Shown here in pieces: positions 1-41,410 of a DNA stretch of 41,410 nt. A model generated the notes under the pieces. That model was not told the DNA's origin. It saw only the letters and a program-made list of their open reading frames with translations, and did no database searches. The DNA comes from Pseudonocardiales bacterium (GTDB lineage: Bacteria > Actinomycetota > Actinomycetes > Mycobacteriales > Jatrophihabitantaceae), in the NCBI GenBank assembly GCA_030840445.1, contig JAVEEN010000390.1, positions 1 to 41,410 of the forward strand. The letters run 5' to 3'. A program made the translations under genes and the position numbers. Each line of letters begins with the position of its first letter. Position 1 is the first letter of the stretch.

Positions 1-64
1 TCGTCAGTACCAGACGCCGCCGCCGGAATGCGAAGTGCGCGAGTCGATAGAGGTAGTTGGACAT
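1..64 (-). CDS. MMPL/RND-type transporter, N-terminus only (partial)
   Basis: Only the first 21 codons are inside the window; the gene continues past the left edge. The peptide starts MSNYLYRLAHFAFRRRRLVL, a short cytoplasmic N-terminus with an Arg cluster running into a hydrophobic stretch. This is the usual opening of actinobacterial MMPL family exporters (inference from family resemblance; no transport domain is visible). The ATG at 62-64 has a GGAG ribosome binding site a few bases upstream on the minus strand. It is divergent from the TetR gene at 262, with operator-like repeats between them, a classic regulator-exporter arrangement. Any other membrane protein starting with a basic segment and a TM helix is possible. 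Confidence 0.55.
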   Translation of the reverse strand, partial: MSNYLYRLAHFAFRRRRLVLT

Positions 65-135
65 GGCCGATCTCCACTGCTCCAGTGTTGATATTGAACC
101 CGGTGTAGGTATCGAACTTCAACCGACGCTAGGAC

Positions 136-212
136 ACTCACTAGCCGCATGTCAAGTGAACTACTAGCCACGCGTAAGGTGAGTCACTCGCCGATTAGCC
201 AGTGACTCACTT
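136..212. promoter_or_regulatory. candidate TetR operator repeats between divergent genes
   Basis: The heptamer ACTCACT occurs at 136-142 and 205-211. Its complement GTGAGT lies at 179-184. The latter two form an inverted repeat, GTGAGTCACT (179-188) and AGTGACTCAC (201-210), with a 12-bp spacer; each arm is itself close to a palindrome. A possible -10 element TATGCT (225-230) for the TetR gene would place the right arm over its -35 region. Such dyads beside a TetR gene are normally autoregulatory operators, so binding by the product of 262-864 and control of the leftward transporter are inferred. Confidence 0.6.
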
Positions 213-261
213 GCCGTCGGCTTGTATGCTGCGGTGCGATCTACCAACAAGGAGCACACCT

Positions 262-864
262 ATGGCGACGCCGGTCAAAGGCATATCCACCCGCGCAGCC
301 CAGGCCGAGCAGACCAAGCAGCAGATCCTGGACACTGCGCAGCGGCTGTTCGCCGAACTCGGCTACGACGCCACCTCGTTACAGATGATCGCCGACGAGA
401 TGGGCCTTACCAAGGCCGCCGTTTATTACCACTTCCGCGCGAAGAGCGACATCCTGCACGCGGCCATGCTGCCCGGGATCCGGCGGATAGAGGCGCTGCT
501 CGACGAAGCGGCCGCGATGCGCGGGCGGCGCGCCCGGATCGAGCACCTCGTAAACGGCTTCGTCGACTTCCTTGTTCAGAACCGCCAGTACGCGGTGATG
601 GCATCCACTGATCCGGCTGCCAAGCGGCACAAGCTGGAAGACGAGGCCGCGACACTCCGGCGGCGTGCCCTCGCGCTGTTCTTCGGCGAAAATCCGACCG
701 GTGGCGAGCGCCTGTCGTACTACGCGGTGTTCTACCTCTCCGAGAGCTTGCCCGATTTGGTCGACCTCACCGACGAGGAACTGCGCGAAGCCCTGAAGAC
801 GACCATGCTGCGCATCCTCCGGGTCACGCCCTCGTCCTTGCCGCCGCGACCTGATCGGAACTAG
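262..864 (+). CDS. TetR/AcrR family transcriptional regulator
   Basis: 200-residue regulator. Residues 17-63 form the TetR helix-turn-helix domain (KQQILDTAQRLFAELGYDATS followed by the recognition segment GLTKAAVYYHF). The rest is an all-helical ligand-binding domain with no recognisable ligand signature. The ATG at 262 is preceded by AAGGAG with good spacing; an in-frame GTG at 202 lies inside the operator dyad and is unlikely. The gene is divergent from an MMPL-like transporter and followed after 33 bp by a MarR gene and an MFS exporter. Control of efflux is therefore the likely job, probably by repression from the dyads at 136-212. The inducing ligand cannot be inferred. Confidence 0.9.
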   Translation: MATPVKGISTRAAQAEQTKQQILDTAQRLFAELGYDATSLQMIADEMGLTKAAVYYHFRAKSDILHAAMLPGIRRIEALLDEAAAMRGRRARIEHLVNGFVDFLVQNRQYAVMASTDPAAKRHKLEDEAATLRRRALALFFGENPTGGERLSYYAVFYLSESLPDLVDLTDEELREALKTTMLRILRVTPSSLPPRPDRN

Positions 865-897
865 TAAGCCGTACCTTATTAGTCTAGCCTTCTGATC

Positions 898-1344
898 ATG
901 CGCGCAGAAGATGATGCCGATGAGATCGCACGCGTTGCTGGGGCGTTGATGGTGAGTATGGGATTGTTCAGCCGACGACTCAAGCAGGCCTACGTCGAAG
1001 GTGACGCAAGAATCCCGGAGATCATGGCGTTGGCCCGACTCGAACGGGAGGGCCAGTCCACCCCGGGCGCTCTCGCCGCCTTGGAGCAGATCAGTCCCCA
1101 GTCAATGGGCGCCACGCTAAGGGCCTTGGAGTCTCGCAAGCTGGTGAGCCGGGGCCCGGACGCCATGGACGGCCGCCGCGTCGTCTTCTCGATCACCGAA
1201 GCGGGCCGCCAGACCCTGCTCGGTCGTCGACGGCTGCGGACCGAACAGGTCGCTCAGGCGCTGACCAGGTCTTTCACGGGGTCCGAGCGAAAGCAGCTCA
1301 TGGCAGCTACCCCATTGATCGAGCGCCTCGCCCAGGCCCTATGA
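898..1344 (+). CDS. MarR family transcriptional regulator
   Basis: 148-residue winged-helix protein of typical MarR length. The DNA-binding part spans about residues 45-105: helix-turn-helix (ALEQISPQSMGATLRALESRKL), then the wing with the family motif DAMDGRRVVFSITEAG. Terminal helices form the dimer interface. There is no clear Shine-Dalgarno before the ATG at 898, so it may be leaderless or coupled to the TetR gene 33 bp upstream. The MFS exporter gene begins 68 bp downstream. A MarR protein next to a drug exporter commonly represses it and is released by the exported compound or a precursor (family knowledge; not shown here). Confidence 0.9.
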   Translation: MRAEDDADEIARVAGALMVSMGLFSRRLKQAYVEGDARIPEIMALARLEREGQSTPGALAALEQISPQSMGATLRALESRKLVSRGPDAMDGRRVVFSITEAGRQTLLGRRRLRTEQVAQALTRSFTGSERKQLMAATPLIERLAQAL

Positions 1345-1412
1345 ATCCGTTCTCGGCCAGTGGCCGCGGTGGGCTTGCGGAGCGACGTGATCGGCGATGG
1401 AGAGCGCGATAA

Positions 1413-3149
1413 TTGTCTGAGAACCTAGACACCAGACCTGTCTCGACTGGTGACCGATACAAGTGGGTCGCGCTATCGAACACCACTCTCGGCGTGTTCA
1501 TGTCCACCCTGGACGGCTCGATCGTCATCATCTCGCTGCCGGCGATCTTCCGCGGCATCCACCTCGATCCGTTGGCGCCAGGGAACATTGTCTATCTGCT
1601 GTGGATGATCATGGGCTACCAGCTCGTTCAGGCGGTTCTCGTCGTCACGCTAGGGCGACTGGGCGACATGTACGGCAGGGTCAGGATCTACAACGCCGGC
1701 TTCTCGGTGTTCTCCGCAGCATCGATCTTCTTGTCGTTCGACCCGTTTCAGGGTGGCCACGGCGCTATCTGGCTCATCGGCTGGCGGCTGATACAGGCGC
1801 TGGGTGGAGCGATGTTGACGGCGAACTCGGCCGCGATCATCACTGACGTCTTTCCGGCTGACCAGCGCGGGCTCGCCTTGGGCATCAACACCATGGCCGC
1901 GCTCGCCGGCCAGTTCGTCGGACTGGTGGCCGGTGGCGTTCTTGCTGCCTGGGATTGGCGAGCGGTCTTCTGGGTAAACGTGCCGATCGGCGTCATCGGC
2001 ACAGTGTGGGCGTACCGAAGTCTGCGAGACTCGGGTGAGCGCCGCCGTTCCACAATCGACTGGTGGGGCAACATAACGTTCGCGGCCGGGTTGGCCATCC
2101 TGCTTGGCTCGATCACAACCGGGATCCAGCCACACGGCGGCCATTCGATGGGTTGGCAAAGCCCGAAAGTCCTTGTCGGGCTGGCCTTGGGCGCCGTATT
2201 GCTTGCGACCTTCTGCTTGATCGAAAGCCGAATCGCCGAACCGATGTTCAACCTCGCGCTGTTCCGCATCCGAGCATTCGCAGCCGGGAACGCGGCAGGT
2301 CTGTTCACCGCGGTTTCGCGAGGCGGCCTGCAGTTCATGCTCATCATCTGGCTGCAGGGGATCTGGCTTCCGCTACATGGCTACGATTACGCCGACACCC
2401 CGCTGTGGGCGGGCATCTTCCTGCTTCCGCTCACCCTTGGATTTCTCATTTCCGGACCGATTGCCGGCTACTTGTCGGATCGCTTCGGCGCCCGCGCCTT
2501 CGCCTCGGCCGGGATGGTGGTCTTCGGTGCGAGCTTCGTGGGTCTGATGGCGTTGCCGATCGACTTCCCCTACTGGGCCTTCGCCGTGCTGATCGCCTGC
2601 AACGGCGTCGGTAGCGGCATGTTCGGAGCACCTAACGGCGCCGCTGTCATGAGCAGCGTGCCTGCTCAGCAGCGCGGCGCGGCATCGGGTATGCGGTCCA
2701 CGTTCCAGAACTCCGGAAGCTCGCTGTCCATCGGTATTTTCTTCTCGTTGATGATCGCTGGACTGGCCGGCACGCTGCCTGACGCCTTGAGCAGCGGACT
2801 GCAACAGCAGGGGGTACCCGGAAACGTGGCACATCAGGTGGGCCAGCTGCCTCCGGTGTCCACCCTCTTTGCCTCGTTTCTGGGCATCAACCCGATTCGG
2901 CAGTTGCTGGCTCCGAGCGGCGTGCTCAACGGCTTGCCCGAGGCGAACGTCGATGTCCTGACTGGGCGCGAATTCTTTCCGCATTTGATCTCGCAGCCCT
3001 TCCATCACGGGCTGATTATCGTCTTCAGCACCGCGGTCGTGTTGTCCGTCCTCGGCGCCGTCGCCTCATTGTTGCGCGGTACGAGAGACAACCGCGGCCA
3101 TATTCTCGAGACGATGACAGCACCTGGCGCGTTCCAAGCCGAGGAGTAG
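1413..3149 (+). CDS. MFS transporter, DHA2 (14-TM) drug/proton antiporter type
   Basis: 578-residue membrane protein with about 14 hydrophobic segments, the size of the EmrB/QacA-like DHA2 group. Motif A appears near residue 84 as GRLGDMYGRVRIYN, after the first helices (NTTLGVFMSTLDGSIVIISLPA). Motif C-like glycine-rich sequence (MAALAGQFVGLVAGGVLA) follows, then the DWRAVFWVNVPIGV segment characteristic of this family. The start is a TTG at 1413 with GATGGAGAG upstream. It lies directly after a MarR gene, which probably controls it. Proton-driven export of a lipophilic compound is the expected role; the substrate is unknown. Confidence 0.9.
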   Translation: MSENLDTRPVSTGDRYKWVALSNTTLGVFMSTLDGSIVIISLPAIFRGIHLDPLAPGNIVYLLWMIMGYQLVQAVLVVTLGRLGDMYGRVRIYNAGFSVFSAASIFLSFDPFQGGHGAIWLIGWRLIQALGGAMLTANSAAIITDVFPADQRGLALGINTMAALAGQFVGLVAGGVLAAWDWRAVFWVNVPIGVIGTVWAYRSLRDSGERRRSTIDWWGNITFAAGLAILLGSITTGIQPHGGHSMGWQSPKVLVGLALGAVLLATFCLIESRIAEPMFNLALFRIRAFAAGNAAGLFTAVSRGGLQFMLIIWLQGIWLPLHGYDYADTPLWAGIFLLPLTLGFLISGPIAGYLSDRFGARAFASAGMVVFGASFVGLMALPIDFPYWAFAVLIACNGVGSGMFGAPNGAAVMSSVPAQQRGAASGMRSTFQNSGSSLSIGIFFSLMIAGLAGTLPDALSSGLQQQGVPGNVAHQVGQLPPVSTLFASFLGINPIRQLLAPSGVLNGLPEANVDVLTGREFFPHLISQPFHHGLIIVFSTAVVLSVLGAVASLLRGTRDNRGHILETMTAPGAFQAEE

Positions 3150-3250
3150 TGGCGAAGGTTAGCGACCCAACACTTGGCCATATTGAGAACAGCGCGACGA
3201 TGCGATGGGTACTCTCGCCACGGAGCACCAACTTACCTAAGGAGCGATCA

Positions 3251-3586
3251 GTGGCCACGGAGACCATCACCCGTCTCGTCGACGACCTCGATGGGGGAAC
3301 GGCTGAGCGGACCGTCTCGTTCGCCTGGGACCGCAAGAGCTATGAAATAGATCTGAGCAAGAAGAACATCGCCGCTTTCGAAAGAGCGATAAGGCCGTAC
3401 CTAACGGCTGCCCGCACGCCTCGAGCAACGAGCGGTGGTGGTCCCCGCCAGGGCAGGCGTGCCGTGTCGACCAGGCGGACCGGCCTATCCGCGATTCGCG
3501 ACTGGGCGCGGGCCAACGGTCACGAGGTATCCGATCGTGGTCGGATTGCCGCCAACGTAGTCGAGGCCTATGAAGCCTCCCGCTAG
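3251..3586 (+). CDS. lsr2: Lsr2-family nucleoid-associated protein (short paralogue)
   Basis: 111-residue Lsr2-like protein. The N-terminal half (VDDLDGGTAERTVSFAWDRKSYEIDLSKKN) is the Lsr2 dimerisation/oligomerisation domain. A basic Gly/Arg linker follows. The C-terminal domain (IRDWARANGHEVSDRGRIAANVVEAY) contains the RGR AT-hook-like motif that inserts into the minor groove of AT-rich DNA. The start is the GTG at 3251, with AAGGAG 6 bp upstream; the frame extends back to 3149 but that part does not look like Lsr2. Lsr2 proteins act like H-NS, silencing foreign or stress-related loci. This may be an accessory paralogue, since the genome copy usually sits elsewhere. Confidence 0.93.
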   Translation: MATETITRLVDDLDGGTAERTVSFAWDRKSYEIDLSKKNIAAFERAIRPYLTAARTPRATSGGGPRQGRRAVSTRRTGLSAIRDWARANGHEVSDRGRIAANVVEAYEASR

Positions 3587-3597
3587 CTTGAAGGCGG

Positions 3598-4302
3598 TCA
3601 GCGCTCGCCAGAAGCCGGTGGGACGTCGGCGCTGTCGAAGCTACTGACGAGCCGGTCATAGGTGTCCGACAGGTGTACGCGGATCGCCTTCTCGCATGCT
3701 CGGGCATCCCTGGAACTGATCACTCGAAGCAGCTCCTCGTGTTCTGCGATAACGAGATCCCGGTAGTACTCGTTGGAGGCGTGCCGTTTCGTCAGCAGTG
3801 AGAGCAGGACCTGCGACCTTATCGAACTCCAGGCGTTCCACAGCCGTTCGTGGTGCGCGCTGCGGTAGAGCGCGTCGTGGAACTCGACATCGAGTTGGAT
3901 CAGCACGTAATCGTTCTGGTCTACGAACGCCTTCGACAGCGCCTTGACCGCTGCGGCCAGATTGTCCAGGTCGGCTTGGGTTGCAGCAGCGGCGGCCTGC
4001 CTGATTGCAAAAACCTCGAGGACGGTTCGCAGGCCCGCAAGCTCACGAAAGTCATCCGCCGACAGCTGCACGATGAATGCGCCCCGATGCCATTCCATCG
4101 TGACGATGCCTTCTTGTTTGAGCTGTACCAAGGCTTCGCGGACCGGTCCGCGACTGACCTGTAGGCGGTCGGCGATATCGACTTCGTTCAGGCGTTCGCC
4201 GAGTTCGAGGGATCCGTCGAAGATAGCCTGGCGAATGTTCTCCGCAACCTCATCGGTCAGACCCCGGCGCCGGGCCGGTTGGATCTCCAGCCCACCACTC
4301 AT
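3598..4302 (-). CDS. GntR family regulator, FadR subfamily (FCD domain)
   Basis: 234-residue repressor-type protein. Residues about 14-75 form the winged HTH (LTDEVAENIRQAIFDGSLELGERLNE, then ADRLQVSRGPVREAL). Residues about 85-215 form an all-helical FCD effector domain with the metal-ligand pattern D-x3-H (DVEFH), a second His (AEHEELL) and a third (RVHLSDTY), as in metal-containing FCD proteins. The ATG at 4302 is chosen because GAGGGG lies 8 bp before it; an upstream ATG at 4332 has no ribosome binding site and lies inside a repeat. It is divergent from acetamidase. A matching operator in front of the transporter operon at 6871 suggests that this protein controls both. The ligand is probably a small carboxylate (family inference). 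Confidence 0.92.
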   Translation of the reverse strand: MSGGLEIQPARRRGLTDEVAENIRQAIFDGSLELGERLNEVDIADRLQVSRGPVREALVQLKQEGIVTMEWHRGAFIVQLSADDFRELAGLRTVLEVFAIRQAAAAATQADLDNLAAAVKALSKAFVDQNDYVLIQLDVEFHDALYRSAHHERLWNAWSSIRSQVLLSLLTKRHASNEYYRDLVIAEHEELLRVISSRDARACEKAIRVHLSDTYDRLVSSFDSADVPPASGER

Positions 4303-4321
4303 CTCCGCACCCCTCGGTCGA

Positions 4322-4372
4322 ATTGTTGACATGGTCTATTTGTTGACATCATGAATGTTAGCAAGCTAGGGT
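4322..4372. promoter_or_regulatory. GntR operator and acetamidase promoter
   Basis: TTGTTGACAT occurs twice, at 4323-4332 and 4340-4349. The second copy is the left arm of an imperfect 25-bp dyad, TTGTTGACAT / 5 bp / ATGTTAGCAA (4340-4364). A rightward promoter can be read through it: -35 TTGACA (4343-4348), an 18-bp spacer, -10 TAGGGT (4367-4372). The dyad fills the space between -35 and -10, so binding would block acetamidase transcription. The site also lies in the 5' region of the leftward GntR gene, consistent with autoregulation. A near copy occurs at 6871-6895. Confidence 0.75.
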
Positions 4373-4546
4373 AGCGCTGTCCAGCCTGGCGCTGAGTGCC
4401 AGCAATTCAGGCTCGCCGGGCGATGCCCGCAGTCAAGGATCCATTGTGTTCCAGATCAACTGAGCTCCAGCTCAACCCGCCGCCGACCGCCGCGGCGAGT
4501 CTTGCGCGCTGTAAGGCGACCTGGCCGGCCCTCGGAGGCGCTGTCG

Positions 4547-5494
4547 TTGACACACCACTTTCTGAAACCCGTCTACGGCGTGGTCCACGACTATTTCAGC
4601 CGTGCTCTTGCCCCGGCTTTGCACGTCGACTCCGGAGACACCGTGACGGTCACCTCGCTGGATGCCCGCGGCTACCTGCGGGAGCCGTCGGCCCCGGGCG
4701 CTTTCGGTGAGACCTTTCTTCCTGGTGCTCGCGGACACGCACTGTGCGGGCCGATCTTTGTCCGGGGCGCTCGCCCCGGCGACGCGCTCGCCGTCAGACT
4801 GGTGGACCTGAGACCGGGCAGTTGGGGTTGGACGGTCGCTGGTGATCCCGAAGAGCGGTTCACGGACTGCCTCGGTGGTCTACACGATGGGTCGATAGCC
4901 CTGCACTGGCGGTTGGACGTCGATGCCGGGGTCGGCACCAATGATCTCGGGTTCACGGTGGACCTGCGGCCCTTCTTGGGGGTAATAGGCGTGGCACCGG
5001 CCGAGGGTGGCGAGTTTTCCACTACGCCACCGCGTTATTGCGGCGGAAACATCGATTGTAAGGATCTGGTCGAGGGCAGCGTGCTGTACCTCCCGGTCTC
5101 GGTCGAGGGGGCGTTGCTATCCATTGGTGACGGTCACGCGCGCCAAGGCGACGGAGAGGTTTCCGGCACCGCCATCGAATGCCCGATGACGACCGAACTG
5201 GAGTTGACCGTGGTTGCGGACCCGGTGGTGGTGACGCCATACGCGAAGACGCCAACTGGCCGGATCACCTTCGGTTTCGACGCGACGCTGGACAACGCCG
5301 CCGCGGCAGCATTGAACGCAATGCTGACGTGGATGGAGAAGCTCTTCACGGTGACCAGAACACAGGCGCTGGCGCTGGCGAGCACAGTCGTCGATCTCCG
5401 GATCACCCAAGTGGCGAACGGCGTGTGGGGTGTCCACGCGGTGCTCGCTGATGGTGCAATCCGATCCGAGAGTGCCGGGGCGTTCCGGGGCTAG
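4547..5494 (+). CDS. acetamidase/formamidase family protein
   Basis: About 315 residues, near the usual family size. The whole length matches the FmdA/AmdA fold: DSGDTVTV near the start, GPIFVRGARPGDALAVRLVDL, a GGNIDCKDLVEGSVLYLPV block, then SIGDGHARQGDGEVSGTAIECP with conserved acidic and His residues. The family hydrolyses formamide, acetamide or other short amides to the carboxylate and ammonia in the cytoplasm. The TTG at 4547 has GGAGG 8 bp upstream; a start at 4502 is less likely. It is divergent from the GntR gene, with the shared operator in its promoter. Released ammonia or an N-acyl group is probably part of the same catabolic route as the peptide-type operon at 7050; the exact amide is unknown. 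Confidence 0.9.
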   Translation: MTHHFLKPVYGVVHDYFSRALAPALHVDSGDTVTVTSLDARGYLREPSAPGAFGETFLPGARGHALCGPIFVRGARPGDALAVRLVDLRPGSWGWTVAGDPEERFTDCLGGLHDGSIALHWRLDVDAGVGTNDLGFTVDLRPFLGVIGVAPAEGGEFSTTPPRYCGGNIDCKDLVEGSVLYLPVSVEGALLSIGDGHARQGDGEVSGTAIECPMTTELELTVVADPVVVTPYAKTPTGRITFGFDATLDNAAAAALNAMLTWMEKLFTVTRTQALALASTVVDLRITQVANGVWGVHAVLADGAIRSESAGAFRG

Positions 5495-5535
5495 CCTCGA
5501 CGCGATGTCCTCGCTGACCAGCTTCGCCCTGCCGT

Positions 5536-6675
5536 TCAGAGGTCGTTCAACACGGCCTCGATGCGATCAAGGCCTCCCTCGAGTGTTTCCAGGCTGGCCG
5601 CGAATGACAGGCGCAGGTGGCCTTCACCCGATGGGCCGAATTCGGGACCCGAGCGGACGGCCACACCTCCGGCCAGCAGGCGATCGGTGACCTCGGCTGC
5701 AGGCAGCGCGCTCAGGTAACGGGCGAAGATGTAAAACGCACCAGCTGGCTCAATGGCGTCGAGCCGCTCCATCTTCGCAATGCGTGCGGTGAGGTAATCC
5801 CGCCGTTCCTGGTAGGCGGCGAGCATCGGTGCGGCCAGGTCGGGTCCTAGCCTGATCGCTGCCAAGGCGGCCCGCTGTACGGCAGCGTTCACCGAACTGT
5901 TCATGGTGCGATGGACATGCCGGATGGCTGCCGTGATCGGCTCAGCGGCAACGAGATAACCGATCCGCCAGCCGGTCATGGCGTAAGTCTTGGAAAGAGT
6001 CTGGGTGTAGATGAGCCGATCCCGCAGAGATTCCACGGCCAGCGTGGAGGTGAAGGGCTGACCGTCATAGACGATGTCGGCATATGCCTCGTCGGCAAGT
6101 AACAAGGTTTGGGTACCGGCGAGGTGTTCGGCAAGTCGTTGGAGTTCCGCCGATCCGAACACCGCCCCCGTCGGGTTGACGGGATTGCAAAGAATCACCA
6201 TTCGGGCGCCGGCCAGTGACATCGCCAGCCGGTCGAAGTCGAGATGGTGATCGTCCAGAGTAGGTACGAAGACCGGATGTCCGCCCGCCAGTTCAACTGC
6301 GTCCAGATAGAGCGAATACGTGGGTTCGGGGATCACGACCTTGTCGCCGGGATTCACGGTCGCCAGGATCGCGGCAGTGATGGCGCCCGCCCCGCCATGA
6401 CTCACCAGGACGGAGCGATCAGAGTACGGAGCCCCAGACACCTGGGTCGCGGATTCGGCGATCGCCTCGCGCAGCTCCGGGTCGCCGTTCATATCGCCAT
6501 ATCGCGTGTAACCGTCACGGACAGCACGCTGCAACGCCTCGACGATCGGCTCAGGGGTCGGAAAATCCGGCTCGCCCTGTGCGAGCGAGAGCGTCCCCGG
6601 CGGCTGCAAGCCGCCTGCAGGCCTGAGAGAGGCCCGAGCTACTCGTTCTATTGCCTGCGACTGCCGAAACTGCAT
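5536..6675 (-). CDS. PLP-dependent aminotransferase, class I/II (fold type I)
   Basis: 379 residues, typical of aspartate-aminotransferase-like enzymes. Key features: YTRYGDMNGDPELREAI near residue 56, the NPVNPTG motif (N167), D195 in LLADEAYAD which pairs with the PLP pyridine nitrogen, and the Schiff-base lysine K229 in TLSKTYAMTGWRIGY. A C-terminal GHLRLSFA carries the likely substrate-carboxylate Arg. It converts an amino acid to a 2-oxo acid with a partner oxo acid; specificity cannot be read. It is divergent from the transporter/decarboxylase operon, which encodes enzymes able to use a 2-oxo acid (ThDP decarboxylase, 2-hydroxyacid dehydrogenase). Transamination before decarboxylation is an attractive inference. 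It converges on acetamidase with 41 bp between stops. Confidence 0.92.
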   Translation of the reverse strand: MQFRQSQAIERVARASLRPAGGLQPPGTLSLAQGEPDFPTPEPIVEALQRAVRDGYTRYGDMNGDPELREAIAESATQVSGAPYSDRSVLVSHGGAGAITAAILATVNPGDKVVIPEPTYSLYLDAVELAGGHPVFVPTLDDHHLDFDRLAMSLAGARMVILCNPVNPTGAVFGSAELQRLAEHLAGTQTLLLADEAYADIVYDGQPFTSTLAVESLRDRLIYTQTLSKTYAMTGWRIGYLVAAEPITAAIRHVHRTMNSSVNAAVQRAALAAIRLGPDLAAPMLAAYQERRDYLTARIAKMERLDAIEPAGAFYIFARYLSALPAAEVTDRLLAGGVAVRSGPEFGPSGEGHLRLSFAASLETLEGGLDRIEAVLNDL

Positions 6676-6688
6676 GTCCTCATACCTT

Positions 6689-6718
6689 CAATCTCTGGGT
6701 GGGCAATCTCTGGGTGGG
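6689..6718. repeat. 15-bp perfect tandem duplication
   Basis: CAATCTCTGGGTGGG occurs twice head to tail (6689-6703 and 6704-6718), starting 14 bp upstream of the aminotransferase start codon, in its 5' untranslated or promoter region. It may be a simple slippage duplication or a pair of regulator half-sites; the sequence alone does not decide. Confidence 0.85.
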
Positions 6719-6851
6719 CCAGTGCGGAGCGTAGCGATGCCATCATCGGTCAGCCATGCGGCCACGGTCGGTGCCGGAATCGGGCACCGCCGGACGCGGG
6801 CTGACCGGCCGAGGCAGCTCTCTTGTGGATGGGGTACGCCGCGCCGGTGTC

Positions 6852-6895
6852 TTGACCTGATGAAGTCAACTCACTAACATTCCGAATGTCAACAA
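6852..6895 (+). promoter_or_regulatory. promoter of the transporter operon with GntR operator
   Basis: A sigma-70-type promoter is visible: -35 TTGACC (6852-6857), 17-bp spacer, -10 TAACAT (6875-6880). The dyad TCACTAACAT / 5 bp / ATGTCAACAA (6871-6895) overlaps the -10 and the probable start site. Its reverse complement matches the 4340-4364 operator at 10 of 10 bases in one arm and 8 of 10 in the other, with the same 5-bp spacer. Repression by the GntR protein of 3598-4302 is therefore strongly suggested. The 5' leader to the first gene (GTG at 7050) would be about 160 nt. Confidence 0.78.
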
Positions 6896-7049
6896 TGTGG
6901 TTGGTCCGCCGGCTGCGTCGAGCCGGAGTAGCGGGCGTTCCTGCTGGGAGCCCTCGTGGCCGGCGGCGCGGTTATTTCGTAAGGCAATCCATGAGATTCG
7001 TTGCACTGGTTTGGTGGCTGTGCCACCGGAAACAGGAGAGGCCGACACT

Positions 7050-8825
7050 GTGCCTAGATATCGCCGCTGGACCGCAGGCATTGCAGCTTTGACCGCATTC
7101 GGACTCCTGGTCACCGCGTGTACCGGGAAATCGTCCTCGTCATCAGCCACTCCGCACGCCGGTGGCACCCTCACCTTGGGCGGTGTGGGAGACATCGACT
7201 TCATGGATCCCACAGCTGGTTACAACACCGATACGCACACCGAGGAGCGAGCCTGGACCCGGCAGCTGTTCAGCTACCCGGCCAGCAAGGACGCCAAGAC
7301 GGTGAGCACCCCGGTTGGTGATGTGGCCAGCGAGGTTCCGACCGAGGCCAACGGAGGAATCACCGACGGCGGCAACACCTACACCATTCACCTCCGTGGC
7401 GATGTGATGTGGAACTCATCACCGGCGCGGGCCGTAACGGCGGCGGACTTCGTACGCAGCTTCAAGCGGATGTGCAATCCGGTGGCCCCCGTCGGCGCGA
7501 CGAGCTACTTCACCACCACCATCAAGGGCATGGCTGCGTATTGCCGGGCCGAATCCAAGATCCCCGGCACCGCCACCGCAATGGCCAACTACATCAACGG
7601 CAATGAGATAGCGGGAGTTTCTGCGCCCGATGCCAAGACCATCGTCTTTCATCTCACGCATTCCACCAGCGACTTCCTGGACATCATCGCCGAGCCGTTC
7701 GCGTCCGCCGTGCCGGTCGAGTACCTGAAGTACGTCCCGAACAGCCCGGAATTCGATGCTCATCTGCTGTCCGATGGTCCTTACCAGATCAGCAAGTACA
7801 CACCGGGGACCCAGATCGTCTTGGACCGCAACCCTGCGTGGAAGGCCAGCAGCGACCCGATCCGCAAGGCCTACGTCGACAAGATCATCATCAATCAGGG
7901 ACAGACCCCGCAGGCGGTTCAGCAACAGATTCAGGCCGGCACCACGGACATGGGCTGGGACGTCGTCGTCCCGACCCCTGATATACCCGGGTTGACCGGA
8001 GATCCGAACCTGTCCGTCAATTCCAGCGGTGCGGTGAGCTACGCGGTGTTCAATCAGCAAAGTCCCAACCAGAACGCGGCCATGAAGAACCCGAAGGTGC
8101 GGCAGGCGCTGGAATATGCAATCGACAAGACGGCGATCGCCCAGGCCCTCGGCGGCAGCAAGATCGCGACGCCCGCGAGCCAGATTCTCACGCCGATCGA
8201 CATCGGCTACAAGCCGTTCAGTACCTACCCGACGCCGGGGGACAAGGGAGACCCACAGAAGGCCAAGCAGTTGCTGGCCGCCGCCGGTTATCCCAATGGC
8301 CTCACGCTGAAGGTCCTGTTCCCGAATACATCACAGAGCCCGAAGATCGCCGAGCTGATGCAGGCCGACCTCGAGGCCGCGGGCGTGAAGGTGCAGCTGA
8401 TCTCCGCTACCCAGACTGACTTCACGGTTCGCTACATCTCGGATCCGGTAAGTGGACAGCGTGGCCTGTGGGATATCGCGCTGCTGTACTGGGTGCCGGA
8501 CTGGTTCGGTATCAACGGCCGGTCGGTTCTCCAGCCGATGACGGACGGGACCAACTACGGCCCCAACTCGGTCGATTACGGTGACTACAACAGCCCCATC
8601 ACAAACGGACTCGTCCAGCAGGCACTGGCCCTGCCGAGCTCCCAAGCCGACAAGGTCGCTGAGCTGTGGCATCAGGTATCGGTGCAGACCATGGCGGACG
8701 CGGCGCTGATACCGCTGGCGACCGTAGACGTTCCGTTGTACACGTCCTCGCGTCTGATGAACGCCGTCTACCTTCCGATCAACGAAAACTTCGACATCAC
8801 CAATGTCTGGCTGAAGAACGGATGA
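7050..8825 (+). CDS. ABC transporter solute-binding lipoprotein, peptide/nickel (SBP_bac_5) family
   Basis: 591 residues. The N-terminus has a basic stretch (MPRYRRW), a hydrophobic core and the lipobox VTAC with the lipidated Cys at about residue 24, followed by a Ser-rich linker. The mature part is a cluster C binding protein: early VTAADFVRSFKRM and IHLRGDVMWN, central KNPKVRQALEYAIDK, then QKAKQLLAAAGYP, all SBP_bac_5 landmarks. The GTG at 7050 has AGGAGAGG upstream and gives a proper signal peptide; in-frame codons back to 6897 are rejected. It is the first gene of an operon with two ATPases and two permeases. Likely ligands are oligopeptides or related amides; this family also binds sugars and opines, so specificity is open. 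Confidence 0.93.
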   Translation: MPRYRRWTAGIAALTAFGLLVTACTGKSSSSSATPHAGGTLTLGGVGDIDFMDPTAGYNTDTHTEERAWTRQLFSYPASKDAKTVSTPVGDVASEVPTEANGGITDGGNTYTIHLRGDVMWNSSPARAVTAADFVRSFKRMCNPVAPVGATSYFTTTIKGMAAYCRAESKIPGTATAMANYINGNEIAGVSAPDAKTIVFHLTHSTSDFLDIIAEPFASAVPVEYLKYVPNSPEFDAHLLSDGPYQISKYTPGTQIVLDRNPAWKASSDPIRKAYVDKIIINQGQTPQAVQQQIQAGTTDMGWDVVVPTPDIPGLTGDPNLSVNSSGAVSYAVFNQQSPNQNAAMKNPKVRQALEYAIDKTAIAQALGGSKIATPASQILTPIDIGYKPFSTYPTPGDKGDPQKAKQLLAAAGYPNGLTLKVLFPNTSQSPKIAELMQADLEAAGVKVQLISATQTDFTVRYISDPVSGQRGLWDIALLYWVPDWFGINGRSVLQPMTDGTNYGPNSVDYGDYNSPITNGLVQQALALPSSQADKVAELWHQVSVQTMADAALIPLATVDVPLYTSSRLMNAVYLPINENFDITNVWLKNG

Positions 8826-8868
8826 TCTCAGTAGTGTCGGCGATGGCCGCAGAGACAGGAGCTGGTGG

Positions 8869-9942
8869 GTGTCGCTGCTCGAAGTAGAGGATCTGCAGGT
8901 CTCCTTCTCGACTCCGGACGGGATCTTGCGCGCGGTGCGGGGGATGAGCTTCTCGGTCGAACAGGGCGAGACCCTCGGAATCGTCGGTGAGTCGGGATCG
9001 GGCAAGAGCGTGTCGACGCAGACGATCGTAGGCCTGACCGAGGGAGCGCGGGTCTCCGGTCAGGCTCGGTTCGAGGGTCGAGATCTGCTCACCATGGGCG
9101 ATCGGGATCTGCGGCGGATCCGTGGGGCCGAGATCGGCATGATCTTTCAGGATCCGCTCTCCAGCCTGCACCCGCACTACCGGGTGGGTTGGCAGATCGT
9201 GGAGATGATCCGAGCTCACGAGGCGGTCTCGAAGAAGCAGGCCAGCCTGCGAGCGATCGAATTGCTCGGCCTGGTCGGGATTCCGGCTCCGGAGAGCCGG
9301 GTGCATGACTATCCGCATCAATTCTCCGGTGGGATGCGACAACGGGCCATGATCGCCATGGCGCTGGCGCTCAATCCCAAACTCTTGATTGCCGACGAAC
9401 CGACGACCGCTCTCGACGTAACCGTTCAAGCGCAGATCATCACGTTGATCAAGCGGCTGCAACAGGAGTTCGGCACGGCGGTGATCATGATTACCCATGA
9501 CCTCGGCGTCATTGCCGACATAGCAGACCGGGTGGTGGTCATGTACGCCGGCAAGCCGATGGAATACGCAGACAAGCGGACGTTGTACCACCAACCGCAT
9601 CATCCGTACACCGAGGGACTGATCGGTTCACTGCCCCAAACGGGTGGTCGCGGTCGCCCGCTGAAATCCATTCCCGGTCTGCCGCCCAGCATGGTGCAGG
9701 TACCCCGGGGTTGCGCGTTCCATCCCCGGTGTGGCTACGTTATGGATCGTTGCCTGGATGCCGAACCGCCGATCCGAGGAGTGAACGGTGGCATCGACCA
9801 CCGTTCAGCGTGCTGGCTGCCACCTGAGGCAGTGGGTCGGAGGACGGATGATTCGGCGCTCGCTGAGCAGAGCGCTCGACGCCACGGCGGCGATGCTGTG
9901 ATCGAGCCGGCTTCGGCCGCGCAAGAATCGACTTCAGCATGA
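8869..9942 (+). CDS. peptide-type ABC transporter ATPase (DppD/OppD-like)
   Basis: 357-residue ATP-binding subunit. Walker A GESGSGKS (40-47), Q-loop FQDPLSSLHP (about 93-102), signature FSGGMRQR (152-159), Walker B LLIADEP (172-178) and switch His 210 are all intact. The C-terminal oligopeptide-transporter extension has the Cys motif GCAFHPRCGYVMDRC. An unusually long polar tail of about 50 residues follows. The GTG at 8869 has AGGAG upstream. The gene starts 43 bp after the binding protein and overlaps the next ATPase by ATGA. It forms a heterodimer with that protein to drive the two permeases. Confidence 0.94.
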   Translation: MSLLEVEDLQVSFSTPDGILRAVRGMSFSVEQGETLGIVGESGSGKSVSTQTIVGLTEGARVSGQARFEGRDLLTMGDRDLRRIRGAEIGMIFQDPLSSLHPHYRVGWQIVEMIRAHEAVSKKQASLRAIELLGLVGIPAPESRVHDYPHQFSGGMRQRAMIAMALALNPKLLIADEPTTALDVTVQAQIITLIKRLQQEFGTAVIMITHDLGVIADIADRVVVMYAGKPMEYADKRTLYHQPHHPYTEGLIGSLPQTGGRGRPLKSIPGLPPSMVQVPRGCAFHPRCGYVMDRCLDAEPPIRGVNGGIDHRSACWLPPEAVGRRTDDSALAEQSARRHGGDAVIEPASAAQESTSA

Positions 9943-11006
9943 CCCGGCAAGTGGCACGCGAGCCTGCCTCACAAGTTGCGGCCGAACCCTTGCTGCAGTT
10001 GACCGACGTCGTCAAGCACTTTCCGCTTCGCTCAAGCGGATTGCTCGCAGGCAAGCGGGAGTATCTGCGTGCCGTCGACGGCGTCAGCCTGGAGGTACGC
10101 CGGGGTGAGACGCTGGGCCTGGTCGGTGAGACGGGGTGCGGCAAATCAACCCTTGCTCGTTGCATCACGCGGTTGTACGAGCTGACCTCTGGCACGGTGT
10201 CTTTCGGCAACGCCGACATATCCCGGCTATCTGCGCGGCGGTTGCGCCCGTACCGCCGCAAGCTGCAGATGGTGTTCCAAGACCCGTACGGCTCGCTCAA
10301 CCCACGACGCCGGGTCGGCTCCATTATTGCGGACCCGTTCGCCGCCAACGGCTTGGCCAAAGGGGCAGAACGCAAGCGCAAGGTGCAGGAGCTGATGGAA
10401 CTCGTCGGCCTCAATCCAGAACACTACAACCGCTTTCCAGCGGAGTTCTCCGGCGGACAACGACAACGGATCGGGCTCGCGCGGGCGCTGGCCCTTCGCC
10501 CTGAGGTGGTGGTGTGCGATGAACCGGTTTCGGCCCTCGATGTCTCCATCCAGGCCCAGATCATCAACCTGCTCGCCGAACTTCAGCACAAACTCGGGCT
10601 GACGTACATCTTCATCGCACACGATCTGTCGGTCGTCCGGCACGCCAGCGACCGGATAGCGGTGATGTATCTCGGGCGGATCGTCGAGATTGCCGACACC
10701 GAGGACTTGTTCATACGGCCCCGCCATCCCTATACGAAGGCGCTGCTGTCCGCCGCCCCCACACCGGACCCCGACCTGGTCAACGATGCCGAGCGGATAG
10801 TCCTCACCGGTGAGGTCCCGTCGCCGGTCCGGCCGCCCTCGGGCTGCCGGTTCCATCCCCGCTGTCCCCGCGCGCAGAGCCGTTGCCAGGTCGAGGACCC
10901 GGTGCTGGACAGCAAGAACATCGACGAGAGTGATCGCGCCGTTGCCTGCCACTTCCCGCTCGCCGACGGGGAATCGATGCTGCCCGAGCTGAAGGAGCCG
11001 TCGTGA
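9939..11006 (+). CDS. peptide-type ABC transporter ATPase (DppF/OppF-like)
   Basis: 355-residue partner ATPase. Walker A GETGCGKST (63-71), Q-loop MVFQDPYGSLNPR, signature SGGQRQR (171-177), Walker B VVVCDEP (190-196) and the switch His in FIAHDLSV (about 228). The OppF-type SxLxxGKREYLRAVDGVSL start and the C-terminal GCRFHPRCPRAQSRC motif assign it to the F-type half. The start codon overlaps the previous stop by 4 bp and its own stop overlaps the permease GTG, showing translational coupling. Confidence 0.94.
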   Translation: MTRQVAREPASQVAAEPLLQLTDVVKHFPLRSSGLLAGKREYLRAVDGVSLEVRRGETLGLVGETGCGKSTLARCITRLYELTSGTVSFGNADISRLSARRLRPYRRKLQMVFQDPYGSLNPRRRVGSIIADPFAANGLAKGAERKRKVQELMELVGLNPEHYNRFPAEFSGGQRQRIGLARALALRPEVVVCDEPVSALDVSIQAQIINLLAELQHKLGLTYIFIAHDLSVVRHASDRIAVMYLGRIVEIADTEDLFIRPRHPYTKALLSAAPTPDPDLVNDAERIVLTGEVPSPVRPPSGCRFHPRCPRAQSRCQVEDPVLDSKNIDESDRAVACHFPLADGESMLPELKEPS

Positions 11007-11968
11007 CTCTTACGCCACCGGCGACGGTCGAGGCGGCCGCCGTGAGGGTCGAGCCGGCCGCCGCCGACACGATAGAAGGTCGGAGCCCATGGCAGCTGGC
11101 GTTCGTCCGGCTGCGCCATGACCGGGTGGCCGTCGGATCCTCGGCTGTCATCTGCATCATCGTCTTGCTGGCTGTCTTTGCACCGGTAGTCGCCCACCTC
11201 CTCGGACACGGACCCAATCAGCAATTCCGAACAACGGGATTGAGCGCCGAGGGCATTCCCGTCGGGCCGGGCTCGACGTTTCTGTTCGGAACCGATGATC
11301 TGGGACGCGATGTTCTGGTGCGGGTCCTCTATGGCGCCCGGATATCGTTGTTGGTCGGGGTAGTAGCGTCCGGGCTCGCGGTCGTGCTCGGCGTGATCAT
11401 CGGGCTCGCGGCGGGATACTTCAGCGGAGCGGTCGACACGGTGCTGTCCAGATTCATGGACGTGGTCCTGTCATTGCCCTACCTGATCTTCGCAATTGCG
11501 CTCGTTTCATTGCTCGGCCCGAGCCTGATGGTTTCGGTTGCGGTGATCGCCTTCTTCTCCTGGGCCTCGGTGGGACGGATCGTTCGGGGCCAGGTGCTGT
11601 CGATAAAGGAAAAGGAATTCGTGGAAGCAGCGCGTTCTGTCGGCGCGGGCCATCTGCGGATCATGTTCGTCGACATCCTGCCCAACGTGCTGGCACCGAC
11701 AATCGTCTACGCCACGATGTTGATCCCGCTGTCGATCGTTTTCGAATCGACCTTGTCTTTCCTGGGGATCGGGGTGCTACCGCCGACGGCGACCTGGGGA
11801 AACATGTTGTCCGAGTCGATTGCCTACTACCGGGTTGCCTGGTGGTTTGTCGCCTTCCCCGGCCTGGCGCTGCTGATCACGACGATGGCATTCAACCTAC
11901 TGGGGGACTGCGTGCGCGATGCGTTCGATCCCAGGGGCAACCGCTTGTTCGTCGCGGTAGAAGACTGA
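11003..11968 (+). CDS. peptide-type ABC transporter permease (DppC/OppC-like)
   Basis: 321-residue inner-membrane subunit. A long cytoplasmic N-terminus (residues 1-45) precedes the first TM helix (SSAVICIIVLLAVFAPVV), then the FGTDDLGRDVLVRVLYGARISL segment diagnostic of OppC/DppC permeases. The EAA loop is EFVEAARSVGAGHLRIMFVDILPN, the contact with the ATPases. Five or six TM helices in total. In this operon the permeases follow the ATPases, and C precedes B, unlike the common A-B-C-D-F order. Confidence 0.93.
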   Translation: MTLTPPATVEAAAVRVEPAAADTIEGRSPWQLAFVRLRHDRVAVGSSAVICIIVLLAVFAPVVAHLLGHGPNQQFRTTGLSAEGIPVGPGSTFLFGTDDLGRDVLVRVLYGARISLLVGVVASGLAVVLGVIIGLAAGYFSGAVDTVLSRFMDVVLSLPYLIFAIALVSLLGPSLMVSVAVIAFFSWASVGRIVRGQVLSIKEKEFVEAARSVGAGHLRIMFVDILPNVLAPTIVYATMLIPLSIVFESTLSFLGIGVLPPTATWGNMLSESIAYYRVAWWFVAFPGLALLITTMAFNLLGDCVRDAFDPRGNRLFVAVED

Positions 11969-11987
11969 CGACGGAGAAGGGCCTGAC

Positions 11988-12947
11988 ATGTTGCGTTTTC
12001 TGGTGCGCCGAATCCTCTTCGGCGTGGTCGTGCTGTGGCTGGTTGCCACAGCCGTGTTCGCTATGTACTTCATCGCGCCCCACGATGTGGCCCGAACCTT
12101 GGCCGGACGCCAAGCCAGCGCGGAAACGGTTGCGGCCATCCGTCACAACCTCGGGCTCGACCGGCCGCTCCTGGTCCAGTACGGCAGTTTTCTCTGGAAG
12201 GCCCTGCACGGCAACCTCGGCTACTCGTACACCAATTCGCAGCCGGTGACGACGCTGATCGGCCAAGGTTTGCCCGTGACGGCCTCGCTGGTTGCCGGCG
12301 GTGCGATCCTGTGGTTGGTGATCGGAGTAAGCACCGGCGTGCTGGCCTCGACACATCCGCGCTCGGTGATGGATCGCAGTGCCACTGCTTTCTCGCTCTT
12401 CTTCTACTCGATGCCGACCTTCCTGCTGGGCGAGGTGCTGCTGCTGGTGTTGTTCTTCCGGCTTCACCTGTCGGGTATCGATTGGTTTCCCGGTGCCGGA
12501 TACGTGGCGTTGACCGAGAACCCAATGGAGTGGGCAAGGCATCTGCTGCTTCCGTGGCTCACCATCGCTCTGGTCACCGCGGCAACCTACGTCCGCCTGA
12601 CTCGGGGATCGATGTTGGACGTGCTCGGTGAGGACTACATTCGCACGGCCCGCGCCAAGGGACTGAGTCGGCGCCGGGTGATCTATCGCCACGGACTGCG
12701 GGCGGCCTTGACACCGGTGGTAACCCAATTCGGAATCGATGTCGGTACGCTGCTCGGCGGGGCGATCGTGACGGAGAACGTCTTCGGGTTGCCCGGACTT
12801 GGCGAGCTCGTCATGACGGCACTGTCTAAACAGGACCTCCCGACGATCATCGGCCTCGTCCTGCTCGCGTCGGCATTCGTGGTAGTCGCGAACCTGGTCG
12901 TGGACATCCTGTACTCGGTCCTCGACGCGAGGGTTCGGCTGTCCTGA
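11988..12947 (+). CDS. peptide-type ABC transporter permease (DppB/OppB-like)
   Basis: 319-residue membrane subunit that pairs with the DppC-like protein. It opens with the B-type helix (FLVRRILFGVVVLWLVATAVFAMYF), followed by the periplasmic LGLDRPLLVQYGSFLWKALHGNLGYSY motif. The EAA loop is DYIRTARAKGLSRRRVIYRHGLRAALTP. The GGAG/GAAGGG ribosome binding site lies just before the ATG at 11988, 19 bp after the C-type permease. It is the last transporter gene; an 85-bp gap separates it from the SDR gene and shows no convincing terminator, so the enzyme genes are probably co-transcribed. Confidence 0.93.
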   Translation: MLRFLVRRILFGVVVLWLVATAVFAMYFIAPHDVARTLAGRQASAETVAAIRHNLGLDRPLLVQYGSFLWKALHGNLGYSYTNSQPVTTLIGQGLPVTASLVAGGAILWLVIGVSTGVLASTHPRSVMDRSATAFSLFFYSMPTFLLGEVLLLVLFFRLHLSGIDWFPGAGYVALTENPMEWARHLLLPWLTIALVTAATYVRLTRGSMLDVLGEDYIRTARAKGLSRRRVIYRHGLRAALTPVVTQFGIDVGTLLGGAIVTENVFGLPGLGELVMTALSKQDLPTIIGLVLLASAFVVVANLVVDILYSVLDARVRLS

Positions 12948-13032
12948 GCTGTCTGATTTCGATTGACCCGACCGACGCCTGCTGCGTCGAGTCGCAACAC
13001 AGAGCACGACAACGAAGAGGGGTTTGAGCTGT

Positions 13033-13794
13033 ATGGATCTGAAATTAGCTGGCTCGAGAGCACTGGTCACCGGGGGCACCAGGGGCATCGGCCGTGCCAT
13101 CGTGGAGACCTTGCTCGCTGAGGGAGCGGCGGTATCGTTCTGCGCGCGTGACGCGGCGGCGGTCCTGGAAGCCGAACGTGAACTGTCCGATGGCGGCGGC
13201 AAGGTCATGGGCGCCAGTGTGGATGTGTCCGACGGGGCGGCGCTGGCGGCCTGGGTCGAGGAATCGGCGGCTCGGCTCGGCGGGATCGACATCGTGGTGG
13301 CAAATGTCAGCGCCATGTCGACTCCGGACATCGAGGAGAACTGGACGAAGTGCTTCGAGATCGACCTGATGGGCTCGGTACGCTTGGTCAATGCTGCGCT
13401 GCCCTATCTGGAGGACAGCACCGCCGGTTCGATTGTCACAGTGTCGAGCGTGTCCGGCCGGGAGATCGACTTCTTCGAGGGTCCGTACGGAGCGATCAAG
13501 GCAGCACTGGTCCATTACACCCAGGGAATTGCTCATCGCCTCGCGCCCAAGGGGATAAGGGCGAATACTGTCTCACCCGGCAACACGCTGTTCGACGGCG
13601 GCAGCTGGGCCAGCACGAGGCAGAACCAACCGGACATGTTCGCGGCTACCCTGGCGCTCATTCCGATGGGACGGATGGGCACCGCACAAGAGATGGCGTC
13701 CGCTGTCGCGTTCCTGGCCAGCCCGGTATCGAGTTTCACCAGCGGAACGAACCTGGTCGTTGACGGAGCGCTGACGCGCGGCGTGCAACTGTGA
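13033..13794 (+). CDS. SDR family oxidoreductase
   Basis: 253-residue classical short-chain dehydrogenase. The cofactor motif TGGTRGIG is at 13-20, NVSA corresponds to the NAG motif near 91-94, and the catalytic set is Ser139, Tyr152 and Lys156 (YGAIK). The Arg at 39 in FCARD, after the second beta strand, hints at NADP(H). The ATG at 13033 is preceded by AAGAGGGG; a TTG at 13024 is an alternative. It overlaps the ThDP alpha-subunit gene by GTGA. Placed directly before a 2-oxo-acid decarboxylase, it may reduce the aldehyde product to an alcohol, as SDR sulfoacetaldehyde reductases do. That role is inference from context. Confidence 0.92.
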   Translation: MDLKLAGSRALVTGGTRGIGRAIVETLLAEGAAVSFCARDAAAVLEAERELSDGGGKVMGASVDVSDGAALAAWVEESAARLGGIDIVVANVSAMSTPDIEENWTKCFEIDLMGSVRLVNAALPYLEDSTAGSIVTVSSVSGREIDFFEGPYGAIKAALVHYTQGIAHRLAPKGIRANTVSPGNTLFDGGSWASTRQNQPDMFAATLALIPMGRMGTAQEMASAVAFLASPVSSFTSGTNLVVDGALTRGVQL

Positions 13795-14360
13795 GTACCG
13801 ACGCGCCAGTCGCGGTGCGTGCCGTCGACTCGCAGGCCGACCTCCTCGAACGCCGCAGCCAGGCAGTAATCGATGGTGTCGAGTCAATCGATCCGGACTT
13901 CGTTCTGCATCTGGCGAGCAGCACGCTCAAGATTGTGCTCGACCACTTCATAGCCGGCGACGGCGTGCGAGCGGGCCGGCAGGTTTTTGCAATGCCTCGC
14001 GAAGAGGAAGGGGTAGCCATCGCTTCCGGCCTCGAACTTGCCGGTTCACGGTCCGTTCTGATCTTTCAGGACAACGGCATAGGTAACCTGCTCACCGCGC
14101 TGCTGACGCTTCCCCAGCCCTATCACCTGCCGTTGTTCGGTGTCGTCACCCGACGTGGTGGCCTGGGTGAGTACAACTCGATGATCCACACGGTCAGCGA
14201 GCGAACCGAGGCGCTGCTCGACGCTGCTGGTGTCAGGTGGTTCCAGCTGGACGCACGCACGCCGGTCGATCGCTGGGCGGTGGAGATCAAGCGGGCGTGG
14301 GATTTCTCGCGCGCGACGCACAGGCCGATATTCGTCCTGGTGAACCTTATGGGAGGGTGA
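13791..14360 (+). CDS. ThDP-dependent decarboxylase alpha subunit, sulfopyruvate/phosphonopyruvate decarboxylase type
   Basis: 189 residues carrying only the pyrimidine-binding (PYR) half of a ThDP enzyme. The acidic motif REEEGVAIASG (70-80) contains the Glu that activates the cofactor. FQDNGIGN (92-99) and a GVVTRRGGLGEYN loop resemble ComD and the N-terminal half of phosphonopyruvate decarboxylase. The size matches split ComD subunits. The cofactor-diphosphate half is the next gene, which begins 6 bp downstream, so the two form an alpha-beta enzyme. It probably decarboxylates a 2-oxo acid with a polar side chain to an aldehyde. Whether the substrate is sulfopyruvate, phosphonopyruvate or another oxo acid is not readable. 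Confidence 0.86.
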   Translation: MSTDAPVAVRAVDSQADLLERRSQAVIDGVESIDPDFVLHLASSTLKIVLDHFIAGDGVRAGRQVFAMPREEEGVAIASGLELAGSRSVLIFQDNGIGNLLTALLTLPQPYHLPLFGVVTRRGGLGEYNSMIHTVSERTEALLDAAGVRWFQLDARTPVDRWAVEIKRAWDFSRATHRPIFVLVNLMGG

Positions 14361-14365
14361 GCGCG

Positions 14366-14968
14366 ATGGCTATTGAACGTGCAGACGTGTTGCGGCAGCT
14401 TGATGCCGGCTTCACCGATTCGCCGGTCGTGTTGAGCCTCGGCGGTACGGCACGGGAAATGCTCGCCGTGGCTGGTCGAAAGGGAAACCACCTGATCAGC
14501 CTGGACGCGATGGGCCAGACGATCTCGCTGACCTTGGGCTTGGCTCTCGGCCTGCAGGAGACTCGTCCGGACGAGAAGGTCGTCGTCGTCGATGGTGACG
14601 GGTCATTGATCATGGGCCTGTCCGTCGTGAGTACCGCGGGACACCTCAAGCCGAAGAACCTCGTGGTATTCGTGCTGGACAACGGTGTGTATCTGGCCAC
14701 CGGTGGTCAGCCGACCGCTTCTGCCGACATCGACATGGTTGCCGTGGCCAAAGCTTGCGGCTGGCGCGATGCAAGAGATGTCCGGACGTCCGAGGAGTTG
14801 GCGGATGCTGTCTCGTGGGCCGCGTCGGCACCGGGGCCGGTCCTGATCCGGGTGTACATCGGCACGAAGCAACTACAGACCAATTACTTTCTCGAGGATC
14901 CAGCCGTCCTGGCCGAGGACTTTCGTCGCTGGCTTCGATCCACGCAGCCCTCGGTGTCAGTCGGCTGA
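14366..14968 (+). CDS. ThDP-dependent decarboxylase beta subunit, sulfopyruvate/phosphonopyruvate decarboxylase type
   Basis: 200 residues forming the diphosphate-binding (PP) half. The ThDP/Mg motif is present: GDG at 77-79 and Asn106 in VFVLDNGVY, a 30-residue span as expected. Gly-rich DAMGQTISLTLGLALG precedes it, as in ComE and phosphonopyruvate decarboxylases. The ATG at 14366 has GGGAGG upstream; a GTG at 14357 is too close to that site. It works only with the alpha subunit encoded next to it. The C-terminal YFLEDPAVLAEDFRRWL is an extension also seen in ComE-like proteins. Confidence 0.87.
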   Translation: MAIERADVLRQLDAGFTDSPVVLSLGGTAREMLAVAGRKGNHLISLDAMGQTISLTLGLALGLQETRPDEKVVVVDGDGSLIMGLSVVSTAGHLKPKNLVVFVLDNGVYLATGGQPTASADIDMVAVAKACGWRDARDVRTSEELADAVSWAASAPGPVLIRVYIGTKQLQTNYFLEDPAVLAEDFRRWLRSTQPSVSVG

Positions 14969-14997
14969 CCCGTCCGGCGTAGTTAGAGGAGAGACAT

Positions 14998-16455
14998 ATG
15001 CGGATCTCGGTCATTGCATCCTTCGATGAGCACGACGCAGACGTCACGGTGCTGCCGGTGCTGCGGGCGGCGGAGTTACCGCCGGTCACCCGGGCGACCG
15101 GTGCCGCACTCGGACTCGACCTCGGCAGCATTGCGCAACGGTTCGAACTCGACAAACCAGGCGAGCACTGTTGGATTCCCGACAATGGCGCACACCGGGG
15201 CGGTGATGTGCTGCTGGTGCAGGTGAGCGAGCCGGCAGACGGTAGCGTCACCGCCGACTCCCTGCGCCAGGCCGCGACCCGGGCGGCCAGAGCCATTCGC
15301 CGTCCCAGGGTCAACTGCGCGCTCACCGCGGTGGGCCTCGCCAGCGGGGACGCTGCCGGCATCGTCACCGATGCGTTCGTACTGGGTGGCTACAATTTCG
15401 ACCGTTACAAGACCGCCGCGTCCGGCCGTCATCCCGCGATCGAGGAGCTCTTCCTCAGCGGCGTCAACGAATCCGACGTGGAGATCGCTCGGATCATCGC
15501 CGAGGCTACGAACTTCTCGCGGGACCTGACCAACCTTCCGGCGGGAGACCTGACCCCGCATGGCCTTGCTGATACTGCCCGTGACCAGGCCGAGGTGCAC
15601 GGTTTCTCCTTCCGGCTGCTGGACAACGACCAGCTGTTGGCCGGAGGGTTCGGGGGATTGGTCGCGGTAGGGGCGGGCAGCGTGAACCCACCCGTCCTCA
15701 TCGAGCTCGCCACCGGCGACCCTGGGGCCGGCGACCACACCGCGCTCGTGGGTAAGGGCATTACGTTCGACACCGGTGGTCTCGACCTCAAACGCCTGGA
15801 TGCGATGAGCACGATGAAGTGCGACATGGCCGGAGCCGCGAGCATCCTGGCTGTGATGACAGCCCTCCGTCGGCTCGGCTGCCCGGCCAACGTGCGGGCC
15901 TACCTTGCCTGCGCCGAGAACATGCCGAGCGGCAGCGCCGTTCGTCCCGGAGATATCCTCACCCATCGCAACGGCACCACGAGTGAGATGATCAGCCCGG
16001 ACGCCGAAGGCCGTCTCGTACTTGCCGATGCCCTGGCATTGGCGGCCGAAAGCGCACCGGCGCGCATGATCGACATCGCAACCCTGACCGGATCAACCGC
16101 GCTGGGTACCGATCTGTGGGCCGTGATGGGAACCGACCGCACCCTCGCTGCGCAGCTGGTCGCCGCCGGTCAGCAGTGTGGCGAACCAGGCTGGGAGCTG
16201 CCCTTGTGGTCCAACTATCGCAAGGCCATCGAGTCCGAGGTCGCTGACGTCAAGAATCTACAAACCGGTTTGGTCGCGGACTTCGGAGCGATTCTCGGCG
16301 GCCTGTACCTGCGAGAGTTCGTCGGGGAAATACCTTGGGTGCACATGGATATCGGTTCCTCGGCGTTCCGGCATCAGCCCGACGAGATGTGGGCCGCCGG
16401 CGCAACTGGAAACCCGACCCGAACCCTCATCCGTTACCTGGTCGACCATGCCTGA
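14998..16455 (+). CDS. M17 (leucyl aminopeptidase) family metallopeptidase
   Basis: 485 residues with the two-metal M17 catalytic domain at the C-terminus. Metal and catalytic residues are in place: K253 and D258 in VGKGITFDTGG, K265, D276 in KCDMAGA, and D335, E337 and R339 in SPDAEGRL. The canonical NTDAEGRL is altered to SPDAEGRL, and DMGGAA to DMAGAA, so it is a divergent member. These enzymes release N-terminal amino acids from peptides in the cytoplasm, usually as hexamers; some act on special dipeptides or amides. GAGGAGAG precedes the ATG. As the last gene of the transporter operon it probably hydrolyses the imported peptide-like substrate. Confidence 0.92.
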   Translation: MRISVIASFDEHDADVTVLPVLRAAELPPVTRATGAALGLDLGSIAQRFELDKPGEHCWIPDNGAHRGGDVLLVQVSEPADGSVTADSLRQAATRAARAIRRPRVNCALTAVGLASGDAAGIVTDAFVLGGYNFDRYKTAASGRHPAIEELFLSGVNESDVEIARIIAEATNFSRDLTNLPAGDLTPHGLADTARDQAEVHGFSFRLLDNDQLLAGGFGGLVAVGAGSVNPPVLIELATGDPGAGDHTALVGKGITFDTGGLDLKRLDAMSTMKCDMAGAASILAVMTALRRLGCPANVRAYLACAENMPSGSAVRPGDILTHRNGTTSEMISPDAEGRLVLADALALAAESAPARMIDIATLTGSTALGTDLWAVMGTDRTLAAQLVAAGQQCGEPGWELPLWSNYRKAIESEVADVKNLQTGLVADFGAILGGLYLREFVGEIPWVHMDIGSSAFRHQPDEMWAAGATGNPTRTLIRYLVDHA

Positions 16456-16464
16456 TAGCTGCGG

Positions 16465-17394
16465 TTACGAGCGTGGGTGCGCGGCGTTGCCGTCCACGAC
16501 GACGTTCTCCAGCGGCTCTCCTGCGACATAGCGCTCGATCTGCGCCGTGATCAGGCGGTACGCGCGAGTGTCCCAGCCAGGTGCGCCGCCACCGACGTGC
16601 GGAGTGATCACCAGATTGGGCGCTTCCCACAACGGATGCTCGGCGGGCAGCGGCTCGGGGTCGACGACATCGAGCCCAGCCCGCAGACGACCCGATTGCA
16701 GCTCGGCGAGCAGGGCAGCTGTGACCACGGTAGGCCCCCGGCCGACATTTACCAGGATCGCGTGATCCTTCATCGCGGAAAGGAACCCGGCGTCCACGAG
16801 GCCCTGGGTGGCGGCGGTCAGGGGCAATGCGAGGACGACCACATCGTGTGCGGGCAGTACATCGGGCAACGCCTCGAAGCCGATGACGCCGGCGCGAGCG
16901 GTTCTGCCCATCAGCGTGATCGAGGCTCCCAACGTCTCGAGACAAGCGGCGACCTTGCTGCCGATGTCACCGGCTCCCAGGATCAGGACGCGCTTGTCGG
17001 CAACCGTCTCCCGCTCGCCGGCATCCCAGACCTGGTCGGCCTGCTGCCCGAGGTACCGAGGCAGTTCGCGGATATGAGCCAGAATCAACGTGACAGCTAT
17101 CTCGGCTGTGGAGAGCCCATGCACACCTCGCCCGTTGCACAGCGTCACGCCTGGTGGCAATGCGCCCAGCCAGGCATCGACGCCGGCCGAGATCACCTGC
17201 AGTACCTTCAGCTTCTCAAACCTCGCCAGCTGGGTCCGGGTGAGTGCCTCCTTCACGTAGCTGCCGACCAGAAACTCGGTGTCGTCGAGTCCGGGCGGCT
17301 CCGGGCCGGTGCCGTCCCAGACGATGATCTCGGTGCCGGCGGGGTCACCGACGAGCAGCCGCGCACGCGCATCGGGTAGGCAGACCACCGTCAT
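16465..17394 (-). CDS. D-isomer-specific 2-hydroxyacid dehydrogenase, NAD-binding
   Basis: 309 residues. The Rossmann motif LILGAGDIGSKVA is followed by LMGRT after the second strand, where Arg suggests NADP or relaxed cofactor use. Catalytic residues of the family are present: Arg in NVGRGP, Glu in DPEPLPAEHPLW, and His in ITPHVGG. It interconverts a 2-oxo acid and a D-2-hydroxy acid. The ATG at 17394 has GATGAGG at good distance; an upstream start at 17424 is not needed. It converges on the M17 gene with only 9 bp between stops. Context suggests that it acts on the same 2-oxo acid as the ThDP enzyme, possibly as an entry or side branch. Confidence 0.91.
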   Translation of the reverse strand: MTVVCLPDARARLLVGDPAGTEIIVWDGTGPEPPGLDDTEFLVGSYVKEALTRTQLARFEKLKVLQVISAGVDAWLGALPPGVTLCNGRGVHGLSTAEIAVTLILAHIRELPRYLGQQADQVWDAGERETVADKRVLILGAGDIGSKVAACLETLGASITLMGRTARAGVIGFEALPDVLPAHDVVVLALPLTAATQGLVDAGFLSAMKDHAILVNVGRGPTVVTAALLAELQSGRLRAGLDVVDPEPLPAEHPLWEAPNLVITPHVGGGAPGWDTRAYRLITAQIERYVAGEPLENVVVDGNAAHPRS

Positions 17395-17478
17395 CGAATA
17401 CACCTCATCCTGAACGGACCTCATTACCTGGCGGAAGCGCCGATACGGTGATTCTGACAGGGGACACCCTCGAGTTGC

Positions 17479-18246
17479 TCACCCGGCCGAGTACTTGCCG
17501 GTCCAGGCCAGGCGCCAGGTGTTGGGCCCGATCTCGCCGTTGGGGACCAGTCCGTTCAGACTTTGCAGCCGCTTGACCATGGTCAGCGTGTTCGGCCCGT
17601 ATTGCCCGGTGCCGACCGGGAAGAAGCCGCGGGCGTTCATCTGGTCCTGGAATCGCTTGATCGTGGAATTCCAGTCCCCGTAGTGGAACCACCTCGGTCC
17701 CGGGAACGCCGGGATCGATGAAGTGCCCCCGGCCACCGAGCCCGTACCCGAGGCGGGAACCCTTATGTCACTGATGCGTCCAGAGCGCGCGTCGCCGTCC
17801 TCGCGAAGTCCCAGGATGGTCGCGCACTGCCACGGCTGCCAGCCCCGCTCGCGGTACAGGATGAGGGCGCGGGCGTCCTGCTCGCCTGCGGAGGCGCTAC
17901 TCGGGTAGCCGGTGCCCCCGACGCTCCGCCAGGTAGCAAGGTCGAATTGATAGGCGCCGTAGTGCCCGTTGCCCGTGTTGATCGAATAGTTGTTGCTCGA
18001 CTCGCACTGGCGCAGTCGCAACCAGGCGTTTGCCGAAGGGTCAGCCGACGCTGACCCGATCGGCAGCATCGCGATCGTGGCAACACCGCCCGTCGCAAGC
18101 GCGATCGCCGCGGCGCCCCAGCGCTTCGCCCGCCGGCTTCGTGGGTGGACCTCCGCTGGCCGAAGGTGCTCCGGTTCGATCTCCGCCGGTTCTGCCCAGT
18201 TTCCGAAAAACGACAATCCGAGACCCGTATCCGGTCCAATAGTCAT
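17479..18246 (-). CDS. secreted Rpf-like transglycosylase with C-terminal peptidoglycan-binding domain
   Basis: 255 residues. A 40-residue cytoplasmic head precedes an export signal or anchor (KRWGAAAIALATGGVATIAMLPIGSASA, about 41-68). Residues 74-141 form a resuscitation-promoting-factor-like domain: Cys81 next to catalytic Glu82 (QCESSNNYSINTGNGHYGAYQF), with Cys141 in WQPWQC to close the disulfide. A Gly/Ser linker follows. Residues about 195-250 form a PG_binding_1 repeat (IKRFQDQMNARGF ... YGPNTLTMVKRLQ). It probably cleaves peptidoglycan outside the cell during growth or exit from dormancy. The closest ribosome-binding-like sequence, GAAGGG, is rather far (about 10 bp) from the ATG, so the start is less certain than the function. 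Confidence 0.88.
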   Translation of the reverse strand: MTIGPDTGLGLSFFGNWAEPAEIEPEHLRPAEVHPRSRRAKRWGAAAIALATGGVATIAMLPIGSASADPSANAWLRLRQCESSNNYSINTGNGHYGAYQFDLATWRSVGGTGYPSSASAGEQDARALILYRERGWQPWQCATILGLREDGDARSGRISDIRVPASGTGSVAGGTSSIPAFPGPRWFHYGDWNSTIKRFQDQMNARGFFPVGTGQYGPNTLTMVKRLQSLNGLVPNGEIGPNTWRLAWTGKYSAG

Positions 18247-18279
18247 CAGCCATGTCCCTTCACAGCAGTTCGCGCCTGC

Positions 18280-18338
18280 GTCACTCTGATTGCCGTTGCC
18301 GGGGACAGAGTCACTTAACCGACGGCCTCACTGCCGTC
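18280..18338 (-). other. possible structured 5' leader of the transglycosylase gene
   Basis: Two inverted repeats sit 34-92 bp upstream of the start. GACGGC (18321-18326) pairs with GCCGTC (18333-18338). GTCACTCTG (18280-18288) pairs with CAGAGTCAC (18306-18314) with one mismatch. In the leader RNA these could stack as two hairpins. Rpf genes in actinobacteria are often under a c-di-AMP (ydaO-type) riboswitch, but I could not find that consensus here. Confidence 0.35.
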
Positions 18339-18490
18339 CCATTGGCAACTACCGTCACACGAGACACATCACCAGCGCAAGTCCGCCGCCGGACGTTGTG
18401 GAACGGGGCCGCCCGAATTCTTCGCTCCACCCGCCTGAGCGCAAGCACATCCCGCGCAGCCGAGTACGTCGGGCTCGAGAGGGGGTGGCT

Positions 18491-18691
18491 CTAACGACCT
18501 CGGCGTCCACGGCGGCGTTGGGCCATCGTCGTGACGGTTGCGTCGCCGCGATTCAGCAGGCCTGTGAGGCGCGAGTTCGGGTTCTGCCTGGTAGCGCGGG
18601 CGGCCAGCCGGCGCAGGACCATTCGAGCCACCGGCAACGCGACGGCGAGTGCCAGCCATGTCCGAAGGCGGGTCGATAGCAGCATCCACAT
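18491..18691 (-). CDS. small cationic membrane protein, function unknown
   Basis: 66 residues. One hydrophobic segment (TWLALAVALPVARMVL, about 11-26) is flanked by Arg-rich sequence, and the tail ends in RRRGRRGR. The ATG at 18691 has an excellent AGAGGAGA ribosome binding site 7 bp upstream, which is the main reason to accept it as a gene. Similar short one-helix basic proteins are common hypothetical genes in actinobacteria. It lies upstream of, and on the same strand as, the Rpf-like gene, 244 bp away. No function is proposed. Confidence 0.65.
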   Translation of the reverse strand: MWMLLSTRLRTWLALAVALPVARMVLRRLAARATRQNPNSRLTGLLNRGDATVTTMAQRRRGRRGR

Positions 18692-18924
18692 GTGATATCT
18701 CCTCTTCGAGCCTGCGCGACTTCCTTCTCGGCGAGCTTACTGTTCTCGCCAGTGGCGGTAGGGCAAACGGACGCGGTGACACCATCGAGGACGACTTGCT
18801 GGGGTGGGTGCGCGGCTACCTGCCGCGATCGTGGACAGCTTCCATGGCAAACCGAATGTATGACTCGGGTCGATGACCGGATCCGGTATTCCGCGCAGTA
18901 TTCAAGCAGGGTAGACACTGAACG

Positions 18925-19845
18925 GTGATCGTTGGCACCGAACCTGGCGGGGACCCGGGCGCCGCAAGTCGGCAGCGCGGCCGGCTTGTCGTCCTCGGCT
19001 CAGCGAATGTCGACCTGGTGCTCGGCGTCCGCGCGCTGCCGTTGCCGGGAGAGACGGTGATCGGTGGTGTGCCGAGTCGAGGCTTCGGCGGGAAGGGTGC
19101 GAATCAGGCCGTCGCCGCTGCCCGTGATGGCGGTCTCGTATCCTTCATCGGGGCGGTCGGTGGTGACGCCGACGGTCACGCAATCGCCGGCCAGCTGACA
19201 CGCGAGGGCATCGACGTGTCGCGACTTCGTCGTCTCGGCCATGCCACCACCGGGTTGGCCGTCGTCATTGTGGCCAGCGATGGCGAGAACTCGATCGTCG
19301 TCGTGCCTGGGGCCAATGCCGAGCTGACCGTGCTCTCCGAAGACGACCTGGACTGCGTGGCGGGAGCGGCAGTCCTCCTGTTGCAGTTGGAAACGCCGCT
19401 GGCCGCGGCGAGCCGAGCGGCCCACGCGGCTCATGGATTGGTCATCCTCAACGCCGCACCGGCCATGCAACTGGCCGACGAGCTGCTGTCAGAGGTCGAC
19501 GTGCTGATCGTCAATGAATCCGAGGCTGCGAGGCAGCCGGCTGCGGTGGCTCAGGTCCCGGTAGTCGTGACTACCCTCGGCGCCGGTGGCGTCCTGCTCG
19601 GCCGGGACGGATTGCCAGACCTGCACGTGCCGGGCCGCGCCGTGGCAGCTGTGGACACCACCGGAGCCGGCGACACCTTCTGCGGCGTGCTCGCGGCCGC
19701 ACTCGCGTCAGGCTGGCCATGGCCCACCGCGCTGCACCGAGCCAACGCGGCGGCGTCGCTGTCCGTTCAGCGCCGAGGCGCCCAGACCTCCATGCCGACA
19801 GCTGCCGAGATCGACATCGCCCTCAGCTACGCGCCAGATCAGTGA
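18925..19845 (+). CDS. PfkB family carbohydrate kinase (ribokinase-like)
   Basis: 306 residues. The N-terminal PfkB signature is GFGGKGANQAVAAARDGG, and the C-terminal signature DTTGAGDTFCGVLAAAL holds the catalytic Asp and anion-hole glycines. The opening LGSANVDLVLGVRALPLPGETVIGG is typical of ribokinases, so phosphorylation of ribose or a similar sugar is likely but not certain. The GTG at 18925 has a weak AGGG site. Its stop lies inside the 3' end of the convergent glycosyltransferase gene (23-bp overlap). Confidence 0.88.
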   Translation: MIVGTEPGGDPGAASRQRGRLVVLGSANVDLVLGVRALPLPGETVIGGVPSRGFGGKGANQAVAAARDGGLVSFIGAVGGDADGHAIAGQLTREGIDVSRLRRLGHATTGLAVVIVASDGENSIVVVPGANAELTVLSEDDLDCVAGAAVLLLQLETPLAAASRAAHAAHGLVILNAAPAMQLADELLSEVDVLIVNESEAARQPAAVAQVPVVVTTLGAGGVLLGRDGLPDLHVPGRAVAAVDTTGAGDTFCGVLAAALASGWPWPTALHRANAAASLSVQRRGAQTSMPTAAEIDIALSYAPDQ

Positions 19846-20917
19846 TGCGGTTGTAGAACCTGGTGTGCGCCTCGGCCGCGTCTGGCCAGCTGTAGCGGGC
19901 GGCCAGCGTCCGGGCGTCCGCCAGCTGCCCGGCAGGCGGTGCGTTGATGGCTGCGAGCAGGGCGTCCGCGATGCCGGACGGGCTGTTGGCGAAGGCCGCG
20001 GCGCCGGTATAGATCTCTCTGAGCACGGGCAGGCCTCGCATCACCACCGGGGTGCCGGCGGCCATGGCCTCCATAGCCGCTAAGCCGAATCCTTCCTTGA
20101 CGGAGGGGAATGCGAAGGCGGCGGCCTGTGCCACCAGCGCCGGCAGCCTGTCGTTGGCGACGGTGCCCAGGCCGGTCATGCGCACACCCAGTTCGTCGGC
20201 TCGGTGAAACACCTTCTGCCGGTAGTCGCGATAGTCGAAGAGGGTCTCGCCGCCGGCGATGACCAGGTCGACGTCCGGTCGATCGCGCTGCAGGCCGGCC
20301 ATCGCCTCGATCAGGTCGGTGGTGCCTTTGCGGGGTTCTATGCCACCGACGGCCAGGACGTACGTACCGAGCTGATCGGCCCATTCACCGCGCCCCTGAC
20401 GGTCGGTCGCTGCTTGAGCGAAGCGGTCGAAGTCGACGCCGTTGGGTATCACCTGTGGCCGGATGCCCCAACCGTCCTCGACCTCGGCGGCAACGGCGGC
20501 AGAGACGCAGATGTGCGCGTAGGGGCGCACGATGGCGCGCTCGTGGCAGGCAGCCAGTTCGGGCGTGGTGAAGTTGTCGAGGTGGTGGATGGTGCGGATG
20601 CACCGCGGGACGGCGTTGGCGCTGATGCAGTCCTGCGCGTGCACGATGTCGTATCCGGATGGGTCAAAGGCCTCCGCGAGCTGCTTGATGGATCGCACGA
20701 TGCGGGTTCCGACGTCTTCACCATCGATCTCCGGCAGCGGCACCAGCCGCAGTCCGACGCGCGGATCCACTGGCCGGAAGAAGGTGCTGTCCCCGCCTCG
20801 GGCCAGGCTCCACACATCGACTTGGTGGCCGGCGGCAGCCAGCGCTTCGGCGATGGCGAGGGTGTGCACGACCCCGCCGCGTGGCCGCGTCGAGTAGGTC
20901 AGCTGCGCGATACGCAT
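19823..20917 (-). CDS. glycosyltransferase family 1/4, MSMEG_0565 (Nit1C-associated) type
   Basis: 364 residues with a GT-B fold. The N-terminus (QLTYSTRPRGGVVHTLAIAEALAAAGHQVDVW) is the acceptor domain. The C-terminal nucleotide-sugar domain has GGIEPRKGT, and EGFGLAAME (the E-x7-E motif) contacts the donor. The N-terminal TYSTRPRGGVVH sequence and its place as the last gene of a nitrilase/radical SAM cluster match the MSMEG_0565 family. It starts 1 bp after the stop of the second nitrilase homologue. Its product is unknown; it may glycosylate a cluster-made molecule. The 3' end overlaps the sugar kinase gene. Confidence 0.9.
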   Translation of the reverse strand: MRIAQLTYSTRPRGGVVHTLAIAEALAAAGHQVDVWSLARGGDSTFFRPVDPRVGLRLVPLPEIDGEDVGTRIVRSIKQLAEAFDPSGYDIVHAQDCISANAVPRCIRTIHHLDNFTTPELAACHERAIVRPYAHICVSAAVAAEVEDGWGIRPQVIPNGVDFDRFAQAATDRQGRGEWADQLGTYVLAVGGIEPRKGTTDLIEAMAGLQRDRPDVDLVIAGGETLFDYRDYRQKVFHRADELGVRMTGLGTVANDRLPALVAQAAAFAFPSVKEGFGLAAMEAMAAGTPVVMRGLPVLREIYTGAAAFANSPSGIADALLAAINAPPAGQLADARTLAARYSWPDAAEAHTRFYNRITDLARS

Positions 20918-20918
20918 A

Positions 20919-21764
20919 TCAGGCTTGGGCTTTGTCGAGGTAGAGCTCGGGTCGCCGTTCGGTCAGATGGTGCAGCACCAACCGGGCGCGGTCTACCTCG
21001 GCCTCGACGTCGACCTCGGCGACGGCCAGCCCTGCTTTGGCCCAGGTGCGGGCAAGCACCTCGCCGCCGGGACCGACGACCTTGGATTGGCCGAGGAAGC
21101 GGAGGCCGCCGGTCGTGCCGGTCTGGTTGGCCGAGACCCACACCACCTGGTTCTCCGCGGCGCGGGCGCAGTCATAGAGGTCGAACAGTCGCGATTGACG
21201 GTCCTGGGGCAGCCGATCGGCCCGGCCCGTGATGCTCGCCGGCCAGGCGGACAGGCAGGCAATGATCCTGGCGCCGCCGAGCGCCAGGGTGCGTGCAGCT
21301 TCGGGAAAGGTCTTGTCGTAGTCGATCAGCATGCCCATCCGACCGATCGGTGTGTCGAAGGCGTCGAGCCGGTTGCCTGCGGAGTACACCAGCGCCTCAC
21401 CCGGCGGCTGGTGCACCTTTCGGTACCGGCCCAGCACGCCGTCTCCATGAACGCATACCGCCGAGTTCCAGCGCTGACCGCCCTGGCGTTCGCTGTACCC
21501 GAAGCAGACGATCATGTCACCGGCCAACCCGATTATGCGCCGGATCTCCAGCGAGTCGGGCGCAATTGCTGGCGGTAGCGCGCCGGGATCAGGCGAGCGC
21601 AGATCCGCGAGATATCCGCCCAACGCGGCGTCAGGCAACACCAGCAGCCGGGCGTTCACCTTCCGCGCAGCCTCGATGATCATGCCGATGCGGTCTACCG
21701 AGCGGGGGAGGTCGCGCCCGAAGTGTGCCGATGCGGCCGCGATACGCAGTGGCCCGCTGATCAC
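20919..21764 (-). CDS. nitrilase-superfamily paralogue with lost catalytic residues (predicted pseudoenzyme)
   Basis: 281 residues with the nitrilase fold along its whole length, clearly a paralogue of the neighbouring nitrilase (shared YRKVHQP, GRMGM and ENQVVWVSANQTG segments). Two of the three catalytic residues are changed: the Glu is Asp45 in VLPDAALGGYL and the Cys nucleophile is Asp148 in GMLIDYDKTFPE. Lys116 is kept. The codons read GAC directly, without frameshift. Family knowledge says that the Cys is required for nitrile or amide hydrolysis, so this protein should be inactive in that chemistry; a structural or regulatory subunit is possible. A GTG start overlaps the oxidoreductase stop by 4 bp. 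Confidence 0.88.
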   Translation of the reverse strand: MISGPLRIAAASAHFGRDLPRSVDRIGMIIEAARKVNARLLVLPDAALGGYLADLRSPDPGALPPAIAPDSLEIRRIIGLAGDMIVCFGYSERQGGQRWNSAVCVHGDGVLGRYRKVHQPPGEALVYSAGNRLDAFDTPIGRMGMLIDYDKTFPEAARTLALGGARIIACLSAWPASITGRADRLPQDRQSRLFDLYDCARAAENQVVWVSANQTGTTGGLRFLGQSKVVGPGGEVLARTWAKAGLAVAEVDVEAEVDRARLVLHHLTERRPELYLDKAQA

Positions 21765-23020
21765 CGGGCAGCACTCGCGGCAAGCTCGCCACGGCGCTCA
21801 CGGGCCCGAAGCTGGGCAGCGAGGTAGCTGGCATCGACTTCAATGCCGGCGAACCTGCCGGAGCCCCAAGTGTGCAGCCACGGCAACCCGATGAAATAGA
21901 GACCCGGGACGGCGGTGACGCCGCGCAGTTGCTGCGGATGCCCGGCACCGTCGAATACTCCGGCGTGCAGCCAGCGGTAGTCGCGGCTGAAGCCGGTCGC
22001 CCACACCACGGTCGCCAACTCGCCGACCGGTAGGCGCGAGCCACGGTAGCCCGCCGGGCGCCACACCGGCCCGTATCGGGACGGCTCAATGGCCGACAGG
22101 ATGGCGTTGCTGGCGATGTGATCATCGATCAACTGATTGATTCCGTTGTACACGGCGTCGGCCGCGTCGAGGCTGTGTTCGAGATCGTCGGCGAAGACCA
22201 GTTCGCTGCCGGCGATGTCTCGTAGGTGGCCGTGCAATGTCATGCCGGCGATCGCGAATGCGCGCAGGTCGATGTCGCGACCGCCGTCGCGTCCGGTGAC
22301 GTAGTGGTTCGTCTTGTCCTGGCTGCGTTCCTCGACAGGCTTGTCGGTGACCGGCTTGGCGTAGTGGCCGGTGTCGTGCAGCCAGGCGATGACGTCTCGG
22401 CCGCGATACCGGCGGGCAAAGCGTGGGGCGTTGCCGACGGCCAGGTGCACGTCGCGACCGGCGAGCAGCAGGTCCTCGGCGATCTGCGCACCGGACTGCC
22501 CGGTACCGACCACGAGCACCGGACCGTCAGGTAGCTGCTGCGGGTTCTTGTACTGAGAGGAGTGCAACTGTGCTATCTGCTTGGGAAGCCGTTCGGCCAT
22601 CCGCGGGATGGCGGGATCGTGGTAGCCGCCGGTGGCGACGACGACCTGCTCGGCGCGGATGGAACCTGCCCCGGTGGTCAGGTCGAAACCGTCGCCGTCC
22701 GCCACGGGCCTCAGCGACGTGACTGTGGTGTGTTCGCGGACCGGCGGGTCGAAGCTGGCGACGTAGCCGGCGAGCCAGTCGGTGAGCTCCGCAGCGACCA
22801 TGAACCCGTCCGGGTCCGGCCCGTCGTAGCGGTAGCCGGGCAATCGGCACTGCCAGTTCGGCGTCACCAGGCAGAAGCTGTCCCAGCGGGCATCACGCCA
22901 GGAATGCAGGAGGGTGTCGCGTTCGAGCACGACGTGCTCGATGCCATCGCGCTTGAGGTGCCAGCTCACCGCGAGGCCGGCCTGTCCACCGCCGACGATG
23001 ACGACCGGGATCCGTTCCAT
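21761..23020 (-). CDS. flavin-dependent oxidoreductase, MSMEG_0569 family
   Basis: 419 residues resembling flavin-containing monooxygenases. The FAD motif is near the N-terminus (VVIVGGGQAGLAVSWHL). The NADPH-binding motif VVGTGQSGAQIAEDLL is in the middle, and VVWATGFSRDYRWL is the late FMO-type motif. WRDARWDSFCLVTPNW is characteristic of this subgroup. The start ATG overlaps the nitrilase stop by one base (TGATG). The frame stays open far upstream, but that part is the antisense-like shadow of other genes. In Nit1C clusters this oxidoreductase is a constant partner of the nitrilase and radical SAM protein, presumably oxidising a nitrogen compound; the substrate is unknown. Confidence 0.9.
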   Translation of the reverse strand: MERIPVVIVGGGQAGLAVSWHLKRDGIEHVVLERDTLLHSWRDARWDSFCLVTPNWQCRLPGYRYDGPDPDGFMVAAELTDWLAGYVASFDPPVREHTTVTSLRPVADGDGFDLTTGAGSIRAEQVVVATGGYHDPAIPRMAERLPKQIAQLHSSQYKNPQQLPDGPVLVVGTGQSGAQIAEDLLLAGRDVHLAVGNAPRFARRYRGRDVIAWLHDTGHYAKPVTDKPVEERSQDKTNHYVTGRDGGRDIDLRAFAIAGMTLHGHLRDIAGSELVFADDLEHSLDAADAVYNGINQLIDDHIASNAILSAIEPSRYGPVWRPAGYRGSRLPVGELATVVWATGFSRDYRWLHAGVFDGAGHPQQLRGVTAVPGLYFIGLPWLHTWGSGRFAGIEVDASYLAAQLRARERRGELAASAAR

Positions 23021-23853
23021 CAGCGCTGCGCCTGGCTCAGATAAGCGGCTGGGCGTCGGTCGCGAAGGTGGAACATTCCGCCACGCGCCGCGTGCAGCAT
23101 CCGATCGAGGTCGACGCTGGCGACCGCCATACCCGGCGAAGTACCAGTAGTGGCCAGCACGTCCCCACCGCAATCGACGATCTTCGCACTGGCCACGAAC
23201 CGCATCGTTGCGAAGCTGCCGGACTGGTTGGCCGATACCCAGAGCACCTGATTCTCCAGCGCGCGTGCCCGGTCGTAGAGATCGAACCGACGGGTCCACC
23301 GATCGTCGGCCAGGTCTGGGCTCGGGTCGGTTCGCGCGGCTGGCCAGGCCGACATGCAGCAGATGATGTCGGCGCCGTCCAGCGCCAGAGCCCGGGCGGA
23401 TTCGGGAAACGCCTTGTCGTAACAGATCATCATCCCCAGCCGCCCGACCGGCGAGTCGAATGCCTCGAAGCTGTCGCCGGCCGCGTAGGAGCCACCCTCG
23501 CCGAGTGGTTGATGCACCTTGCGGTGCACGCCGAGCAGTCCGTCGCCGGTCAGCGCGATCGCGGTGTTGTAGCGGATATCGTTGTCGGCTTCGCAGATCC
23601 CAGCGGTGACGACGAGGTCTCCGGCCAGTGCGGTCAGCCGCTTGACCTCGGGGCCGTCGACGTCGAGTGCCGGTGGCAATGAGGTCGGGTCGCCATTCAG
23701 GGTTGACAGGTATCCGCCGAGCGTCGCCTCGGGGAGGACAACCAGCTCGGCGCCCCGGCTGCGGGCCTGGTCGAGCAGGTCCTCGATTCGGGCGAAGGCC
23801 GCGTCCAGGTCGCGGCCGAAGTTGGCCGCGACCGCCGCCACGGTGATGGGCAT
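23020..23853 (-). CDS. nitrilase / carbon-nitrogen hydrolase (Nit1C nitrilase)
   Basis: 277 residues with an intact catalytic triad: Glu42 in VVLPEATLGGYL, Lys112 in HRKVHQPLGEGGSY, and the Cys144 nucleophile in GMMICYDKAFPE. The GEGGSY loop holds the second active-site Glu. It should hydrolyse a nitrile or amide to the carboxylic acid and ammonia in the cytoplasm. The ATG at 23853 has GAAGGAGA 7 bp upstream; an upstream in-frame ATG lacks this. Its neighbours (radical SAM, GNAT-AIRS, FMO) define a Nit1C-type cluster, whose nitrilases (Nit6803-like in cyanobacteria) have been tied to nitrogen starvation and cyanide assimilation. Confidence 0.92.
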   Translation of the reverse strand: MPITVAAVAANFGRDLDAAFARIEDLLDQARSRGAELVVLPEATLGGYLSTLNGDPTSLPPALDVDGPEVKRLTALAGDLVVTAGICEADNDIRYNTAIALTGDGLLGVHRKVHQPLGEGGSYAAGDSFEAFDSPVGRLGMMICYDKAFPESARALALDGADIICCMSAWPAARTDPSPDLADDRWTRRFDLYDRARALENQVLWVSANQSGSFATMRFVASAKIVDCGGDVLATTGTSPGMAVASVDLDRMLHAARGGMFHLRDRRPAAYLSQAQR

Positions 23854-23882
23854 GCCAGTTCTCCTTCGAACATCGATGGAAT

Positions 23883-25274
23883 TCATGCGGTGCCGAGGCC
23901 GGTGACGGCACCACTGATCGCAGGCGTGAGTTCGCCGTCGGGCCAGCGCAACGCGACACCAGCGCCGGCGACGAGTTCGCCGCACACCGCGCTGGTTGCC
24001 GGACCCGGAGGTGGCAGGGGTGCGCCGGGGTGGTCCGTGGTGAGCATGGCAAAGCCCGGGAAACAGGCAAGCCAGTCAGCTGTGCTGGCTGCAGCGGGTG
24101 TCGGCACCGCGGCGATGTCGAGCACCGCACCGCACCCACTGGCTTCAGCGAGCATGCCGAGCGTTCCGACGGTGCCGGCCATGCTGACGTCCTTCGCGGC
24201 GGCGGGAGCAGTCGCGGCGACGAGGCCGAGCATGGATCGCAGCTGCTCACCGGTCCGGGTCGTGGTGGAGTCCCACTGGCGTCCGGTGTGTCCATGCCGC
24301 CACTCGCCGCCGAGATCGGCCGTGAGCGTGACTGCGTGCCCGGGGTGGCCGCCGCCGGCCGGTATCGGACGCTCGGCTCGTCCCAAGGCCGTCACGCTCA
24401 GCGCGGCGGGGACCCCGAACTGGGTATGTCCACCTACTACCGGCACCTGGTACGCCTCGCTTGCCGCGCGTAGCCCAGCGATGATGCGGGCGGCGAAGGA
24501 TGCGTCACGCGCCGCCACCGCGTCCAGGAGCGCGACCGGCTGGGCGCCCATAGCGCAGAGATCATTGAGGTTCACCAATACCCCGCACCAACCTGCCCAT
24601 TCCGGGTCGCGTTCCACCAGTGACGGCACGATCGCGTCACAGGCAGCGACCAGATCGCTTCCCGGCACCGGGACGCCGTCGTCACCGACGAAGCCCGGGC
24701 CACCGAGGTGCAGGCCGGCCAGCAGCGCGCCGAGTGGCGCCTTCGTCGCCCGGGCCTGGCCGGCAAAGCGCTCAATCGGCCACCGCATCTGAAGGTGCGC
24801 GGTCCCGGCAACCGCGACCGGGCCCAGCCGCTGCCAACCGAGCCGCCGAAACAGCGGTTCGTTGGCGGCCTGGACGGTGGCTTCGAATCTGAGCACACCG
24901 CGCTGCTCGGCGTGGGCACAGGCAGCGCGCACCAACGCCGGCCCGATCCCCCCGTGGCGGCGGGCAGCCCGCGAGACAGCGAGGCGGCTGCCGGTCCACC
25001 AGCCGATATCCCGGCCCGGCGTTACGACCGGCGCCAGCCGGACTCCGCCGAGGATCGTGCCGTCGACCGCCCGGGCGACCAGCACCGCGGTGCGTGGATC
25101 GCCGTCGGTGTCATCGATGTCGCTGCGGGCAAACAGTGCCTGCTCATCGACGAAGACGTCGCGCCGCAGCCGTCGGTACGCCTCGACCGTGGCTGAGTCG
25201 TCGGCAACCTCGATCGTCCAGGCCGGCGCGGCGAGTGTCGCGGCGCCCAGCAGACATGCTCCGAGTGCGTGCAT
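23883..25274 (-). CDS. GNAT acetyltransferase - AIR-synthase-like fusion, MSMEG_0567/Sll0786-Sll0787 type
   Basis: 463 residues in two domains. Residues about 18-170 are a GNAT fold, with the acetyl-CoA loop RRHGGIGPALV (105-115) and FRRLGW near its end. Residues about 180-463 resemble AIR synthase/PurM-like ATP-binding enzymes (GFVGDDGVPVPG, LVNLNDLCAMGAQPVALLDAV, and later KDVSMAGTVGTLGML). In cyanobacteria the two parts are separate genes (sll0786 and sll0787); here they are fused, as in mycobacteria. It overlaps the radical SAM stop by one base and lies 29 bp before the nitrilase gene. The combination suggests ATP-dependent activation and acylation of an intermediate; the reaction is unknown. 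Confidence 0.88.
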   Translation of the reverse strand: MHALGACLLGAATLAAPAWTIEVADDSATVEAYRRLRRDVFVDEQALFARSDIDDTDGDPRTAVLVARAVDGTILGGVRLAPVVTPGRDIGWWTGSRLAVSRAARRHGGIGPALVRAACAHAEQRGVLRFEATVQAANEPLFRRLGWQRLGPVAVAGTAHLQMRWPIERFAGQARATKAPLGALLAGLHLGGPGFVGDDGVPVPGSDLVAACDAIVPSLVERDPEWAGWCGVLVNLNDLCAMGAQPVALLDAVAARDASFAARIIAGLRAASEAYQVPVVGGHTQFGVPAALSVTALGRAERPIPAGGGHPGHAVTLTADLGGEWRHGHTGRQWDSTTTRTGEQLRSMLGLVAATAPAAAKDVSMAGTVGTLGMLAEASGCGAVLDIAAVPTPAAASTADWLACFPGFAMLTTDHPGAPLPPPGPATSAVCGELVAGAGVALRWPDGELTPAISGAVTGLGTA

Positions 25275-26365
25275 CAGGCGCCCACCGCGCTGAGCACCCC
25301 GCACGCGCCGCAGGCGGCGCACCCGGCCTGCTGGTCGGCACCGACCATGTCAGCCGCGTGCAGCAATTCCGCGACCCGGCCAGTGATATCGGCGAGCAGC
25401 TCCGCGTCCGGGCCGATGGCGCCGTCCTGGGCAGCGAGGGTGGCGGCCATCGGACGGAAGGGCACCACGAAGGGATAGATTCCGCGGGCGATCAACCCGG
25501 CCGCTCCCGCCACGAGCTCGTCGGGGTCCTCGCCGAGACCGACCAGCAGGTAGGTGGAGACCCGATTGCGGCCGAAGACTCGCACCGCCTCGTCCCAGGC
25601 CGCCTCGTACTGGCTCAGTGGCACACTGGCCTTGCCGGGCATCCAGCGTCGTCGGACCTCATCGTCCAGGGACTCGACGTGGATGCCGATCGCCACCGCT
25701 CCCGCTTCGCGCAACAGGCTTATCGCGGCGAGGTCGGCGGGCGCCGGTGGCTCGCACTGCACTTGAATCGGCAGGCCTGGGACCGCTTGCAACACGGCAC
25801 GCGCACTGCGGGCGAGCACTCGTGCTCCGCGGTCGGGCCCGGCGGTGGTGCCCGTGGTCATCACCATCTGCCGGATTCCGTCGAGGCGGACCGCGGCTTC
25901 AGCGACCTCGGCAAGTTGGGCCGGCGTCTTGGCTGCGACCGTCGAGCCCGCGTGTAACGACTCCTCGATGGTGCAGAAACGGCACCGGTCGGCCTCGTCG
26001 TAGCGGATACAGGTTTGTACCACGGTGGTGGCGAGCACGTCCGCGCCGTGCAAGCGAGCGATGTGCTCGTAGGGCACCCCGTCGGCGGTGCTGAGGTCGT
26101 AGAAACGGGGCCGCGCCACCGTACGCACGGGCAGCCCGACCGGTTCGTCACCGAGCCACAGCTGCCCGTCCCGCAGGCTGTACGGGCTCGCCGGGTTGAT
26201 CGGCAGGGTCGCATTGCCGCCGGCGATCACCAGATGCCCGTCGTCGCTCGGCCCGGCGCCGCCGCGCCGGTACACCGGGGCGGCGACCCGGACGCCCGTG
26301 ACGGCCAACTTGCTCCGCAGTCCGATGGCGTCACCCAGCGGTACGCGACGATTCGTGACCGACAT
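25274..26365 (-). CDS. radical SAM protein, MSMEG_0568 family
   Basis: 363 residues. The cluster motif is C119-x8-C128-x2-C131 (QTCIRYDEADRCRFC), not the canonical CxxxCxxC, which is typical for this Nit1C-associated family. A TIM-barrel follows, with TGTTAGPDRG, GIHVESLDDEVRRRW and YLLVGLGEDPDEL segments resembling the biotin-synthase-like group. The C-terminus adds a CxxCxxC (349, 352 and 355) that may hold an auxiliary iron-sulfur cluster. The ATG at 26365 has a GAGGAA site. It presumably performs a radical transformation of an unknown small molecule using S-adenosylmethionine under low oxygen. Confidence 0.9.
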   Translation of the reverse strand: MSVTNRRVPLGDAIGLRSKLAVTGVRVAAPVYRRGGAGPSDDGHLVIAGGNATLPINPASPYSLRDGQLWLGDEPVGLPVRTVARPRFYDLSTADGVPYEHIARLHGADVLATTVVQTCIRYDEADRCRFCTIEESLHAGSTVAAKTPAQLAEVAEAAVRLDGIRQMVMTTGTTAGPDRGARVLARSARAVLQAVPGLPIQVQCEPPAPADLAAISLLREAGAVAIGIHVESLDDEVRRRWMPGKASVPLSQYEAAWDEAVRVFGRNRVSTYLLVGLGEDPDELVAGAAGLIARGIYPFVVPFRPMAATLAAQDGAIGPDAELLADITGRVAELLHAADMVGADQQAGCAACGACGVLSAVGA

Positions 26366-26378
26366 GAGGTTTCCTCGC

Positions 26379-26915
26379 TCAGACCATGTAGGTGGAGTTG
26401 ATGATTGCGCCCTTGCGGGCGTAGTGGATCACCGCATCCTGCACGTCGAGCGGGTGCGCGGGGATGACGCCGGCAATGAGGTCTTCTTCCCGTGCGCCAT
26501 GTAGCGCCAGGCCGAACCGGCAGCAGTAGACCGTCCCGCCCTCGCCGATGAACGCCTCGAGAGCGGCGTTGATGTTCGTCTCTCCGGGGAACGCGGCGTC
26601 ACCGGTGGTGGGGAAACCCCGGTTGGCGATGCAGTTGATCGAGCCGGGTCCGTAGAAGTAGATGGCCGACTCGAAGCCCTTGCGCAACGCTCTGGTCGCC
26701 TGCAACACCGCCACGAAGGACACAGATGATTCGTGAGCGATGCCGTGCACGAGGGTGAAATAGGACTCGCCGTTCTCCGCCTGGTAGTCCGGGAAGATCT
26801 TGGTGCTTCCGTAGATGTTGCTCCCCTTCGGCAGCGAGGGGTGCGGGATCTCGGACAGGCTCTTGGCGATATTGGCCGCGAGCAGGTCCTCGGGTACAGC
26901 TTCGACTGCGGTCAT
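26379..26915 (-). CDS. MSMEG_0572/Sll0783 family protein (nitrogen-starvation associated)
   Basis: 178 residues of a single compact alpha/beta domain (YFTLVHGIAHESSVSFVAVLQATRALRKGFESAIYFYGPGS). A vicinal YCCRFGLALHG motif and HPLDVQDAVIHYARKGA lie at the end. This matches the Sll0783/MSMEG_0572 family, the marker gene of Nit1C clusters. Its cyanobacterial homologue is named for induction under nitrogen starvation. The fold resembles DsrE-like proteins, with the Cys pair as a possible sulfur- or thiol-chemistry site, but the biochemical role is unknown. AAGGAG lies 8 bp before the ATG. It is the second gene of the leftward operon. Confidence 0.88.
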   Translation of the reverse strand: MTAVEAVPEDLLAANIAKSLSEIPHPSLPKGSNIYGSTKIFPDYQAENGESYFTLVHGIAHESSVSFVAVLQATRALRKGFESAIYFYGPGSINCIANRGFPTTGDAAFPGETNINAALEAFIGEGGTVYCCRFGLALHGAREEDLIAGVIPAHPLDVQDAVIHYARKGAIINSTYMV

Positions 26916-26951
26916 TGTGGATTCTCCTTAGTGCGGTTGGTGGACGAACGG

Positions 26952-27776
26952 TCAGTTGTAGAGAAGCGTGAAGTTTTCCTCGAACACGTGGCGGGCGAGT
27001 TCGCCGTCACCGGCAGCGTCCTGCAGGCGGGCGAACTCACCTGCCCGGTCACCCCAGGGCTCGTCGCTGGCGAACAGCACCCGGTCGTGGCCGATGCCGC
27101 GCCGCTCGATCTCGGCCGCAAGCCAGCGTGGAGCGAAGCCGATTGCCCAGCTGGTGTCGGTGTAAACGCGCTTACCCGCCGCGATCCAGTCGAAGAAACG
27201 GCCGCCGATGAGTTTGATGTGGCCGCTCATGCCACCGCCGAGGTGGACGAGGTGGATCTTGGTGTCGTCCCCGTAACGCTCGACGAGCTGGCCGATTTGG
27301 TCGATGTCGCTCGCGCCGCCGGGTGAGGTGTGCACGTGCACGATCAGGTCGTGCTTCCTGGCCGTGGCAAAAATGGCATCCAGTTGCGGGGCGCAGGTCT
27401 CGTCGCCGACGGCGCCGCCGAGCAGGAAGGTGGTTTTGAGCGCCCGGACGCCCGGTTCGCCGGCCAGCGTCAGCGCGGCGGCGGTGAGCGCGGCGTCCTG
27501 AGCCCGGGGTGAAACGAAGATGCCGGCCCGGATTCGCTCGTCCTTGGTCGCCGCTTCGAGTACCAGTTCGTTGAGCGCAAAGCTGGCCGAGACCTGAGGG
27601 ACGCCGTAGTTGGGGATTACCAGCGCGCGCTCGGTGCCCTCCCGATCGAGATCAGCGATCAGCTCGGCGACGCTCTCCCGGGCGCTGATGTCGGGGTGCA
27701 CGGGTGGGCCGCCGTAGAACGGGTACGACGGCAGCACACCGAGGTGCCGGTGCGCATCACAGGTCGCGCCCTTCAC
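26952..27776 (-). CDS. amidohydrolase family 2 (TIM-barrel metal hydrolase/decarboxylase)
   Basis: 274 residues. Metal ligands expected for amidohydrolase_2 are visible: DAHRHLG at the N-terminus (H-x-H), VHVHTSPGG and HLVHLGGGMSGH in the barrel, and the late Asp in FASDEPWGD. These enzymes hydrolyse C-N or C-O bonds or decarboxylate aromatic acids with zinc or manganese. The GTG at 27776 has AGCGGAGG 5-6 bp upstream; the frame runs further up without a good start. It is the promoter-proximal gene of the Nit1C-type operon (36 bp before the Sll0783-like gene), so it is probably part of the same pathway, although it is not one of the core Nit1C families. Confidence 0.88.
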   Translation of the reverse strand: MKGATCDAHRHLGVLPSYPFYGGPPVHPDISARESVAELIADLDREGTERALVIPNYGVPQVSASFALNELVLEAATKDERIRAGIFVSPRAQDAALTAAALTLAGEPGVRALKTTFLLGGAVGDETCAPQLDAIFATARKHDLIVHVHTSPGGASDIDQIGQLVERYGDDTKIHLVHLGGGMSGHIKLIGGRFFDWIAAGKRVYTDTSWAIGFAPRWLAAEIERRGIGHDRVLFASDEPWGDRAGEFARLQDAAGDGELARHVFEENFTLLYN

Positions 27777-28253
27777 CGGGTCCTCCGCTCGCAGCCAACG
27801 GTTGTCATGGCATCGAGTAAGCCGGGCGCAAGTGTCGTCGCGGTTACGACCGGAACAAGCCGGCGTTTCTGGTGGCTCGTGGTACGCACGGGTCAATTGC
27901 GGCCTTTGACGGTTCAGTCCTCGAAGAAAGGCCTGTAGTCAAAGGGGTTCCAGCTTAGGCGCCGTGCGGCATGGGCAGTTTCGGCGAGGGAAACGCCCAC
28001 CGCGGTTAACGGCTACGAAACCATCGCAGGACGGCCGCGAGTGCTGCGGAGGTGGCTTCCGCTCCGCACCTCGCGCCGCCGTCGGTGCGGCCCGTCCGGC
28101 CCAGCGCCGGGTTCGACCGCCGAAGGATTTAACGTCGCGGAAATCGGGAACTCTTGACGACCACCTCCGGATGCTGTTTTCATTGAGAGGTAATCATTTT
28201 CGCTGAATGAAAATTGGGTGAAGGTCGCCGAGCAACTTGGGTGCCTCGAGGAG
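27777..28253. promoter_or_regulatory. divergent intergenic region with possible GlnR-like sites and hairpins
   Basis: 477 bp separate the leftward nitrilase-cluster operon from the rightward transporter operon; no gene is supported in it. Two elements match the actinobacterial GlnR pattern GTnAC-n6-GaAAC at 8 of 9 fixed bases. One is on the minus strand (GTAAC-n6-GACAC, 27832-27847), 56 bp before the amidohydrolase start; the other is on the plus strand (TTAAC-n6-GAAAC, 28006-28021). Neither has the full tandem form. Inverted repeats TGCGGAG/CTCCGCA (28045-28068) and CCGGC/GCCGG (28096-28110) could fold in RNA. ATTTTC/GAAAAT (28196-28214) lies near the rightward gene. A lone -35-like TTGACG is at 28154; no firm -10 was found. 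Confidence 0.4.
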
Positions 28254-29819
28254 ATGGGAGTTGCTTTGATCAGGACGAAGGTAACTGCCGCGATCGCAGC
28301 GGCAGCAACGGTGTGTGGTTTAGCCGCGTGCGGTGGCTCGACGCCGCAGCCGACGGCCAAGGCGACGGGGACGGGCACAGCCAAGGTCGGTGGCGTAATG
28401 ACCATCGGCAGCGCGACCGGCATCGACCTGCTGAACCCGGTGCTGCAGACCACCGCGTGGGACCAGGTGCTGTTCAGCCTCCTGTGGAACGGTTTGGTGA
28501 CGACCGGCAAGGACGGCAAACTGCAGCCGGACCTCGCATCGTCGTGGTCGGCATCCGCCGATCAGAAGAGCTGGACATTTCAGCTTCGGCCAGGCGTGAA
28601 GTTCTCGAACGGCAAGGCGCTCACCCCGGCCGACGTGGTCTCGACCCTGGCCTACTACCAGAACCCGAACACCGCCACCGAGCAGAAGAACAACGTGGCC
28701 CAGATCGCCGCCGTCAAGCCCAGCGGCAGCAACGCGGTGGTCTTCACGCTCAAGGCTCCCAACGCGGTGTTCCCGAGTTCGATCAGCCGGCTGAAGATCG
28801 TCGACATGGCGGCGCTCTCGGGCATGGAGAAGAATCCCGCTGTTACCGGGCCGTTCAAAGTCAAGGAGTTCGTCGCCGACGATCACCTGACGCTGGTGCG
28901 CAACCCGAGCTACTTCGGTTCGCCGGCGAAGCTGGACAGCATCAAGATCGTGAAGTCACCTGACTCGTCCGCTGCCTTGACCGCCCTGCAGTCCGGTGAC
29001 CTTGACGCCCTGTGGTCGGTTCCGCTGTCCCAGGTCGCGGCCATCCAGGCCAACCCCAAGCTCGCTGCGGTGAAGCCGTCGGTCATCGGGCAGTACGTGA
29101 GCTGGGAGGTTGACACCACCCAGGCGCCGTTCAACAACGTCAAGGCACGCCAGGCGCTGGCCTACGCGATCGATCAGAAGTCGATCCTGTCTGCGGCTTA
29201 CTCCGGGCAGGGAAGCGTCTCGACAACCAACGATCCGTTGGCCAACAACAATCCGAACTACGGCGGCAACCTCACTGACTACACGTACAACCTGGACAAG
29301 GCCAAGGCGCTCTTCGCGCAGGCCGGTGTCAACGCCGGTAGCACGCTTACCTGGTGGGGAGTCGCCAACCAGTACCCGGAGTGGAACATCAGCGCCCAGA
29401 TCCTTCAGGCCAGCCTGAAGAAGATCGGCATCAACCTCAAGATCCAGAACACCGACATCTCATCGTGGCCGTCCAGGTTCTACCCCGCTGGAAAGTCCTT
29501 TCCAGGGCTGATCATCCCGAACTTCCAGTCCTATACCTCCGATGCCTCCGATGAATTCCAATTCATGCTGCACGGGCGCTGCGAGTGCAACTGGAACAAC
29601 GACCAGTTCGACGCGCTGTACAAGAGCGCCCTGGCCACAGCGGATCCCGCCGGGCAGAAGGCCTTGTGGCAGAAGGCTCAGGAGCTGATCAACCAGCAGG
29701 CACCGATCTTCGTGCCCGTCCAGTTCGCCACGGTTACAGCGACCAAGAGTTCGGTGGTGGGCCTGTGGGTGGACAGCGCTGGCAACCCGCATCTGGAGGA
29801 TGCCGGCTTCACCGGGTAA
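28254..29819 (+). CDS. ABC transporter solute-binding lipoprotein, peptide/nickel (SBP_bac_5) family (second system)
   Basis: 521 residues. Signal peptide with basic N-region (LIRTK), hydrophobic core and lipobox LAAC at about residue 26, then a Thr/Gly-rich linker. The mature domain shows the SBP_bac_5 landmarks SWTFQLRPGVKFSNGKALTPADVV, KARQALAYAIDQKSIL and LDKAKALFAQAGV. A CECNW segment near residue 443 may form or break a disulfide. The start is uncertain: ATG 28254 directly abuts its GAGGAG, so TTG 28266, 5 bp after GGGAG, may be used; both give the same mature protein. It is the first gene of an operon ending in sugar-acid enzymes, so the ligand may be a glycan or glycoconjugate rather than a peptide. 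Confidence 0.9.
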   Translation: MGVALIRTKVTAAIAAAATVCGLAACGGSTPQPTAKATGTGTAKVGGVMTIGSATGIDLLNPVLQTTAWDQVLFSLLWNGLVTTGKDGKLQPDLASSWSASADQKSWTFQLRPGVKFSNGKALTPADVVSTLAYYQNPNTATEQKNNVAQIAAVKPSGSNAVVFTLKAPNAVFPSSISRLKIVDMAALSGMEKNPAVTGPFKVKEFVADDHLTLVRNPSYFGSPAKLDSIKIVKSPDSSAALTALQSGDLDALWSVPLSQVAAIQANPKLAAVKPSVIGQYVSWEVDTTQAPFNNVKARQALAYAIDQKSILSAAYSGQGSVSTTNDPLANNNPNYGGNLTDYTYNLDKAKALFAQAGVNAGSTLTWWGVANQYPEWNISAQILQASLKKIGINLKIQNTDISSWPSRFYPAGKSFPGLIIPNFQSYTSDASDEFQFMLHGRCECNWNNDQFDALYKSALATADPAGQKALWQKAQELINQQAPIFVPVQFATVTATKSSVVGLWVDSAGNPHLEDAGFTG

Positions 29820-29859
29820 GACCAGCCATGATGAGGTTTCGAGTCAAGCGAGGTGGGAA

Positions 29860-30813
29860 ATGCAGTTCGTAATCAAGCGAGTCGTGATCAGCGCGATTCT
29901 GCTCGTCGCCACCTCGGTGCTGATCTTCGCCATCCTGCGTGCTCTGCCGGGCGACCCTGTGGCCGCCCGGCTGGGCACCGCCCAGGGGGTGAATCAGGCG
30001 ATGATCGATCGTTTGCGCAGCAGCGCCGGGCTCGATCGTCCCTTGGTGAGCCAGTATTTCTCCTGGGTCGCCGGCATGACACACGGCAACCTGGGACGGT
30101 CCTACTTCACCGACCGGCAGGTCAGCTCCATGATCCTGTCGGCCCTGGGCCCCACCTTGGAGTTGACCGTCCTGGGCGTGGCGCTGTCGGTCCTGGTCGC
30201 GGTGCCCGCGGCCATGGCCGCCGCCCGCCGGCCTCGCGGCTGGCTGGACCGCTCCATCACCGCGATCGCCTCGGCGGGCATGGCGTTTCCGCCGTTCGTG
30301 GCAGGGATCCTGCTCATCATCGTCTTCAGTATCACGGTGCACTGGTTCCCGGCCCGCGGCTTCATCCCGCTCACGCAGGATCCTGTGCAGAACCTCCGCT
30401 CGATGATCCTGCCGTCAATATCCCTGGCCGCGGGAGCAGCGCCGCTCATCCTGCGATACCTGAGGAGCGAGCTCGTCACCGCCCTCAACTCCGACTACGT
30501 CCGCACCGCGGCGGGCAAGGGCGCGCCGGAGCGGCGCGTGATGCTTCGGCACGCACTGCCCAACGCCGCGCTGCCCAGCCTCACCATGATCGGGCTGATC
30601 ACCGGATACACCCTCGGCGGCAGCGTGGTCGTCGAATATGTCTTCGGGTTCTCCGGACTGGGCGCGTTGTCGGTGCAGGCCGCCTTCCGCCGAGACTATG
30701 CGGTACTGCAGTCGGTGGTGCTGCTGATAAGCGCACTGTTCATCCTGGTTTCGCTCACCGTCGATCTGCTCGGCTGGTGGCTGGACCCGCGAACAAGGGG
30801 GCATCGTGGCTGA
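29860..30813 (+). CDS. peptide-type ABC transporter permease (DppB-like, second system)
   Basis: 317 residues, B-type permease. First helix VVISAILLVATSVLIFAILRALPGDP, then AGLDRPLVSQYFSWVAGMTHGNLGRSYF, as in DppB/OppB. EAA loop DYVRTAAGKGAPERRVMLRHALPN, and the late GGSVVVEYVFGFSGLG block. The ATG at 29860 is chosen for the GAGGTGGG site; codons back to 29800 overlap the binding protein gene. It overlaps the next permease by 8 bp. Order here is binding protein-B-C-D-F, the common Dpp order, unlike the first transporter in this window. Confidence 0.93.
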   Translation: MQFVIKRVVISAILLVATSVLIFAILRALPGDPVAARLGTAQGVNQAMIDRLRSSAGLDRPLVSQYFSWVAGMTHGNLGRSYFTDRQVSSMILSALGPTLELTVLGVALSVLVAVPAAMAAARRPRGWLDRSITAIASAGMAFPPFVAGILLIIVFSITVHWFPARGFIPLTQDPVQNLRSMILPSISLAAGAAPLILRYLRSELVTALNSDYVRTAAGKGAPERRVMLRHALPNAALPSLTMIGLITGYTLGGSVVVEYVFGFSGLGALSVQAAFRRDYAVLQSVVLLISALFILVSLTVDLLGWWLDPRTRGHRG

Positions 30814-31666
30814 GTCAGGAACGATCTCCGTGCCGACCGCGGCTCGGCGGCGCCGGGTGACCTTGCGGATACCGCCGATCAGCGTGCTGTTGCTGCTGAT
30901 CATCGTGTTGATGTGTGTCTTCGCGCCACTGGTCACGCCCTTCGGGCCGAACGATGTCGACCCGGCGCATCCGTTCGCGGCAGCGAGCGGGCAGCACTGG
31001 CTGGGTACCGATGAACTGGGACGCGACCTGCTGACCCGGCTCCTATACGGAGGGCGGCTCTCGCTCACGGTCTGCGCTGGCAGCGTCGTGATCGCGTTCC
31101 TCATCGGGACGATCTGGGGAGTATCCGCGGCGGAGCGGCGCGGGTTCGTCGAGGAAATCCTGATGCGTACTGCCGATGTGACGATGGCTATCCCACAGAT
31201 CCTGTTCGCCCTGGTGTGCGTGGCAGCCTTTGGCGCCTCGCTGCTCTCTCTGACGGTCATCACCGGGCTGCTGCTTGCCCCCACCTCGGCACGGATGGCT
31301 CGAAGTGTCACGATCCAGGAGACGTCGTTGGACTACTACTCCGCAGGTATCGCCTACGGTGCAGGCAAGATCCGGCTGCTGACCCGTGAGGTCTTCCCCA
31401 ATATCCTGCCGGCATTGGCCAGCCAGGCGGTGATCAATGCCGCCAGCGCGATGATCCTAGAGGCCAGCCTGAGTTTTGTCGGCCTCGGCGTGCAGCCTCC
31501 GCAGATGTCCTGGGGCGTACTGCTGCAACAGGGTTACGGCTTCCTCTACAACGATCCGACCTATGCTGTCGCTCCGGCCGTGCTGATACTCGTCACGGTC
31601 TTCTGTCTGAATCTCGCAGCGAACCGGCTAGGCAGCACTCGACACCGGAAGGTCGTGCGCCCGTGA
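30806..31666 (+). CDS. peptide-type ABC transporter permease (DppC-like, second system)
   Basis: 286 residues. The hallmark GTDELGRDLLTRLLYGGRLSL follows the first TM helix (ISVLLLLIIVLMCVFAPLV). The EAA-type loop is DYYSAGIAYGAGKIRLLTREVFPN, and the C-type end EASLSFVGLGVQPPQMSWGVLL is intact. Start GTG 30806, 8-bp overlap with the B permease; its stop overlaps the ATPase start (GTGA). It pairs with the B permease to form the channel. Confidence 0.93.
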   Translation: MAESGTISVPTAARRRRVTLRIPPISVLLLLIIVLMCVFAPLVTPFGPNDVDPAHPFAAASGQHWLGTDELGRDLLTRLLYGGRLSLTVCAGSVVIAFLIGTIWGVSAAERRGFVEEILMRTADVTMAIPQILFALVCVAAFGASLLSLTVITGLLLAPTSARMARSVTIQETSLDYYSAGIAYGAGKIRLLTREVFPNILPALASQAVINAASAMILEASLSFVGLGVQPPQMSWGVLLQQGYGFLYNDPTYAVAPAVLILVTVFCLNLAANRLGSTRHRKVVRP

Positions 31667-32706
31667 CCGCCCCAGTCCTCGACGTCCGTGACCTTCAGGT
31701 GGCCATCGGTACGACGCCGGTTGTTCGGGGGATCAGTTTCCAGCTCGCGCCGGGTGAGCGGCTCGGGCTCGTCGGCGAGTCAGGTTCGGGAAAATCGCTG
31801 ACTGCCCTGTCGATCATGGGTCTGAACCGTGATCCGATCCGGGTATCCGGCGGTCAGGTGATGCTCGGCGGCACGGACCTGCTCGGCCTCAGCCGCGCCG
31901 AGCTCGACCGGGTTCGTGGCGCGCGTATCTCGATGATCTATCAGGATCCAGCCTCATCACTGAACCCACTGATGACAGTGGGGGCCCAGATCGTCGAGGC
32001 CATCAACCTGCACGACAAGGTTGAGCGCGGACAGGCACGCGCCCGGGCCGCCGACCTGCTGGGCGACGTCGGTGTCCCGAATCCGCGGCAGCGGTTGGAC
32101 GCCTACCCGCACGAGTTCTCCGGCGGCATGCGCCAGCGGGTGATGATCGCGATCGCACTGGCCTGTCAGCCCGAGGTGCTGCTGTGCGACGAGCCGACCA
32201 CCGCCCTCGACGTGACGACCCAATCGTTGGTGATCAACCTGATCGACCGGCTGTGCAGCGAGCGCGGTGTCGCCACCGTGCTGATCACCCATGATCTGGG
32301 CGTGGCCGCCGGATTCTGCGACAACATCGCGGTGATGTATGCCGGCCAGCTCGTCGAGCAAAGCTCTACCGGCACGTTGTTCGCCAATGCGCGACATCCG
32401 TACAGTCACGCACTGATGTCGGCGACGGTGGACCTCGGTGTCGACGTGACCACGGCGTTGCCCGCGATCGCCGGCCAGCCGCCGTTGCCGGGAACAATCC
32501 CGCGCGGTTGTAGCTTCCGGCCGCGCTGCCCCCGAGCGGTCGAGGCCTGTGCCGACGAGCCGATCGACCTGCTATCACTCGACGGGTCCCTCGTGCGCTG
32601 TATCCGGCCGATATCCAGCGACCCAGGCTCCGGCACGCATCCCGGCACAGCGCGTGACGCTGCTGTCGACACGCCGGCCGCGCAGGAGAGGATGCCCAAT
32701 GCCTGA
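31663..32706 (+). CDS. peptide-type ABC transporter ATPase (DppD-like, second system)
   Basis: 347 residues. Walker A GESGSGKS, Q-loop YQDPASSLNPLMT, signature FSGGMRQRV, Walker B LLCDEPTTALD and the switch His in ITHDLGV are intact. The C-terminal extension carries GCSFRPRCPRAVEAC, the Cys-rich oligopeptide-ABC motif. GTG start in a GTGA overlap with the permease; the 3' end overlaps the next ATPase start by 8 bp. It dimerises with the following ATPase. Confidence 0.94.
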   Translation: MTAPVLDVRDLQVAIGTTPVVRGISFQLAPGERLGLVGESGSGKSLTALSIMGLNRDPIRVSGGQVMLGGTDLLGLSRAELDRVRGARISMIYQDPASSLNPLMTVGAQIVEAINLHDKVERGQARARAADLLGDVGVPNPRQRLDAYPHEFSGGMRQRVMIAIALACQPEVLLCDEPTTALDVTTQSLVINLIDRLCSERGVATVLITHDLGVAAGFCDNIAVMYAGQLVEQSSTGTLFANARHPYSHALMSATVDLGVDVTTALPAIAGQPPLPGTIPRGCSFRPRCPRAVEACADEPIDLLSLDGSLVRCIRPISSDPGSGTHPGTARDAAVDTPAAQERMPNA

Positions 32707-33685
32707 GGCAGCATTGCTATCGGTCAAGGATCTGGTCAAGGTCTTCCCGAGCCGCGAGGGCAAGGAACTTCGCGCCGTGGACGGTGTTTCCATCGACGTG
32801 CGACGCGGAAGCACCTTCGGGTTGGTCGGCGAGTCCGGGTCCGGGAAGTCCACGTTGAGCCGGTGCATCCTGCGGCTGCTTCGCCCGGACGCGGGCACCG
32901 TGTCGTTCGACGGCCAGGACATGGCATCGATGTCGGCCGCTCGGGTGCGACGGCTCCGCTCCAGAATCCAGGTGGTGTTCCAGGACCCGCACGGCTCGCT
33001 CAACCGCAGCAAGGCCGTCTCCGACATCGTCGGCGCACCACTGGCTGCTCACCGGTCCGGAAACCGGGCGGCGCGTTCGGCTCGGGTTGCCGAACTGCTG
33101 GATCTCGTTCAGCTGCCGGCGGCCATGGCGGCCCGCAAGCCGCGTGAACTGTCCGGCGGACAGGCCCAGCGGGTGGCGATTGCCAGGGCCCTGGCATTGA
33201 ACCCGGACTTCGTGGTCCTCGACGAGGCCGTCTCGGCGCTGGATGTATCGGTGCGTGCTCAGATCCTCAACCTGCTCCGCGAGTTGCAGGGTGAACTCGG
33301 CCTGACCTACCTGTTCATTTCCCACGATCTCGGGGTCGTCCGTTACATTTCCCAGGACATCGCGGTGATGTATCGCGGTCGGATCATCGAGGTCGGTCCG
33401 CGGGAGCAGTTGTTCGCCGCGCCGCAGCACCCGTACACCCGGTTGCTGCTCGATGCCGTGCCGATCGCCGACCCGAGCCGTCAACGGGCCCGGATGCGAT
33501 TGCTGGGGGAGCAGACCGGCGCCAGCGACAGGCCTGATCTCCCCGACGATGCCGGCTGCCGGTTCCGCAGCAGATGCCCGGTCGGGGCCGATCGGGAGCG
33601 GTGCGCTACCGAGGACCCGCGATTGGAGCCGCACGCCGCAGGCGGCACACTTGCCGCGTGCCACTACGCCGGGGAGATCTCATGA
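32699..33685 (+). CDS. peptide-type ABC transporter ATPase (DppF-like, second system)
   Basis: 328 residues. Walker A GESGSGKST (44-52), Q-loop FQDPHGSLNRS, signature LSGGQAQRV, switch His in ISHDLGV, and the C-terminal GCRFRSRCPVGADRERC. Walker B reads VVLDEAVSALD, with Ala in place of the usual Pro after DE; the catalytic Glu is kept, so activity is expected. The ATG at 32699 follows GGAGAGG; codons upstream to 32549 belong to the preceding gene. The stop overlaps the IclR start (ATGA). Confidence 0.93.
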   Translation: MPEAALLSVKDLVKVFPSREGKELRAVDGVSIDVRRGSTFGLVGESGSGKSTLSRCILRLLRPDAGTVSFDGQDMASMSAARVRRLRSRIQVVFQDPHGSLNRSKAVSDIVGAPLAAHRSGNRAARSARVAELLDLVQLPAAMAARKPRELSGGQAQRVAIARALALNPDFVVLDEAVSALDVSVRAQILNLLRELQGELGLTYLFISHDLGVVRYISQDIAVMYRGRIIEVGPREQLFAAPQHPYTRLLLDAVPIADPSRQRARMRLLGEQTGASDRPDLPDDAGCRFRSRCPVGADRERCATEDPRLEPHAAGGTLAACHYAGEIS

Positions 33686-34446
33686 GCAGTCCTGCGCCGA
33701 TACGACTGAGTGACCGGCTGATCGCCGTGATCGAATCGTTTCTGACCAGCCCGCGGCAGACGCTGTCGCAGGTCTCGGCCGCTTGCGGCATGGAGCCGTC
33801 CACGGCGACGCGCTACTTGCGCCAGCTGGTCGAACACGGCTGGCTGGAGCGGGACCCCCAGTTGCGCACCTACAGCCTCGGCGTGCGCATGGTGGAGATC
33901 GGCCAGGCGGCCCGCACCGCGCGACCGCTGCGACGGACCATCCTTCCTTACATGCAGGACCTCGTCGCGAGGTTCGACGAGACCATCAATCTGGCTGTCC
34001 ACCAGTCCGGCGCGGTGGTCATCATCGAGGCGCTGGAGAGCGGCCGCTCGATCCGGCGGGGTGCCACCGTCGGTGATCGTGATGACTGGTTCGTCTCCAG
34101 CCTCGGCAAATCTATTCTGGCGCACCTGCCGCAGTCGCGGGTGCTGGAATTGTTCAGTAACCATCCGCCGGCGAGGCGAACCCCGAACACCCTGACCGAC
34201 GAGAGGGCGGTCCTTGCCGACTTGGACTCGGTGCGGGTTCGCGGCTACGCACTCGACGACGAGGAATCCGAGATCGGCCTGAAGTGCGTAGGGGTTCCGT
34301 TGCGCGACCACCACGGCAAGTTCAGCCACGCGCTGAGCATCAGCGGCCCGACGGGTCGGATGAACGAGCGGCTGGACGAGATCACAGCCGCACTGACGTC
34401 GGTGGCTGACGCGGCTGGGCGTGGCCATGATGAGGGTGTCTCGTGA
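33682..34446 (+). CDS. IclR family transcriptional regulator
   Basis: 254 residues. The N-terminal winged HTH (TLSQVSAACGMEPSTATRYLRQLVEHGWLERD, about 27-60) is followed by the IclR effector domain with ATVGDRDDWFVSSLGKSILAHLP and the ESEIGLKCVGVPLRD motif near the end. IclR proteins respond to small organic acids. It is translationally coupled to the ATPase upstream (ATGA) and the amidohydrolase downstream (GTGA), so it is co-expressed with the operon it presumably controls. No operator could be assigned; the ATTTTC/GAAAAT dyad at 28196-28214 is one candidate. Confidence 0.92.
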   Translation: MSSPAPIRLSDRLIAVIESFLTSPRQTLSQVSAACGMEPSTATRYLRQLVEHGWLERDPQLRTYSLGVRMVEIGQAARTARPLRRTILPYMQDLVARFDETINLAVHQSGAVVIIEALESGRSIRRGATVGDRDDWFVSSLGKSILAHLPQSRVLELFSNHPPARRTPNTLTDERAVLADLDSVRVRGYALDDEESEIGLKCVGVPLRDHHGKFSHALSISGPTGRMNERLDEITAALTSVADAAGRGHDEGVS

Positions 34447-35285
34447 CTCTGGCCAGGGTGGACGTGCACACTCATCTCGGTCAGCACGGAACGCACGTAT
34501 GCGCGCCCCTGGCCGAGGACGAGATCAGGGCTTGGGGAAAGGTCAGCTGGGACGTCACGCCTGACCAGCACGCTGAAGCGGCGCGGTCGGCGGACACGTC
34601 TATTGTGCTTGCGTTCGACGCCGAGCCGGTGGGCGTAGTGGTACCGAATTCCTACGTCGCCGAGCAGGTGGCCGGCCGACCGGAACTGATCGGCTTCGCC
34701 AGCGTCAACCCGATGCGCCCGAATGCCGTCCAGCTGCTGGAGGAGGCCATTGAGCAACTCGGCCTGCGGGGACTCAAACTCGGCCCGACGTACCAGCACT
34801 TCCACCCGCACGACAAGAAGTGTCTGGACCTGCTCGCGGTGGCCGATCAGCACCGCATCCCGGTCATCTGGCACCAAGGCACCACGTTCACCCCGTCGGC
34901 CATCGCCGAGTACGCGCGCCCGCTGCAGCTCGACCTCGTTGCGCGGACCTTTCCGCAGCTGCGGATGTGGATCGCTCACTTCGGCCACCCTTGGGCCAGC
35001 GAGGCGCTGAGCGTGATTCGCAGGCACGAACATTTCTTCATCGACGCGTCTGCGCTGGATACCCGGCCGTGGCAGCTTGCCCAGGCCCTGGCGGCAGCGA
35101 AGGAGTACCGCGTACTTGATCGAGTTCTGTTCGGTAGCGACTACCCTTTCTCGACGGTCGAACGCACCGCCGCAGGGCTGCACGAGGCCGCCGCGATGTG
35201 CCGCAAGCTCGGTATCGCCGACATCACCGAAGCCGACGTCGACCAGATTTGCCAACGCGACTCGCTGAGTCTGCTTGGCCTGTAG
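34443..35285 (+). CDS. amidohydrolase family 2 protein (second copy type)
   Basis: 280 residues with amidohydrolase_2 landmarks: the metal-binding VDVHTHLG near the start, VIWHQGTTF, IAHFGHPW and the closing Asp in LFGSDYPFS. Family members include lactonases and hydrolases of sugar acids and aromatic decarboxylases. In this operon of sugar-acid genes, a lactonase or hydrolase of a decorated sugar acid fits best, but that is contextual. It is only distantly similar to the amidohydrolase at 26952. GTG start in GTGA overlap with the IclR gene; 140 bp without a gene follow. Confidence 0.88.
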   Translation: MTLARVDVHTHLGQHGTHVCAPLAEDEIRAWGKVSWDVTPDQHAEAARSADTSIVLAFDAEPVGVVVPNSYVAEQVAGRPELIGFASVNPMRPNAVQLLEEAIEQLGLRGLKLGPTYQHFHPHDKKCLDLLAVADQHRIPVIWHQGTTFTPSAIAEYARPLQLDLVARTFPQLRMWIAHFGHPWASEALSVIRRHEHFFIDASALDTRPWQLAQALAAAKEYRVLDRVLFGSDYPFSTVERTAAGLHEAAAMCRKLGIADITEADVDQICQRDSLSLLGL

Positions 35286-35425
35286 CCAGACCGGTATCAC
35301 TCAACAACGGACCGTTTCTCGGTTCAGTTCGCAATTTCAGGAGGATCAGTGCTGTCCCACCTCAGCAGCGGCGTTGCATCAGCTGCCGCGCAAGGTTTGC
35401 CCGCTCGACGACCGGAGGCGGGGGA

Positions 35426-36334
35426 GTGAGCGATCAGCCGGTAGCCGGCGTGCTCGCGGTGTTCCAAACCCCGTTCGACGAGCAGGGCAGGATCGATCGG
35501 GCGGTGATGGAGACCCAGTTCGACTGGCTGTTCGCCAACGGCGCCGATGGTGTCGTTTTCGCGATGGTGTCCGAGGTGCTGCGGCTGTCCTCGGAGGAAC
35601 GCGATGAGATGACCGCACTGACCTGCAAGCTGGCCGCCAACCGGGGCGCCTCCGTGGTGAGCGTCGGGGCGGAGTCCACCGCGGTGGCGATCAGGTACGC
35701 CAGGCACGCTCAGGATTGCGGCGCCAGCGCGGTGATGGCGACGCCGCCCGGGCTGCACCGCGTCGACGACGACGAACTGGTCCGCTATTTCATGGACATC
35801 GCCGGCAGCGTCGACGTTCCGCTGATCGTGCAGGACGCCAGCGGTTATGTCGGCACGCCGTTGTCCATCGCGCTGCAGGCGCAGTTGCATTCCGAGCTGG
35901 GTGACCGGGTCATGTTCAAGCCCGAGGCACCACCGATCGGTCCACGCCTCACCCAGCTGCTCGGACGCACTGGCGGCCGGGCTCGGGTATTCGAAGGCAC
36001 TGGCGGCCTCTACCTGATCGACAGCTTCCGCCGCGGAGTAGTCGGAACCATGCCCGCGGGAGACCTCGTGTGGGCGCTGGCTCCACTGTGGCAGGCGCTG
36101 AGCCGCGGTGATTACGCACGCGCGTACCGGATCGCCGGACCGTTGGCCTTGATGGTTTCGCTGCAGACCAGCCTCGACAGCTTTGTCGCGATCGAGAAGC
36201 ATCTGCTGGTGAAGCAGGGCGTGTTCCCTAGCAGCGCCATGCGCGGGCCGGTCGGCGACGGACTGGACCAGCAGACCCGGGAGGAGATCGAGCGGCTGAT
36301 GGAGCTCCTCCGATCGGCGGTCGAGCATGCCTGA
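35426..36334 (+). CDS. dihydrodipicolinate synthase/N-acetylneuraminate lyase family aldolase
   Basis: 302 residues, a DHDPS-superfamily TIM barrel. The Schiff-base lysine is K165 in RVMFKPEAPP. The usual Tyr-Asn motif about 30 residues earlier (YNxP) is replaced by LIVQDASGY, so proton relay may differ from DHDPS. The N-terminal AVFQTPFDEQGRID and GVVFAMVSEVLRLSSEER match the family. It probably cleaves or forms a 2-oxo acid by aldol chemistry, for example a 2-keto-3-deoxy sugar acid. GTG at 35426 has GGAGG 7 bp upstream. It overlaps the SDR gene by 8 bp. Confidence 0.9.
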   Translation: MSDQPVAGVLAVFQTPFDEQGRIDRAVMETQFDWLFANGADGVVFAMVSEVLRLSSEERDEMTALTCKLAANRGASVVSVGAESTAVAIRYARHAQDCGASAVMATPPGLHRVDDDELVRYFMDIAGSVDVPLIVQDASGYVGTPLSIALQAQLHSELGDRVMFKPEAPPIGPRLTQLLGRTGGRARVFEGTGGLYLIDSFRRGVVGTMPAGDLVWALAPLWQALSRGDYARAYRIAGPLALMVSLQTSLDSFVAIEKHLLVKQGVFPSSAMRGPVGDGLDQQTREEIERLMELLRSAVEHA

Positions 36335-37094
36335 GCAGACCGCGATCGTGGTCGGCGCCGGCGGCACTATCGGTGGCGCGTCCGCCCGCGCGCTTGCCGC
36401 CGGCCGGGACGCGGTGCTGTGCGTGGATCTTGACCTGCAGCGGGCCGAGCGCACGGCCGCAGCGATCCGTTCGACCGGCACCTCGGCGTCAGCATTGCAG
36501 GCTGACGCCGAGTCCGCCGAGTTCGCCACGTTGGTCAGCGGCGCGGTTGCCGCCGACAGTGAGGTAACAGCGGTCGTCCACGCGGTCGCCTATGAGGAGC
36601 ACGTGCCTTCGGAGCAGGCGAGCCTGTCGAGCCTGCAGCGCAGTTTTGCCGTTGGTCCACTGGCCGCCTTCGCGCTGTTCCGAGAGTTGTTGACTTCCGG
36701 CCACCTCGTCCGGGGCTCCGCGCTGACCGCGATCGGCTCCCTGCACGCGAGTCAACCGTTCGCCAACTGCCTTGCCTACAACGCCGCACACGGCGCCCTG
36801 GCGCAGGTGGTTCGAACACTTGCGCACGAGTGGGCCGCCCGGGGGATCCGGGTCAACGCTGTGGTGCCGGGCTGGATCCGAACCGAGGCAGAGGTTACCT
36901 TCTACGGCGAAAAGTTCCTCGACCGAGCCGCGGGTGGTCTTCCGCTGGGACGCTTCGGGACGGCCGAGGACATCGCGGCGTCAGTGCAATTCCTGTCCTC
37001 AGAACATGCCAGCTACATCTCCGGCAGTTTCCTCACTGTTGACGGTGCACTGTCGGTATCACTGGCCCGCCTCACCCAGGAGAGTGACACGTGA
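36327..37094 (+). CDS. SDR family protein with His in place of the catalytic Lys
   Basis: 255 residues. The glycine motif GAGGTIGG is near the start, with Asp in CVDLDLQRAER suggesting NAD(H). Ser138 (AIGSL) and Tyr151 occupy the classical active-site positions, but the YxxxK motif reads Y151-N-A-A-H155. The codon is CAC, within an otherwise intact gene. C-terminal PLGRFGTAEDIAASVQFL and FLTVDGAL are normal SDR sequences. It would be expected to oxidise a sugar to a lactone or an alcohol to a ketone. The substituted Lys means that activity needs testing; His could take part of the role, or the protein may be inactive. Starts and ends in overlaps with its neighbours. Confidence 0.87.
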   Translation: MPEQTAIVVGAGGTIGGASARALAAGRDAVLCVDLDLQRAERTAAAIRSTGTSASALQADAESAEFATLVSGAVAADSEVTAVVHAVAYEEHVPSEQASLSSLQRSFAVGPLAAFALFRELLTSGHLVRGSALTAIGSLHASQPFANCLAYNAAHGALAQVVRTLAHEWAARGIRVNAVVPGWIRTEAEVTFYGEKFLDRAAGGLPLGRFGTAEDIAASVQFLSSEHASYISGSFLTVDGALSVSLARLTQESDT

Positions 37095-37852
37095 ACGTCG
37101 TCTGCGTCTTCGCCCATCAGGACGACGAGATGCGATGCCTGGGAACGCTGCAGCGATTGGCCGAGGCCGGTCACAGCATCAGCTTCGTGTGCGTCACCAA
37201 CGGCAACAAGGGCCTCCCCTTCGAACAAGCCGGCAGTTCCGAGCAACGGGACAACAGCGAGCGGGCGGCTCAGGTCAGGGAAGCCGAAATGCGGACCGTG
37301 GCCGGTCATTTCGGCGGCAGCTACGAATCTCTCGGCTACGACGACGGCGTTCTGTTCGACGGTCCTGAACTCAGGAACGAGCTGATTGCGGTGCTCCGCC
37401 GGCTCGACGCGGAATTGGTGTTCACGCACTGGACCTCGGAGTACAACGACGATCACGTGGTGACCGCCAAGGCGGTAACCGACGCCGCCCTCTTCACAAA
37501 CCTGCCCTCCTTCGTCCCGCAGACGCCGCCGCTGGCGAGGGTGCCGCGGATCTTCTACGTCAACCCCGGTGACGGTTACGGCTTCGAGGCCACTCACTTC
37601 GTCGCGTTGTCGGATCTGCACGTCCAGCGCAAGGCGGAGCTGATCCGGTGTCACGCTAGCCAGATGGATGTCATGCGGCAGCTACGCGGGCATGACTACG
37701 CCGACGAAATGGCCGACGAGGACCGGCGTCAAGGCGCGCGGCTGATGGTGGCTGCGGCGGAGTCCTTCCGCCCGTGCCTGGCCGAGCGCAGGATCGGTTG
37801 GCCATCGGACCTTCCGGGGGAACTTCCGGACGAGACGGTGAACCCGGCATGA
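37091..37852 (+). CDS. PIG-L/LmbE family deacetylase
   Basis: 253 residues. The zinc motif AHQDDE (8-13) replaces the usual PHPDDE, and a second ligand set is in EYNDDHVVTAKAV. These metal enzymes remove N-acetyl or other N-acyl groups from amino sugars, as in GlcNAc-PI de-N-acetylase, MshB and Mca, or act on glycoconjugates. Its place between an SDR gene and a sugar-acid dehydratase (GTGA and ATGA overlaps) implies that the pathway substrate carries an acylamino group. The precise sugar is not inferable. Confidence 0.9.
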   Translation: MNVVCVFAHQDDEMRCLGTLQRLAEAGHSISFVCVTNGNKGLPFEQAGSSEQRDNSERAAQVREAEMRTVAGHFGGSYESLGYDDGVLFDGPELRNELIAVLRRLDAELVFTHWTSEYNDDHVVTAKAVTDAALFTNLPSFVPQTPPLARVPRIFYVNPGDGYGFEATHFVALSDLHVQRKAELIRCHASQMDVMRQLRGHDYADEMADEDRRQGARLMVAAAESFRPCLAERRIGWPSDLPGELPDETVNPA

Positions 37853-39039
37853 GGATCGTCGACGTTTCTCCCTTCCTGCTCAAGGGAGACGAGACCTACG
37901 GTTCGCACACGGGTGCCGCTGAGGCGACCGACCAGGGCGATTGGCTGCTCCTCGTCCGGGTCATGACGGACGAGGGCGTCGAGGGCTGGTCCGACGTCGA
38001 GACGCTCGGTCCGGTGGCGGCCCGCGTGATCAGCGGCGCCGGGATGGGCGCCATGGGCTTTCGCACCCTGCGCGACGAACTGATCGGCAAGGACCCGCTC
38101 GACGTCGAGCGGCTGTGGGACGAGCTCTACCTGGCAACCGCCTACTACGGCCGGCGGGGTGTGGCCATGCATTGTATTTCGGCGGTGGACAACTGTTTGT
38201 GGTCTATTCGGGCGCAGGTGGCCGGAGTCGATCTCGCCACTGCGCTCGGCGGGCGTCGTCGAGACCGGATCCCCGCTTACGCCTCTACCCTGTTCCGTCA
38301 GACGCCTGAGGAGAATGCGGCAGCCGCCGGCCGCTATGTCGAGCTGGGATTCGGCGGGGTCAAGTTCGGCTGGGGCGGCTTCGGGATCGACTCCGCGTTG
38401 GATCGGGAGAATCTCGCGGCGATCCGAGACGTGCTCGGACCGCAGCGAGCCATGATGACCGACCCCGGGTGGTACATCGTCGACGGCGACCGTCCCCGGG
38501 CCCGAACGCGGCAGGAGACCCGGCGAATGCTCGAGGTGCTTGCCGGCTTCGATCCCTACTGGGTCGAGGATTTCATCCATCCCGAAACCCCAGCCGAATA
38601 CGCCCGGTTCAAGGACGAGTTCCCCCAGTTGCGATTCGCGGCGGGCGAGCAGTTGGCCACGACCTGGGACTTCGAGCGGCTGATCGGCGAGGCGCGAATC
38701 GATGTCATCCAGCCCGATCTGTCCCGCTGCGGAGGACTGACGGTCGCACGGCATATCGCGGAGAGTTCGATCGCCGGCGGCCGGGAGATCGTCACCCATT
38801 CCTGGCTATCCGATCTCCTGCATGCCTACAGCCTGCACTATCTGGCTACCTTGGAAAAGGCACCCTGGGTCGAATTCAACGTCGCCCAGAGTGCCTTGAG
38901 CAGGGGGGTGGTGAACTCGCGGATGAGCCTGGACGCCGATGGCATGGTGGCGGTGCCGACCGGTCCAGGCCTTGGAGTCGAGGTGGACGAAGTCTTCGTC
39001 CGGCGGGCGGCAGCCCGGGCCACCGAGGCGGGTTCGTGA
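37849..39039 (+). CDS. enolase-superfamily (mandelate racemase/muconate lactonizing group) sugar-acid dehydratase
   Basis: 396 residues. The capping domain is N-terminal; the barrel has Lys172 in GGVKFGWGGFG and metal ligands Asp205 (MTDPGW), Glu240 (WVEDFIHP) and Glu267 (AGEQLAT). The acid-base dyad is Asp290 (QPDLSRCGG) and His317 (THSWLSD). The Asp-His dyad and KFGW pattern fit the mandelate racemase subgroup, which includes aldonate dehydratases that make 2-keto-3-deoxy acids with magnesium. KDG-type kinase and KDPG-type aldolase genes follow directly, supporting a dehydratase. The ATG at 37849 overlaps the deacetylase stop. Racemase or cycloisomerase activity is not excluded. Confidence 0.9.
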   Translation: MRIVDVSPFLLKGDETYGSHTGAAEATDQGDWLLLVRVMTDEGVEGWSDVETLGPVAARVISGAGMGAMGFRTLRDELIGKDPLDVERLWDELYLATAYYGRRGVAMHCISAVDNCLWSIRAQVAGVDLATALGGRRRDRIPAYASTLFRQTPEENAAAAGRYVELGFGGVKFGWGGFGIDSALDRENLAAIRDVLGPQRAMMTDPGWYIVDGDRPRARTRQETRRMLEVLAGFDPYWVEDFIHPETPAEYARFKDEFPQLRFAAGEQLATTWDFERLIGEARIDVIQPDLSRCGGLTVARHIAESSIAGGREIVTHSWLSDLLHAYSLHYLATLEKAPWVEFNVAQSALSRGVVNSRMSLDADGMVAVPTGPGLGVEVDEVFVRRAAARATEAGS

Positions 39040-39059
39040 ACGCCGACCAGGGTGAACCG

Positions 39060-40001
39060 ATGAGCGTCGAGGTCTTCACGGCAGGCGAGGCGATGGCGCT
39101 CCTGCTCGCCGAGGATCGGCAGCCGTTGCGTCGGGCCGACCGGTTTCTCCGCAGCGTCGCCGGTTCTGAAAGTAATGTGGCGATCGGGCTGGCCAGACTG
39201 GGCCATCGCGTGGCTTACTGCGGCCGGGTCGGCGTGGACGCGCCGGGTGGTTGGGTACGCGACGCCCTGCAGGCCGAATCCGTCGACACCAGCGGCCTGC
39301 TGAGCGACCCCGTCCGGTCCACCGGGCTGATCCTGAGAGACTCCCCGGCCAGCCGACCGATATCGGTCAGCTACTACCGGCGCGACAGCGCAGGCGCCGC
39401 ACTCGGGCCGTCCGATGTCCGGCCGGAGGTGATTGCCCGTGCGAGCGTGGTGTTCCTGTCCGGGATCACCGTGATGTTGTCAGACAGCTCCGAGCAATTC
39501 GTGGGCCGAGTGCTGGACATCGCCGCCGAGGCGGGTGTGCCGGTGGTATTCGATCCGAACGTACGTCTGCGGCTGGCGAACCGACAGGAATGGTGCACCA
39601 GATTGGGTCGATACCTCGACCGAGTAGACACGCTGCTGATCGGGAACGACGAGCTGACGCTGCTTGACCTGCCTGACGACCCGGCTCGGCTGTTGACGGA
39701 ACGCCGGACGACGGTGGTGGTCAAGCGGGGTGCGAGCGGCGCCACCGCTTGCACATCGGCGGGCACGGTGCACGTGCCGGGACGTAAGGTCGAGGCGCTG
39801 GATCCGATCGGCGCCGGCGATGCCTTCTGCGCCGGATGGATATCGGCCTTTCTGCGTAAGCGCACGGTGCAGGAGTCGCTGCGCGAGGCAGCGGCGGTCG
39901 CCTCACTCGTCGTGGCCACCCTGACCGACACCGCGGGCGCGCCGTCCGCCGTGGAGCGAGACTGGGCACTACAAGAGAATGGATCCGACGTTGACCGATG
40001 A
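39060..40001 (+). CDS. kdgK: PfkB family kinase, 2-keto-3-deoxygluconate kinase type
   Basis: 313 residues. N-terminal GSESNVAIGLARLGHRVAYCGRVG and the C-terminal PfkB signature DPIGAGDAFCAGW with the catalytic Asp. SYYRRDSAGAALGP matches the substrate-side region of KDG kinases. It phosphorylates 2-keto-3-deoxygluconate (or the galactonate epimer) to the 6-phosphate, the substrate of the next gene's aldolase. The ATG at 39060 has AGGGTGA upstream; a GTG at 39036, coupled to the dehydratase stop (GTGA), is a reasonable alternative. It overlaps the aldolase gene by 23 bp. Confidence 0.88.
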   Translation: MSVEVFTAGEAMALLLAEDRQPLRRADRFLRSVAGSESNVAIGLARLGHRVAYCGRVGVDAPGGWVRDALQAESVDTSGLLSDPVRSTGLILRDSPASRPISVSYYRRDSAGAALGPSDVRPEVIARASVVFLSGITVMLSDSSEQFVGRVLDIAAEAGVPVVFDPNVRLRLANRQEWCTRLGRYLDRVDTLLIGNDELTLLDLPDDPARLLTERRTTVVVKRGASGATACTSAGTVHVPGRKVEALDPIGAGDAFCAGWISAFLRKRTVQESLREAAAVASLVVATLTDTAGAPSAVERDWALQENGSDVDR

Positions 40002-40629
40002 CCGATTCCGTACCCACTTTCTCGAGGTCTTGCTGGCCGAACGGGTGATCGGCATCCTGCGCGCCCGCGACGCGCAGGAAGCCGTGTCGACCGGCAAACG
40101 GCTCATCGGTGCAGGTATCCGGGTGCTGGAGGTGTCGCTGAACACGCCGGACGCGTTGGATGCCATCGCGGAGCTCGCGGCAACCTCTGACGGATCTCAG
40201 GTACTCGTCGGTGCCGGCACGGTGCTCGATGCGGAATCCGTTGCGCTGGCCGGTGCCGCCGGAGCCAAGTTCTATGTGTCCCCGGTGCTCGATGAGCAGG
40301 CGATCGCAGCCGCCGACGAGCTGGGGATGGCGGCGGTGCCGGGCTGCGCGACACCGACGGAGATGCTTCGGGCGCACGCTTGCGGAGCCGCCGGGATCAA
40401 GGTGTTCCCGGCCACCGTGTGGAGTCCCGACGGGCTTGCGAACGTGTTCCGAGCCATGCCGTTCCTGCACCTGATACCGACCGGCGGAGTCGGTGCCGAT
40501 AACGCCGCAGCCTGGCTGGGCGCAGGTGCAACGGCGCTCGGCATCGGTTCCAGCCTCAGCGCCTCCGTGGACAGCGTCGCCGAGCTACATCGGGCGATAG
40601 CTGCGTTCCGGACGGCAGGGGAGTCGTGA
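39979..40629 (+). CDS. eda: 2-keto-3-deoxy-6-phosphogluconate aldolase
   Basis: 216 residues, the usual size. The catalytic Glu51 is in VLEVSLNTP, the Schiff-base Lys141 in GIKVFPA, and the phosphate loop IPTGGV near 172-177. R28 in ILRARD matches the substrate-contact Arg. It cleaves KDPG (or the galacto form) to pyruvate and glyceraldehyde 3-phosphate, the last pathway step. The ATG is inside the kinase gene (23-bp overlap), and its stop overlaps the lactonase GTG, so expression is coupled. Confidence 0.92.
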   Translation: MDPTLTDDRFRTHFLEVLLAERVIGILRARDAQEAVSTGKRLIGAGIRVLEVSLNTPDALDAIAELAATSDGSQVLVGAGTVLDAESVALAGAAGAKFYVSPVLDEQAIAAADELGMAAVPGCATPTEMLRAHACGAAGIKVFPATVWSPDGLANVFRAMPFLHLIPTGGVGADNAAAWLGAGATALGIGSSLSASVDSVAELHRAIAAFRTAGES

Positions 40630-41410
40630 TCGCCACCGAACAGATCACCGAGACGATCGCTCATCACGGTGAAGGTCCGGTGTGGAATCATGATGAGAAA
40701 ACCCTTTACTGGGTGGACATGCTGGCCGGGGACGTCCTGGAACTCGGCCGCGACGGATCGGTATCCCGCCACCATGTCGGCACGGTCGCCGCGGCTCTGC
40801 GGCCACGTCGAGACGGCGGCATGGTGATCGCGACCGAGCGCGGCTTCGCACTCGTCGAGCCGGGCTGGTCCGGCCTACGCAGCTTGCCGGACGTGTTCAG
40901 CGACCCAGCGGTGCGGATGAACGACGGGGGTTGTGACCTGCAGGGCCGCTTCTACTGCGGAACGATGGCCTATGAGGGGACCGACGGCGCGGGCACGTTG
41001 TTCCGGCTCGACCCCGATGGGTCGACGCACACGGTCCTGACTGATCTCACCGTTTCGAACGGGTTGGCCTGGAGCTCCGACGGATTGCTGGCGTACTACG
41101 TAGACAGCGCCACCCAGCGGATCGACGTCTTCGATTTTGATCCGGTGACTGCGGAGTTCAGCCACCGCCGCCCGGTGGTCGCCATCGACCCCGAGTTGGG
41201 CAGTCCGGACGGCCTTACCCTCGATGCCGAAGGCGGTATCTGGGTAGCGTTGTGGGACGGGTCCGCTGTGCACCGCTATTCCCCGGCGGGCGCGCTGGAC
41301 GAGGTGATCGAGCTGCCGACGTCGCGCGTCACCGCCTGTACCTTCGGCGGTCCGCAGTTGGACGAGCTGTACATCACGACCTCGGCGCTCGGGCTAGCAG
41401 GTCGTGAGGC
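40626..41410 (+). CDS. SMP-30/gluconolactonase/LRE family protein (partial, runs off the right edge)
   Basis: The first 261 codons are present without a stop. The six-bladed propeller motifs are visible: the metal-binding Glu in HHGEGPVW, MNDGGCDLQGRFYCGTM, VSNGLAWSSDG and SPDGLTLDAEGGIWVA with the later metal Asp. Most members hydrolyse sugar lactones to aldonates with a divalent metal. That fits between the SDR dehydrogenase and the dehydratase of this operon. The GTG at 40626 overlaps the aldolase stop (GTGA). About 30 to 40 residues are probably missing to the right. Confidence 0.88.
   Translation, partial: MIATEQITETIAHHGEGPVWNHDEKTLYWVDMLAGDVLELGRDGSVSRHHVGTVAAALRPRRDGGMVIATERGFALVEPGWSGLRSLPDVFSDPAVRMNDGGCDLQGRFYCGTMAYEGTDGAGTLFRLDPDGSTHTVLTDLTVSNGLAWSSDGLLAYYVDSATQRIDVFDFDPVTAEFSHRRPVVAIDPELGSPDGLTLDAEGGIWVALWDGSAVHRYSPAGALDEVIELPTSRVTACTFGGPQLDELYITTSALGLAGRE

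Follow-up and report, generated by a model that had tools for sequence, protein, structure and literature searches.

A predicted 10-bp operator of an FCD-type GntR regulator at three promoters of a conserved acetamidase-like, transporter and ThDP-enzyme gene cluster

Two related dyads in the 41,410-nt stretch of Pseudonocardiales DNA analyzed here (the window; contig JAVEEN010000390.1 of assembly GCA_030840445.1) are very likely operator sites of the neighboring FCD-type GntR protein, which would act as an autoregulated local repressor over three promoters. The recognized core is probably the 10-bp arm TTGTTGACAT, a GT-N2-AC palindrome and a variant of ATGTTAACAT in related regulators. The gene cluster itself is unstudied, and the switch is of an ordinary bacterial kind. 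Binding, repression and ligand are inferred here from sequence comparison.

The elements lie at 4340-4364 (TTGTTGACAT-CATGA-ATGTTAGCAA) and 6871-6895 (reverse complement, TTGTTGACAT-TCGGA-ATGTTAGTGA). As described in the initial annotation, one arm is identical (10/10), the other agrees at 8/10 and both spacers are 5 bp; the spacer letters differ, with an identity of 20/25 over the whole element. Internal symmetry is 8/10 in the first copy and 6/10 in the transporter copy. When both intergenic regions were dinucleotide-shuffled 300 times, a single shuffle gave a best 25-mer match that reached 20. Taken alone, the resemblance of the two elements is suggestive; the pair is firm because of its rarity in the genome and its conservation in four relatives.

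The assembly of the organism comprises 4.34 Mb in 402 contigs and is 92% complete. A genome-wide search with the dyad pattern at ≤3 mismatches matched the two known places only, and no unrelated copies were found. Since the genome is a fragmented MAG, a further site could lie on missing sequence. The shorter TTGTTGACAT occurs five times in the genome, three of these in the window.

A search of GTDB genomes with the regulator gave four orthologues, in a Pseudonocardiales MAG (98% identity), Mycobacterium sp. AZCC_0083 (84%), a Mycobacterium MAG (83%) and a Frankiales MAG (81%); none was found in 160 genomes of another genus of the order. In all four relatives, gntR is divergent from the acetamidase-like gene and the aminotransferase gene from the transporter operon, and the operon order through the SDR and ThDP genes is the same as far as the contigs extend. 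Both sites are kept in these relatives, with 19/25 and 21/25 identical columns across the five sequences, compared with 35/109 and 116/317 in the remaining columns of these alignments (Fisher p 7e-5 and 4e-6). The five orthologous clusters include two close pairs and represent about three independent lineages. The sites and the gene order were kept even though, in three of the four orthologous clusters, the proteins have diverged to 74-86% identity.

Among 399 genomes of the order, the consensus (≤3 mismatches) was found only in the three with an orthologous regulator, two copies in each, and in none of the other 396; the reversed consensus, used as a control, gave zero matches. The same sites came out of the genomes behind the four orthologous loci; the transporter copy of the two mycobacteria is too divergent for the pattern but visible in the alignment. 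This co-occurrence, together with an independent motif from distant homologues, upholds the assignment of the element as the predicted operator of the adjacent FCD-type GntR.

The distant homologues (37-51% identity) come from other families of the order and from Streptomyces plasmids, and an operator-like TGTCnnAATGTTAACATTnnGACA or a close variant stands upstream of these FCD-type GntR genes. The core [AT]TGT[TC][AG]ACA[TA] was present upstream of 28/28 distant homologues sharing, with small variations, the DNA-binding signature of the window protein (PARRRGL...VSRGPVREAL...WHRGA); these homologues form one clade in the protein tree and do not count as 28 independent events; it was present upstream of 0/3 homologues without the signature. 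A position matrix built from 12 distant loci, none from this cluster, was applied to the 41,401 positions of the window, and 4323, 4340 and 6886 were joint first. The window cores differ from the family core at 2/10 positions and are without its flanking TGTC/GACA boxes. They fit the TKGT/ACMA rule of the FadR subfamily (PMC4494728), in which GT and AC are 2-3 bp apart, with a spacing of 2: the window core reads TTGT-TG-ACAT and the family core ATGT-TA-ACAT. In the mycobacterial clusters L019 and L020, the transporter left arm is exactly GAATGTTAACATTC, a perfect palindrome, with 26.6 bits in each by the core14 matrix. None of the papers searched had the core sequence together with GntR.

In the protein tree, the five cluster regulators form one clade beside a VOC-linked clade, with long branches that make the deeper position unsafe. 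At the loci L035-L056 and L058-L062, a perfect or near-perfect TGTCnnAATGTTAACATTnnGACA was observed upstream of the FCD/GntR gene. In 12/12 inspected loci, its neighbor is a VOC (glyoxalase-like) gene that is divergent and strongly conserved; this divergon is widespread.

Both promoters read by the initial annotation, TTGACA-18-TAGGGT and TTGACC-17-TAACAT, are present and conserved in relatives. It had missed a minus-strand gntR promoter (TGGACA-17-TAACAT), the third TTGTTGACAT at 4323-4332 and the TTGAC-N8-GTCAA at 6852-6869 (Table 1). The -10 box of the gntR promoter, TAACAT at 4355-4360 (TAACTT in two relatives), lies inside the right arm of the dyad. The acetamidase -35 box TTGACA sits in the core operator at 4340-4349, which also covers the start region of the gntR promoter, so that this single copy could act on both divergent promoters; the acetamidase -10 box reads TAGACT in one relative. 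The transporter promoter (-35 TTGACC at 6852-6857, 17 bp, -10 TAACAT at 6875-6880) is kept in five genomes.

Since the right arm contains the conserved TAACAT and varies elsewhere, most at the transporter site (6-7/10 to the core), a core operator placed 5 bp downstream of the -10 box in both the gntR promoter and the transporter promoter can account for the 25-bp symmetry. In each dyad, the second arm may be nothing more than a -10 box, or it may be a weak second site. The reading of the 25-bp dyad as one operator was not supported, the family core being the 10-bp arm and the other arm coinciding with the -10 box.

Two copies of TTGTTGACAT lie 17 bp apart within 4323-4349. The additional one at 4323, in an insertion of about 18 bp missing from the closest relative, probably arose by recent tandem duplication within the gntR leader; its absence from all four relatives ruled it out as a conserved third subsite. 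A possible auxiliary site is the TTGAC-N8-GTCAA, centred 22.5 bp away from the centre of the dyad.

Table 1. Genes, promoter boxes and predicted operator sites of the cluster (window coordinates)
Feature	Position	Strand	Evidence
gntR, FCD-type GntR regulator, 234 aa	3598..4302	-	Pfam GntR (PF00392) 57.6 bits, cut-off 27; FCD (PF07729) 77.8 bits, cut-off 24.3; 81-98% identical orthologues in four genomes
Third exact TTGTTGACAT, inside insertion found only in this genome	4323..4332	+	Absent from L018-L021 in alignment
Predicted core operator TTGTTGACAT, left arm of dyad	4340..4349	+	Conserved in 5/5 genomes (ATGTTGACAT in L020); tied best matrix match in window
Right arm of dyad, TTGCTAACAT on minus strand	4355..4364	-	8/10 to family core, also explained by -10 box
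-10 TAGGGT of acetamidase promoter	4367..4372	+	18 bp from TTGACA 4343-4348; TAGGGT or TAGACT at 18 bp in all five genomes
-35 TGGACA of gntR promoter, 17 bp from TAACAT	4378..4383	-	TGGACA-17/18-TAAC(A/T)T in all five genomes
Acetamidase/formamidase-like protein	4547..5494	+	Pfam FmdA_AmdA 113.6 bits; 74-95% identical in relatives
Class I/II aminotransferase	5536..6675	-	Pfam Aminotran_1_2 219 bits
TTGAC-N8-GTCAA, possible weak second site over -35 and spacer of transporter promoter	6852..6869	.	TTGACC and AGTCAACTC identical in five genomes
Weak arm of second dyad, contains -10 TAACAT (6875-6880)	6871..6880	+	TTGACC-17-TAACAT in 5/5 genomes
Predicted core operator TTGTTGACAT of transporter promoter	6886..6895	-	14-bp (core14) matrix best window match at 6884, 16.5 bits
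Family 5 substrate-binding lipoprotein, first operon gene, GTG start after AGGAGAG	7050..8825	+	Pfam SBP_bac_5 211 bits; start conserved
Dpp/Opp-type importer, two ABC ATPases and two permeases	8869..12947	+	Pfam for 2/4; 79-99% identical in four relatives
SDR oxidoreductase and two-subunit ThDP enzyme, related to sulfopyruvate/phosphonopyruvate decarboxylases	13024..14968	+	NCBIfam matches below equivalog cut-offs; conserved in relatives
M17 leucyl aminopeptidase, 3' end of operon here	14998..16455	+	Pfam 331 bits

Each 25-bp element might instead hold two operators, occupied by two dimers with 15 bp between centres, the second arm being both a weaker site and the -10 box. This arrangement is possible but doubtful. 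The right arm at 4355 scored 10.1 bits with the distant-homologue matrix, fifth of the 41,401 positions, with 8/10 agreement to the family core; the family often has paired sites and extra half-boxes (PMC4494728), and Atu1419 is a tetramer binding two sites (PMC7797058). The transporter right arm, however, reaches just 6-7/10, its conserved part being chiefly the -10 hexamer TAACAT, and in L019/L020, where the transporter left arm is a perfect core, the right arm remains at 6/10. It is improbable that one dimer recognizes the whole dyad as one long palindrome, as initially proposed: GntR/FCD proteins read GT-N2/3-AC boxes, while such a unit would put the inner boxes in AC...GT order, the symmetry centre in relatives is the core itself, and the symmetry of the transporter site is merely 6/10. 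The spacer is palindromic too (TCnGA) in several copies among the five genomes, which would suit such a palindrome.

The sites could belong to a different regulator, with the adjacent gntR as just one target; the genome has further GntR/FCD genes, a paralogue at C115 and another on contig C21. Such an assignment is very improbable, since the site is confined to genomes with the window regulator, the same core stands upstream of its homologues elsewhere and the closest paralogue has neither the signature nor the core. The slimmest chance was given to conserved promoter boxes (TTGACA, TAACAT) creating the resemblance by themselves, with no operator. Much of each arm does consist of -35 or -10 hexamers, but the TTGTTGACAT at 6886-6895 lies downstream of the transporter -10, where no hexamer is needed, and is kept in five genomes; promoter boxes, moreover, would not be limited to genomes with the regulator.

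With the neighboring GntR protein as the preferred regulator, its core target would be the 10-bp TTGTTGACAT, with GT and AC boxes 2 bp apart. One copy would act just downstream of the TAACAT of the gntR promoter and another from the equivalent place in the transporter/SDR/ThDP promoter, the first also holding the -35 box of the acetamidase promoter. Bound regulator would block RNA polymerase at all three promoters. Its release probably depends on a small carboxylate that derives from the compound taken up or is formed as the encoded enzymes degrade it. Sites placed over the -10/start region and over a -35 box agree with autoregulation and with steric blocking as the mode of repression, and repression rather than activation is the presumed sign of the regulation.

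The regulator falls in the FCD/FadR subfamily, with an N-terminal GntR winged helix and a C-terminal FCD domain; it did not reach the cut-off of the phosphonate-associated regulator phnR_burk (TIGR03338, 126 vs 271.5 bits). Its start was set at 4302 and not at 4332, as the 4302 start is common to L018, which is without the upstream extension. The Asp and three His of the FCD metal site, whose ligand residues are named in PMC6608401, are present (D148, H152, H198 and H220, aligned with the TM0439 chain), consistent with a carboxylate ligand. A small protein at 3149-3586, which resembles Lsr2 by eye and has no NCBIfam match, adjoins gntR; among relatives, it is found beside gntR only in L018.

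The earlier idea of one local regulon of about 11-12 kb held for gntR, the acetamidase-like gene and the transporter/ThDP operon, with synteny in five genomes, and was not supported for the aminotransferase. The relatives keep this gene in the cluster. It starts 196 bp away from the site, and no -10-like hexamer at proper spacing was seen by eye on its strand there. The acetamidase-like gene has a TTG start, with ATG at the equivalent place in L021, and its product belongs only to the broad FmdA_AmdA family, below the cut-off of formamidase FmdA (NF045496, 74.2 vs 500 bits). The ThDP enzyme shares its two-subunit layout with sulfopyruvate decarboxylase and did not reach the cut-offs of that enzyme (TIGR03845/TIGR03846, 72.0 vs 147.95 and 112.8 vs 221.5 bits) or of phosphonopyruvate decarboxylase (TIGR03297, 48.8 and 122.4 vs 312.5 bits). 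A search of a plasmid collection with its alpha subunit gave no close relative, all matches being <60% identical.

The M17 aminopeptidase lies outside the conserved cluster, since in L063 and L064 it does not follow the ThDP beta gene, so the word "peptide" derives from the importer family alone, and peptide metabolism was not supported. A convergent D-2-hydroxyacid dehydrogenase gene (16465-17424) stands with the aminopeptidase at the operon end, and neither follows the ThDP beta gene in the two relatives.

Elsewhere in the same genome, a second ABC (peptide)-importer substrate-binding protein operon has an exact TTGTTGACAT immediately before its ribosome-binding site (contig C21; L065:12594-12603). 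This copy is kept in a genome that has the regulator (G004) and broken in one without it (G007). By an estimate from base composition, chance alone would give one or two such 10-mers in the genome; this copy could mark a distant regulon member or be a chance match. A conserved AATCGTTGAACGATC (L065:12503-12683) upstream of the same importer operon may serve a different regulator as its operator, for example the FCD/GntR-like protein whose gene lies on C21.

Among known systems, Atu1419, an FCD/VanR-type GntR of Agrobacterium fabrum, has a 10-bp GT-N2-AC operator (ATGTATACAT), a metal-binding FCD domain and autoregulation, with two operator copies in its own intergenic region, one overlapping a -10 box (PMC7797058). 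In contrast to the window regulator, its targets are in hydroxycinnamate degradation, its ligand is another one, and a tetramer and looping are known for it (PMC7797058). HypR of Streptomyces coelicolor is likewise an actinobacterial FCD-type repressor of a catabolic operon and of itself, and its own site covers the -10 region, but its motif is CTNTGC(A/C)ATGTCAC and it controls a larger regulon and hydroxyproline catabolism (PMC6608401). The VOC-linked FCD/GntR regulators of Mycobacteriales and Streptomyces (L035-L062) share the DNA-binding signature and have the core ATGTTAACAT, whereas their operator carries TGTC/GACA-like flanks and lies between the regulator and a divergent VOC gene (12 loci inspected).

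A literature search on acetamidase control found only the Mycobacterium smegmatis system (amiE; AmiA, AmiC, AmiD; PMC12719403). It also concerns a regulated amidase gene, in a related genus, but it has five genes with two positive regulators and one negative (PMC12719403), and the window acetamidase-like gene is only a distant amidase-family member by comparison (74 vs 500 bits, formamidase cut-off).

Tentatively, the cluster might encode an undescribed catabolic pathway in which an amide or a peptide-like amino compound enters through a Dpp-type importer and is degraded by the acetamidase-like hydrolase, the aminotransferase, the two-subunit ThDP decarboxylase and the SDR, while the regulator senses a 2-oxo acid intermediate. 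If so, the regulator would be kin to a family otherwise guarding a VOC gene, with its operator changed. For an unstudied regulator, and for an 11-gene cluster that occurs in one Mycobacterium isolate genome and several MAGs, the analysis provides a precise predicted operator together with its predicted targets, and it ties the site to a conserved TGTCnnAATGTTAACATTnnGACA that precedes many FCD regulator genes of Mycobacteriales and Streptomyces.
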